From Sphingomonadales bacterium (lineage in GTDB: Bacteria; Pseudomonadota; Alphaproteobacteria; Sphingomonadales; Sphingomonadaceae), in contig JAGWVC010000018.1 in the NCBI GenBank assembly GCA_018971065.1, positions 1-45,510 of the forward strand: a DNA stretch of 45,510 bases, written 5' to 3'. The position numbers and the translations under genes are program-made. Shown here piece by piece: positions 1 through 45,510 of the stretch (positions are counted from its first letter, which is position 1; every line of letters starts with the position of its first letter). The notes below the pieces were generated by a model. It was not told where the DNA came from. It ran no database searches and was given only the letters and a program-made list of their open reading frames with translations.

Positions 1-4
1 CTAG

Positions 5-20
5 GCGGTGTTTACATTCA
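5..20. repeat. Left terminal inverted repeat of the IS
   Basis: This 16-bp sequence is the exact reverse complement of 850-865. The stop codon of the downstream transposase frame (18-20) lies inside it, a compact arrangement common in small IS elements. Confidence 0.9.
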
Positions 21-404
21 TAGGCAACATTTGAGTGCCGCCACGAGATTGAGGAAGCCGGCGTAGTTTCTGGCGAGTTTGTCGTATCGGGTTGCGATGC
101 GTCTGAAGTGTTTGATCTTGCTAAAGAAGCGTTCGATCAGGTTGCGGTCTTTGTAGATCGTGGCATCGAAGCTGCGCCATTTGGCGGTGATGGTCCGGCG
201 AGGGACGACAGGTCTTGCACCGCTTGCCGCAATGGCGTCCATGGCCCGCTGCCCATCGTAACCCTTATCCGCCAGAACGTGGCCTGCCTTCAGCCCTTGG
301 AGAAGCGGTTCGATTTGGGTGATATCGTTGCGCTCGCCGCCGGTCAGGATGAAGCGAACGGGGTTACCCAGCGCATCGGTGGCGGCATGAACCTTGGTGC
401 TCAA
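18..404 (-). CDS. IS5-family transposase, C-terminal frame (orfB)
   Basis: This is the C-terminal catalytic part of the transposase, 128 residues if counted from the TTG at 404. It carries the second aspartate in VLADKGYDGQ and the glutamate in NLIERFFSKIKHFRR, the Y-(2)-R-(3)-E-(6)-K-like signature of IS5 DDE enzymes. The TTG overlaps the orfA stop (TTGA). Homologous proteins read straight through from the upstream frame, so I read this as the second half of a -1 frameshift fusion rather than an independently started gene. No damage is visible. Confidence 0.88.
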   Translation of the reverse strand: MSTKVHAATDALGNPVRFILTGGERNDITQIEPLLQGLKAGHVLADKGYDGQRAMDAIAASGARPVVPRRTITAKWRSFDATIYKDRNLIERFFSKIKHFRRIATRYDKLARNYAGFLNLVAALKCCL

Positions 405-790
405 GCCGCCTTTTGACCGTCCCAGCGCGTGAGCTTCAAACCGATCTTCGGATCGATCGCTTTTTTTGGGGCACCGGCACTATGCTGATGGGCACGCACG
501 ATCGTGCTATCGACAAGGATATATTCGAAGTCGGCATCATCGCTCAACGCCTTGAAAAGACTCTCCCAAACGCCACTCCGGCACCACCGGTTGAAACGCT
601 GATAAACGGTGTGCCATCGGCCAAACTCCTTAGGCAGGACACGCCAGTGCGCGCCCGACCGGGCCAGCCACAGGATCGCCTCCACAAACAGCCGATTGTC
701 GCCCCCCGTCCGTCCAGGGTCTGTCGCCTTGCCCGGCAAATGCGGCGCCATGCGCTCCCAAACCGCGTCACTCAGTTCCTGTCGATCCAT
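401..790 (-). CDS. IS5-family transposase, N-terminal frame (orfA)
   Basis: This 129-residue frame is the N-terminal part of the IS5-family transposase. It contains the DUF4096-like region (residues about 1-80, ending in the typical VYQRFNRW motif) and the first catalytic aspartate in ILVDSTIVRAHQH. The ATG at 790 is preceded by GGAGG about nine bases upstream. The frame ends at TGA 401-403, just after the slippery-looking GGTCAAAAGG. A -1 shift there joins it to the next frame and gives the conserved K-G-G-L-S-T-K transition seen in full-length IS5-family transposases. Unshifted product would lack the last two catalytic residues. Confidence 0.88.
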   Translation of the reverse strand: MDRQELSDAVWERMAPHLPGKATDPGRTGGDNRLFVEAILWLARSGAHWRVLPKEFGRWHTVYQRFNRWCRSGVWESLFKALSDDADFEYILVDSTIVRAHQHSAGAPKKAIDPKIGLKLTRWDGQKAA

Positions 791-849
791 CCATGCTGAC
801 CTCCATCCAGCCAGAAGCTTGAATCAGACTTCTACCTCATTGGGAATCC

Positions 850-865
850 TGAATGTAAACACCGC
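850..865. repeat. Right terminal inverted repeat of the IS
   Basis: This 16-bp sequence is the exact reverse complement of 5-20 and is followed by CTAG at 866-869. It lies about 60 bp upstream of the transposase start, so the transposase promoter is probably in or next to it. Confidence 0.9.
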
Positions 866-937
866 CTAGGAACTGGATCGCAATGAACCGGAAAAGCCTT
901 GGCTGATCGAGTCAATGGCAGTGGTCCATGCCGGACC

Positions 938-2350
938 CTATCCTTCGCCCCCGCGTGACAGGCCCGAGGCGGCGAGTTGGGCGTCGATTTCGGCGACCAG
1001 CCGCGCCAATCCCGCTGCTTCGGCGCTTTCGGCGCGGGCGGTCAGCACGTCCTGGGTGTTGGAGGCGCGCAGCAGCCACCAGCCGTCGGGGCTTTCCACC
1101 CGCACCCCGTCGATGGCAACGAAGGCCCGGCCCGCTGCTTCCAGCCGGGCGCGCACCTCGGCCACCGCCGCCGCCTTGCGCCCGGCGGGTACGGCGAAGC
1201 GCAGTTCGGGGGTGTTGGCCATCGCCGGCATGGCATCGCGCAGTTCGGTGACGCTGCGCCCGAGGCGCGACGCGGCGGCGATCAGCCGTAATCCCGCGTA
1301 GAGCGCGTCGTCGAATCCGTAATATTCGTCAGCGAAAAAGACGTGCCCGGTCATTTCGCCGCCCAGCGGCGCGGCCGTTTCTTTCATTTTGGACTTAATC
1401 AGGCTGTGCCCGGTCTTCCACATCAGCGGCTGCCCGCCCAACTCGGCAATCCGGTCAAACAGCGCCTTGCTGGCCTTAACATCGCCGATAATCAAAGATT
1501 TGGGCCGCCTGCGCAGCAGGTCTTCGGCAAAGATCATCAGCAGCTGATCACCCCAGATCGGCCGGCCAAGGCTGTCCACCGCCACGATCCGGTCGGCATC
1601 GCCATCGAAGGCGATGCCAAAATGGAGCCGTCTGTCGGCGACCAGATGCCGCAGGTCTGCAAGGTTCGCCTCGACAGTGGGGTCAGGATGATGGTTCGGA
1701 AAATTCCCGTCCGGTTCGGCGAACAGGACATGATGCTCTCCCGGCAGCCGGGCCAGCAGGCGTTCGAGCGCTGGGCCGGCAGCGCCGTTGCCCGCGTCCC
1801 AACCGATCCGAAGGGCGGACAGCCGCTCGTCGCCGATCCCCGCGACAGCGGCGAGCAGGCGATCGACATAGGCATCGAGGACATCGCGGCTATCGAGGCT
1901 GCCCTTGCCGGCCAGCCAGTCACCAGCGGCGGCGATGCGGCCCAGCCGGGCTATGTCCTCGCCGTGAAACGGCAGTCCGTGAAGGACCATCTTGAAGCCA
2001 TTGTCGTGCTTGGGATTGTGGCTGCCAGTTACCTGAATGCCGCCATGCACCTGTTCGGTTGAGGCTTCGGCATAGTAGAGCATCGGCGTCGGCCCCATGC
2101 CGATGCGCACCACGTCAGCGCCGCTTTCCCGCAGCCCGGCTACCAGCGCCGCCTCCAGCATGGGGGATGACAGGCGCGCATCGCGCCCCACCGCCACCCG
2201 GCTGCCGCCGGCGCGGCGCAGCAGGGTGGCGAAGCTGCGGCCCACCGCATGGGCATCGGCTTCGGACAGGGTCGCGCCGACCGTGCCGCGAATATCGTAT
2301 TCGCGCAGGATCGACGGGTGGAAGCAGTGGTTGCTGACGGCCCCGCTCAC
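938..2350 (-). CDS. pgmG: Phosphoglucomutase/phosphomannomutase
   Basis: This 470-residue alpha-D-phosphohexomutase interconverts hexose 1- and 6-phosphates (glucose and mannose). It supplies sugar nucleotides for exopolysaccharide and glycolipid synthesis in the cytoplasm. Visible landmarks are the N-terminal REYDIRGTVG, the phosphoserine loop TGSHNPKHDNG near residue 110, the metal loop FDGDADRI near 245, and the C-terminal phosphate-binding region RASNTQD near 435. Length fits the PMM/PGM (AlgC/PgmG) family. The start is GTG at 2350, overlapping the stop of the J-domain gene as GTGA, so the two are translationally coupled. The symbol follows the sphingomonad name; manB or algC would be equivalent labels. 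Confidence 0.9.
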   Translation of the reverse strand: MSGAVSNHCFHPSILREYDIRGTVGATLSEADAHAVGRSFATLLRRAGGSRVAVGRDARLSSPMLEAALVAGLRESGADVVRIGMGPTPMLYYAEASTEQVHGGIQVTGSHNPKHDNGFKMVLHGLPFHGEDIARLGRIAAAGDWLAGKGSLDSRDVLDAYVDRLLAAVAGIGDERLSALRIGWDAGNGAAGPALERLLARLPGEHHVLFAEPDGNFPNHHPDPTVEANLADLRHLVADRRLHFGIAFDGDADRIVAVDSLGRPIWGDQLLMIFAEDLLRRRPKSLIIGDVKASKALFDRIAELGGQPLMWKTGHSLIKSKMKETAAPLGGEMTGHVFFADEYYGFDDALYAGLRLIAAASRLGRSVTELRDAMPAMANTPELRFAVPAGRKAAAVAEVRARLEAAGRAFVAIDGVRVESPDGWWLLRASNTQDVLTARAESAEAAGLARLVAEIDAQLAASGLSRGGEG

Positions 2351-2637
2351 GCCCCGGTCGCCGGCCCTTCGACCAGCCGCGCCAGCAGCAGGTCGCGTGC
2401 ATCGTTGGCTTCGTGAACCTGTTCGCTGGTGCCGCCCTTGTCCGGGTGGACCATGGCGATCAGCCGCCGGTGTGCCTCGATGATCTCGGCATGGCTCGCC
2501 GATCGCTGCACTCCCAGCAAGGCGCGGGCGCGGCGGTCAGCAGCGTTTGCCGCGCTGTCGGCGGGCTGCCACGGCCAGCGGCCGGTGACCTGCTTCCAGA
2601 CAAATGCGCCCAGCGCGATCAGCAGCAGCTTGGCCAT
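2347..2637 (-). CDS. Membrane-anchored J-domain protein
   Basis: This 96-residue protein has a short hydrophobic N-terminus (residues 2-17) followed by a C-terminal DnaJ domain. The HPDKGG loop (about 66-71) contains the HPD tripeptide needed to stimulate Hsp70. The domain begins at RARALLGVQRSAS and ends at the C-terminus, so there is no G/F region, zinc finger or substrate-binding domain. It therefore resembles the small TIM14/DjlA-like J proteins that recruit DnaK to the membrane. It sits 17 bp after mipZ and overlaps pgmG by four bases. The client protein cannot be deduced. Confidence 0.82.
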   Translation of the reverse strand: MAKLLLIALGAFVWKQVTGRWPWQPADSAANAADRRARALLGVQRSASHAEIIEAHRRLIAMVHPDKGGTSEQVHEANDARDLLLARLVEGPATGA

Positions 2638-2654
2638 GGCCCGATCCTGCCGCC

Positions 2655-3485
2655 TCAGCCCTGCGCCGCCAGCGCCAGCTCGGGCTCGCTGCCCGGATGC
2701 TGCGGCACCGGCAGGTTGAGCGCGGCGATCAGCGAGCGCAGCTCCTGCCGGGCAACCAGATGGCTGGTGCCCAGCTCGCCCAGCTGACCCTTGTCGAGCA
2801 AGGTCAGGCCCGAGGGGAACAGCTCGCGGTAGATCACGCGTTCGGACAGGCCACCGGCGACTCGGAAACCCACCCGCTTGGAAAGTTCGGTCAAGGCCCC
2901 ATCAAGCCGCTTCATGTTGCGCGCTTCGGTAAAGCCGGTGCGGTTGCGCACCACCACCCAGTCCATCTCGCGGCGGCGGTCGGTGATCGTCGCCATGGCG
3001 CGCTTCTTGCGGGCTTCCCAGATCAGTTCAGCATAGAACGACAGGCGGCGCACCTTGAAGGTTTCGGCGTCAACCTGGCCGATCAGGTCGAAATCGACGA
3101 AACTGTCATTGAGCGGGGTGACAAGCGTATCGGCCCCGGTGGCGGCGTGGCGAGCGAAAGGATCGTCACGGCCCGGGGTATCGAACAGCAGGAAGTCCAC
3201 GCCTTCGGACATTTCGGCGATCTGCGCCTCCAGCTCGGCGATGCTGTCACCCTGGAACACGGCAAAACGCGGGCCGGGCAGCTTGATGCCGCGCCGGCGC
3301 TGGGTTTCGGCGCGGTTTTCCAGATAGCGGTGCAGCGTACGCTGGCGCGGATCGAGGTCGATCGCCGCCACCCGCGCACCCTGATACGACAGGGCGACGG
3401 CGACGTGGACTGCCGTGGTCGACTTGCCGGTGCCGCCCTTTTCGTTAGCGAAGACGATGCGATGGGGGCCGGAATGGGCGGACAA
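2655..3485 (-). CDS. mipZ: MipZ-type ParA ATPase positioning the division site
   Basis: MipZ is a P-loop ATPase that forms a gradient from ParB-bound poles and inhibits FtsZ, placing the division septum at midcell in alphaproteobacteria. The 276-residue product has the deviant Walker A motif NEKGGTGKSTTAVH near residue 14, with the signature lysine in KGGTGK. It also has IDLDPRQRTL (switch I region) and FLLFDTPGRDD (Walker B/switch II). Length matches Caulobacter MipZ (about 271). The best start in frame is TTG at 3485, with AAGAGAG upstream; no ATG lies nearby in this frame. It is divergent from panC across 93 bp and leads the mipZ - J-domain - pgmG operon. Confidence 0.9.
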   Translation of the reverse strand: MSAHSGPHRIVFANEKGGTGKSTTAVHVAVALSYQGARVAAIDLDPRQRTLHRYLENRAETQRRRGIKLPGPRFAVFQGDSIAELEAQIAEMSEGVDFLLFDTPGRDDPFARHAATGADTLVTPLNDSFVDFDLIGQVDAETFKVRRLSFYAELIWEARKKRAMATITDRRREMDWVVVRNRTGFTEARNMKRLDGALTELSKRVGFRVAGGLSERVIYRELFPSGLTLLDKGQLGELGTSHLVARQELRSLIAALNLPVPQHPGSEPELALAAQG

Positions 3486-3578
3486 GGCGGGGGCACTCTC
3501 TTACTGGTGTTGCTGCAACGGGGTGCGCGGCGCTAGGGGTGCCGCTTCACCGGGGTCTTATCGCAAGGGACGGGCAGC

Positions 3579-4439
3579 GTGCAAACCATCAGACAGCTTG
3601 ATCCACTACGCCGTGCGGTAGAGGCGCTGCGCGAGGGCGGGCCGGTAGCGCTGGTGCCGACCATGGGCGCGCTGCACGAAGGCCATCTGACGCTCGTGCG
3701 GGAAGCGAAGCGCCGGGCCGCTCACGTTGCCGTGTCGATCTTCGTCAACCCGCGCCAGTTCGGCCCGAAGGAAGACCTTGCCGCCTATCCGCGCCAGCTG
3801 GAGCGCGATTCGGCGATGCTGGCGGGGGAAGGCGTATCGCTGCTCTGGGCACCGGATGTGGAGGTGATGTACCCGGATGGCTATGCCACCAACGTCTCGG
3901 TCTCCGGCGTCAGCGAGCGGCTCTGCGGCGCGGACCGGCCCGGCCACTTCGACGGGGTGGCCACCGTGGTGGCCAAGCTGTTCAACCAGGTCCGCCCGGA
4001 CATGGCGCTGTTTGGCGAGAAGGACTGGCAGCAGCTGGCGGTAATCCGCCGCATGGCGCGCGATCTCGATCTGGTGCTGCCCCATGCCGATGCGATCCAC
4101 GGCGTCGCGACGGTGCGCGAGGCGGACGGGCTGGCGATGAGCTCGCGCAACGCCTACCTCACCCCGGAGCAACGCGCCCATGCCGCCAGCCTGCCGCGCG
4201 CGATGCGCCACGCCATCGCCACGATCACCGGCGGCGCGCCGGTGGCCGATGCGCTGGCCGGGCTGCAAGCCGCGCTGCTGGCGGGCGGCTTCGCCTCGGT
4301 CGACTATGCCGACCTATGCGATGCCGCCTCGCTCGAATCACTGGACCGGCTGGGCACCGTCCCGGCGCGGCTGCTGGTGGCGGCACGGATCGGCAAGGCC
4401 CGGCTGATCGACAACATGGCGGTTGAGACACCCGCCTGA
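3579..4439 (+). CDS. panC: Pantothenate synthetase
   Basis: PanC condenses pantoate with beta-alanine using ATP, the last step of pantothenate (coenzyme A precursor) synthesis. The 286-residue protein has the HIGH-like nucleotide motif MGALHEGHL near residue 28, [13 protein letters not shown] near 60, GEKDWQQ near 147 and the late KMS-like MSSRNAYL near 186. These are the family hallmarks, and length is normal. The start is GTG at 3579, with AAGGGA centred about ten bases upstream. It is transcribed alone, away from mipZ. Confidence 0.96.
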
Positions 4440-4514
4440 CGTCAGCCCACCCGTTCGTGTCGAGCGGACAGGTTTCTGCCTTTGAAAACGGCGATGCCTA
4501 ACGGCAAACGTCAT

Positions 4515-4542
4515 TTGCCTTGCGCGCAATAGGGGTTACAAT
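4515..4542 (+). promoter_or_regulatory. Candidate sigma-70-type promoter for the CsgG-like gene
   Basis: TTGCCT (4515-4520) and TACAAT (4537-4542) are separated by 16 bp and lie about 75 bp upstream of the ATG at 4618. This is the best -35/-10 pair in the panC-csgG-like gap. Assignment is by eye only. Confidence 0.4.
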
Positions 4543-4617
4543 CGCGCCAAAGGTCGCACCTTGTCCGGCAGCAACGCAGCATAGCAGCGCCGGGTTGTTT
4601 AACAGGGAGCATTTTCG

Positions 4618-5397
4618 ATGAAGACCTTCGTCAGCGGCATCGCCGCTATCGCCCTGGTGGCCGCATCGGCCCCGGCATTCGCCGCTGATCGCGGATCATC
4701 GGGCCATCAGGCCCAGGCGCGCGGCACCCAGCAGATTCCGCACTGTACGCGCAACCTTGGCACCATCGCCATTGTCGAGCCGGACAGCCAATGGTGGCGC
4801 GAATATAACCTCGGCTCGCCCGAGGCGATCCTCAAGATTTTCGTCCAGCAATCGGGCTGCTTCTCCATGGTCAACCGTGGCCGCTCGATGCAGAGCCGCG
4901 CGATGGAACGCGCCATGGCCGACAATGGCGAGCTGCAATCCGGCTCCAACCTCGGACGCGGTCAGGTGAAGGCCGCCGACTATTTCCTTGAGCCTGACAT
5001 CGTCTCGGCCAACCGCAATTCCGGTGGCGGCGGTATGGGCGCGGTGCTGGGCGGCATCGGCGGCGGCCTGTTCGGGCGCGGCGCGGGCGCGCTGCTGGGC
5101 GGGATCAACGTCAAGAAGGGTGAGGCCAACGTCACCCTGTCGATCGTCAATGCCCGCACGACCGAGGAAATGGCGCTGGTCGAAGGCTATGCCCGCAAAT
5201 CGGACGTCAGCTTTGGTGGCGGCGCGGGCGGCCTGTTCGGCGGCGGCACCTTCGCCGGCGCGGCGGGCGGCGGCTATCAGGATACCGCCGTCGGCCAGAT
5301 CATCGTGCTGGCCTATCTCGACGCCTATACCAAGATGGTCACGCAGCTCGGCGGCTTGCCCGACAACGCGGCGGCAGCAGCGCCCCCCGCACGCTGA
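4618..5397 (+). CDS. Secreted CsgG/HfaB-like protein
   Basis: This 259-residue exported protein resembles the CsgG/HfaB family, whose members act in curli or holdfast secretion at the outer membrane. A clear signal peptide ends at APAFAA (about residue 23), but there is no lipobox cysteine, unlike true CsgG lipoproteins. The core has the family-like pattern LGTIAIVEPDSQWWR, then SGCFSMVNRG, ADYFLEPDIVS, a Gly-rich segment (about 137-165), VTLSIVNARTTEE and a C-terminal VLAYLDAYTKMVTQ helix. Two Gly-rich stretches could be flexible or membrane-inserting loops. The ATG follows GGGAG by eight bases. No curli genes are nearby, so the secretion role is doubtful. Confidence 0.65.
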   Translation: MKTFVSGIAAIALVAASAPAFAADRGSSGHQAQARGTQQIPHCTRNLGTIAIVEPDSQWWREYNLGSPEAILKIFVQQSGCFSMVNRGRSMQSRAMERAMADNGELQSGSNLGRGQVKAADYFLEPDIVSANRNSGGGGMGAVLGGIGGGLFGRGAGALLGGINVKKGEANVTLSIVNARTTEEMALVEGYARKSDVSFGGGAGGLFGGGTFAGAAGGGYQDTAVGQIIVLAYLDAYTKMVTQLGGLPDNAAAAAPPAR

Positions 5398-5549
5398 CCG
5401 GACAGTCCGGCACCAACGCAGGGCGGGGCCGCAAGGCTTCGCCCTTCGCTCTGCGCGGAACCCAGGGTCGTTCGCGGCTTGGGATAAGCGGCAGCGCCCC
5501 CTTTGGCCCGGCATGACATGGCTGTAGGGTCGCATCCCGACCAGGCTGC

Positions 5550-6350
5550 ATGTTCATGGACCGATCCACCCGCCCCCCCGATCTTCCCGCAACCGTGGCA
5601 GGTGCATGCCGCCTGCTTGGCTCGATCCACGATGTCGGCCCGCGCTTCGCCGAACAGACGGCGCGGCTGCACGACTTGCTCGCCCGGCAGCTGGGCGGCC
5701 CGCGCTTCGCCATGCTGGTGGTGCCCGATCACTGGGGCGAAGCGCCGCTGAGCGCCGCGCCCGCCTTCCGCCGGCAGTTGCGCGACTGGGCGGACAGCGG
5801 CATCGAGATGTTCGTCCACGGCTGGTTCCACCGCGACCATGCCCGGCACAGCGGCATGGCCCGGCTGCGCGCCAGCACGATGACGGCGAGCGAAGGCGAA
5901 TTCCTCGGGCTGGAACGGGCGGTGGCGGCGCAGCGCATGGCCGATGGCAAGGCGCTGGTCGAAGACATCATCGGCCGCCCGGCGACCGGCTTCATCGCCC
6001 CTGCCTGGCTCTACGGACCGGGCGCGCGCGAAGCGCTGGACGCCAGCGGCTTTGCCCTGGCCGAGGATCACATGCGGGTGTGGCAGCCGGGCACCGGCCG
6101 GATCGTGGCGCGCGGGCCGGTGATCACCTGGGCCAGCCGGAGCCGCCCGCGCCAGCTGAGTTCGCTCGCCGTCGCGGCGCTGGCCCGCCACGGCCTGCAC
6201 CGCCTGCGCACCGTGCGCATCGCCGTCCATCCCGGCGATACCACCGTGCCGGCGTTGATGGACAGTATCGAGCGCACTTTCGCAGCCTTCGCCGCGCGCC
6301 GGCCCGCCGGGCGCTATGCCGACCTGCTGGCAGATGGTGAGGTTGTTTGA
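5550..6350 (+). CDS. Polysaccharide deacetylase-like protein (DUF2334 type)
   Basis: This 266-residue protein belongs to the carbohydrate esterase 4/DUF2334 group of NodB-like deacetylases. Landmarks are SIHDVGPRF (H27-D28, the metal-binding start), VVPDHWG (about 57), the HGWFHRD motif with H90 and H94, FIAPAWL (arginine/proline motif region) and RIAVHPGDT near the end. It probably removes N-acetyl groups from a surface glycan or glycolipid sugar in the cytoplasm, since no signal peptide is present. An ATG at 5556 is an alternative start. It leads a glycan cluster with the membrane protein, DUF2141 protein and GT4 enzyme downstream, although a 225-bp gap with no recognised gene separates it from the next one. 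Confidence 0.78.
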   Translation: MFMDRSTRPPDLPATVAGACRLLGSIHDVGPRFAEQTARLHDLLARQLGGPRFAMLVVPDHWGEAPLSAAPAFRRQLRDWADSGIEMFVHGWFHRDHARHSGMARLRASTMTASEGEFLGLERAVAAQRMADGKALVEDIIGRPATGFIAPAWLYGPGAREALDASGFALAEDHMRVWQPGTGRIVARGPVITWASRSRPRQLSSLAVAALARHGLHRLRTVRIAVHPGDTTVPALMDSIERTFAAFAARRPAGRYADLLADGEVV

Positions 6351-6575
6351 GCCGCCTGATTACCTTCGTGACGTTCGCCATTGCACATGGCGCGGTGATG
6401 ACTAGTAAGCGCAGCGACGAGCCGACCGGACGCAAGAACACTGCGACCACTGCGCTTCAAGAGTCCGAAACGCGATGATCTATTCAGCTTTCCTACATGC
6501 GGAATTTGCTTTGGCTGCGGATTGTGGACGTTTGCGGCGTCTGAGCAGCGTAAACAACGGCAAGGACGTTCCTGC

Positions 6576-7508
6576 ATGTATCTCCAGAGCACGGCACCCG
6601 GGGGGGCGGCGCGCGGTTTGCCGTTGAACCTGCCCCAGAGCGGCGATCGCAACTATTCGCGGTTGGCCGGCTGGGCGAGCGGACTGGTCTCGCTCGCGCT
6701 GCTGGTCATGGTCGCCTATCGCCTGCGCGAAACACCGCTGGGGCTGGTGCGCGAGATGATCCCGGCCTCGGGACAGTTCTGGGTGGTCTTCGCCGCCTAT
6801 TACCTGGCCGGGCCGCTCAGCGAATGGGTGATCTACCGCCGCTTGTGGGGCCTGCCGTTCTCGGGAATGGCGGCGCTGATGCGCAAGATGGTCAGCAACG
6901 AGCTGCTGCTGGGCTATCTGGGCGAAGTCCAGTTCTACGCCTGGGCGCGCAGCCGGCTGCAGCTGGCGAACACGCCCTTCGGCGCGATCAAGGACGTGGC
7001 GGTGCTTTCGGCGCTGACCGGCAACTTCGCCACGCTGGGCATGCTGGCACTGGCCTGGCCGCTGGTCGCCTCGGGTGCGATCGGGGTGGAAGGCCGCACC
7101 GCGTTCATCTCGCTGGGCGTGGTACTGGTTTCGTCGCTGGCGATCCTGTTGCTGCGGCGCAAGCTGTTCTCGCTGCCGCGCGCCGATCTGCTGTTCATCA
7201 CCGGCGTGCACTTCCTGCGCATCCTGGCGGTGGTGGCGCTGGCGGCGCTGATGTGGCACACGATCCTGCCGCTGGTCTCGCTGGGGCTGTGGTTCGTGCT
7301 GGCGACGCTGCGGATGCTGGTTTCACGCCTGCCGTTGCTGCCGAACAAGGACGTGGTCTTTGCCGGCCTCGCCGTGTTCCTGATGGGCAGCGAGGTTCAG
7401 GTGGCCGGGCTGATGGCGATGATGGCGGCGATCCTGCTGGTGGTCCATATCGCCGTGGGCACTGCCTTTGCGGCCGGGGAACTGGCCAGTTCGTGGAGGA
7501 GCAAGTGA
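6576..7508 (+). CDS. Multipass membrane protein, flippase-like topology
   Basis: I do not recognise a named family with certainty. The 310-residue product has about eight hydrophobic segments: near residues 30-48, 65-85, 110-130, 150-175, 180-195, 205-230, 235-255 and 265-300. Spacing and the short conserved-looking loops (GPLSEWVIYRRLWGLP, VSNELLLGYLGEVQFYAWAR) recall the UPF0104/MprF flippase fold, but that is only a resemblance. The ATG at 6576 is favoured over an upstream in-frame start at 6522 because AAGGA sits nine bases before it. The stop overlaps the next gene's GTG (GTGA, 7505-7508), so it is coupled to the DUF2141 gene and probably serves the same glycan pathway. Confidence 0.7.
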   Translation: MYLQSTAPGGAARGLPLNLPQSGDRNYSRLAGWASGLVSLALLVMVAYRLRETPLGLVREMIPASGQFWVVFAAYYLAGPLSEWVIYRRLWGLPFSGMAALMRKMVSNELLLGYLGEVQFYAWARSRLQLANTPFGAIKDVAVLSALTGNFATLGMLALAWPLVASGAIGVEGRTAFISLGVVLVSSLAILLLRRKLFSLPRADLLFITGVHFLRILAVVALAALMWHTILPLVSLGLWFVLATLRMLVSRLPLLPNKDVVFAGLAVFLMGSEVQVAGLMAMMAAILLVVHIAVGTAFAAGELASSWRSK

Positions 7509-8029
7509 AGTCAATCCTGTTGTTGGGCGCTGTTCCGCTGCTGGTGGCAGCGGCGGTTCCGTCCTCCCCCGATCTCGGCAAGGCGGAAGGCCGCTGCCGT
7601 CCGGGCGAACCGGGACCGGCCTTCCTGGTGACGGTGGCCGGCCTGAAGGACCGTCAGGGTGAGCTCAAGCTGGAAGTCTATCCGTCGAACGACACCGATT
7701 TCCTGCAGGATGACAATATCCTGATCAACGCCGGCAAGACTTTCCGCCGGGTCGAGCAGCCGTTCCCCGCTTCGGGTCCGGTGGAGCTGTGCATCCGCGT
7801 GCCCGGGCCGGGGGCCTATTCGCTCTCGCTGCTGCATGATCGCGACCGCAACCGGCGCTTCGGCTGGACGGTGGACGGGATCGGCTTTTCCGCCAACCCG
7901 CACCTCGGCTGGTCCAAGCCGAAGGCCAGCGCCACGCGCGCGATGGCCGGGGCGGGGATAACGCGGATCACCGTGGTGATGAACTACCGCAATGGCCTGG
8001 GAGTCGCGCCGCTGGCCCGGTCACGGTGA
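7505..8029 (+). CDS. DUF2141 secreted protein
   Basis: This 174-residue exported protein has a signal peptide of about 18-20 residues (LLLGAVPLLVAAAVPSS) and a DUF2141 beta-sandwich-like domain. Typical features are LTVTVAGL-like strands (here FLVTVAGLKDRQGELKLEVYP), then VELCIRVPGPGAYSLSLLHD, and the D-R-N-R-R-FGWTVDGIGFSANP motif with an Asp/Asn-rich loop reminiscent of calcium-binding turns. The function of DUF2141 is not established. The start is GTG at 7505 with GGAGGAG just upstream, overlapping the previous stop. The next gene starts four bases after its stop. Confidence 0.78.
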   Translation: MKSILLLGAVPLLVAAAVPSSPDLGKAEGRCRPGEPGPAFLVTVAGLKDRQGELKLEVYPSNDTDFLQDDNILINAGKTFRRVEQPFPASGPVELCIRVPGPGAYSLSLLHDRDRNRRFGWTVDGIGFSANPHLGWSKPKASATRAMAGAGITRITVVMNYRNGLGVAPLARSR

Positions 8030-8033
8030 CGGC

Positions 8034-9188
8034 GTGAAGATCGTCGATGTCTGCGCCTTCCTCTCGCCGCACGGCGGCGGGGTGAAGACCTATATCGAGC
8101 AGAAGCTGCGCATCGGTCCGGAACTGGGGCATGAGATCGTCGTCCTCGCCCCCGGCGATAGCCATTCGGTAACCGAACATGGCCCCGGCGCGCGGATCGT
8201 CACCATCCCTTCGCCGCGCTTCCCGCTTGACCGCAAGTACTGGTATTTCGACGACGAAACCGCGCTCCATGCCGCGCTCGACGCCGAGCAGCCCGATTTC
8301 GTCGAGGTTTCCTCGCCCTGGCGCAGTCCGGCGATGGTCGCGCGCTGGGCCAGCGACGTACCGCGCGCGCTGGTGATGCACGCCGATCCGCTGTCGGCCT
8401 ATGCCTACCGCTGGTTCGGACCGCTGCTGCGGCGCGAGACGATTGACCGCAGTTTCGAGCCGTTCTGGCAGCACTTGCGCGAAATGGGCCAGTCGTTTGA
8501 CCGGGTGGTCTGCGCCAGCGGCGAACTGCGCGACCGGCTGGCCGCCGGCGGCGTCGCCAATACGGTGCTCCATCCCATGGGGGTGGAGGAAGGCCTGTTC
8601 TCGCCCGAACGGCGCAGCGCCGAAATGCGCAGCCGCCTGCTGGAGCTGTGCGACCTGCCGCCCGAAGCGCACCTGCTGATCGGCATCGGCCGGCTTTCGG
8701 CGGAAAAGCGCTGGCCGCTGGTGATCGACGCGGTCACCGCCGCAAGCCAGCACTTGCCGATCGGGCTGGTCATCCTGGGCCAGGGCAGCCAGCGCGGGCG
8801 CATCCTGCGCCACATCGGCGGCAATCCCCACGTCCGCATGCTCGCGCCCGAGCGTGACCGCCAGCGCTTCGCCACGCTGCTCGCCAGTGCCGATGCACTG
8901 GTCCATGGCTGCGAGGCCGAGACGTTCTGCATGGCCGCCGCCGAGGCGCGCGCCAGCGGCGTTCCGGTTGTCGTGCCCGACCGGGGCGGCGCGGCCGACC
9001 ATGCGGCGGGCGGCGCGGGGCTGTCATACCAGGCGGGCAATGCCTTGGCTGCCGCCGAAGCGATCCGCACCGTGCTGACCACGCCGCCGGCGCGTCCGGC
9101 GCAGGCGCAGCAGACCATGCACGGCCATTTCGCCGGTCTGTTCGCCGACTACGCCTCGCTCGGTCCGCGGCTCACCCGCGCCGCCTGA
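8034..9188 (+). CDS. Glycosyltransferase family 4 (GT-B fold)
   Basis: This 384-residue retaining GT-B glycosyltransferase presumably transfers a nucleotide sugar to a lipid or polysaccharide acceptor at the inner membrane. The N-terminal acceptor domain opens with the typical LSPHGGGVKTYIE loop. The donor domain has GIGRLSAEKRWPLVIDA near residue 220 and the E-x7-E element in EAETFCMAAAEARASGVPVV near 300, followed by GGAADH. The start is taken at GTG 8034, four bases after the DUF2141 stop; an in-frame ATG at 7992 would add 14 unlikely residues. Its last 40 bases overlap the convergent permease gene. The sugar specificity cannot be read. Confidence 0.85.
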   Translation: MKIVDVCAFLSPHGGGVKTYIEQKLRIGPELGHEIVVLAPGDSHSVTEHGPGARIVTIPSPRFPLDRKYWYFDDETALHAALDAEQPDFVEVSSPWRSPAMVARWASDVPRALVMHADPLSAYAYRWFGPLLRRETIDRSFEPFWQHLREMGQSFDRVVCASGELRDRLAAGGVANTVLHPMGVEEGLFSPERRSAEMRSRLLELCDLPPEAHLLIGIGRLSAEKRWPLVIDAVTAASQHLPIGLVILGQGSQRGRILRHIGGNPHVRMLAPERDRQRFATLLASADALVHGCEAETFCMAAAEARASGVPVVVPDRGGAADHAAGGAGLSYQAGNALAAAEAIRTVLTTPPARPAQAQQTMHGHFAGLFADYASLGPRLTRAA

Positions 9189-10375
9189 CGGAGCTGGATC
9201 GCCGAGGCGGGCAGTAACCGCAGCGCCAGCCGGCGCAAGGGACGCCCGATCCGGCCTGCCGCATCGGCCATGGCCAGATCGATCCACCCCGCCTCGCGCC
9301 GGGCGGAATAGAGGCAAAGCCCGGCGACGACGCCGTACCACAGCGCCAGATGCACCGCTGCAGCGGTCAGCGGGTGCCCGGTGTAGGTGGTCTGCACCAG
9401 ATTGCTGGTACGCAGGAACAGCACGATGGCACCGATCCCCAGCGCCAGCCCGAAGCCGCCCGCCTTGCGCCGGGGCGGCTGGCCCAGCACCAGCGCCAGC
9501 CAGGGCAGCAGCAGGATGAACAGCGCGCTCGACAGCCGCGCCATCAGCGAGGCGGTGGCATGCCGCGCGTGCCCCACTTCGCTCCGCGCGCGCTTCGCCA
9601 GTGTGCCGGAGGACATGCGATCAAGCTCGTCGAGCAGCGGCAGGTGCGCGGCGGCGACCTCACGCGGGGAAACGACGAAACGATAGCGGTCGAAATGCAT
9701 CACCCGCATGCCGCCCCTGCCATCGGGCACCAGGCGCTGGCCATCGTGCAGTTCGACGAAGATCTGCCCGGTGGCATCGCGCAGGGCCGTGGCGTCGCGC
9801 GCGGCAAAGGTCTGGTCGTCCTGTTGCGCGAACACCGCGCCGATGGACTGCCCCGGCCCGCGCGGGGCGGAGATCAGCACCACGCTGCCCCGGTCGGGCA
9901 CGATGAATTCGTCGAAGGCGATCGGCGTGCCGAAGGTGCCCTTGCGGATTTCCAGCGCGGTTTCGTCAAGCGTGCGCTCGCCCCAGGGTTCGATGTCCAT
10001 CCGCACCGCCAGCTGCGCCGTGGCGGCCAGCAGCGTCAGCAGCATCGGTGCCAGCATGACCCGGCGCGTGGAAATGCCGATGGAGGCGAAAACCTGCCAT
10101 TCGCCGCGCAGCGCCAGCGCGCGCACGACCCAGGCCGGGGCAACGAAAGCGGCGACCGGCAGGGCAACGCCGAAGTATTCGGGGGCCAGCGCCGTCATCA
10201 ACCGGGCCAGCAGCAGAAAGCGGGAATCGGTACCCGAAACCAGATCCCACAGCCGCGAGACATTCTCCAGGCTGAGGATCGCCACGACCAGTCCCGCCGT
10301 AATGGCAAAGGCCTGCACCACCTGACCCAGCAGGTAGATGTCGATCCGGCGCAATCGGGGAAACCAGCCGCTCAT
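9149..10375 (-). CDS. LptF/LptG-family permease
   Basis: This 408-residue membrane protein of the LptF/LptG (YjgP/YjgQ) family belongs to the ABC exporter that moves lipopolysaccharide from the inner membrane to the periplasmic bridge. It has the family topology: three N-terminal membrane segments (about 15-35, 55-80, 100-120), a periplasmic jellyroll-like domain (about 130-270) and three C-terminal segments (about 285-365). Usually lptF and lptG are adjacent; only one is present here. Sphingomonads carry glycosphingolipids, so a specialised glycolipid cargo is possible. Its 3' end overlaps the convergent GT4 gene by 40 bp. The 230 bp upstream, towards mprF, hold no gene I can support. Confidence 0.8.
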   Translation of the reverse strand: MSGWFPRLRRIDIYLLGQVVQAFAITAGLVVAILSLENVSRLWDLVSGTDSRFLLLARLMTALAPEYFGVALPVAAFVAPAWVVRALALRGEWQVFASIGISTRRVMLAPMLLTLLAATAQLAVRMDIEPWGERTLDETALEIRKGTFGTPIAFDEFIVPDRGSVVLISAPRGPGQSIGAVFAQQDDQTFAARDATALRDATGQIFVELHDGQRLVPDGRGGMRVMHFDRYRFVVSPREVAAAHLPLLDELDRMSSGTLAKRARSEVGHARHATASLMARLSSALFILLLPWLALVLGQPPRRKAGGFGLALGIGAIVLFLRTSNLVQTTYTGHPLTAAAVHLALWYGVVAGLCLYSARREAGWIDLAMADAAGRIGRPLRRLALRLLPASAIQLRQAARVSRGPSEA

Positions 10376-10605
10376 CCCGCAAGGACGCCGCCGCCGCGCC
10401 GCAACCGCAGCCGCAGCGGGGCAAGAGAATCGCCCCCGCCGCCGGGGCAGGGGCGATCAGGCGATCGGGCAGGGATCGAATCTGGCCCTTCGCCATCGGT
10501 CCGGGCAGGCAATGCGGGGACGACTCCGGCGGCAACCATGGCCAAAGCGCGCGCACGGCAGCGTGGCGGGCCGATGACATCGCGGTAATGCTGCATCGTG
10601 CTGCC

Positions 10606-13215
10606 TCAACGAACCGCGACCCGCAGTTCGGGCCGCCTTGCCACGCTCTTGCGGCCGCCGCCAACCAGCGTCTGCAGGTCGATCAGCGCGCGGCCAAGCG
10701 CGACGCCGGGAGAGCCAGCGATGTAGCGCGGTTCCCACAGCGGCGCAAATTTGTCCTTGTAGGCGCGCAGCCCTTCGAAGCCGTAGAGTGCCTCGCCGTG
10801 CCGGTAGAGCAGCGCCCCGGCATGGGCCCAGACCGGCGCGAGCCGCCGCGCGTCAATCCCCGCAAGCGGCGCAAGGCCGAGGTTGAACCAGTCGTAACCC
10901 TGATCGCGGCCCCACAGCATCAGGCGGCTGAACAGATAGTCCATGCAGCCATAGGGCAGGCTGGCCCCGTGCCGCATGAGATCGACCGACAGCTCTTCGC
11001 GCCCGCTCGTTTTCCAGACATTGGCGAAGGCGGCGATCTGCCCGTGGCAGCGCACCAGCGCCATGTCGCATTCGGCAAGGTAGGCGGGATCGAACCGCCC
11101 GACGCTGAACGCCTTCTCGCCCTGCCGCCGTGCTGCCAGCCAGTGATCCGAAACGCTGCGCAGTTCGGGAATCAGCAACGGCACCCGGGCAGCGGGAACC
11201 ACCGAAAACGCCGCCCCGTCGCGCTCGGCCCGGCGCACGGCATGGCGCAGCGGGCGGGCATCGGGGCCGTCCAGGGTGAACCGGGCAAGGTTGACCCGCG
11301 CTTCCTCGCCGTACTTGATCAGTTGCAGGCCCATGTCGATGGCGATGGGCAGCACGGCGGCGCTGATCTGGTAGAGCAGCACCCGCCCCTGCGCCGCGTC
11401 GGCCATTTCGCGCAGGCGCCAGAGCAGCTCGGGCCAGTCGGCCGGATCGCCCACCGGATCGCCCATCGCGATCCAGCTGTGGCCCTGGATCTGGTACATC
11501 ACGAAGCTGCGGCCCTCCGGCCCGGCGAGGAAGCGCTTGTCGCCGGTGAGCGCCAGCATGGCATCGGTCCGCGCGGCATGGGCCAGCACCTGGCGCGGAT
11601 CGAACGGCGCATCGGCCAGCGGCGGGGCGGTGCTGGCCGGGGCATGGAACGAGATCAGCACATAGCCCGCGAACAGCACCGAGGCAGCAAAGCCCGCCCG
11701 CAGGAAGCGCGAGGCATCGCCGTGCCAGGCGAATTGCCACCACATCTCATCCTTCGATGCCGGGAAGTGATTGGCAAACAGGCCGATCGCCAGCGACATG
11801 AACAAAACCGAGAGCGCCGCCGCCAGCCAGCCGGGCGACAGGGCATCGGCGGTCAGCGCGGTGCGGCGGTAGAACGAGCGGCGGTTCAGCTGGAGCAGCG
11901 CCGCCAGCAGCAACAGGGTCAGCGCCTCTTCATAATCAAACCCCTTGGCCAGCGAGAAACCAGCCCCGGCCAGCAACAGCATCCGGGTCATGACAAAGGC
12001 CGAGTCCAGTCGGCGGTACAACGCGGGGGCCAGCAGCAGCAGTCCGGTCCCGGCGAGACTGGCGGCGAGGTGCGAGGCTTCGATGAACGGCAGCGGGACC
12101 AGGTCGCGCAGCGCCGCCAGCCGCCACGGCACCGCCGGGATCGCGCCGGAAACCAGCAGCACCAGTCCGCCGACGAAGGCCAGCATGGCGATGGCCAGCG
12201 GTGCCACGCCCGCTACCAGCCGCGCCCCGGCATCGGTCGCCAGCGCCAGGGGCCGCTGCCAGTGCCGCCGTTCGTGCGCCACCAGCATGGCGATGGCGAC
12301 GATCAGCGGCAGCAGATGGTAGATCAGCCGGTAGGCGATCAGCGCCGCCATAAGTTCGCCGCGCGGCGGCCCGGGCAGGGCGAGCAGCACCGTCGCCTCG
12401 AACACGCCGATACCGCCGGGAACGTGGCTGGCCAGCGAGGCGACGATTGCCAGCAGATAGGCAAAGAACAGCGGGGCGAACAGCGCCGCGCCGCCATGCG
12501 GCATCAGCACGAACAGCACCCCGCAGGCGGCAACGAGATCGCAGGTGGCGAGCGCGATCATCGCGCTGCCCTGCCGCGCGCCGGGCAGCGGCAGGCTGAG
12601 CCCGCCGAGACTGAGCCTGCGTCCGCCGCGCGCCGCCACGAGGCCATAGACGCCAAGTCCTGCCATCGCCGCCAGACCAAGGGCGCGCTGCCATGCCACC
12701 GACACATGGAGGCCGGCTATCGCCAGCGGCGCATGGTGAACCAGCAGGGTCACCGCGCCGGTCGCCAGCACGCCGCTCCAGAAGGTGCCGCTCGCCAGCG
12801 CGATGACCTGCGCCACTTCCCCCGCCGAAAGCCCCGCCGCGCCATAGATCCGCAACCGGGCCGAGCCACCGGTGACCAGCCCGAAGCCAAGATTGTGGCT
12901 GAGCGTGTAACTGGTGAACGAGGCGAGCGCCGCCGTGCCATAGGCCAGCCGCCGCCCGATCAGCCGCAGCGCCAGCACGTCGTAGAGCGTCAGCATGAGG
13001 TAGCTGGCGGCGGTCAGCAGCAGCGCGGCAACCAGTCGCCAGCCGGGGATCGCGTGGAGCGCGGCGGCGATATGGCGGCGGTCAACGCTGGCCAGCAGGC
13101 GGTGCAGCGCGGCAAAGGCCAGCACCGCCACCGCCAGCGTTGCCAGGGCCTGGATCGCCAGGCGGTGGCGGTGCAGCAGGGCCGCGATCCCGGTCGGCGC
13201 GGCGGGCTGTGTCAT
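10606..13215 (-). CDS. mprF: MprF-type bifunctional lysylphosphatidylglycerol synthase/flippase
   Basis: MprF transfers an amino acid (classically lysine) from tRNA to phosphatidylglycerol and flips the product outward, making the membrane less negative and more resistant to cationic peptides and acid. The 869-residue protein has about 14 hydrophobic segments in residues 15-535. The N-terminal flippase region contains SHVPGGIGVFEATVLL. A cytosolic C-terminal DUF2156/GNAT-like synthase domain (about 560-850) includes FVMYQIQGHSWIAMGDPVGD and FANVWKTSGREELSVDLMRH. The ATG at 13215 overlaps the DUF2147 stop (ATGA). The frame stays open upstream but that region belongs to other genes. The partner VirJ/AcvB gene is in the same operon. 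Confidence 0.92.
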   Translation of the reverse strand: MTQPAAPTGIAALLHRHRLAIQALATLAVAVLAFAALHRLLASVDRRHIAAALHAIPGWRLVAALLLTAASYLMLTLYDVLALRLIGRRLAYGTAALASFTSYTLSHNLGFGLVTGGSARLRIYGAAGLSAGEVAQVIALASGTFWSGVLATGAVTLLVHHAPLAIAGLHVSVAWQRALGLAAMAGLGVYGLVAARGGRRLSLGGLSLPLPGARQGSAMIALATCDLVAACGVLFVLMPHGGAALFAPLFFAYLLAIVASLASHVPGGIGVFEATVLLALPGPPRGELMAALIAYRLIYHLLPLIVAIAMLVAHERRHWQRPLALATDAGARLVAGVAPLAIAMLAFVGGLVLLVSGAIPAVPWRLAALRDLVPLPFIEASHLAASLAGTGLLLLAPALYRRLDSAFVMTRMLLLAGAGFSLAKGFDYEEALTLLLLAALLQLNRRSFYRRTALTADALSPGWLAAALSVLFMSLAIGLFANHFPASKDEMWWQFAWHGDASRFLRAGFAASVLFAGYVLISFHAPASTAPPLADAPFDPRQVLAHAARTDAMLALTGDKRFLAGPEGRSFVMYQIQGHSWIAMGDPVGDPADWPELLWRLREMADAAQGRVLLYQISAAVLPIAIDMGLQLIKYGEEARVNLARFTLDGPDARPLRHAVRRAERDGAAFSVVPAARVPLLIPELRSVSDHWLAARRQGEKAFSVGRFDPAYLAECDMALVRCHGQIAAFANVWKTSGREELSVDLMRHGASLPYGCMDYLFSRLMLWGRDQGYDWFNLGLAPLAGIDARRLAPVWAHAGALLYRHGEALYGFEGLRAYKDKFAPLWEPRYIAGSPGVALGRALIDLQTLVGGGRKSVARRPELRVAVR

Positions 13216-13649
13216 CCGTGCAGATCCCCATGCGGCGCGGCGCGCGTCCAGGTCTGCGCCTTGCAGATCAGGCCGTGCAGCAGGCAGCCGCTGATCCGCA
13301 GGTGATCGGCATCGATCATCTGGATGCGCGAAAAGAAGGTCCGGCCGATGTCGGGCACGAAAACCTCGCCCTGCCACATCGCCGCGGCAGCGGGGCGATA
13401 GTCCTTCAGCACCGGGGTGCCGATCAGCCGGGGCGTCCCGGCCTCGCGCGCATCGGCCTGCGCCTCCTGCCCCGCCCAGGCGACCGTGCCACACAGGCTG
13501 CCGCCGCACGCTGCGATCGCCACTTCGACATCGCCGCGCGGATTGCGCCACAGCCCTTCGGGCATCGGCCCGGTGGCAAGCGCCGGCGCGGCGCAGGCAA
13601 GCATGGCCGGCAGGCACAGGGCCAGCAATCGCTGCCGGGTGCAGATCAT
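13212..13649 (-). CDS. DUF2147 secreted protein
   Basis: This 145-residue periplasmic protein has a signal peptide ending at APALATG (about residue 26), followed by a DUF2147 domain. Landmarks are GLWRNPRGDVEVAIAACGG, CGTVAW, a G-x-P-V-L-K-DYRP turn, GEVFVPDIGRTFFSRI and the terminal LRISGCLLHGLICKAQTW. Cysteines at CGGSLCG and SGCLLHGLICK could form disulfides. The family's role is not established; related proteins are small lipocalin-like envelope proteins. It overlaps virJ upstream and mprF downstream by four bases each, so all three are co-translated, which suggests a periplasmic role in aminoacyl-lipid handling. Confidence 0.82.
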   Translation of the reverse strand: MICTRQRLLALCLPAMLACAAPALATGPMPEGLWRNPRGDVEVAIAACGGSLCGTVAWAGQEAQADAREAGTPRLIGTPVLKDYRPAAAAMWQGEVFVPDIGRTFFSRIQMIDADHLRISGCLLHGLICKAQTWTRAAPHGDLHG

Positions 13650-14374
13650 GACCTCTCTCCTTCGCGGGATTGCGCGGCCGCCAGCGCGCGGTGGAGGGCG
13701 GCGAACAGGGCATCGGCATCGAACTTCAGCAGATGGCCGCCCGGCAGCACCGCCTGGGTGACATTGGGCTGGCGCAGCAGCGGGCAGAGGCTGTCGCTCT
13801 CTTCAGCGCCGCGCAGGCAGATGACGGGAACCCAGTCCAGCCCGCGCGCGGTGGGCAGTGCCGGGGCGTCGGGCGGTGTGCGGTCCAGCATTTCCAGCGG
13901 CGAGACGCGCAGGAACACGGTGCGGGTTGGCACCACCAGCGCCACCATGGCGATGCGGCGGCGCAGATCGGGGGCAAGGCCCGGCAGGCCGTAATGCACC
14001 ATGTCCGCGCCGAAGGACTGGCCAACCAGCACCACCCGCCCGGCATGGCCGAAGGCCATGGCGCGGCGGATCGCGGCGGCGAGCAACGCCGTGACATCGT
14101 GCTGGCTGCGGCGATGCCGGAAATAGCCGAGCGAATTCACCCCGATCGCCGGGATGCCGTGGGCGGCAAAGCGCTGCGCGGTCGGTCCGCCCAGCCCGGC
14201 CTTGAGCCCCATGTCGCCCGAAACCACCACGGCGGCGAGGCCGCGATCCTGCGGCATCGGCTGCGTGGTCGGGGCATAGGCTACCAGCACGTCGCGGTCC
14301 CAGTAGCCCAGCCAGGCCAGCGCCAGCGCCGCACCCAGCAGCAGCGCCGCCAGCGCCGCGATCACGCGCCGCAT
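13646..14374 (-). CDS. virJ: VirJ/AcvB-type lysylphosphatidylglycerol hydrolase
   Basis: This 242-residue alpha/beta hydrolase matches the VirJ domain of AcvB/AtvA. In Agrobacterium and Rhizobium, AcvB/AtvA hydrolyses lysyl-phosphatidylglycerol in the periplasm and sits in an operon with the synthase LpiA. An N-terminal hydrophobic segment (4-24) exports or anchors it. Family features are VVVSGDMG (about 50), IGVNSLGYFRHRR (about 78) and the nucleophile elbow VLVGQSFGADM with Ser120; the late GGHLLKF supplies a candidate histidine. ATG 14374 follows CAGGAC; ATG 14428 would add 18 polar residues and has no clear Shine-Dalgarno sequence. The stop overlaps the DUF2147 start (ATGA). Confidence 0.83.
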   Translation of the reverse strand: MRRVIAALAALLLGAALALAWLGYWDRDVLVAYAPTTQPMPQDRGLAAVVVSGDMGLKAGLGGPTAQRFAAHGIPAIGVNSLGYFRHRRSQHDVTALLAAAIRRAMAFGHAGRVVLVGQSFGADMVHYGLPGLAPDLRRRIAMVALVVPTRTVFLRVSPLEMLDRTPPDAPALPTARGLDWVPVICLRGAEESDSLCPLLRQPNVTQAVLPGGHLLKFDADALFAALHRALAAAQSREGERS

Positions 14375-14566
14375 GGTCCTGCCTGCCGGGCTGCTCTCTG
14401 CCGGGTTCCGGGGGATCGTTTCCGCCATGATGACCGGCGCTAGCCCCTGGCGGCTGGCCGCAGCATGGCGCGAAAATGACCGATCCTTAACATGACTTTG
14501 CCCGGCGGCGGGCGGCATATTGCCAGTGCAATCCACTCCGAAAGCCCTGCGGGGAGCCGCGCACCC

Positions 14567-15010
14567 ATGGCCAAGCATCCACCTGCCGAAACGGCCAGCC
14601 GGGTTCCTGCCGCCGCCGGCCCCGGGCTGCCATTCATGGCGCTGGCGCTGATCGCGGTGACCGCGGCGCTCACCAGCGCCGGGATCGCGCTCGACAACCG
14701 GCTGGACGCAACGGCGCTGCGGCATGGCCCCGCCGAGGGCGAGACCTGGTCGCACCTGCTCGATTTCACCGCCACGCCAGCCTCGCCGGGGCGGGTCGGA
14801 CTGACGGTTACCTCGATCCGCAGCGGCGGCACGGCCGACCGTGCCGGGCTGGACGTGGGCGATGCCATCGAGGCGGTCGACGGCACCCCGGTCCGCTCCA
14901 TCGGCGATGTGGCGCAGCGTTTGCGGAGCCGGCCGGCGCGTCCTATGCAATTGCGGGTAAGGCATGCCGGCGCGGACGAAACCATCGTGCTGGCCAGCAG
15001 GACGGACTGA
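14567..15010 (+). CDS. Membrane-anchored PDZ-domain protein
   Basis: This 147-residue protein has one membrane segment (about 22-42) and a C-terminal PDZ domain (about 60-145) with GLTVTSIRSGGTADRAGLDVGDAIEAV, the ligand-groove and helix pattern of HtrA-type PDZ domains. It has no protease domain. It starts at ATG 14567 behind GGGGAG. It precedes the response regulator by four bases and is almost certainly co-transcribed with the two-component system, so it may act as a periplasmic sensor or inhibitor module for the kinase. It is divergent from virJ. The signal it binds is unknown. Confidence 0.8.
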   Translation: MAKHPPAETASRVPAAAGPGLPFMALALIAVTAALTSAGIALDNRLDATALRHGPAEGETWSHLLDFTATPASPGRVGLTVTSIRSGGTADRAGLDVGDAIEAVDGTPVRSIGDVAQRLRSRPARPMQLRVRHAGADETIVLASRTD

Positions 15011-15014
15011 AGGC

Positions 15015-15701
15015 ATGGGACACAAGCTGCTTGTCATCGAGGATGACGAAGCGACCGCCACCTACATCGCCAAGGGCATGACCGAGGAAGGCTTCACCGT
15101 TGACCGCGCCGCCACCGGGCGCGACGGCCTGTTCCTCGCCAGCGACGGCAGCTACGACGTGGTGGTGCTCGACCGGATGCTGCCACAGATGGACGGCATG
15201 GCCGTGCTTTCGGCGCTGCGTGCCGCCGCGATCACGACCCCGGTAATCATCCTTTCCGCGCTGGGTTCCGCCGACGAGCGCGTCGCCGGGCTGACCTCGG
15301 GCGCGGACGACTATCTGGCCAAGCCCTTTGCCTTTGCCGAACTGCTGGCGCGGGTGCGGCTGCTGCTGCGGCGTTCGCAGGGCGATACGGCAGTGCAGAC
15401 CAAGCTGGCCTGCGCCGATCTCGAAATGGACCTGCTGTCGCGCAAGGTGCGGCGGGGCGAACGCAGCCTTGATCTGCAGCCGCGCGAGTTCCGGCTGCTC
15501 GAATTCCTCCTGCGCCACGTCGATCAGGTGGTCACCCGCACCATGCTGCTCGAAGGCGTGTGGGACTATCACTTCGATCCCGGCACCAACGTGATCGATG
15601 TCCACGTCAGCCGGCTGCGGCGCAAGCTGGACGAAGGCGGCGAAGCGCCGCTGCTGCACACGGTGCGCGGTGCCGGCTATCGCCTCGCCCCGGCGGGCTG
15701 A
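15015..15701 (+). CDS. OmpR/PhoB-family response regulator
   Basis: This 228-residue regulator consists of a receiver domain (about 4-115) and a winged-helix DNA-binding domain (about 130-226). The acidic pocket E9-D10-D11, phosphoacceptor D53 in VVVLDRMLP, S81 and K103 in YLAKPF are all present. The output domain has LQPREFRLLEFLLRH and the terminal recognition region VDVHVSRLRRKLD...VRGAGYRL. It is sandwiched between the PDZ gene (four-base gap) and the histidine kinase (four-base gap), its probable cognate. The regulon cannot be read here; the adjacent divergent VirJ-MprF operon is a possible target. Confidence 0.95.
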   Translation: MGHKLLVIEDDEATATYIAKGMTEEGFTVDRAATGRDGLFLASDGSYDVVVLDRMLPQMDGMAVLSALRAAAITTPVIILSALGSADERVAGLTSGADDYLAKPFAFAELLARVRLLLRRSQGDTAVQTKLACADLEMDLLSRKVRRGERSLDLQPREFRLLEFLLRHVDQVVTRTMLLEGVWDYHFDPGTNVIDVHVSRLRRKLDEGGEAPLLHTVRGAGYRLAPAG

Positions 15702-15705
15702 GCGC

Positions 15706-17070
15706 GTGAACCGCACGCGCTACCTGCTGTCCACCACCGCGCGGCTGTTCTTTCCGCTGGTGCTGTTCCAGATCGTCGCCACCGGCGGCGTGCTGGTGTT
15801 TGTCTGGGTGGCGGGGCAGCAGGCGCTGAAGCGCGAGCAGCAGGCGCTGGTGAGCGAGCTGCACGACGACCTGATGGCCGATTTCCGCGAAGGCGGCGCG
15901 CCCCGGCTGGCCGAAACCATCACCACCCGCCTGAAATCCCAGGGCAGCCGCGCCCCGGTCATGCTGCTGGCGGACGCGGCGGGCAACCGCATCGCCGGCA
16001 ATCTCGACGCGCTGCCGCCACTGGCGCAGGGCAAGAGCAGCTGGGTCGAGGCGCAGCTCTATCGCAGCGGCGCGCGGCTGCCGGAACGCATGGCGCTGAG
16101 CGTCGCCCGGCTGCCGGGCGGGCTGCGGCTGGTATCCGGGCTCGACGTCGGGCGCGACCTGCGGCTGCGGCGCAGCTATGAGCAGGCGCTGATCGCCGCG
16201 CTGTTGCTGGCCCTGCCGCTGACCCTGCTGGTTGCCGGCCTGATCGCCCGGATGATCGGCCAGCGCGTCCACGCCATGGCGCAGATCGCCCACCGGGTCG
16301 GCCACGGCGCGCTGGATGCGCGGGTGGCGCTGGACGGCAGCGGCGACAGTTTTGACGAACTGGGCAGCGAGATCAACGCCATGCTCGATCGCATCGAAAC
16401 GCTGGTCGGCGAATTGCGGCTGGTCACCGACGGGCTGGCGCACGATCTGCGCTCTCCGGTGACACGGCTGAAATCGGCGCTGGAACGCGCGGCGGGCGAA
16501 GTGCGCGAGCCGCAGGCGCTGGCCGCGCTGGAGCGTGCCGGGGTGGAGGCGGAGGCGCTCAACGCCATGCTATCCACCGCGCTGCAGATCAGCCGCGCCG
16601 AAGCCGGCATCGGCCGCGACCGCTTCGTGGCGACCGATCTCGCCCGCTTCATCGAGGACCTGACCGAACTCTACGGCCCCTTTGCCGAAGCGCAGGGCTT
16701 TACCCTCTGCACCGAGGCCGGCGCGCCGGCTCCATCGCGCGCGATCCACCGCGAGCTGCTGGGCCAGGCGCTGGGCAACATGATCGACAATGCGATCAAA
16801 TATGCCGAGGGCGGCAGCGCCATTCGCCTGTTCGTCCGGGCGGTGCCGGGCGGGCTCGCGATCGGGGTGGAAGACAATGGCCCCGGCATACCCGCCGCGC
16901 GGCACGAAGAAGCGCGCCGACGGTTCGGTCGGCTCGATCCGGCGCGCGGCATCGCGGGTTCGGGACTGGGGCTCGCGCTGGTCGAAGCCGTGGCGCGCCT
17001 GCACGGCGGAACCATGGCACTGAACGATGCCGCCCCGGGGCTGAGCGTCGCCATAGTGCTGCCCGCCTGA
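15706..17070 (+). CDS. Membrane sensor histidine kinase
   Basis: This 454-residue kinase pairs with the preceding regulator. Two membrane segments (about 12-38 and 163-187) flank a periplasmic sensor of roughly 120 residues. A HAMP domain (about 190-240) is followed by the dimerisation domain with phospho-accepting His246 in LAHDLRSPVTRLK, then an HATPase with N-box LGNMIDNAIKYAEG, G1 box VEDNGPGIPA and G2 SGLGLALVEAV. The start is GTG at 15706, four bases after the regulator stop; an ATG upstream would run through the regulator gene. The periplasmic domain has no recognisable ligand fold. Confidence 0.93.
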   Translation: MNRTRYLLSTTARLFFPLVLFQIVATGGVLVFVWVAGQQALKREQQALVSELHDDLMADFREGGAPRLAETITTRLKSQGSRAPVMLLADAAGNRIAGNLDALPPLAQGKSSWVEAQLYRSGARLPERMALSVARLPGGLRLVSGLDVGRDLRLRRSYEQALIAALLLALPLTLLVAGLIARMIGQRVHAMAQIAHRVGHGALDARVALDGSGDSFDELGSEINAMLDRIETLVGELRLVTDGLAHDLRSPVTRLKSALERAAGEVREPQALAALERAGVEAEALNAMLSTALQISRAEAGIGRDRFVATDLARFIEDLTELYGPFAEAQGFTLCTEAGAPAPSRAIHRELLGQALGNMIDNAIKYAEGGSAIRLFVRAVPGGLAIGVEDNGPGIPAARHEEARRRFGRLDPARGIAGSGLGLALVEAVARLHGGTMALNDAAPGLSVAIVLPA

Positions 17071-17177
17071 AGCCGCGTTGGCGCGGTGTGGCGATAATCT
17101 GAATCCAACATATTCCAGGCCCAGCGCTCGGTTTGTGGCGTGCGGAGTTGCGAGCGGACGGCCTCCACACAAACCGC

Positions 17178-17201
17178 GGCGCCCCCTTTGCAAGGGACGC
17201 C
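17178..17201 (-). terminator. Candidate stem-loop terminator after the Ala/Pro-rich gene
   Basis: GGCG...CCTT and AAGGG.CGCC can pair across a short TGC loop just downstream of the minus-strand gene that ends at 17229. A second inverted repeat (17129-17137 with 17168-17176, nine bases each) lies beyond it. Both fall between convergent genes, but there is no strong T-run. Confidence 0.4.
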
Positions 17202-17228
17202 GCGTCTCGCTGTCGGAGGGGGTAGAGA

Positions 17229-17645
17229 TCAGATCTTGTGGGCGGGCGTCGCCGGCTTGGCCGCGACCGTGGCGCGCGGAGCGGCCGGGTGCGCGACGGC
17301 AACGGCGCGCGGCGCGGCCACTGGCTTGGCTGGGGTCATCGGGTGGGCCGGCGTCATCGGGCGGGCGACCGCTGCGGTGCGCGCGGGTACGGCGGGACGG
17401 GCTGCCGGAGCCATCGGCTTGCTGGCCGGGCGGGCGACCATGGCGGTCTGCGTGGCGGGGCGGGCAGCGGCATGGGCAACGGTCCTGGCGGCGGGACGCG
17501 CTGCCGGCTTAGCCGCGCCGCCCGGGCAGGCGGTGAAGCGGCCATGGGCATCGCGGCAGGCGGCGGCGTCAGCCGAAACGGCGGAGAAGGTGAAGGCAGT
17601 GCCGGCGATCAGCGCGGCGGTGGCAAGCTTGCGGAAAGGGGTCAT
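17229..17645 (-). CDS. Ala/Pro-rich secreted protein with CRDAHGRF motif
   Basis: This 138-residue protein has a signal peptide cleaved near SADAAA (about residue 28), then CRDAHGRFTACPGG. After that comes about 90 residues of low-complexity sequence rich in Ala, Pro, Arg and Val, in irregular repeats such as AARPA, VARPM and PATPA. The CRDA.GRF..C motif is familiar from many small alphaproteobacterial exported proteins of unknown function; the two cysteines may form a disulfide. The tail looks disordered and basic, suited to sticking to acidic polymers. It lies 28 bp downstream of the large glycan fusion gene on the same strand and may share its transcript. Confidence 0.75.
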   Translation of the reverse strand: MTPFRKLATAALIAGTAFTFSAVSADAAACRDAHGRFTACPGGAAKPAARPAARTVAHAAARPATQTAMVARPASKPMAPAARPAVPARTAAVARPMTPAHPMTPAKPVAAPRAVAVAHPAAPRATVAAKPATPAHKI

Positions 17646-17673
17646 GGCATGGTGTCCTTGGCTGGGTGCCGGA

Positions 17674-20600
17674 TCAATCCCCGGTCACCCCGGCCATTTC
17701 GCATGGCGGCGCTGTCGGCGCGGTGGCCGCTTCCTGAACTATCGGCAATGCTGCGGACGGCGCCGACGGCGCGGCGGGGACGGGATCGTTGCCCCCCACG
17801 CGCCCGGTGCGCTCCAGCTTGCCCCAGCCGATGCCAAGCCCGGCCAGCGCCGCATCGACCGCGCGGATCACCACGCTGTACATCAGCTGCCGGTAGATGA
17901 AGCGCTGGGCCAGCAGCAGCAGCGCCGGATAGCGCTTCTCGCGCGAATCAAGCCGGTAGGCGATGCCGCCGCAGACGAGGTCGACTGCGGTGAAGGCCAG
18001 CCAGTAGAGCCCCATGCGCAGCACGTCGGTCTGGGTCTGGGCCCAGCCGTGCTGGACAACGCGCAGCACGGTGCCGCTGATCGAGATGAGCAGGGCTAGA
18101 TCGATCGCCGGAGAGACGACCGCGAAGGCGATCTGGAACAGCCAGGCCTGCGGCAGGCCGATCAGCGCCAGCCCGCCGGGGCGGCCTTCGCGCAGGATCG
18201 CGCGGTGCTTCCACAGGCATTGCAGCGTGCCGAACGACCAGCGGAACCGCTGCTTGGCCAGAGCACGGAACGTCTCGGGCGCTTCGGTCCAGGCCACCGC
18301 GTCCTCGTCATAGGCGATCTTCCAGCCGCGCCGCTGGATGGCGATGGTCAGGTCCTGATCCTCGGCAAGCGTGTCTTCGGGATAGCCGCCGACCGCGTCG
18401 AGCGCCTCGCGCCGCCAGGCCCCGACCGCGCCGGGCACCACCATGATCGCATCGAACCGGGTCAGCGCGCGGCGTTCCAGGTTCTGCGCGGTGACATATT
18501 CCACCCCCTGCCAGCGCGTGACGAGGTTGACCCGGTTGCCCACCTTGGCATTGCCCGCCACCGCGCCGATGCGCGGATCGGCGAACCAGCGCACCAGCCG
18601 GGCGATGGTCTGCGGTTCGAACTGGGTATCGGCGTCCAGCGCCACGATCACGCGGCCGCGCGCGCGCTCCAGCGCCCGGTTGAGCGCCGCCGCCTTGCCG
18701 CCGTTGACCAGGGTCAGCAGTTCGACGCGCGGGTCGCCGGCGAAAGCGGCGGCGACGATGGCGCTGGTGCGATCCTGCGAGCCATCATCGACGACGATCA
18801 CCTGCAGCGGGGCATAGTCGCTGTCGAGCACCCGGCGCACCGAGGCTTCGATCACTCGCTCTTCGTTGAAGGCGGGGACGATCACCGTCACCAGCGGCGC
18901 ATCGCCGGGCTGGTGGAGCGGCGGCGGCACCGGGCGGCGGGCGGTAAGCGCCAGCACCGCCAGCCCGACCGACCGCGCGATGCCCAGCGCGATGGCGAAG
19001 AAGAAGGTCCAGTTGAGCGCGACGATGGCCGAGGCCAGCACCGCGAACAGCGCGACGTCGGCGCGCACCGCGACAAGGTCCGCTCCCTTGACCGGCGGCA
19101 TTACCGCATCGTGGTTCAGCCCGGCCAGTTCCGCCGTGGTGACGATGCGGTAGCCTGCCTTCTGCAGCCCTTCGATGATCCCCGGCAGCGCCGCCACGGT
19201 CTGCGAGCGATCTCCGCCGCCGTCGTGCAGCAACACCACGTTTTCGGACCGGTCCGGCCCCGCCGACTGGACCTGCTGCAGCGTCCGCGCGACGATGGCC
19301 TGCGCGCCGGGCCGCTTCCAGTCACCTGGATCGACGTGCAGCCCGACCACGGTATAGCCGCGCTGCTGCGCCACCAGCGCGGGCATCAGCTCGTCCGCCG
19401 TGGTCGGCTCGGCATCGCCGAAATAGGGTGCGCGGAACAGGCGGGTGGAACGCCCGGTCGCCGCTTCGACCAGCCGCTGCGTGGCGTTGAGTTCCAGGCC
19501 GATCCCGGTCGACGATTCCTCGGCCATGTTGGGGTGGGTGTAGCTGTGGTTGCCAATCTCGTCGCCATCGGCGGCGATGCGCTTGAGCAGATCGCGGTTG
19601 GTCACCCCGTTCTCGCCGACGATGAAGAAGCTGGCGGGAACGTGGTAGCGCTCAAGGATCGCCAGGATCTTCGGCGTCCAGGTCGGGTCCGGCCCGTCAT
19701 CGAATGTCAGCGCCACCAGCTTGTCGCGCTGGCCGGTGCGCTCGACCACGTAGGGCGTGGGCAATTGCTGGTACTGTTCGGAGACGATGTCGCCGCCCGC
19801 CTTGTCGAAGCCCACGGTGCGGCTGCCCGGTCGCGGCGTGGCGGCAACCTTCAGGATCTCCCCCTCGCCCTCCACGTCGACATTGGCTTCCTGCGTGATC
19901 GCGCGCAGATCGGGCCGGTGGCCGCTGCGCCAGCCATCGAGCGCGCTCCAGAAGCCGGGGTCTTCCGATCCCAGCCGCCACAGCGCGATGTCGCCCAGCC
20001 CCAGCCGCGAGAGCGCGCGCATCTGGTTCCACGCGCTCGCCGCGTCGAGCATCCACACGTCGTGGCGGTGGCCTTCGTCGAGATAGGAAAAGCCGGTGCC
20101 GTTGGCCGAGGGCGCGAAGGTGGGCGCGGCGCCGCTGTCATGCGCGGCGAGCCAGGCTTCCTCGATGGTCATGCTTTCGGCCACGCCATCGTGCCAGTTG
20201 TAGGCATAGTTGCCCAGCGCGATCACGGCCTTGCCGGGCGGCAGCCCCTGCACCGATTTCGCCACCCGGTCGGTGAACCAGGCGCTGGAGGCAATCGGCC
20301 CGGCCTCGCCGCCCTGCCAGTGCTCGTCATAGGCCATCAGGATCAGCTTGTCGGCCACCGGCGCGAAATCGCGCGGCGACCAGGCGGCATTGCCCACCGG
20401 CAGGGTCAGCGAAACCACCCGGTGGCGCGGGGCGAAGGCGGCGCGGGTTTCAGCCAGCAGGCTGCGCAGATCGCGCGCGCTGGCATCGGGCAGGTTCTCG
20501 AAATCGAACATGATGCCGCCGTCGCCAGTGCGGTCGAGGTAGGCGGTGATATCGGCGATCAGCTGGCGGCGGCGCGCCGGGCTGGCGAGCAGCGCGGCGG

Positions 20601-21111
20601 TGCCGGCGCTGTCCCAGTTGCCCTCGTTGGCGTTCTGCAGCACCGGCACGACCAGCGGATGGTGCAGGCTGGAGGCCAGCACCCGGCGCAGCCGCTGGTC
20701 CGGGGTTTCGCTGAGCCGCCCCGCCGGATCGAGCGCGAGCAGCGTCGGCGCGACCCAGTCGAGCTGGTCGATATGGCGGGCGAGCGACGGCGCGCTTTCG
20801 TCTGCCCAGGTCGGGTAGAAGCCCACGGTCAGCGGCTTGCCCGCCGGTGCCACGCGCGCGGCGGCGCGGCCGGGCAGCAAGTGCCGCAGCCGGTGCGACA
20901 GGGTGCTGATCTGCGCGCGGAACGGCAGCGGTGACTGGTGCTCGTAGACGATCGGCAGCGACGAGGGGATCGGCACCGATAGCACCGTGCTGGCGAAGGC
21001 CAGGCTGGCCAGCAGCAGCGCCAGCAGCACGCCGAAGCCGATACGCCGCGTCCAGCGCCTGCGCTGGCCGGTGGCGTCGAAGAATACGGGAGCAGACACG
21101 CCATTCCTCAT
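17674..21111 (-). CDS. Tri-modular GH18 - NodB deacetylase - GT2 glycosyltransferase
   Basis: This 1145-residue polypeptide joins three carbohydrate enzymes. Residues 24-46 form a membrane anchor. Residues about 95-400 are a GH18-like hydrolase with the catalytic motif at 197-205 (ending D203-F-E205). Residues about 462-665 are a NodB deacetylase with D471-D472, H522 and H526, R560-x-P562, D594 and H629 in LLHDGGG. After membrane segments at 683-725, residues about 740-965 are a processive GT2 synthase with D775-D776, D826-A-D828, E917-D918 and the QRFRW motif 954-958, followed by further membrane helices. The hydrolase and deacetylase modules would lie in the periplasm and the synthase in the cytosol. 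It probably makes, deacetylates and trims a beta-linked GlcNAc-type polymer. ATG 21111 is chosen because the membrane anchor follows soon after. Confidence 0.87.
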   Translation of the reverse strand: MRNGVSAPVFFDATGQRRRWTRRIGFGVLLALLLASLAFASTVLSVPIPSSLPIVYEHQSPLPFRAQISTLSHRLRHLLPGRAAARVAPAGKPLTVGFYPTWADESAPSLARHIDQLDWVAPTLLALDPAGRLSETPDQRLRRVLASSLHHPLVVPVLQNANEGNWDSAGTAALLASPARRRQLIADITAYLDRTGDGGIMFDFENLPDASARDLRSLLAETRAAFAPRHRVVSLTLPVGNAAWSPRDFAPVADKLILMAYDEHWQGGEAGPIASSAWFTDRVAKSVQGLPPGKAVIALGNYAYNWHDGVAESMTIEEAWLAAHDSGAAPTFAPSANGTGFSYLDEGHRHDVWMLDAASAWNQMRALSRLGLGDIALWRLGSEDPGFWSALDGWRSGHRPDLRAITQEANVDVEGEGEILKVAATPRPGSRTVGFDKAGGDIVSEQYQQLPTPYVVERTGQRDKLVALTFDDGPDPTWTPKILAILERYHVPASFFIVGENGVTNRDLLKRIAADGDEIGNHSYTHPNMAEESSTGIGLELNATQRLVEAATGRSTRLFRAPYFGDAEPTTADELMPALVAQQRGYTVVGLHVDPGDWKRPGAQAIVARTLQQVQSAGPDRSENVVLLHDGGGDRSQTVAALPGIIEGLQKAGYRIVTTAELAGLNHDAVMPPVKGADLVAVRADVALFAVLASAIVALNWTFFFAIALGIARSVGLAVLALTARRPVPPPLHQPGDAPLVTVIVPAFNEERVIEASVRRVLDSDYAPLQVIVVDDGSQDRTSAIVAAAFAGDPRVELLTLVNGGKAAALNRALERARGRVIVALDADTQFEPQTIARLVRWFADPRIGAVAGNAKVGNRVNLVTRWQGVEYVTAQNLERRALTRFDAIMVVPGAVGAWRREALDAVGGYPEDTLAEDQDLTIAIQRRGWKIAYDEDAVAWTEAPETFRALAKQRFRWSFGTLQCLWKHRAILREGRPGGLALIGLPQAWLFQIAFAVVSPAIDLALLISISGTVLRVVQHGWAQTQTDVLRMGLYWLAFTAVDLVCGGIAYRLDSREKRYPALLLLAQRFIYRQLMYSVVIRAVDAALAGLGIGWGKLERTGRVGGNDPVPAAPSAPSAALPIVQEAATAPTAPPCEMAGVTGD

Positions 21112-21307
21112 GGAAACGAGACCTTGGATGGGTGTCGACCCGGAGCAGGGGTGGTTGCCAGTGGAATGGGTGGGGGCTGGCAGCCCCGGGCCGACCGCCA
21201 CACCCTTAGCCCCCGCGCCGCTGCGGGCGGGTGACTGCCGGATTACAATAATGTCATGCTGGGGCGTTTGCGGGTTGGATCAATGTCATGTCATCAGGCT
21301 CTAGTCC

Positions 21308-22372
21308 CTACCCAGCCCCGCCAAACCAGCGGCGCTCGAACCACAGCGCTAGGTTCACCAGTGCGATCAGCACCGGCACTTCCACCAGCGGGCCGATGAC
21401 GGCGGCGAAGGCGACCGGGGAGGCGAGGCCGAAGGCGGCGATGGCCACGGCGATGGCCAGTTCGAAATTGTTCGACGCGGCGGTGAAGGCCAGCGCCGCG
21501 GTGCGTTCGTAGCCCGCGCCGATGGCCCGTCCGGCAGCAAAGGCGGCGACGAACATCACCACGAAGAAGATCACCAGCGGCAGGCCGATGCGCAGCGCGT
21601 CACCGGGCAACGCCAGGATTTCCCCGCCCTTGAGGCTGAACATGGCGACGATGGTGAACAGCAGCGCCACCAGCGTCACCGGGCCGATGGCGGGCAGGAA
21701 ATGGCCTTCGTACCAGTCGCTGCCGCGCGCCCGGATAAGGCTGCGGCGCACGAGGTAGCCGGCGAGGAACGGTATGCCGAGGTAGATCAGCACGGCCCGC
21801 GCGATGGTGCCGAACTGGATGTCCACCACATGCGCCTCCAGCCCGAACAGCGGCGGCAGCACGGTGAGGTAGAACCAGGCGTAGGGCACATAGAACAGGA
21901 TCTGGAACAGCGAATTGAACGCCACCAGCCCGGTGACATATTCGGCGCTGCCCCGCGCCAGCTGGTTCCACACCAGCACCATGGCGATGCACGGGGCGAT
22001 GCCGATCAGGATCAGCCCGGTCATGTATTCGGGCCGGTCGGGCAGGAGCAGTGCCGCCAGCGCGAACATGAAGGCCGGGGCAATGATCCAGCACAGCATG
22101 AAGGACAGCGCCAGCACCTTGCCATCGCGGAACACCTGCCCCAGCGCCTCATAGCGCACCTTGGCGAGCGGCGGGAACAGCATCAGGATCAGCCCCAGCG
22201 CGATGGGGATGCTGGTCGATCCCACCGACATTGCCCCCAGCGCGCGCGGCACCGCCGGCACCAGCGATCCCAGCGCGATCCCCAGCGCCATGGCGGCGAA
22301 GATCCACAGGGTCAGGTAGCGATCGAGGAAGCCGAGCCGGCGGGCGGGGGCGGGCATGGCGAGCGCGGTCAC
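21308..22372 (-). CDS. arsB: ACR3-family arsenite efflux permease
   Basis: ACR3 extrudes arsenite (and often antimonite) across the inner membrane. The 354-residue protein has ten predicted membrane segments and the characteristic [13 protein letters not shown] motif in the fourth segment, with the functionally essential cysteine, plus [16 protein letters not shown] near residue 290. It is of the bacterial ACR3 type rather than E. coli ArsB. The start overlaps the arsC stop (ATGA). It is the last gene of the arsR-arsI-arsC-acr3 operon. acr3 is an equally valid symbol. Confidence 0.95.
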
Positions 22373-22887
22373 TGCGCGGCGGCCTGCGCGGCGGCACCGG
22401 CCTGGCTGCCGATCTCGGCCAGTCGCGTGCGCAGCGCCATCTCGTCCAGCGCGCGGTAGGGCAGGGCAACCAGCAGGTCGATCCGCCGCCTGAGATAGCG
22501 CAGCGCATCAAGGAAGGCCTCGCGCTGGCCCTCGCCCTCCACGGCTGCCGGATCTTCGATGCCCCAGTGCGCGGTGATCGGGCGGCCCGGCCAGACCGGG
22601 CAGCTTTCGCCGGCGGCATTGTCGCAGACGGTAATGATCAGATCGATCTCGGGCGCGCCGGGCCGGGAGAATTCGTCCCAGCTCTTTGACCGGAAGCCTT
22701 CGTGCGCGAAGCCGAAATCGCGGAGCACCTGCAGCGCCATGGGGTGCGGCTCACCCTTGGGCTGGCTTCCCGCGCTGAAGCCGTTGAAGCGCCCGGCCCC
22801 GTCCTTGCCGAGCACCGCCTCGGCCAGGATCGAGCGGGCGGAATTGCCGGTGCAGAGGAACAGCACGTTGATCGGTCGTTCGGTCAT
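22369..22887 (-). CDS. arsC: Arsenate reductase, low-molecular-weight phosphatase type
   Basis: This 172-residue thioredoxin-type ArsC reduces arsenate to arsenite for export. The N-terminal P-loop [10 protein letters not shown] (C-x5-R) holds the nucleophilic cysteine. [14 protein letters not shown] contributes the second and third redox cysteines of the relay. The C-terminus is extended by about 35 residues ([19 protein letters not shown]...), as in many proteobacterial homologues. ATG 22887 is preferred over 22893 because GAGGGA is then well spaced. It overlaps acr3. Confidence 0.93.
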
Positions 22888-22897
22888 GTCCATTCCC

Positions 22898-23374
22898 TCA
22901 GCAGCAGCCGGACTTTGCCGGCGCAGCGGCCAGCGTGGGGGCGCAGCAGGCATTGGCGGCGGCATTGCCAGAGGCGAGCGCGGCAAGGTCCGGGCTTGCG
23001 CCGTAGCTGGTGCTGTCCCCGGTGGTGAGGAACGCTTCCCACACCACGCCGTCGGGATCGGCGATCCAGCTCTTTTCCGACTGCGCATAGCAGCAGGTGG
23101 TCGCGCCTTCCTCCATGACGGGGCCGTTCGCCGCCTTGAGCCGGCCATAGACCTCGGCCAGTTCGTCCGCGTCCTCCACCTGCACGCCCAGATGCTCGAT
23201 ACCCTTGGCCGCGCCGCACTTTTGCGAAATGGCGAAGTTGATGCGCGGATCGTCGAGCATCCACTTGGCATAGTCGGGGCGGGCAACGTTCGGCTCCGCG
23301 CCGAACAGGCCGGAATAGAACGCGATCGAGGCGTCGAGATCGGCAACCCCGACGTGAACGTGGAAACGCTTCAT
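22898..23374 (-). CDS. arsI: ArsI/CadI-family VOC metalloenzyme
   Basis: This 158-residue vicinal-oxygen-chelate protein of the ArsI/CadI family is typical of ars operons. Some members (ArsI) cleave the carbon-arsenic bond of trivalent organoarsenicals; CadI is induced by cadmium. It begins KRFHVHVGVADLDASIAFY, a VOC metal-binding start, and has the adjacent cysteine pair C94-C95 in TTCCYAQSEKSW, matching the thiol pair that binds methylarsenite in characterised ArsI. The C-terminus is Ala-rich with two more CC pairs (143-144 and 157-158), which may bind metal. Whether it acts as a lyase or only as a metal-binding protein is undecided. Confidence 0.88.
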   Translation of the reverse strand: MKRFHVHVGVADLDASIAFYSGLFGAEPNVARPDYAKWMLDDPRINFAISQKCGAAKGIEHLGVQVEDADELAEVYGRLKAANGPVMEEGATTCCYAQSEKSWIADPDGVVWEAFLTTGDSTSYGASPDLAALASGNAAANACCAPTLAAAPAKSGCC

Positions 23375-23715
23375 GCAACATCCTTTGCGGCAAGCGAGGC
23401 GGGCAGGCAGGCCGCGACGGGCGAGCAGGCCACCCCGCCGCAGCAGTTTTCGGTAAGGTAGCCCATCAGCGCGTTCATCGCGGCGAAGTCTGCCGCGTAG
23501 ATGATCGAGCGGCTGCGGCGGCGCTGGCTGACCAGCCCGGCATGGGAGAGCTGGGCAAGGTGGAAGCTCATCGACGAGGCCGGCACGCCCAGCGCCTCTG
23601 CCAGCGATCCCGCCGGCAGGCCTTCCGGCCCGGCCTGGACCAGCAGGCGGAACACCGCCAGCCGATGCTCCTGCGCCAGCGCTCCCAGCGCGCGGATGAC
23701 CGGACCTGCCTCCAT
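23371..23715 (-). CDS. arsR: ArsR-family arsenic-responsive repressor
   Basis: This 114-residue winged-helix repressor probably binds the palindrome just upstream of its own start. The helix-turn-helix reads GSLAEALGVPASSMSFHLAQLSHAGLV. It lacks the classic ELCVCDL site in the DNA-reading helix; instead NCCGGVACSPVAAC sits at the C-terminus, like ArsR proteins with a C-terminal three-thiol arsenite site. The ATG at 23715 follows GGAGGAAGG with six-base spacing; a GTG one codon earlier is possible. It overlaps arsI by four bases and leads the operon. Confidence 0.93.
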   Translation of the reverse strand: MEAGPVIRALGALAQEHRLAVFRLLVQAGPEGLPAGSLAEALGVPASSMSFHLAQLSHAGLVSQRRRSRSIIYAADFAAMNALMGYLTENCCGGVACSPVAACLPASLAAKDVA

Positions 23716-23731
23716 CACCTTCCTCCAATGA

Positions 23732-23747
23732 TTCGATAATTATCGAA
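23732..23747. promoter_or_regulatory. Perfect 16-bp palindrome, probable ArsR operator
   Basis: TTCGATAATTATCGAA is exactly self-complementary and lies 17 bases upstream of the arsR start. On the minus strand it contains GATAAT and follows TATATT, and TTGACT occurs at 23772-23767, so the palindrome overlaps or abuts the likely promoter. It stands out as an AT-rich island in GC-rich DNA. Confidence 0.8.
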
Positions 23748-23886
23748 ATATAGTTTCCGGCCGGGCAGTCAAGCGGCATGGCGGCCCTGCCCGGCGAATT
23801 CGTGCCGCGCTTCGCCGTGACCATGGTAGGCTGCGGCTTGTCTCCCGCCATTCCGGCGTGCGGCACCCCAGGTGGAGCACTCCGGC

Positions 23887-24024
23887 ATGGCCAAATCGCA
23901 GAAGCGCAGCAACCGCGAAGTGCGCAAACCCAAGGCGACCAAGACCAAGGACAGCATCGTCGCCATTTCCGGGCCGGATACGGCGGTGAACAAGCTGATG
24001 CAGAAGCCCAAGGGCAAACTGTAG
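23887..24024 (+). CDS. 45-residue basic protein
   Basis: This short gene encodes MAKSQKRSNREVRKPKATK followed by TKDSIVAISGPDTAVNKLM and a lysine-rich end. It has a GGTGGAG Shine-Dalgarno sequence about nine bases before ATG and clean GC-rich third positions. Eleven lysines and four arginines in 45 residues suggest nucleic-acid or ribosome binding, but no domain is recognisable. Small proteins opening MAK.QKRSN(K/R)E.(R/K)KPK are, as far as I recall, widespread in alpha- and betaproteobacteria without known function. It is divergent from arsR. Confidence 0.7.
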   Translation: MAKSQKRSNREVRKPKATKTKDSIVAISGPDTAVNKLMQKPKGKL

Positions 24025-24139
24025 AGCCTTTCAGCCTCGGCCACCGCGCAGCGTCCCGGTTTCACCAGACGCACGCCAGCGCCCTTTCGCGCCCGCCGGG
24101 CTTGGCCTATGGTCGCCCGCGCAACTGGCGGAGAGGTCC

Positions 24140-24889
24140 ATGCACCGCAATCTTGAATGCAGCGAAGCCGAATGGGAAGCACGCCGGCAACTGGCCGCCT
24201 GCTACCGCATCTTCGATCATCTCGGCTGGTCCGAATCGATCTACAACCACATCTCGCTGCGCGTGCCGGGGGAGGACAATGCCTTCCTGATCAACCCTTT
24301 CGGCCTGCTCTACTCAGAGGTCTGCGCCTCCAACCTCGTCAAGATCGACATTGATGGCAACAAGCTGGATGACAGTCCCTGGCCGGTGAACCAGGCGGGA
24401 TTCGTCCAGCATTCCTACTTCCACAGGCACGTCCCCTGGGCCCATGCGATCTGCCACACCCATACGGTGGAGACCATGGCGGTCTGCTCGCTCGAAGGCG
24501 GGCTGCAGCCGATCAACTTCTATGCCAGCACCTATATCGGCCACCTTGCCTATCACGATTTCGAAGGGGTTACCGTGCGGCCCGAGGAGGGCGCGCGGCT
24601 GCTCGCGAACCTGGGTGACAAGCGCGTGCTGATGCTGCGCAACCACGGCCCCGTGGTGCTTTCGCCCACCCTGCCGGAGATGTTCCTGACCTACTACATG
24701 CTGCAGCGCGCCTGCGAGGTGCAGTGCCTGACGCTGGCCATGGGCAAGCCGATCGTGGTGCCGCCCGAAGTGCTGGCGGTGCACCAGCGCGACATCCTGC
24801 AGGCGACCCCGCCGGGCGGCCCTGGTGTCGGCGATTTCGAAGCCTGGGTGCGGCGGATCGACAAGGTCGACCGTTCGTGGCGCGATTGA
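24140..24889 (+). CDS. Class II aldolase/adducin-family protein
   Basis: This 249-residue zinc-type aldolase-fold protein carries the metal-binding pair in CHTHTVETMAV (near residue 109), NHISLRVPGEDNAFLINPFGLLYSEV (phosphate/substrate loop) and a late RNHGPVVLSPTLPEMF histidine. The family includes fuculose-phosphate aldolases, methylthioribulose dehydratases and many uncharacterised members. This one has the bacterial adducin-like pattern often annotated simply as class II aldolase/adducin. The ATG follows GGAGAGG. It is 11 bp upstream of the [2Fe-2S] subunit gene and likely co-transcribed with it. Confidence 0.85.
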   Translation: MHRNLECSEAEWEARRQLAACYRIFDHLGWSESIYNHISLRVPGEDNAFLINPFGLLYSEVCASNLVKIDIDGNKLDDSPWPVNQAGFVQHSYFHRHVPWAHAICHTHTVETMAVCSLEGGLQPINFYASTYIGHLAYHDFEGVTVRPEEGARLLANLGDKRVLMLRNHGPVVLSPTLPEMFLTYYMLQRACEVQCLTLAMGKPIVVPPEVLAVHQRDILQATPPGGPGVGDFEAWVRRIDKVDRSWRD

Positions 24890-24900
24890 CCGGCTGAGCC

Positions 24901-25437
24901 ATGCCGCGTCTTACCGTCAATGACCGTCCGGTCGAATTCCGCATGGACCCGCAGACCCCGCTGCTCTGGGCACTGCGCGACGCCGCAAACCTCACCGGCA
25001 CCAAATATGGTTGCGGCGTGGGCGATTGCGGTGCCTGCATGGTGCTGGTCGATGGCGAGGCGCTGCGGTCGTGCATGATCTCGCTGGCGGAGACCGAGGG
25101 GCGGGTGGTCACCACCATCGAAGCGCTGTCGCGTGATCGCTCGCACCCGGTGCAGCAGGCGCTGGTGGCCGAGCAGGCGATCCAGTGCGGTTTCTGCACC
25201 CCCGGCATCGCCATCGCCGCCGCCGCGCTGCTGGCGAAGAACGCCGACCCGAGCGAGGATGAGATCAAGGCCGCGGTGCAGGGCCTGTGCCGCTGCGGCG
25301 TCTACCCCCGCCTTATCCGCGCCATCCAGCGCGCGGGCCGGGTGATGCGCCGCCTCGAAACCATCAGCGCCGCGCCGGCTCCCGGCATCACCCCCGAAGA
25401 CGCGGCACGGGCGGTACCGGCGCTGAAAGGCCGCTAG
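24901..25437 (+). CDS. [2Fe-2S] subunit of a xanthine-dehydrogenase-family molybdoenzyme
   Basis: This 178-residue small subunit has a plant-ferredoxin cluster (YGCGVGDCGACMVLVDG...RSC, about 38-61) and a C-terminal four-helix cluster domain (IQCGFCTPGIAIAA and LCRCGVYPRLIRAI). That is the arrangement of the alpha subunit of isoquinoline 1-oxidoreductase and related aldehyde or N-heterocycle hydroxylases. It passes electrons from the molybdenum subunit. No molybdopterin-binding large subunit or cytochrome gene follows: the next 716 bp are non-coding repeats and the next gene is unrelated and on the other strand. It is therefore an orphan, or the partner is elsewhere or was deleted. Confidence 0.88.
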   Translation: MPRLTVNDRPVEFRMDPQTPLLWALRDAANLTGTKYGCGVGDCGACMVLVDGEALRSCMISLAETEGRVVTTIEALSRDRSHPVQQALVAEQAIQCGFCTPGIAIAAAALLAKNADPSEDEIKAAVQGLCRCGVYPRLIRAIQRAGRVMRRLETISAAPAPGITPEDAARAVPALKGR

Positions 25438-25470
25438 CCGGGGCTGGGGTGTCTTCGTGTGAAATTTTTC

Positions 25471-25606
25471 TCACGCAAAGGCGCAAAGGCGCGAAGAGGT
25501 GGTACCGCGCCGCAGGCCCTTCCCGCACAATGGCCGCCGCGCGAATTCAGGTTTGATCGGCAAAGCGGCTTCGCCGCAAGCGCAACACCTTCGCGCCTTT
25601 GCGTGA
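25471..25606. repeat. Inverted repeat of the TCACGCAAAGGCGCGAAG family
   Basis: The right arm (25589-25606) is the reverse complement of TCACGCAAAGGCGCGAAG. The left arm (25471-25496) is the same sequence with an extra AAAGGCGC tandem unit. When translated, this repeat produces the spurious SRKGAKARR peptides often seen in genome annotations. The arms are about 93 bp apart. Confidence 0.8.
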
Positions 25607-26000
25607 ACCAAAAAGGCACAGCAAAACCCCCGCCGGCGAGCGCGGGATAACGCCAGGGGAAACGCGGACGGGTACGGCCGGCGTTGGTGTGTGCCCGAAA
25701 GCCGAACGGGCGTGGCTGGCGGAACTTTTGTTCGCGAACGGCCGGGAAGGGAACCGCATAACTTCCGGCTCGGCCCTGTGGTGCGATGGCGCTGGCGGGA
25801 CGGGCTCGCGTCCTGACCGCCGGGCGGTGGGGCATACCCCAGGGTTCTGGTGCCGGATGGACCGGCACTTCCTCGCATCCTTGGTCGGAGCATCGCCTCC
25901 GTGGCGACGCCGGCCGTGCACGGGGCCTGGACGAAGCGCTTGCGCCACCGCTCCCGTCACGGGCGGGAATATAACCGATATGGTACAATATGTCAAGTGC

Positions 26001-26107
26001 CGTCGTCCCGGCGAAGGCCGGGACCGCTGGCCGCATCGATGCAAGGTGGCGCAGATACAAGGCTGCGTCGATGAGGCCAGCGGTCCCGGGGCGAGCCCGC
26101 GACGACG
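26001..26107. repeat. Imperfect long inverted repeat of the CGTCGTCCCGGCGAA family
   Basis: The arms 26001-26043 and 26064-26107 are about 43 bp each and match at most positions (shared cores GGGACCGCTGGCC and CGTCGTC), separated by about 20 bp. A partial further copy follows at about 26110-26135. It resembles dispersed palindromic intergenic elements of alphaproteobacteria. Confidence 0.8.
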
Positions 26108-26153
26108 GATTCGGTCGAGCCCGCGACGTCGGGTCAAGCCGCTCGGATTGCGT

Positions 26154-27596
26154 TCAAATCCCCATGCACAGGTACTTGATCTCCATGAAGTCATCGAGCC
26201 CATGGCGCGAGCCTTCGCGGCCGAGGCCGGATTGCTTCACCCCGCCGAACGGCGCGACTTCGGTGGAGATCAGGCCGGTGTTGATCCCGACGATGCCGGT
26301 CTCCAGCGCCTCCGCCACCCGCCATACCCGGCTGAGGTCGCGCGCGTAGAAGTACGAGGCAAGGCCGAATTCGGTGTCATTGGCGAGCGCGATGGCCTCG
26401 GCCTCGTCCTTGAAGCGGATCACGCCGGCCAGCGGCCCGAAGGTCTCTTCGCGCGCCAGCAGCATGTCGGCCTTGACGTTGGCAACCACGGTCGGCTCGA
26501 AGAAGCTGCCGCCGCGCTCGCTGCGCTTGCCGCCGGTGAGCAGCGTCGCGCCGCCGGCGAGGGCGTTTTCCAGATGCTCTTCCACCTTCTCCACCGCCGC
26601 CATGTCGATCAGCGGACCGACCACCACGCCTTCGTCCATGCCATAGCCGATCGGCATGGCCTTGGCGCGGGCGGCCAGCTTGGTGACGAATTCGTCATAG
26701 ACCCCGTCCTGCACATAGAAGCGGTTGGTGCAGACGCAGGTCTGGCCGCAGTTGCGGAACTTGGAGATGATCGCCCCTTCGACCGCGGCATCGACATCGG
26801 CATCATCGAACACCAGAAACGGTGCGTTGCCGCCCAGTTCCATCGATACCTTCTTCACCGTATCGGCGCACTGGCGCAGCAGTTCGACGCCGATCTCGGT
26901 CGATCCGGTGAAGGTCAGCTTGCGGACCTTGGGGTTGCGGGTCAGCTCGCCGCCGATGGCGCGGGCCGATCCGGTGACGACGTTGAACACGCCGGCGGGC
27001 AAGCCCGCCTGCTCGGCCAGCACCGCCAGCGCCAGCGCCGAATAGGGCGTGGCCGAGGCGGGCTTGAGCACCATGGTGCAGCCCGCTGCCAGCGCTGGAC
27101 CGAGCTTGCGACCGATCATCGCCGAGGGGAAGTTCCACGGGGTGATCGCCGCGACCACACCGATGCCCTGCTTGAGCGTGACGATGCGCCGGTCCGCCGC
27201 GTGGCTAGGCACCACCTCGCCATAGGCGCGCTTGCCCTCTTCGGCGAACCATTCGATGAAGCTGGCGGAATAGGCGATTTCGCCCTTGGCTTCGGCAAAG
27301 GGCTTGCCCTGTTCGCGGCTGAGCAATTCGCCCAGCGCATCCTGGTTGGCGATCATCAGATCGAAGAAGCGGCGCATGACCTTCGCGCGCTCGCCCGCGG
27401 TCTTCGCCCGCCAGGCAGGCAGCGCGCGTTCGGCAGCATCGATGGCGCGCTCGGTTTCTGCCGCACCCATGTTGGGAACCGTGCCCAGCACGGTGCCATT
27501 GCCCGGATCGCTGACCGGCACCGTCCCGCCGCCATCGGCATCGCACCACTGGCCGTCGATGTAGCACTGCTGGCGGAGAAACTGCTGGTAGGTCAT
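26154..27596 (-). CDS. gabD: NAD(P)-dependent succinate-semialdehyde dehydrogenase
   Basis: This 480-residue aldehyde dehydrogenase oxidises succinate semialdehyde to succinate, the last step of GABA degradation. It shows the cofactor and active-site motifs TPWNFPSAMIGRK (near residue 150), FTGSTEIG (near 230), the general base in MELGGNAPF and the catalytic cysteine in FRNCGQTCVC. The C-terminus has GINTGLISTEVAPFGGVKQSGLGREGS, which is typical of GabD and distinguishes it from general ALDHs. Length is normal. It is divergent from the other aldehyde dehydrogenase gene across 184 bp. No GABA transaminase is nearby. Confidence 0.92.
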   Translation of the reverse strand: MTYQQFLRQQCYIDGQWCDADGGGTVPVSDPGNGTVLGTVPNMGAAETERAIDAAERALPAWRAKTAGERAKVMRRFFDLMIANQDALGELLSREQGKPFAEAKGEIAYSASFIEWFAEEGKRAYGEVVPSHAADRRIVTLKQGIGVVAAITPWNFPSAMIGRKLGPALAAGCTMVLKPASATPYSALALAVLAEQAGLPAGVFNVVTGSARAIGGELTRNPKVRKLTFTGSTEIGVELLRQCADTVKKVSMELGGNAPFLVFDDADVDAAVEGAIISKFRNCGQTCVCTNRFYVQDGVYDEFVTKLAARAKAMPIGYGMDEGVVVGPLIDMAAVEKVEEHLENALAGGATLLTGGKRSERGGSFFEPTVVANVKADMLLAREETFGPLAGVIRFKDEAEAIALANDTEFGLASYFYARDLSRVWRVAEALETGIVGINTGLISTEVAPFGGVKQSGLGREGSRHGLDDFMEIKYLCMGI

Positions 27597-27677
27597 GGTC
27601 GGTCATCCTGAACGGGCTGCGGCAGCGGACATAGGCAGGCCCCGGCGCTGAGGCAACGGCGCAGCGGCAATCCATCG

Positions 27678-27704
27678 CCCTGCCGTTTGCCCTGGACGGC
27701 AGGG
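27678..27704. promoter_or_regulatory. Inverted repeat between divergent dehydrogenase genes
   Basis: CCCTGCCGT (27678-27686) and ACGGCAGGG (27696-27704) are perfect nine-base arms around a nine-base spacer, located midway between the gabD and ALDH starts. It could be an operator shared by both promoters or simply a hairpin. TTGACG (27708-27713) and TATAGC (27729-27734) nearby form a poorly spaced promoter candidate for the rightward gene. Confidence 0.45.
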
Positions 27705-27780
27705 TGATTGACGCCGCGCGGTCCACGATATAGCCATATTGCGAACGACTATTCACAATGTCGAACCAGGAGAGAGTGCC

Positions 27781-29241
27781 TTGCAGCATACGGGCTATAT
27801 CGGCGGGCAGTTTGTCGCTGGCGAAGGCGCGCGGTTCCGGGTGGAGAATCCGTCCGACGAAAGCACCGTCGCCGAAATCGCCGGGCAGAGCGAGGCGCAG
27901 GTTGCCGCCGCGCTTGCCGCCGCCCGGGGTTCGTTCGATGCCGGTGTCTGGAGCGGTATCGGCAATGCCCGGCGAGCCGACGCGATGCGCCGTTTCGCTG
28001 CCGCCATGGACAAGCGGGCCGATGCCTTGCGTGAACTGGCGCTGCGGGAGGCTGGCTGCCCGATTGGCTCTTCGGTGATGAACGCGCAGGTCACCGCGCC
28101 GCTGCGCATGACGCACGAAGCCATCGACTATTTCCTGTCGCTGCCCGAGATCGAGGAAAACCCGCTGCCGCTGCACGAGCGGGTGAACGCCATGGGCATG
28201 ACCGTGCAAAGCCTGAAACGCTGGACGCCGCTGGGGGTGGTCTCGGCGATTTCGGCCTACAACGTGCCGTTCTACACCGCGATGTGGAAGGTGGTGCCGG
28301 CGCTGCTCGCGGGCAATTCGGTGGTGCTGCGGCCCAACCCGCTGACCCCGCTGTCTGCCATGATCTTTGCCGAGGCGGCAGACGAAGCCGGCCTGCCGCC
28401 CGGGGTGATGAACGTGGTGATCGAGCAAGGGCTGGAAGGCGCGCGGCTGATGACCACCGACGATGTGGTGGACATGGTCAGCTTTACCGGATCCTGCACC
28501 GTCGGGGCGCTGGTGGCGCAGCAGGCGGCGGCCACGCTCAAGCGGGTGGTGCTGGAACTGGGCGGCAAATCGGCGCAGATCTTCCTGCCCGACGCGGTGG
28601 ACAAGGCCCCGTTGCAGGCGATGGTCATCGCCGTGGCGCACGCCGGGCAGGGCTGCGCGCTCGGCACCCGGATCTTCGTGCCCGAGGACGCCAAGGCACA
28701 GGTGCTGGACAAGGCCGCCGCGCTGATGGCGAAGATCAAGGTCGGCCCCGCCAGCGACCCCGCCACCCAGACCGGCCCGGTGATCAGCGCCGCCCAGCGC
28801 GCCCGCTGCGAGCATTTCGTCGCCGAAGCGGTGAAGCACGGCGGCCGGGTGGTCTGCGGCGGCAAGCGGCCCGAGGGGCTGGACAAGGGCTATTACTTCG
28901 AGCCGACCCTGCTCGACCTGCCGGACAATGCCAACCCGGCGGCGCAGGAGGAAATCTTCGGCCCCGTTGCGGCGGTGATCGGCTACCGCGATCTCGACCA
29001 TGCGGTGGAGATGGCCAACGATTCGCGCTTCGGCCTGTCGGGCTATGTCCACGGCGCAGACAAGGCGGCGGCGCTGCAGGTGGCACTGCGTATCCGCAGC
29101 GGCACGGTCAACGTCAACGGCGCGCTGATGAGCACCTATGCCTCGATGGGCGGTATCCGCATGAGCGGCATGGGGCGCGAGCGCGGACTGGAAGGGTTCC
29201 GCGCGTTCCAGCAGCTGTCGATGCTCAACATCGGGGCGTGA
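27781..29241 (+). CDS. NAD(P)-dependent aldehyde dehydrogenase
   Basis: This 486-residue aldehyde dehydrogenase has unknown substrate. Visible motifs are SAYNVPFYTAMWKVVPAL (cofactor pocket), SFTGSCTVGALVAQQ, the general base in LELGGKSAQI and the catalytic cysteine in HAGQGCALGTR. Near the C-terminus are EEIFGPVAAVIGY and SMGGIRMSGMGRERGLEGF. The start is taken as TTG at 27781 because CAGGAGAGAG lies seven bases upstream and homologues begin near this point; ATG 27739 would add 14 residues with a poor ribosome site. A role in catabolism of an aromatic or terpenoid aldehyde is plausible from the neighbouring DUF2889 and molybdoenzyme genes, but it is inference. Confidence 0.88.
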   Translation: MQHTGYIGGQFVAGEGARFRVENPSDESTVAEIAGQSEAQVAAALAAARGSFDAGVWSGIGNARRADAMRRFAAAMDKRADALRELALREAGCPIGSSVMNAQVTAPLRMTHEAIDYFLSLPEIEENPLPLHERVNAMGMTVQSLKRWTPLGVVSAISAYNVPFYTAMWKVVPALLAGNSVVLRPNPLTPLSAMIFAEAADEAGLPPGVMNVVIEQGLEGARLMTTDDVVDMVSFTGSCTVGALVAQQAAATLKRVVLELGGKSAQIFLPDAVDKAPLQAMVIAVAHAGQGCALGTRIFVPEDAKAQVLDKAAALMAKIKVGPASDPATQTGPVISAAQRARCEHFVAEAVKHGGRVVCGGKRPEGLDKGYYFEPTLLDLPDNANPAAQEEIFGPVAAVIGYRDLDHAVEMANDSRFGLSGYVHGADKAAALQVALRIRSGTVNVNGALMSTYASMGGIRMSGMGRERGLEGFRAFQQLSMLNIGA

Positions 29242-29259
29242 CCCGGCAGCCAAGAGCGT

Positions 29260-29369
29260 TCGTCATCCCCGCGCAGGCGGGGATCCATCTCCGGCCTTCG
29301 CCCAATCTCGCTACGTCAAGGCAATCGGCAAGCCTGGGAGATGGATTCCCGCCTGCGCGGGAATGACGA
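29260..29369. repeat. Inverted repeat pair of the TCGTCATCCCCGCGCAGGCG family
   Basis: The arms 29260-29292 and 29337-29369 are 33 bp each and differ at only two or three positions. Each arm is itself a hairpin (CCCCGCGCAGGCGGGG or CCCGCCTGCGCGGG). This is a very common dispersed intergenic repeat in proteobacteria. It gives rise to spurious MDSRLRGNDE peptides when read as protein. Confidence 0.88.
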
Positions 29370-29445
29370 AGTTAGGATGGTTGGTTCGGACCGGACCCGC
29401 CCATATCGCACCGACGTTCGCCCCGCCCTTGGCAAGGTCGCGCGC

Positions 29446-30498
29446 ATGGTGTCCAATCGGGGTAAGAACGATTCCGGGAGACTTCCGATAACCACGACTT
29501 CCCCCAGTGCCCCGCGCCTCACCGCCAATCCCTCACCGGTCCGCCGGGCGGGCTCGGTGCGGCGCACTGCTTCGATCGACGTTGCCTGGCCTGACGGAGC
29601 CGAGGGTGACCGGCTGCTGCATGGCCGGGTGCGCGATATGCTGACCCCGGCAGAAGGCGAAGCGCGGGTGCTCGATCAGGCGACCATGGAAGTGGTGCTG
29701 CGGCCCGACAAGACCATCGCCGCCATCTCCGCCGTCCCCGCGCCCGCAAACCTGCACGATCTCGTCGGCCAGCGCGGCGGCAACCATTTGCGGCTGATGA
29801 TCCGCGATACCATGCCCGAGCTGATCGATACTGCCGCGCCGCTCTACCTCGTGCTGGACGACATCTCCGGGACGTCGCTGGTCTCGTCATGGGCCTGGGC
29901 GCAGTGGACGCCGGACTGGATGGCGCGGGTGCGCGAACTGATGCCGCCCGACCAGCTGGAAAAGATGACCAATGCCCGGCTCGGCGTCTGCTGGGGGCTG
30001 CAACCGGGCAACAGCGGCACGCAGCAGCTCGGCTCGGGCAGCCACACGGTGAACGCCGCCGACGCGGGCGAGCTGCGCAATCCCGAAGACCCGGACGGCT
30101 GGCACCTCTTTCCCGAGATCGCCGGGCCCAGCTTCCGCCGAGCCCGCCGGATCGACCTGTGGCGCGACGAAACGGCCGGGCTGATTCGCGTCGAAGCCTC
30201 GTTCCAGGACAGCGCGCCTGCGCCGGGCGGCAAGCGGGTGGCGATCCACGAATATGTCCTGCGGCTCGCCGCCGATGCGCAGACGCTGGCGATCCGTTCG
30301 ATCGAGCCCGAACCCCGCATCCTGCCGTTCCACGAATGCCCCGGCGCGGTGGCGAATGCCCAGCGCATGGTCGGGGTGCCGCTGCCCGCCATCCGCGACG
30401 CGGTGCTCGACCAGCTGCGCGGCCCGGCGGGCTGCACCCACCTCAACGACGCCATGCGCGCGCTGGCGGATGTGCCCAGGCTGCTGGAACGGTTGTAG
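29446..30498 (+). CDS. DUF2889 protein
   Basis: This product of about 350 residues contains a DUF2889 domain, with matching blocks DRLLHGRVRDMLTP, VLRPDKTIAAISAVP, FHECPGAVANAQRMVGVPL and a C-terminal CTHLNDAMRALADVP. The conserved histidines and cysteines in FHECPGA and GCTHLND look like a metal site. DUF2889 genes often occur in sterol, terpenoid and aromatic degradation clusters, but no activity is established. The start is uncertain: ATG 29446 is used, and the first roughly 35 residues look unstructured. The frame is open further upstream only through the dispersed repeat, which is not coding. Confidence 0.75.
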   Translation: MVSNRGKNDSGRLPITTTSPSAPRLTANPSPVRRAGSVRRTASIDVAWPDGAEGDRLLHGRVRDMLTPAEGEARVLDQATMEVVLRPDKTIAAISAVPAPANLHDLVGQRGGNHLRLMIRDTMPELIDTAAPLYLVLDDISGTSLVSSWAWAQWTPDWMARVRELMPPDQLEKMTNARLGVCWGLQPGNSGTQQLGSGSHTVNAADAGELRNPEDPDGWHLFPEIAGPSFRRARRIDLWRDETAGLIRVEASFQDSAPAPGGKRVAIHEYVLRLAADAQTLAIRSIEPEPRILPFHECPGAVANAQRMVGVPLPAIRDAVLDQLRGPAGCTHLNDAMRALADVPRLLERL

Positions 30499-30517
30499 GT
30501 TTGCGCTCTTCCCTTGC

Positions 30518-30610
30518 AAGGAGAGGTGCCTGACAGGAGCGGAAGGGCACACCCCGTTCCGGATAGCACGACACCCCTCCGTCATCGCTTCGCGATGCCA
30601 CCTCCCCTTC
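30518..30610. repeat. Small interspersed repeat with CATCGC-TTC-GCGATG hairpin
   Basis: The ends AAGGAGAGGTG.C and G.CACCTCCCCTT are imperfect inverted copies about 90 bp apart. Inside lies a perfect hairpin at 30583-30597 flanked by CCCCTCCGT and CCACCTCCCC. Elements of this look recur in sphingomonad intergenic regions. It sits between the DUF2889 gene and the polyamine-linked operon. Confidence 0.6.
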
Positions 30611-30712
30611 CAGCGGAGGAGCTTTGCTACAGGGCGGAGCTATGGCATTCCTTGCAAACGCCCCCCACCACGTAAACCGCGAAACAATCCGACGAACGCC
30701 GTCCGGTTTTAC

Positions 30713-30740
30713 TTGCACCGCGCCCGCGAGTTCCTAGAAT
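30713..30740 (+). promoter_or_regulatory. Candidate promoter of the SPFH/polyamine operon
   Basis: TTGCAC (30713-30718) and TAGAAT (30735-30740) are spaced by 16 bp. Transcription would start near 30747, giving a leader of about 20 bases that includes GGAGG before the ATG at 30767. It is one of the better sigma-70-like matches in this GC-rich window. Confidence 0.5.
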
Positions 30741-30766
30741 CGCGCGCATCCCGATGGAGGACACCC

Positions 30767-31771
30767 ATGTTCGATTTTCTCAGGAAGCAGTTCGTCGATG
30801 TTATCGACTGGCTTGAACAGCCCGGCGATCTTGCCTGGCGCGTGCCGTTCGAGGACCGCGAGATCCAGAACGGCGCGCAGTTGACGGTGCGTGAGGGGCA
30901 AGTTGCGGCCTTCCTCAACGAAGGCAAGCTGGCCGACGTGTTCGGCCCGGGGCTGCACACGCTCGATACCGCCAACCTGCCAATCCTGACCAGCCTGATG
31001 AACTGGGACAAGGCGTTCAAGTCTCCGTTCAAGTCCGACGTGGTGTTCTTCTCGCTGAAAGAGCAGCCGGGGCTGAAATGGGGCACGCCCCAGCCGGTGA
31101 CGGTGCGCGACGCCGATCTCGGCGCGGTGCGGCTGCGCGCCTTCGGTTCCTATTCGTTCAAGATCGACAATCTGGAGGCATTCTCCACCCGGTTGCTGGG
31201 CACCATGGGCGAGCTGACCGCACCGGCGCTGGAGCCGCAGCTGCGTTCGGCCATCGTCACCTCGATGGCCACCGCGCTGGGATCGAGCGGGGTTCCCTTC
31301 CTCGATCTCGCCGCCAACCAGCAGAAGATGTCGGACCAGATCAAGGCAGAGGTCGACAAGGCCTTTGCCGAATGGGGCCTGAAATGCCTGACCTTCTTCG
31401 TCGAATCGGTCTCGCTGCCTGAAGAGGTCCAGGCCTATCTCGACAAGGGCAGCTCGGTGCGCGCGGTGGGCAATCTCGATGCCTTCACCAAGTTCCAGGC
31501 GGCTGACGCGCTGGGCAAGGCGGCGGAGAACCCGGGCGGCATGGGCGCGATCGGCGCGCAGCTCGCCGCCGGGGCCTCGCTCGGCGGGGTCTTCGCGCAG
31601 GGGCTGGGCGGCGGCTCGCCAGCAAGCGCGTCTGCTGCCGCGCCAGTCGCTGCGGCGGAGGAAGACCCCTTTGCGCTGATCGAAAAGCTGCACAAGCTGG
31701 TCACCATCGGGGCGCTCAGCCAGGAAGAATTTGACGTGAAGAAGGCGGAACTGCTCGCGCGGGTCAAGTAA
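30767..31771 (+). CDS. SPFH-domain protein with C-terminal SHOCT
   Basis: This 334-residue membrane-scaffold protein resembles B. subtilis YdjI and the so-called virion core proteins. The SPFH/band-7 region (about 30-240) includes VREGQVAAFLNEGKLADVFGPG, VRLRAFGSYSFKIDN and AEWGLKCLTFFVESVSLPEEV. A Gly/Ala-rich linker (about 265-300) precedes a SHOCT domain (EEDPFALIEKLHKLVTIGAL...EFDVKKAELLARV), a short oligomerisation motif. There is no membrane span, so it probably binds the inner face of the membrane as a ring or patch. ATG 30767 follows GGAGG by seven bases. It leads an operon with DUF4178, DUF350 and polyamine genes. Confidence 0.88.
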   Translation: MFDFLRKQFVDVIDWLEQPGDLAWRVPFEDREIQNGAQLTVREGQVAAFLNEGKLADVFGPGLHTLDTANLPILTSLMNWDKAFKSPFKSDVVFFSLKEQPGLKWGTPQPVTVRDADLGAVRLRAFGSYSFKIDNLEAFSTRLLGTMGELTAPALEPQLRSAIVTSMATALGSSGVPFLDLAANQQKMSDQIKAEVDKAFAEWGLKCLTFFVESVSLPEEVQAYLDKGSSVRAVGNLDAFTKFQAADALGKAAENPGGMGAIGAQLAAGASLGGVFAQGLGGGSPASASAAAPVAAAEEDPFALIEKLHKLVTIGALSQEEFDVKKAELLARVK

Positions 31772-31793
31772 CCGCGCCGGTTTGAAGGGGGAC

Positions 31794-32465
31794 ATGGTGG
31801 CCGAACTTGCCTGCCCGTCGTGCGGTGCACCGGTGCCGCTGCGTTCGGCGGCGATGCCCTATGCGGTCTGCTCCTATTGCCAGACGGTGATCGTCCGGCA
31901 GGACGATGGCCTGCGCGACATCGGCAAGTCTGCCGTGCTCCCCTTCGACGTCTCGCCGATCCAGCTCGGCACCACCGGCAATGCAGACGGCCAGCCGTTC
32001 GAAGTGGTTGGCCGGGTGCGCTGGGGCTGGAGCGACGGTTCGTGGAACGAATGGCTGCTGGCGCTGCGCGACGGTTCCTACCGCTGGCTGGGCGAGGCGA
32101 TGGGCCAGTTCCAGCTGCTGCGCGAAGACGAGTCGGTCTATGCCGACCCGCTGCTCAAGGCGTTCGACAGCGGCCAGCCGATCATGCTGGGCGAGACCCT
32201 GAGGGCCGGTGGCACCACCTTCGCCGCAGCTGACATCAAGCAGGCGAAATGCCTGGGCGGCGAGGGTGACCTGCCATTCCCCACCCCGGCGGGAATGGAA
32301 ATGGCCAGCGTCGACTTCCGCAGCGAGAGCGGCGAATCGCTGAGCGTCCAGCGCGATCCGCAGGGGATGAGCGCCTATCTGGGCCGCTATGTCAGCCTTG
32401 AAGACCTCACCGCGCGCAACCTGCGCGTGATCGATGGCTGGACCGTGCCGGAGACGCTGCGATGA
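31794..32465 (+). CDS. Zinc-ribbon DUF4178 protein
   Basis: This 223-residue protein begins with a zinc ribbon (CPSCGAPVPL...VCSYCQTV) followed by a DUF4178 domain (about 60-130) with FEVVGRVRWGWSDGSWNEWLLAL and YRWLGEAMGQFQLL. The function of DUF4178 is unknown, but the family is repeatedly linked to SPFH/YdjI and DUF350 genes. The start could be ATG 31794 or GTG 31797; the GGGGG ribosome site is better spaced for the latter. The stop overlaps the next gene (ATGA). It probably interacts with the SPFH protein at the membrane. Confidence 0.83.
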   Translation: MVAELACPSCGAPVPLRSAAMPYAVCSYCQTVIVRQDDGLRDIGKSAVLPFDVSPIQLGTTGNADGQPFEVVGRVRWGWSDGSWNEWLLALRDGSYRWLGEAMGQFQLLREDESVYADPLLKAFDSGQPIMLGETLRAGGTTFAAADIKQAKCLGGEGDLPFPTPAGMEMASVDFRSESGESLSVQRDPQGMSAYLGRYVSLEDLTARNLRVIDGWTVPETLR

Positions 32466-33886
32466 CCCCGGCACCCTCGGCCCGGCAGGTGCAGTGCCCG
32501 TCTTGCGGCGGCACCATCGCGATCAAGGCGGCGGGCTATTCGGTCTCGGTCGCCTGCCAGTATTGCGGTTCGCTGCTCGACGTCGCCAATCCCGACGTCA
32601 AGCTGATCGAGGAATACCATCAGGCCGCCGCCGACCTCGAGCTGCCGCTGAGCGCGCGCGGCACGCTGGACGGCGTGGTCTGGGAAGTGATCGGCGCGCT
32701 GGCACGCTCGGATGACGAGACCAGCTGGAGCGAATTCCTGCTGTTCAACCCCTATGCCGGCTACCGCTGGCTGGTCCACGCCGAAGACCGCTGGACCTTC
32801 GGCACGATGCTGACCGACCTGCCCGGCAATGCCTTCGGCGATGCGGTGACCTGGCGCGGCCAGCGCTATACGGCGGAATACGATCCGGCGGACACCCGCA
32901 CCGATCGGGTGGTTGGCGAATTCTACTGGCGGGTGCGCGCGGGTGACACGGTGGAGGCAACCACCTTTGCCGGTTACGGCGGCATCCTCTCGCTGGAAAT
33001 ATCGGGTGACGAAACCAACTGGACCCAGCTCACCCCGCTGGCGCGCGGCGCGGTCGAGGCGGCGTTCGGGGCTGGCGGGCAGGCCGCCTCGCCGGGTGGC
33101 TTCGGGCGCAAGGGACTGGTCGGCGGCGCGGCGGCGGCAGCCGGCGCGGGCGCGACCATGGCGGCAGCCACCGCGCCGCGAGAAGCTCCGGCATGGCTGG
33201 CGGACAAGGGCGATGCCGGGCCGAAGAACCCGCTGCGCGATGCCTGGCACATGTTCCTTGTCGGGCTGGGCACGCTGATCGCCTGCATCGTCATCATGGC
33301 CATGTTCGGCGCGACCAGCGGTTCCGCCGCGATTCAGGTCAGCGTTACCCCCGAGGCGGCGGAACAGACCTTCACCGTCGGCACGGTGACCATCACCCGG
33401 CCCTATCAGGCGGTGAGCGTCACCGCGCAGGCGACCGGCGACAACTTCGTCAACAAATGGGTCGATCTCGACTACAGCCTGGTGGATCGCAAGACGCAGA
33501 AGGCGATCAACGCCTATGGCCTGGTCGAATACTACCGGGGCCGCGATTCGGACGGGGACTGGACCGAGGGCAGCCGCAGCACCACCACCAAGTTTGCCGG
33601 GGTGCCGGCGGGCACCTATGACCTGATGGTGGACGTGGCGGCGCACAACTGGAACGGCGGCACGTCCAGCTACGGCTCGGGCAGCACCGGCAGCGCCTGG
33701 GGCAGCGCCTGGGGCAGCGACGCGGTGCCGGTGACCATCACCCTGGCGCGCGGCGGCTTCTTCCTGTCGAACCTGATGCTCTGGCTGCTGTTGCTGCTGG
33801 TGCCGCCGGGCTTCATGATCTGGCGCGCGGTGAAGCGGGCGCAAGGGGGCTCTGGCGGCTATGACTTTGACGACGATGATGATTGA
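32462..33886 (+). CDS. Membrane-anchored zinc-ribbon DUF4178 protein
   Basis: This 474-residue protein has an N-terminal zinc ribbon (CPSCGGTIAI...CQYCGSLL) and a DUF4178 domain (about 68-190). A linker leads to one membrane segment (about 262-283), an external beta-rich domain (about 285-435) with Gly/Ser-rich GSGSTGSAWGSAWGSD, a second membrane segment (about 438-458) and an acidic end, DFDDDDD. The DUF4178 part is thus cytosolic, and a domain of about 150 residues faces the periplasm. It is a paralogue of the preceding gene plus a membrane module. It overlaps the upstream stop by four bases. Confidence 0.85.
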   Translation: MTPAPSARQVQCPSCGGTIAIKAAGYSVSVACQYCGSLLDVANPDVKLIEEYHQAAADLELPLSARGTLDGVVWEVIGALARSDDETSWSEFLLFNPYAGYRWLVHAEDRWTFGTMLTDLPGNAFGDAVTWRGQRYTAEYDPADTRTDRVVGEFYWRVRAGDTVEATTFAGYGGILSLEISGDETNWTQLTPLARGAVEAAFGAGGQAASPGGFGRKGLVGGAAAAAGAGATMAAATAPREAPAWLADKGDAGPKNPLRDAWHMFLVGLGTLIACIVIMAMFGATSGSAAIQVSVTPEAAEQTFTVGTVTITRPYQAVSVTAQATGDNFVNKWVDLDYSLVDRKTQKAINAYGLVEYYRGRDSDGDWTEGSRSTTTKFAGVPAGTYDLMVDVAAHNWNGGTSSYGSGSTGSAWGSAWGSDAVPVTITLARGGFFLSNLMLWLLLLLVPPGFMIWRAVKRAQGGSGGYDFDDDDD

Positions 33887-33910
33887 TCGCAACCAGCGGA
33901 GGCCCGGGCG

Positions 33911-34054
33911 ATGAGCACGCGCGTATTCCTGTTCGGCGCCTGGTGCCTGGTCATCCTGCTGGGCGACATCGTCAGTTCATATTATGCCTGGGCGCTGTTT
34001 TCAGACGGTGAGAAACCCTCGCATTCCAGTTTCTACGGCCCTACCCACAAATAG
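33911..34054 (+). CDS. 47-residue single-span membrane protein
   Basis: This small gene lies between the second DUF4178 gene and the DUF350 gene. The product is STRVFLFGAWCLVILLGDI followed by VSSYYAWALFSDGEKP and a short polar tail. One membrane helix spans about residues 5-30. GGAGG lies eight bases before ATG. The clean operon spacing (24 bp after the upstream gene, 22 bp before the next) and GC-rich third codon positions support it as real. No family is recognised; it could be a small subunit of the membrane complex. Confidence 0.75.
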   Translation: MSTRVFLFGAWCLVILLGDIVSSYYAWALFSDGEKPSHSSFYGPTHK

Positions 34055-34076
34055 CTCCAACCGGAGGAACTCCGCC

Positions 34077-34286
34077 ATGCTGTCGCCCACCATCATCCTT
34101 GCCACCCTGCTCTACACCGGGCTGGGCATCGTCCTGTTCGTGCTGAGCTTCGTGCTGGTCGACAAGCTGACCCCGGGCGAGATGTGGAAGGAAATCATCG
34201 AGAAGCAGAACATTGCCCTGGCCGTGCTGGCCGGTGCGGTCGCCGTGGGGCTCTCGAACATCATCGCCGCCGCCATTCATGGATGA
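34077..34286 (+). CDS. DUF350 membrane protein
   Basis: This 69-residue inner-membrane protein has two hydrophobic helices (about 5-28 and 46-66) joined by a charged loop (DKLTPGEMWKEIIEKQN), the hallmark of a half-length DUF350 unit. E. coli YjfL carries related DUF350 units next to a PspA-family protein and a glutathionylspermidine-synthase-like enzyme. GGAGG precedes ATG 34077. The last eight bases overlap the next gene, the spermidine-synthase-like enzyme, which points to coupled production and probably physical partnership. Confidence 0.87.
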   Translation: MLSPTIILATLLYTGLGIVLFVLSFVLVDKLTPGEMWKEIIEKQNIALAVLAGAVAVGLSNIIAAAIHG

Positions 34287-35838
34287 CGTCCCCGCGGGGG
34301 ACGAGGGCGGCGAAGGTGGCGCGCGGCAGGTTGGTACCCGGTCGCTCGCGGCGATCCTGCTGCTGTCGGTCTTCGTCGTCGCCACCTGCGGGCTGATCTA
34401 CGAGCTGCTCGCCGGGACGCTGGCGAGCTACCTGCTCGGCGACAGCGTCACCCAGTTCTCCACCGTCATCGGCACCTACCTGTTCGCCATGGGCATGGGC
34501 TCCTGGCTGTCGCGCTATGTCCGCAGCAACGAGCTGGCGGTGTTCGTGCGGGTGGAAGTGCTGATCGCGCTGCTGGGCGGCTGGTCGGCGGCGGCGCTTT
34601 TCGTGCTGTTCCCGCTGGTCAATGATTTCCGCTTCGCGCTCTACGGGCTGGTGCTGGCGATCGGCGTGCTGGTGGGGCTGGAAATTCCGCTGCTGATCCG
34701 CATCCTGCGCCACCGCTTCGCCTTCCGCGAACTGGTGTCCAACGTGCTGACCTATGATTACGTCGGCGCGCTGATTGCCAGCCTGGCCTTTCCGCTGGTG
34801 CTGGTGCCACGGCTGGGCATGATCCGCACCGGCTTCGCCTTCGGTCTCGCCAATGTCGGCGTCGCGCTGGCACTGCTGTTCGTGCTGCGTGCGCATCGGC
34901 GGATGAAGGCGGAGCTGTTTGCCGCGCTGGTGGTCACCGCCTCGCTGCTGGTCGGTTTCATCGTTTCCGAGCGGCTGCAGCGCTGGTCCGAGGTCGCCTT
35001 CTATGCCGAGCCGGTGATCTATGCCCGCTCCACGCCCTATCAGCGCATCGTCATCACTCGCCGGGGGCCGGACCTGCGGCTCTACCTGAACGGCAATCTG
35101 CAATTCTCCTCGAACGACGAATACCGCTATCACGAGGCACTGGTCTGGCCGGTGCTGGGGCGGGTGGCGAAGCCGGCGCAGGTGCTGATCCTGGGCGGCG
35201 GTGACGGCCTGGCCGCGCGCGAGGTGCTGCGCGATCCGCGCGTCAATCACGTGACACTGGTCGATCTCGATCCCGAGATGACCCGGCTGTTCCGCGCGAC
35301 GTCGCAGCTGCGCGCGCTCAACCGGGGTTCGCTGCTTTCGCCGCGCCTGACGGTGATCAATGCCGACGCCTTCCGCTGGGTGCGCGCGGCGCGCGGGACC
35401 TATGACGCGGTGCTGGTGGACTTTCCCGATCCCACCGAATTCTCGCTCGGCAAGCTGTACACCGAGAGTTTCTATCACGAAGTCGCCCGGCTGCTCGCGC
35501 CCGAAGGGGTGATGACGGTGCAGAGCACCTCGCCGCTGGTCGCGCCGCGTTCCTACTGGACCGTGGCCTCGACGCTGGAAGCCGCCGGGCTTTCGGCGCG
35601 CGGCTATCACGCCTATGTGCCCAGCTTCGGCGAATGGGGCTTTACCCTGGCCGGCCATCGCCCGCCCGGCGATGCGGTGGCGCTCCCCGCCGGTCTGCGC
35701 TTCCTCACCCCCGCCACCGAACGCGCGATGTTCGATTTCCCGCCCGACATGGCCCGCCGGCCTACTCCGGTGAACCGGCTCGACAATCAGGCGCTGGTCC
35801 GTTCCTTCACCGAGGAATGGGGCAAGTATGATGGGTAG
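34279..35838 (+). CDS. speE: Membrane-anchored polyamine aminopropyltransferase
   Basis: This 519-residue spermidine-synthase-family enzyme transfers an aminopropyl group from decarboxylated S-adenosylmethionine to a polyamine. Residues about 20-235 contain seven or so membrane helices not found in soluble SpeE; the C-terminal catalytic domain (about 250-510) has LILGGGDGLAAREVLRDP (nucleotide loop), LVDLDPEMTRL and DAVLVDFPDPTEFSLGKLYT with the catalytic aspartate. Such long, membrane-fused forms form a distinct group. The start is ATG 34279, inside the DUF350 gene. SpeD, which makes its substrate, is two genes downstream. The acceptor (putrescine or another amine, possibly membrane-bound) is not known. 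Confidence 0.88.
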   Translation: MDDVPAGDEGGEGGARQVGTRSLAAILLLSVFVVATCGLIYELLAGTLASYLLGDSVTQFSTVIGTYLFAMGMGSWLSRYVRSNELAVFVRVEVLIALLGGWSAAALFVLFPLVNDFRFALYGLVLAIGVLVGLEIPLLIRILRHRFAFRELVSNVLTYDYVGALIASLAFPLVLVPRLGMIRTGFAFGLANVGVALALLFVLRAHRRMKAELFAALVVTASLLVGFIVSERLQRWSEVAFYAEPVIYARSTPYQRIVITRRGPDLRLYLNGNLQFSSNDEYRYHEALVWPVLGRVAKPAQVLILGGGDGLAAREVLRDPRVNHVTLVDLDPEMTRLFRATSQLRALNRGSLLSPRLTVINADAFRWVRAARGTYDAVLVDFPDPTEFSLGKLYTESFYHEVARLLAPEGVMTVQSTSPLVAPRSYWTVASTLEAAGLSARGYHAYVPSFGEWGFTLAGHRPPGDAVALPAGLRFLTPATERAMFDFPPDMARRPTPVNRLDNQALVRSFTEEWGKYDG

Positions 35839-35909
35839 CGAGCCCCGTCCCGCTCGGCACGAACGGGTGCCGGGATATTCCGGGCAGCGTCCGGATTGCA
35901 GCCTCCGCC

Positions 35910-37526
35910 ATGCCCGCTGATCTCACCCGGCGCGGCGCACTGGCCATCGGCGTCGGGGCGGCGGCAGCGGCTGGGCTGCCGGGCTGCGCGGCACGATCAC
36001 TGCCAGGCACGCTGGCCGGCGCGGATTTCACGCGCGGGCACCGGCTGCGCAACATGACCTTTCCGCCAGTGACCGGCCCGGTCGAGGACGTGGGGCTGGT
36101 GATCGCCGGGGGCGGGGTGGCCGGGCTGGCCACGGGCTGGCGGCTGGCCGAGGCGGGCTTCAGCGATTTCCGCCTGCTCGAGCTGGAAGACAGCACCGGC
36201 GGCAATGCCCGCTTTGGCCGCAACGCCATCTCCGCTTATCCGCTGGGCGCGCATTACCTGCCGGTGCCCAACCGCGAGGCCGGGGCGCTGCGGCGGATGC
36301 TGGCGCAATTCGGCATGATCGTCGGCGAAGGCGTGGGCGGCGCGCCGGTTTATGATCCCTACCAGCTCTGCGCCGATCTGGAGGAGCGCCTGTTCTGGCG
36401 CGGCCAGTGGCAGGAGGGGCTCTATCCGGTGGCCGGGCTGACCGCGAAGGACAAGGCCGACCGCGATGCCTTCTCCGCCGCCATGACCCGCTTTTCCGCC
36501 GCCATGGGGCGTGATGGCAAGCCAGCCTTCGCCCTGCCGATGGCCTATTCCTCTGCCGACCCGGCGTTCACCGCGCTGGACGCGATCAGCTTCACCGCCT
36601 GGCTGGACAGCCAGCACCTGTCCTCGCCAGTGCTGCGCGCCTACCTGCGCTATTGCATGCGCGACGATTACGGCACCGAGCCGCAACACGTCTCCGCCTG
36701 GGCCGGCATCCACTACTTCGCCGCCCGGCGCGGCTGGGCGGCGAACGGGGACGGTGACCGCGAGCTGACCTGGCCCGAGGGCAATGGCCGGCTGGTGACG
36801 CTGATGGCGCAGCGCATCGCGCCGCATGTCACCCCAGCGCGCACCGTGTTCCGCGTGGCGCGTGACGGCGATCACGTGCTGGTCGACAGTTATGACATGG
36901 CCGCCAACCGCTCCACCCGCCTGCGTGCCCGCGCGGCGGTGCTGGCCATGCCGCATTTCGTCGCCGCGCGGGTGGCGCCCGAACTCGGCACCACCACCGG
37001 CTTCAGCTATGCGCCGTGGGTGGTCGCCAATGTCAGCGTTTCGCGCCGCCCAAGCGGGCGCGGTGTGCAACTGGCCTGGGACAACGTCTCCACGGCCACC
37101 GACTCGCTCGGCTATGTCGTCGCCACCCACCAGACCAGCGGCGCGGGCGACGGGCCGAGCGTACTGACCTGGTACATGCCGCTGAGCAACATGGAACCGG
37201 CGCAGGCGCGCAAGGCGATGCTCACCCGGCCGCTGGGCGAATGGCAGCGGATCGTTGCGGATGACCTGATCGCGATGAACCCGGAGCTGGAAGGCACAAT
37301 CGAGCGGATCGACCTGTGGCGCTGGGGCCATGCGATGATCCGGCCCACCCCCGGCTACATCACCGGCACCCCGCGCCGCGCCGCGCTGGCCGTGCCGCCG
37401 CCGCTGTTCCTCGCCCATTCCGATCTTTCCGGCCTGTCGCTGTTCGAAGAAGCGCACTATCGCGGCGTTCTTGCCGCCGAGGGCGCATTGCGCCATCTCG
37501 GCAAGGCATTCGAAAGCTACCTGTGA
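35910..37526 (+). CDS. Tat-exported FAD-dependent amine-oxidase-like lipoprotein
   Basis: This 538-residue flavoprotein has a Rossmann FAD motif (VIAGGGVAGLATGWRLAEAG, about 63-83) and the amine-oxidase-like motif TGGNARFGRNAISAYPLGAHYLP. The N-terminus has a twin-arginine signal (TRRGALAIGVGAAAAAG) and a lipobox LPGC with Cys26, so it is probably folded with FAD, exported by Tat and lipid-anchored in the periplasm. Near the C-terminus, LFLAHSDLSGLSLFEEAHYRG is typical of monoamine-oxidase-like folds. Its place between speE and speD suggests a polyamine or polyamine-conjugate substrate. SpeD begins on its last base. Confidence 0.83.
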   Translation: MPADLTRRGALAIGVGAAAAAGLPGCAARSLPGTLAGADFTRGHRLRNMTFPPVTGPVEDVGLVIAGGGVAGLATGWRLAEAGFSDFRLLELEDSTGGNARFGRNAISAYPLGAHYLPVPNREAGALRRMLAQFGMIVGEGVGGAPVYDPYQLCADLEERLFWRGQWQEGLYPVAGLTAKDKADRDAFSAAMTRFSAAMGRDGKPAFALPMAYSSADPAFTALDAISFTAWLDSQHLSSPVLRAYLRYCMRDDYGTEPQHVSAWAGIHYFAARRGWAANGDGDRELTWPEGNGRLVTLMAQRIAPHVTPARTVFRVARDGDHVLVDSYDMAANRSTRLRARAAVLAMPHFVAARVAPELGTTTGFSYAPWVVANVSVSRRPSGRGVQLAWDNVSTATDSLGYVVATHQTSGAGDGPSVLTWYMPLSNMEPAQARKAMLTRPLGEWQRIVADDLIAMNPELEGTIERIDLWRWGHAMIRPTPGYITGTPRRAALAVPPPLFLAHSDLSGLSLFEEAHYRGVLAAEGALRHLGKAFESYL

Positions 37527-37882
37527 TGACCGTCCACCCGCCGACCAACAGCCTGCACCTGATCGCCGACATCGAGGGCGCGCAGGGGCTTGGCGACCTG
37601 CCGCTGATCGAGGCCGTGCTGCGCGAGGCGGCAGCTGCGGCGCGGGTGATGCTGATCGACATCAGGCTGCACCACTTTGGCGAGGGCCACGGAGTGACCG
37701 GGGTGGCGCTGCTCGCCGAATCGCACATTTCGATCCACACCTGGCCCGAAGCCGCCCTTGCGGCGGTGGACATCTTCACCTGTGGCCCCCGCTCCGACCC
37801 GCACGCCGCTCTGGCGCTGATCGAGCAACGCCTGGGCGGCCACACCGTGCTGCACGAGGAAATCCGCCGCGCGCAGGGATGA
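37526..37882 (+). CDS. speD: S-adenosylmethionine decarboxylase proenzyme
   Basis: This 118-residue class 1B AdoMet decarboxylase makes the aminopropyl donor for polyamine synthesis. It self-cleaves between E65 and S66 in LLAESHISIHTWPE to form the pyruvoyl cofactor; H71 and C86 match the catalytic His and Cys of the Thermotoga enzyme. Length is typical of this short bacterial form. The ATG overlaps the previous stop by one base (TGATG). It is the last gene of the operon, followed by a strong palindrome. Confidence 0.95.
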   Translation: MTVHPPTNSLHLIADIEGAQGLGDLPLIEAVLREAAAAARVMLIDIRLHHFGEGHGVTGVALLAESHISIHTWPEAALAAVDIFTCGPRSDPHAALALIEQRLGGHTVLHEEIRRAQG

Positions 37883-37902
37883 CGTGCGGCTGAGCCAACA
37901 AT

Positions 37903-37928
37903 GATCCTCCCCGCTTGCGGGGAGGATC
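37903..37928. terminator. Perfect palindrome, terminator or dispersed repeat
   Basis: GATCCTCCCCGC and GCGGGGAGGATC are perfect 12-bp arms around a TT centre, 20 bases after the speD stop. It may end the operon, although no T-run follows. The sequence also resembles the ATCCTCCCC...GGGGAGGAT dispersed palindromes frequent in sphingomonad genomes, so it may be both. Confidence 0.6.
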
Positions 37929-37975
37929 CATGCGGGCTGCTCCGCTCGCCGAAGGTTGGTAACACCCGGACCGGT

Positions 37976-40027
37976 TCAAGCCGGTGCGATCTCCACCGGC
38001 ACGGCGCTGTAGTGCGCCATGCCGCCGAGCGGGTCCATCGCGTGGGTTGAGGTCAGGAGATTGACATTGGCCTCGCCGTGGCCGTGCGGGATCGAGCAGA
38101 CCCCGCGCCGCGTGCCAGGATCGATCCGCGCGGTGACGGTGATTTCGCCCGATGCGTTCCACACCCGCACCGGCTGGCCATCCACCACGCCGTGCTGCGC
38201 CGCCGTTTCCGGGTGAATCAGGCAATCAGCAATCTCGCCGAGGAAATCGATCTGGCCATTGAACTTCCGCCGCTGCCGGCGCGATGTATAGACCAGCGGG
38301 CGCGGCTGGCCGAGCGCGGCTTCGTCTTCCGCGCGGAAGCTGTGCCACTGTGCCACCACCTCGGGCGGCATCAGTTCCCAGCCGCCGATCCGCGCGAAGA
38401 AGCGGTCAACCCACGGCGCGGGCAGTTCGCGCGGGAATTCGACAACCCGCTTTTCCTTGAGCTCCGCCCACGAACAGCGCGCATGGGCCAGCAGCAGCGA
38501 TTGCATGAGATCGTCGTTCGCGTCCGAATGCTCGGTCGGTACGTGGTCTGCGACCGGCAGGCCGGCGCGGCGCATGATTTCGGCGATGACCCACCAGGCG
38601 GAACGCCGTTCGCCCATCGGCTTCACCAGCGCCGGGGCATATTGCAGCGAAACCGACCAGTTCAGCGTGTCCCAGCGCGTAAATTCGGCCCGCTCCACCG
38701 TCGCCTTGGTCGGCAGGATGTGGGTACACAGCGGGCTGAGCTCGTTGTGGGTGATCTCGGTGCTGACCAGCAGGTCCAGCTTGGGCAAGGCGGCGCGCAA
38801 TGCGTTGGCGTCGGGGAAGGAGCGCAGCAGGTGGCCGCCGAAGTTGAACAGCGCGGCGATGTTGCCCGCCTCGATTTCCTGCGGCAGCACCGCGCAGGGC
38901 CAGTCACCGCAGATGCCCTTGACGTCGGGCCGCACGTTCGAGCTGGCGGTGAAGGGGCTATCGAGCAGCGGCAGGTGATCGGTGAACCGGTCAAAGGGAA
39001 ACAGCGCGCCGGGGTGCAGCCACACGCCGCCGGGCACGTTGATCGATCCGGTCAGCACCCCCAGCAGCCAGGCGAACCACACGGTCAGGTTGCCGCCGGG
39101 CGACATGCCGGAGCCGGTGCCGGTTTCCACCGCGACGATGCGATGCCGCCGGATCGCCGCGAGCAGGCCCTCCATCTGAGCTGCTTCCACCCCGGCAATC
39201 GCGGCAGCGCGGGGCAGGTCGTAACCGGCCAGCAGTGCGCGCAGGGCGTCCAGATTGCGCACCGGCTGGCGCGGGGCGAAGCTGCTGTCCGCCAGCACTT
39301 CGCGCACCAGCCAGGCGAGCACGGCATAGTCGCGCCCTGGCCAGGCGGCGATGTGGCCCGCGGCGAAGTCCGCCGTTTCGGTGCGCACCGGATCGATCAC
39401 CCAGATCTCTCCGCCGCGCTTCCGGATCGTCTTGAACCACATGCCCGGATTGAACATGCCGGTGTTGTGCGCGTGGCTGACCATCGGGTTGGTGCCGACA
39501 TAGAGCACCAGCTTGCAGGCATCGTAATCGGTCTTGGGATTGATCCCGTAGAATCGCGCCATCGCGCCCGAGATCATCGTCTTGGCGGTGGTGTCGTTGG
39601 TCAGCGGCGAGAACTTGGGCGGAGTGCCGAGCGCGTGGTAGAGCGCTTCCTCCATGGCATAGCCCGCCGAATCGAGCCCCAGCCCGCTGCCGAAATACAT
39701 TCCCACCGCATGCGGTCCATGGGCATCGATCGTGGCGCGCAGACGGGCGGCGACATCGTCCAGCGCCTCGTCCCACTCCACCTCCACCAGCGCGCCGTCC
39801 TTGCGCATCAGCGGCCGGGTGATCGCGCCGTCCAGGTGGTAGATCTGTCCGGTGGCGCGGCCCTTGGGGCAGGAATAGCCTTTGGTCACCGGATGATCGC
39901 GGTCCGCCTTGACCGACAGGATGCGGCAATCATCCTCCACTTCGGCAACGATGCCGCAATTGGTCATGCAGACCTTGCAGTAGCTGCGCTTGAATTCGAT
40001 TCGCGGCGCTTCGGCGCGATTCGCCAT
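37976..40027 (-). CDS. DMSO-reductase-family molybdopterin oxidoreductase
   Basis: This 683-residue catalytic subunit binds bis-MGD molybdenum. The N-terminus has a [4Fe-4S] site (YCKVCMTNCG...GYSCPKG: C17, C20, C24 and C53). The molybdopterin domains include WDEALDDVAARL, YVGTNPMVSHAHNTG and WVIDPVRTETA, with a C-terminal MGD-binding region (GQPVRVWNASGEITVTARI). There is no Tat signal, so it is cytoplasmic. No electron-transfer subunit gene is adjacent. ATG 40027 follows AGAGGA by eight bases; the open frame extends further upstream but without a ribosome site. The substrate is unknown; formate-dehydrogenase/nitrate-reductase-like relatives are diverse. Confidence 0.87.
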   Translation of the reverse strand: MANRAEAPRIEFKRSYCKVCMTNCGIVAEVEDDCRILSVKADRDHPVTKGYSCPKGRATGQIYHLDGAITRPLMRKDGALVEVEWDEALDDVAARLRATIDAHGPHAVGMYFGSGLGLDSAGYAMEEALYHALGTPPKFSPLTNDTTAKTMISGAMARFYGINPKTDYDACKLVLYVGTNPMVSHAHNTGMFNPGMWFKTIRKRGGEIWVIDPVRTETADFAAGHIAAWPGRDYAVLAWLVREVLADSSFAPRQPVRNLDALRALLAGYDLPRAAAIAGVEAAQMEGLLAAIRRHRIVAVETGTGSGMSPGGNLTVWFAWLLGVLTGSINVPGGVWLHPGALFPFDRFTDHLPLLDSPFTASSNVRPDVKGICGDWPCAVLPQEIEAGNIAALFNFGGHLLRSFPDANALRAALPKLDLLVSTEITHNELSPLCTHILPTKATVERAEFTRWDTLNWSVSLQYAPALVKPMGERRSAWWVIAEIMRRAGLPVADHVPTEHSDANDDLMQSLLLAHARCSWAELKEKRVVEFPRELPAPWVDRFFARIGGWELMPPEVVAQWHSFRAEDEAALGQPRPLVYTSRRQRRKFNGQIDFLGEIADCLIHPETAAQHGVVDGQPVRVWNASGEITVTARIDPGTRRGVCSIPHGHGEANVNLLTSTHAMDPLGGMAHYSAVPVEIAPA

Positions 40028-40268
40028 GCCATGTCCTCTCCCTTGCCGCCGGTGTCGCGTTGTCCGGTCTTGGGGTGGCGCGAAGTCTCTGCCATCGTCC
40101 CGCGCGGCGCAAGGCCGTTCAGCGCAAGGCGCCGTAACGGCAAGTCGACTGATCGCCGGCACGGTGCCCCGGCGGGGCGCGGCACCGTGTTTCCGGGCGT
40201 TTTCATTCGCGCGCAAACTGTTACCATGGCCCCGGGCGGCCCCCTTGCCACAGCGGGGCGGTGTCGCT

Positions 40269-40286
40269 ATTTACATCAATGTCAAT
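40269..40286. promoter_or_regulatory. Imperfect palindrome upstream of the beta-oxidation operon
   Basis: ATTTACATCAATGTCAAT is an 18-bp near-palindrome (seven of nine pairs match) about 30 bp before the thiolase start. AT-rich ACAT..ATGT sites of this kind are typical operators for TetR- or FadR-type regulators of acyl-CoA genes. No regulator gene is adjacent, so the binding protein is not identified. Confidence 0.5.
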
Positions 40287-40316
40287 AACGCGCCGCGCGC
40301 CAATCGAGAGAGTGCC

Positions 40317-41450
40317 ATGACCCGAGCCGTAATCGCAGGCTATGCCCGTTCGCCGTTCCACCTGGCCAACAAGGGCGCGCTGGCGCGCACCCGGCCTGAC
40401 GATCTTGCCGCTGCCGTGGTCAAGGCGCTGGTCGCGCGTTCAGCGCTCGATCCCGCGCTGATCGAGGATCTGGTGGTCGGCTGCTCGTTCCCGGAAGCGG
40501 AACAGGGCCTCAACGTCGCGCGGATGATCGGGCTGATCGCCGGCTTGCCGATCACGGTCGGCGGGGCGACGATCAACCGCTTCTGCGGTTCTTCGATGAG
40601 CGCGATCCACTACGCTGCCGGGCAGATCGCCCTGGGCGCGGGCGAGGCTTTCGTTTGCGGCGGTATCGAATCGATGAGCCGGGTGCCGATGGCGGGGTTC
40701 AACCCGATGCCCAACCCGGCGCTCGCCGCGCGCTCCGCCGCCTACATGGGCATGGGCGAAACGGCGGAGAACGTCGCCCGGCAGTTCGGCATTTCGCGCG
40801 CCGAGCAGGAAGCGCTCGCCGTCGAAAGCCAGCGCAAGGCCGGGGCCGCCCAGGCTGCCGGACTGCTCAAGGACGAAATCGTGCCGATCGAGACCAAGGC
40901 CGGCACGGTGGACAGCGACGGCACGATCCGCGCCGACACCACCGCCGAAGCGCTCGCCGGGCTCAAGCCCGCCTTCTCGAGTGACGGCACCGTCACCGCC
41001 GGCACCTCCTCGCCGTTGACCGACGGGGCAAGTGCCGTGCTGGTCACCACCGAGGATTTCGCGCGGGCCAACGGCCTGCCGATCCTCGCCGCGATCCGCT
41101 CGGTCGCCGTGTCGGGCTGCCTGCCCGAGACCATGGGACTCGGCCCGATCGAAAGCTCGCGCAAGGCCATGGCCCGTGCCGGGATCAGCGCCGCCCAGCT
41201 TGACGTGGTCGAAATCAACGAAGCTTTCGCCAGCCAGGCCATCGCCTGCATTCGCGAACTGGGACTGAAGGCGGAGACGATCAATATCGACGGCGGCGCG
41301 ATTGCCATCGGCCACCCGCTCGGTGCCACCGGCGCGCGGATCGTCGGCAAGGCGGCTTCGCTGCTGCAGCGCACCGGCGGCCAGTACGCGCTCGCTACCC
41401 AGTGCATCGGCGGCGGGCAGGGCATCGCCACGGTGCTGGAGCGCGTGTGA
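40317..41450 (+). CDS. fadA: Acetyl-CoA acyltransferase (thiolase)
   Basis: This 377-residue thiolase cleaves 3-ketoacyl-CoA with CoA, ending each beta-oxidation round. The acylated cysteine is C90 in INRFCGSSMSAIHYA; GGAIAIGHPLGATGARI supplies the catalytic histidine and TQCIGGGQG the second cysteine. It is degradative in type, judging by its pairing with the multifunctional enzyme downstream. The ATG at 40317 follows GAGAG. Its stop overlaps the next start by one base (TGATG), giving a fadA-fadB-like operon. Confidence 0.94.
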   Translation: MTRAVIAGYARSPFHLANKGALARTRPDDLAAAVVKALVARSALDPALIEDLVVGCSFPEAEQGLNVARMIGLIAGLPITVGGATINRFCGSSMSAIHYAAGQIALGAGEAFVCGGIESMSRVPMAGFNPMPNPALAARSAAYMGMGETAENVARQFGISRAEQEALAVESQRKAGAAQAAGLLKDEIVPIETKAGTVDSDGTIRADTTAEALAGLKPAFSSDGTVTAGTSSPLTDGASAVLVTTEDFARANGLPILAAIRSVAVSGCLPETMGLGPIESSRKAMARAGISAAQLDVVEINEAFASQAIACIRELGLKAETINIDGGAIAIGHPLGATGARIVGKAASLLQRTGGQYALATQCIGGGQGIATVLERV

Positions 41451-43780
41451 TGGGGAACCTTGCCGTGAAGAAGGTCTGCGTCATCGGCGCAGGCACCATG
41501 GGCGCGGGCATCGCCGCGCAGGTCGCCAATGCCGGGGTACCGGTGCTGCTGCTCGACATCGTCCCCAAGGACGGCGCTGACCGCAGCGCCGTCGCCAAGG
41601 GCGCGGTGGCGAAAATGCTCAAGACCGATCCCGCCCCGTTCATGTCAACCAAGGCGGCCAGACTGGTCGAGACCGGCAATATCGACGATGACCTCGCCCG
41701 GGTGGCCGAATGCGACTGGATCGTCGAGGCCATCGTCGAGCGGCTGGACATCAAGCAGGGGCTCTATGCCAAGCTGGAAGCGGTGCGCCGCCCCGGCACG
41801 GCGATCAGTTCCAACACGTCCACCATCCCGCTCGGCCATCTGGTCGAGGGGCGCTCGGACGCATTCAAGCGCGATTTCCTGATCACCCACTTCTTCAACC
41901 CGCCGCGCTACATGCGCCTGCTCGAACTCGCTGCCGGGCCGCATACCGATCCGGGCGTGTTCGCCGGGATCGAGGCCTTTGCCGACCGCGCGCTGGGCAA
42001 GTCCGTGGTCCACACTCGCGACACCCCCGGCTTCATCGCCAACCGCATCGGCACCTACTGGCTGGCGGTCGCGGTCAACGCGGCGATGGACCTGGGCTTG
42101 AGCGTGGAAGAGGCCGACATGGTCGGCGGGCGGCCGATGGGCGTGCCCAACACCGGCATCTTCGGCCTGATCGATCTGGTCGGTGTTGATCTGATGCCGC
42201 TGCTGTCGAAGAGCCTCAGCTCCACCCTGCCCGAAGGCGATGCCTATTTCGCCACGCTGCGCCCGCAGCCGCTGGTCGACAGGATGATCGCGGAAGGCTT
42301 TACCGGCCGCAAGGGCAAGGGCGGGTTCTACCGGCTCGACAAGGGCGCGGACGGCAGCCGCACCAAGCTGGCGCTGGACCTTGCCAGCGGCGAATACCGC
42401 CCCTCGGCCAAGCCCGAAGCCCTGCCCGACGCGGCAGCGAAGGACCTGGGCGCGCTGGTGGCGCTGGAGGGCAAGCTGGGCCAGTTCGCCCGCGAAGTGC
42501 TGTTCAAGGTGCTGGCCTATGCCGCCTCGCTCAATGGCGTGATCGCCGATGATCTGGTGGCGATCGACCGGGCGATGACGCTGGGGTACAACTGGAAGTA
42601 CGGCCCGTTCGAGCTGATCGACCGGCTGGGCGCACCGAAGCTGGCCGCCGGGCTGGCCTCGGCGGGCATCCCGGTGCCTGCCTTCCTGACCCTGGCGGGT
42701 GACCGCAGCTTCTACCGCATGGTCGATGGCAAGCGCGAATTCCTCGGGCTCGACGGCGCATACCACCCGGTGGTGCGTCCCGAAGGCGTGCTGCTGCTGG
42801 AAGACATCAAGCGCGTTTCCACCCCGCTGCTCAAGAACGAATCGGCCAGCGTCTGGGACGCGGGCGACGGGGTGGCGGTGTTCGAATTCACCTCGAAGAT
42901 GAACGCGCTGGACGAGCCGATCATCACCCTGCTGGGCGAGACCATCGCGCTGGTGCAGCGGCAGATGAAGGCGCTGGTGATCTACAACGAGGGCGAGAAT
43001 TTCTCCGCCGGGGCCAATCTCGGCATCGTCCTGTTCGGCATTGCCATGGGTGCCTGGGAGAAGATCGAGGCAAACATCGCCGGCGGGCAGGCGGCCTACA
43101 AGGCGCTGAAATATGCGCCCTTCCCCGTCGTCGCCGCGCCTGCCGGGCTGGCGCTGGGCGGCGGCTGCGAGATCTGTCTCCATTCGGACGCGATCCAGGC
43201 CCATGCCGAAACCTATATCGGGCTGGTCGAGACCGGCGTCGGCGTGATCCCCGGCTGGGGCGGCAACGGCGAGATGATCGACCGCATCGCCAAGTCACCC
43301 GGCATGCCGCGCGGGCCGATGCCGGCCGTGGCCAAGGCCTTCGAACTGATCTCCACCGCGCAGGTCGCCAAGAGCGCCGCCCAGGCGCAGGAGATGTTCA
43401 TCCTGCGCGGCGGCGACGGGGTGACGATGAACCGCGACCGCCTGCTCGCCGATGCCAAGGCCAAGGCGCTGTCGCTGGTCGATGGCTATACTCCGCCCGA
43501 ACCGCCGACCTTCCGCCTGCCGGGCGCGAGCGGACGCGCGGGGATCGCCGACGTGGTCAAGGGCTTCCACGCGCGCGGCATGGCGACCGACTATGACGTG
43601 GTCGTCGCCGGTCGGCTTGCCGACGTCCTCACCGGCGGCGAGGCCGACATTGTCGACGTCGTCACCGAGGAGCAGATGCTGGCGCTGGAGCGCAAGGCGT
43701 TCATGGAATGCCTGCACGATGAACGCAGCCAGGCGCGGATCAAGGTCATGCTTGAAACCGGCAAGCCGCTGCGCAACTGA
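41450..43780 (+). CDS. fadB: Multifunctional 3-hydroxyacyl-CoA dehydrogenase/enoyl-CoA hydratase
   Basis: This 776-residue enzyme performs the hydration and dehydrogenation steps of beta-oxidation. The dehydrogenase module comes first: NAD loop VIGAGTMGAGIAAQ (about residue 11), SSNTSTIPL and THFFNPPRYM with the catalytic histidine, then a C-terminal helical region to about 480. The hydratase-like module follows (about 495-680) with FSAGANLG, GLALGGGCEICLHSD and LVETGVGVIPGWGG, which keep the two crotonase glutamates. E. coli FadB has the opposite order, with hydratase first; this order is common in alphaproteobacteria. It is coupled to the thiolase gene. The symbol is by function, not orthology. 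Confidence 0.92.
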   Translation: MGNLAVKKVCVIGAGTMGAGIAAQVANAGVPVLLLDIVPKDGADRSAVAKGAVAKMLKTDPAPFMSTKAARLVETGNIDDDLARVAECDWIVEAIVERLDIKQGLYAKLEAVRRPGTAISSNTSTIPLGHLVEGRSDAFKRDFLITHFFNPPRYMRLLELAAGPHTDPGVFAGIEAFADRALGKSVVHTRDTPGFIANRIGTYWLAVAVNAAMDLGLSVEEADMVGGRPMGVPNTGIFGLIDLVGVDLMPLLSKSLSSTLPEGDAYFATLRPQPLVDRMIAEGFTGRKGKGGFYRLDKGADGSRTKLALDLASGEYRPSAKPEALPDAAAKDLGALVALEGKLGQFAREVLFKVLAYAASLNGVIADDLVAIDRAMTLGYNWKYGPFELIDRLGAPKLAAGLASAGIPVPAFLTLAGDRSFYRMVDGKREFLGLDGAYHPVVRPEGVLLLEDIKRVSTPLLKNESASVWDAGDGVAVFEFTSKMNALDEPIITLLGETIALVQRQMKALVIYNEGENFSAGANLGIVLFGIAMGAWEKIEANIAGGQAAYKALKYAPFPVVAAPAGLALGGGCEICLHSDAIQAHAETYIGLVETGVGVIPGWGGNGEMIDRIAKSPGMPRGPMPAVAKAFELISTAQVAKSAAQAQEMFILRGGDGVTMNRDRLLADAKAKALSLVDGYTPPEPPTFRLPGASGRAGIADVVKGFHARGMATDYDVVVAGRLADVLTGGEADIVDVVTEEQMLALERKAFMECLHDERSQARIKVMLETGKPLRN

Positions 43781-43792
43781 CCGTCTCCCTTA

Positions 43793-43822
43793 CGGACCGC
43801 CGGTCAGTGTGCCGGCGGTCCG
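43793..43822. terminator. Bidirectional stem-loop between convergent genes
   Basis: CGGACCGCCGG (43793-43803) and CCGGCGGTCCG (43812-43822) are perfect 11-bp arms with an eight-base loop, placed between the fadB-like stop and the convergent efflux gene. The efflux gene's stop codon is in the loop. There is no long T-run on either strand. Confidence 0.65.
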
Positions 43823-45363
43823 CTGGTCAGCCGGGTCAGGGTGATGCGCGGTGACAGCCACATCACCGCGCCGGCTATGGCCAGTACGATGGTGGAGACC
43901 ATGAACACGTAGTCTATCGCGACGGTGATCGCCTCGCGGTCGATCAGGTTGCCCAGCATGACCTGCGCCTGTTCGGGGGAGAGGCCGGTGGCGGTCAGTT
44001 TGGCCAGCGCACTGGTGCTGTCCATCCGCGAGACGATCTCTACCCGCGCGATGCGCTGGTGATCGCCCCATATGGTCAGCACGATCGATGTCGCCACGGC
44101 CACTGCCAGGGTGCGGGTGAAGTTCTGCAGGCCCGCTCCCGAAGCCATTTCCTCGGGCAACACGGCGCTCATCGTCGCGTTGGTCAGCGGCATCATCAGG
44201 AAGGGCATGGCAAATCCCTGCGCGAAGACCGGCAGCAGGATCGTCCAGAAGTCCGCCCCGCTGAACCACCAGCTGCGGGCATAGGTGCAGGCCATCATCC
44301 AGATCACCGCGCCGGTCACCAGAATGCGCGTATCCACCTTGGGCAGCAGCCGCACGACCATCTGCGAAGCAATCACCGCTGCCAGCGCGGTTGACGCGGT
44401 GACCAGCCCCGACTGCATCGCCGTATAGCCGAGCGACACCTGCAACCACTGCGGGATCACCACCACGCCCGAGAAATAGGCCCCGAAGCACAGCGAGAAG
44501 GTGAGCACGCTGGTCCAGTAGGCCCGGTGGCGGAACACCCACAGATCGACGATGGGATGCTCTTCGGTCAGCTCCCAGATCAGGAAGGCGAGGAAGCCGA
44601 CCACGGCTCCGACGGCCAGCAGGACAATCCGCCAGTCGGCGAACCAGTCGTGGTCGCGGCCGATGTCGAGCATGACCTGCAGGCTGCCGATCCAGAAGAT
44701 CAGCATGAACAGGCCAACCCGGTCGATCGGTAGCTTGAACACCGGGGTTTCCAGCCGCCGCAGCATGGCGAAACCGCCCGCCGCCGCGATCAGGGCGATC
44801 GGCACGTTGATCAGGAAGATCCAGTGCCAAGACCAGTTATCGGTGATGGTGCCGCCGATGATCGGGCCGAACGCCGGGCCCAGCAGCACGGTCATCGCCC
44901 ACATCGCCATGGCCACGCCGCGCTTTTCGGGCGGGAACACCCGGGTGAGCAGGGTCTGTGACATCGGCATCATCGGCGCGCCGCACAGCCCCTGGCCGAT
45001 CCGGCAGATCACCAGCATGTCGAGCGTTACCGACATGCCGCACAGCAGCGAAAACAGGCCGAAGCCCAGCATGGCGAACAGGAACACCCGCACCGTGCCG
45101 AAGCGCTGCGCCAGCCAGCCGGTGAGCGGCACGCAGATCGCCTCGGCCACGGCATAGGAAGTGATGATCCAGGTGCCCTGATCGAGCGTGATGCCCAGGT
45201 TGCCGGCGATATGCGGCACCGAGACATTGGCGATGGTGAGATCGAGCACCACCATGAAATTGCTCAGCGCCAGCACCATGCCGGCGAGCCACTGGGTCCG
45301 CGTCGGCAGATAGGCATCTGCCGGGAGCAGTGCCGTGCTGTCGGGTGTCGGCGCGCCGGCCAT
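43804..45363 (-). CDS. emrB: DHA2-family multidrug efflux MFS transporter (EmrB type)
   Basis: This 519-residue inner-membrane drug/proton antiporter has 14 predicted membrane segments. It shows the DHA2 motifs LDLTIANVSVPHIAGNLG (motif D1), GWLAQRFGTVRVF (motif A) and GPAFGPIIGG (motif C). The partner adaptor gene lies immediately upstream (its stop is three bases from this start), so the pair would form an EmrAB-TolC-like pump expelling hydrophobic toxins. Its 3' end meets the terminator stem. Confidence 0.93.
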   Translation of the reverse strand: MAGAPTPDSTALLPADAYLPTRTQWLAGMVLALSNFMVVLDLTIANVSVPHIAGNLGITLDQGTWIITSYAVAEAICVPLTGWLAQRFGTVRVFLFAMLGFGLFSLLCGMSVTLDMLVICRIGQGLCGAPMMPMSQTLLTRVFPPEKRGVAMAMWAMTVLLGPAFGPIIGGTITDNWSWHWIFLINVPIALIAAAGGFAMLRRLETPVFKLPIDRVGLFMLIFWIGSLQVMLDIGRDHDWFADWRIVLLAVGAVVGFLAFLIWELTEEHPIVDLWVFRHRAYWTSVLTFSLCFGAYFSGVVVIPQWLQVSLGYTAMQSGLVTASTALAAVIASQMVVRLLPKVDTRILVTGAVIWMMACTYARSWWFSGADFWTILLPVFAQGFAMPFLMMPLTNATMSAVLPEEMASGAGLQNFTRTLAVAVATSIVLTIWGDHQRIARVEIVSRMDSTSALAKLTATGLSPEQAQVMLGNLIDREAITVAIDYVFMVSTIVLAIAGAVMWLSPRITLTRLTSGPPAH

Positions 45364-45366
45364 GGC

Positions 45367-45510
45367 TCAGTTGCCGGTCAGGCCGATGGTGACTTCGGTG
45401 GACAGGCCGACGCGCAGCGGGTGCGCGGCGAGCTCCCTGGGATCGAGCTCGATCCGCACCGGCACGCGCTGCACCACCTTGATCCAGTTGCCGGTGGCGT
45501 TCTGCGCCGG
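45367..45510 (-). CDS. emrA: EmrA-type periplasmic adaptor, C-terminal part
   Basis: Only the last 47 residues are in the window; the gene continues past the right edge. The sequence PAQNATGNWIKVVQRVPVR, then IELDP and HPLRVGLSTEVTIGL, is characteristic of the C-terminal beta-domain of EmrA/HlyD membrane-fusion proteins. It ends three bases before emrB on the same strand, so the two are co-transcribed. Confidence 0.9.
   Translation of the reverse strand, partial: PAQNATGNWIKVVQRVPVRIELDPRELAAHPLRVGLSTEVTIGLTGN

Follow-up and report, generated by a model that had tools for sequence, protein, structure and literature searches.

A C-terminal lysine on membrane-anchored tails as a candidate substrate of a membrane-fused aminopropyltransferase in a conserved bacterial operon

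An operon in the window (the whole 45,510-nucleotide stretch of contig JAGWVC010000018.1 from a Sphingomonadales bacterium that was analysed) places an aminopropyltransferase fused to a transmembrane (TM) domain, here called SpeEf, beside an AdoMet decarboxylase (SpeD) and SPFH, DUF4178 and DUF350 proteins, raising the question of what this enzyme modifies. The standard annotation of SpeEf is polyamine aminopropyltransferase. The evidence suggests that SpeEf decorates a lysine tail, as opposed to producing free polyamine, and from the sequence comparisons below we consider it moderately probable that the operon is a system for modifying a protein tail.

The eight-gene operon and its distribution

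In the ORF reading of the window all eight ORFs lie on the plus strand within 30767..37882 (Table 1), with overlaps of 4 bases between the two DUF4178 genes, 8 bases between DUF350 and SpeEf and 1 base between the FAD protein and SpeD, in agreement with the preliminary description, which had placed eight genes on one strand with overlaps of 1–8 bases. Its two DUF4178 proteins, DUF350, spermidine-synthase-like enzyme and SpeD were likewise borne out by Pfam matches. The promoter candidate that it had placed ahead of the operon was not recovered: a search of 30400–38100 with a simple consensus gave no sigma-70-like site on the plus strand, while the opposite strand had a single site, at the level expected by chance. 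The same eight genes occur in identical order in Novosphingobium sp. ES2-1, and because of this recurrence the arrangement is more than chance; the eight genes form a genuine, conserved operon.

Table 1. Genes of the operon, with positions in the window
Feature	Position	Strand	Basis
SPFH/band-7 protein, SHOCT-like C-terminal segment, 334 aa	30767..31771	+	Pfam Band_7_1, E 2.2e-69
DUF4178 protein a	31794..32465	+	Pfam DUF4178, E 1e-15; no TM (hydropathy)
DUF4178 protein b	32462..33886	+	Pfam DUF4178, E 1.1e-15; two TM (hydropathy)
47-aa single-TM protein, end ...FYGPTHK	33911..34054	+	sequence, hydropathy
DUF350, 69 aa, two TM segments	34077..34286	+	Pfam, E 6.4e-14; hydropathy
SpeEf, TM domain fused to aminopropyltransferase domain	34279..35838	+	Pfam Spermine_synth
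FAD protein, Tat-like signal, lipobox-like LPGC, amine-oxidase-type fold	35910..37526	+	Pfam NAD_binding_8
SpeD, prokaryotic AdoMet decarboxylase	37526..37882	+	Pfam AdoMet_dc, E 5.6e-31

The first gene had been described as encoding an SPFH-SHOCT membrane protein; the SPFH part holds with a strong Band_7_1 match, whereas the SHOCT match (22.8 bits) falls below the Pfam cut-off of 27 and hydropathy gives no clear TM segment or TM pair. For DUF4178a, the ATG at 31794, which follows GAAGGGGG, is a more likely start than the alternative TTG at 31782, and the N-terminal Cys-x-x-Cys pairs of the protein are zinc-ribbon-like. DUF4178b has a zinc-ribbon-like N terminus followed by the DUF4178 domain and by TM segments near residues 264–282 and 435–453, and the domain between these two segments would be placed on the opposite side of the membrane. 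The exported amine-oxidase-like flavoprotein proposed earlier is supported by a Tat-like signal in 79 of the 92 relatives with a readable N terminus and by a fold of the monoamine/putrescine-oxidase type (FAD amine-oxidase fold), the Pfam Amino_oxidase match being sub-threshold (15.7 bits versus a cut-off of 19.8). Prokaryotic class 1 AdoMet decarboxylases are small proenzymes with an ESH-S-IHTWPE self-cleavage motif; SpeD carries ESHISIHTWPE, aligns to 2iii/1vr7 and scores 106 bits with NCBIfam SAM_DCase_Bsu, above the cut-off of 75.65.

Gene content was compared in 87 profile-annotated loci, comprising 7 plasmid loci picked from 13 tblastn matches and the 80 best loci of a wider scan, the latter being an uneven sample and later loci coming from evenly drawn genomes; the surveyed loci share descent, so the counts are not independent trials. 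DUF4178b is present in 78, DUF350 in 77, the FAD gene in 77, SpeD in 62 and SPFH in 42 of these loci, many of which end at contig ends, and an SPFH relative is found in none of the 21 loci titled Bacteroidota. The SPFH/DUF4178/DUF350 half and the SpeD/SpeE half, whose coupling had been proposed from this genome, are thus linked across many loci far beyond it and not only here. SpeEf matches at E 1e-60 or better occur in 22/200 genomes of Pseudomonadota, 8/148 of Bacteroidota, 16/99 of Acidobacteriota and 15/146 of Cyanobacteriota, where one positive per phylum sample is the centre genome, chosen for having SpeEf, and the phylum names follow in part the record titles.

Lysine-ended tails and the enzymes beside them

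The 47-residue protein, listed in the preliminary description and given no role there, is a conserved part of the operon and looks like the key one. It has no Pfam match, a TM segment at residues 5–23 and a last Lys codon AAA (34049–34051) followed by the stop TAG (34052–34054). A Lys-ended membrane-anchored protein was found in all 125 loci that have SpeEf with DUF350 or DUF4178, in 118 by filter and in seven (L031, L048, L052, L063, L068, L079 and L083) by eye, with L082 and L209 representing one region. The carrier of the tail varies between a stand-alone protein, a DUF4178 fusion and other proteins, and in Burkholderiales-type loci the tail is on DUF4178 (a DUF4178b relative) in 14 of the 15 read. 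The carriers are membrane-anchored or secreted, with a flexible, mostly Gly/Ser-rich tail and Lys as the very last residue, and across loci their genes draw on both codons for Lys and on each of the three stop codons. The tail proteins form 17 phmmer clusters, which overcount separate families because phmmer links very short proteins poorly; proteins not linked by phmmer still share the last residues.

One filter, which takes TM ORFs with a polar tail in the 4.8 kb upstream of SpeEf, gave Lys ends in 114/125 loci, the next residue being Arg (20/125), and on the reverse strand gave Lys in 9 and Arg in 45 of the 125 loci. The same filter gave a Lys end in 2/20 SpeEf loci lacking DUF350 and DUF4178; a nearby tail was absent in the other 18, several of which end at contig ends (L007, L027, L054, L066, L069, L072, L077, L169, L180, L181, L186, L189, L194, L213, L214, L216, L217 and L219). 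An initial search for Lys-ended TM ORFs had found them in 90/122 loci, a low figure caused by ORF starts set too far upstream, so that genuine genes appeared to be shadows; the Gly ends that it counted in 72 are probably DUF350 itself, and 47 of 74 DUF350 proteins end in Gly. Since the filter was changed after the data had been seen, a selection blind to the last residue and a prospective test in orphan genomes weigh more. In the blind selection, the most hydrophobic ORF of the interval is Lys-ended in 76 of the 87 loci that had such an ORF (of 145), and each of the 11 loci with a non-Lys pick (L011, L029, L035, L044, L049, L062, L171, L174, L175, L176 and L202) also has a Lys-ended tail. The first apparent exception, L003, where DUF4178 ends GGKS, is accounted for by a distinct ORF on the minus strand that ends SHK. 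A profile with Lys as its last column gave Lys ends in 120/120 of the listed best of 477 homologues, which counts for little because such a profile favors Lys. Searches of open-access literature aimed at a Lys tail or at protein aminopropylation turned up no such tail rule.

For genomes with an orphan SpeEf, a Lys tail was predicted beforehand at the unlinked DUF350 locus and was then found in 7 of 8, G570 being the one without, in a test that covered 11 of the 13 even-sample genomes behind orphan loci (G292 and G428 were left out) and used a filter looser than the main tail filter, with three matches away from DUF350 (L269, L272 and L275). In these genomes the tail lies with DUF350, not with SpeEf. 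Twenty DUF350 stretches from genomes without SpeEf (19 genomes, out of 33 DUF350-positive ones) gave a single filter match, an opposite-strand ORF, and seven of the 20, all with a ligase, have Gly-Gly tails. Where a YgiC/YjfC-type ligase gene lies nearby, 16 of 20 DUF1190 proteins have a Gly-Gly end, the ligase locus L244, without a phmmer match to YgiB/YjfM, being excluded from this count. Because the SpeEf-free DUF350 stretches are without the Lys tail, apart from the opposite-strand match, and seven of them, all with a ligase, carry Gly-Gly, the choice of last residue seems to track the chemistry of the enzyme and not DUF350 itself.

These comparisons bear on the possibility that the terminal Lys serves in recognition or assembly and is not an acceptor, which counts against a modification of the tail. 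It might be a docking signal, recognized for example by DUF350, by the extracytoplasmic domain of DUF4178b or by the SPFH scaffold, or a tethered SpeEf pseudo-substrate, with SpeEf aminopropylating something else, e.g. a lipid or soluble amine. Conservation of a terminal signal does not require its modification, and the tail is tied to DUF350/DUF4178 too, as indicated by the SpeEf loci that lack them and by the orphan genomes. The SpeEf-free stretches, with no tail bar the opposite-strand match and with Gly-Gly instead in seven, all with a ligase, and the last residues shared by phmmer-unlinked proteins argue against such a signal, which we regard as unlikely, if worth weighing. The Lys-ended membrane tail is the best candidate substrate.

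The SpeEf enzyme and membrane topology

Unlike soluble SpeE, SpeEf has a helical membrane domain at its N terminus (6–7 TM, about residues 18–230), followed by the aminopropyltransferase domain (about 236–515), which is the part, as opposed to the TM domain, covered by the PDB comparison that gave an aminopropyltransferase fold. In aminopropyltransferases GGGDG is used for donor binding and an Asp pair for catalysis. The SpeEf residues G306, G308, D309, G310, D381 and D384 are at least 97% identical in 125 relatives, and by their motifs SpeEf and SpeD look catalytically intact. The active-site motifs of orphan SpeEf proteins are the same as those of tail-linked ones, except in L186, and no active-site residue separating the two was found; sequence alone therefore does not distinguish tail-linked SpeEf from other uses.

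Intact-looking SpeD and aminopropyltransferase domains, as well as the standard annotation, would fit synthesis at the membrane of free spermidine, or of a related polyamine, as a scaffold-linked envelope protectant. Such a role leaves the Lys-ended tail unexplained, and a 2025 paper in J Biol Chem (PMC12803844), citing Li 2019, states that experiments have shown no involvement in spermidine/spermine synthesis for bacterial homologues of a fungal membrane-APT fusion, which we infer to be the SpeEf family. We find this role quite improbable; on-site spermidine production, one reading of the local decarboxylated AdoMet supply and aminopropyl transfer put forward in the preliminary description, is unlikely in view of that statement, and the operon probably yields something other than spermidine.

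The charge distribution of SpeEf favors seven TM helices with the catalytic domain outside; in the AF2 model helix 149–202 is single and unbroken, and the helix pattern would allow six TM helices with the catalytic domain inside. The charges of the tails are N>C in 58 loci, C>N in 6 and tied in 12, placing the tails, by prediction, outside the cytoplasm. Decarboxylated AdoMet is not expected there, which counts against the tail-modification reading, as does the presence of SpeD in only 62/87 loci. With the SpeEf domain inside, modification would occur before export, and with the domain outside, passage of the donor through the membrane would be needed. The predicted extracytoplasmic position of the tails, together with the oxidase-type fold and Tat-like signal of the flavoprotein, would also suit a terminal Lys that is the flavoprotein substrate, its aldehyde cross-linking the envelope while SpeEf does something else; we judge this explanation slightly more improbable still than free polyamine synthesis. 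The tail is present with the FAD gene absent from the stretch read in 28/58 loci, and the Lys tail is thus not dependent on the FAD protein.

Proposed tail modification and related systems

In the tail modification that we propose, SpeD would provide decarboxylated AdoMet and SpeEf would move its aminopropyl group onto the epsilon-amine of the C-terminal Lys of the tail, the four-carbon aminoalkyl side chain of which resembles putrescine. DUF350 and the DUF4178 proteins, plus SPFH where present, would assemble the complex at the membrane, and the exported flavoprotein, in only part of the systems, may then oxidize or reverse the modification. The outcome would be a membrane-tethered polyamine-like tag acting on the envelope. 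We give about an even chance to the broader proposal that aminopropylation of a C-terminal Lys on a membrane-tethered tail, possibly at the outer face of the inner membrane, is widespread and forms, with the peptide-spermidine ligases, a tail-polyamination family with a last residue, Lys or Gly, suited to the chemistry of the enzyme. SpeEf is common and annotated as a polyamine synthase, and, given a specific candidate residue, mass spectrometry can address the acceptor question directly. If correct, the proposal would add a protein modification, correct a common annotation and explain why DUF350 and DUF4178 proteins travel with polyamine genes.

An AdoMet decarboxylase with a membrane-bound spermidine synthase fusion was reportedly ascribed a non-polyamine role by Li et al. 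in the Biochem J in 2019, a study cited by Ravi et al. 2024 as well as by the J Biol Chem paper. That system has SpeD and the fused enzyme as here; we know of no acceptor named for it, and a specific acceptor residue is proposed here. The sections of Ravi et al. 2024 (PMC11237479) on such operons describe TM-fused SpeE with DUF350 and DUF4178, a variant in which a band-7/SHOCT protein occurs together with AdoMet decarboxylase and polyamine oxidase, and actinobacterial clusters with DUF4247. The general type was therefore already in print, and the "third version of the same idea" suggested for this locus is not new. The PspA/CesT-Tir or band-7 operons described there share the gene set in other mixtures: they have PspA and CesT/Tir, whereas no PspA is found by Pfam among the eight proteins here (CesT/Tir being judged by Pfam only), and the variant has band-7, 2TM and SHOCT, compared with a strong Band_7_1, a sub-cut-off SHOCT and no clear TM pair here. 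Neither a small protein with a Lys end nor a candidate acceptor is named in those sections.

Thermus triamine/agmatine aminopropyltransferase and Medicago thermospermine synthase have, unlike SpeEf, no TM domain in their chains. Both enzymes act on free amines. E. coli YgiC/YjfC is annotated as a peptide-spermidine ligase, and Pederick 2023 is cited for the E. coli systems. These E. coli systems combine an ATP-grasp amide ligase with a Gly-Gly tail, whereas an aminopropyltransferase is combined with a Lys tail here and no ATP-grasp match is found by Pfam in the operon proteins. YgiB-YgiC and YjfIJKLMC resemble the present operon in having a polar-tailed membrane-associated protein beside a peptide-polyamine enzyme, and the yjf system also has DUF350.

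Gene content and distribution of the operon

The assignment of eight head-to-tail forward-strand genes to named families in the preliminary description is confirmed by the ORFs and Pfam matches, the order being an SPFH/band-7 protein, two DUF4178 proteins (a and b), a 47-residue small protein, DUF350, SpeEf (a spermidine-synthase-like aminopropyltransferase fused to an N-terminal transmembrane domain), an apparently exported FAD protein of the amine-oxidase fold, and SpeD. The promoter candidate proposed ahead of these genes was not recovered in a simple consensus scan, which gave no promoter-like site there. Novosphingobium sp. ES2-1 carries the identical eight genes in identical order, and Novosphingobium fused enzymes are 77–84% identical to the window SpeEf among the best 120 of 7,998 matches. 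The adjacent DUF2889 protein probably lies outside the system, since no relative was found in the 87 annotated loci. The flanking aldehyde dehydrogenase and molybdopterin oxidoreductase, identified by Pfam, were likewise not seen in the conserved block.

Coordinates of the features discussed
Feature	Sequence	Position (nt)	Strand
Aldehyde dehydrogenase	Window	27739-29241	+
DUF2889 protein, directly upstream of operon	Window	29341-30498	+
Eight-gene operon	Window	30767-37882	+
Likely start of first DUF4178 gene	Window	31794	+
SpeEf	Window	34279-35838	+
Molybdopterin oxidoreductase	Window	37976-40216	-
TelA-containing cluster	L006, Alteromonas mediterranea plasmid	9013-15671	
Tandem duplication	L025, Solitalea agri	5443-8913	
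YgiB	L223, E. coli K-12	1745-3582	
YjfM	L224, E. coli K-12	8388-10192	
SpeEf and ligase-like protein	L189, Bacteroidota sample	4193-7546	SpeEf on +

The best 80 loci from a profile search across species genomes have titles naming members of Pseudomonadota, Bacteroidota, Acidobacteriota, Gemmatimonadota, Verrucomicrobiota, and others, and these were annotated together with 7 plasmid loci (n = 87). The core of DUF4178, small gene, DUF350, SpeEf, and FAD protein recurs across these 87 loci, with SpeD varying in position and SPFH present in 42. In evenly drawn genomes, SpeEf was found at E 1e-60 or better in 22/200 Pseudomonadota, 8/148 Bacteroidota, 16/99 Acidobacteriota, and 15/146 Cyanobacteriota, each count including a center genome chosen because it was SpeEf-positive. 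One more Pseudomonadota genome (G006) has a SpeEf match in two pieces (1.1e-43 and 3.2e-31). A further 58 larger stretches were taken from the evenly drawn SpeEf genomes.

The gene association itself is already known from Ravi et al. 2024 (PMC11237479), which describes operons that bring together a spermine/spermidine-synthase-like domain fused to 7TM, DUF350, DUF4178, and a lipoprotein with CesT/Tir-PspA, as well as a version where a band-7/2TM/SHOCT protein stands in for the CesT/Tir-PspA dyad and is accompanied by AdoMet decarboxylase and polyamine oxidase. As possible functions, the same text names monitoring polyamine levels or aminopropylating other substrates. Targeted searches of an open-access paper collection turned up no account of protein aminopropylation or of this Lys-ended tail.

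A lysine-ended membrane protein beside SpeEf

Nearly every locus with room between DUF4178b and DUF350 holds a small Lys-ended ORF there (including L002, L021, L028, L031, and L086), the window protein ending in FYGPTHK. Burkholderiales-type loci have no small ORF, and in 14 of the 15 examined the DUF4178 protein itself carries a C-terminal transmembrane segment and a Gly/Ser tail ending HK; in the remaining one (L003) a separate ORF ends in Lys. More distant loci have other proteins, about 60 to 580 residues long, with GK termini and, in two cases, VK and IK. Of 145 SpeEf loci in total, 125 have DUF350 or DUF4178, and a Lys-tail protein is present in 125/125 of these, 118 found by an ORF filter and 7 by eye, with L082 and L209 representing one region. 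These proteins form 17 single-linkage clusters (phmmer 1e-4, last three residues removed), and the truly separate families are fewer because phmmer under-links short proteins.

The control filter selected membrane ORFs with a polar tail lying up to 4.8 kb upstream of SpeEf. On the SpeEf strand, such ORFs ending in Lys were found in 114 of the 125 loci, followed by Arg (20 loci), Glu (17), and Ser (17), versus Lys in 9 on the reverse strand, where Arg was highest at 45; as the loci share ancestry, they do not count as independent trials. Among the SpeEf loci without DUF350 or DUF4178 nearby, 2/20 have a Lys end (L193 and L215). When the interval ORF was picked by hydropathy, blind to its last residue, Lys was terminal in 76 of the 87 loci with such an ORF (45 HK, 29 GK, 1 VK, and 1 IK). 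In 121 tail proteins the terminal Lys is encoded by AAA in 87 and by AAG in 34, every codon for the preceding His or Gly is represented, and all three stops are present, indicating that selection acts on the amino acid.

The L006 plasmid cluster contains SpeEf, SpeD, a TelA-family (toxic anion resistance) protein, DUF4178, a 510-residue Lys-ended protein, and DUF350, linking TelA with the SpeEf and Lys-tail system. In L025 the DUF4178b, Lys-ended small protein, and DUF350 genes are duplicated in tandem, and both small proteins end in SYYHK.

If the tail is the partner of SpeEf, genomes with an orphan SpeEf (without DUF350 or DUF4178 nearby) are expected to carry a tail elsewhere, and this prediction was then tested. 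A search of 11 such genomes for DUF4178 and DUF350 found DUF350 in nine. In one of these (G475) the Lys tail already adjoins SpeEf, and with a slightly looser filter 7 of the other 8 (G467, G487, G453, G481, G169, G057, and G062) showed a Lys-ended membrane protein at the unlinked DUF350 locus, with none at that of G570. No DUF350 match was found in G006 or G268; the latter encodes a protein resembling YgiC/YjfC (phmmer E of about 1e-33) and a GG-ended membrane protein adjoining SpeEf. DUF350 occurs in 54/200 Pseudomonadota genomes, 33 of the 54 having no SpeEf match in the survey of evenly drawn genomes, and 20 DUF350 stretches from 19 of these 33 gave one Lys-tail filter match, an opposite-strand ORF in L314. 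The partnership of Lys tail and SpeEf is well supported.

Proposed reaction and membrane topology

The window SpeEf scores well above the cut-off of the NCBIfam equivalog PRK03612, polyamine aminopropyltransferase, and automatic annotation therefore calls it a polyamine synthase. This label is at odds with reports that bacterial membrane fusions make no spermidine or spermine: a passage of a 2025 J Biol Chem article, citing Li et al. 2019, states that experiments found bacterial homologues of a fungal membrane-aminopropyltransferase fusion to play no part in spermidine/spermine synthesis (PMC12803844), and these homologues are presumably the SpeEf family. We infer, with moderate confidence, that the terminal Lys of the tail protein is the acceptor. 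SpeD would make decarboxylated AdoMet, from which SpeEf would move an aminopropyl group onto the side-chain amine of this Lys; DUF4178, DUF350, and SPFH would organize the complex, and the flavoprotein may oxidize the product. By analogy with PspA-linked relatives, a role in envelope stress might be guessed.

Basic residues in the small proteins number 189 before versus 82 after the transmembrane segment (N>C in 58 loci, C>N in 6, ties in 12), a distribution that predicts an outward-facing Lys tail. The basic loops of SpeEf sit where a seven-helix arrangement would have its inside loops, a pattern that would place the catalytic domain outside; six crossings would place it inside, and the AF2 model has an unbroken helix at 149-202. 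Judged from these predictions, the membrane side of the catalytic domain is the weakest link of the mechanism.

Parallel with peptide-spermidine ligases

Existing annotation describes YgiC and YjfC of E. coli as peptide-spermidine ligases, and their DUF1190 neighbors YgiB and YjfM end, after a Gly/Ser-rich tail, in MGG and WGG, respectively. DUF1190 proteins were collected from 22 of the 200 Pseudomonadota genomes, with L244 unscored. With a ligase gene nearby, 16/20 end in GG (15/19 before addition of L234, whose ligase shows in the wider stretch L322) and the other four in GS, GS, GS, and SS; without a ligase the count is 0/4, three of the four coming from one genome. The YgiC/YjfC-type enzyme would be an amide ligase, with a neighboring tail that mostly ends Gly-Gly, and SpeEf an aminopropyltransferase, with a partner tail that ends in Lys; as the former needs a carboxylate and the latter an amine, both termini fit the enzyme chemistry. 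At L189, in a genome with no DUF350 or DUF4178 match, SpeEf faces a YgiC/YjfC-like protein, with SpeD also present alongside a membrane protein whose terminus reads SYGG, and this locus is possibly a hybrid of the SpeEf and peptide-spermidine ligase systems.
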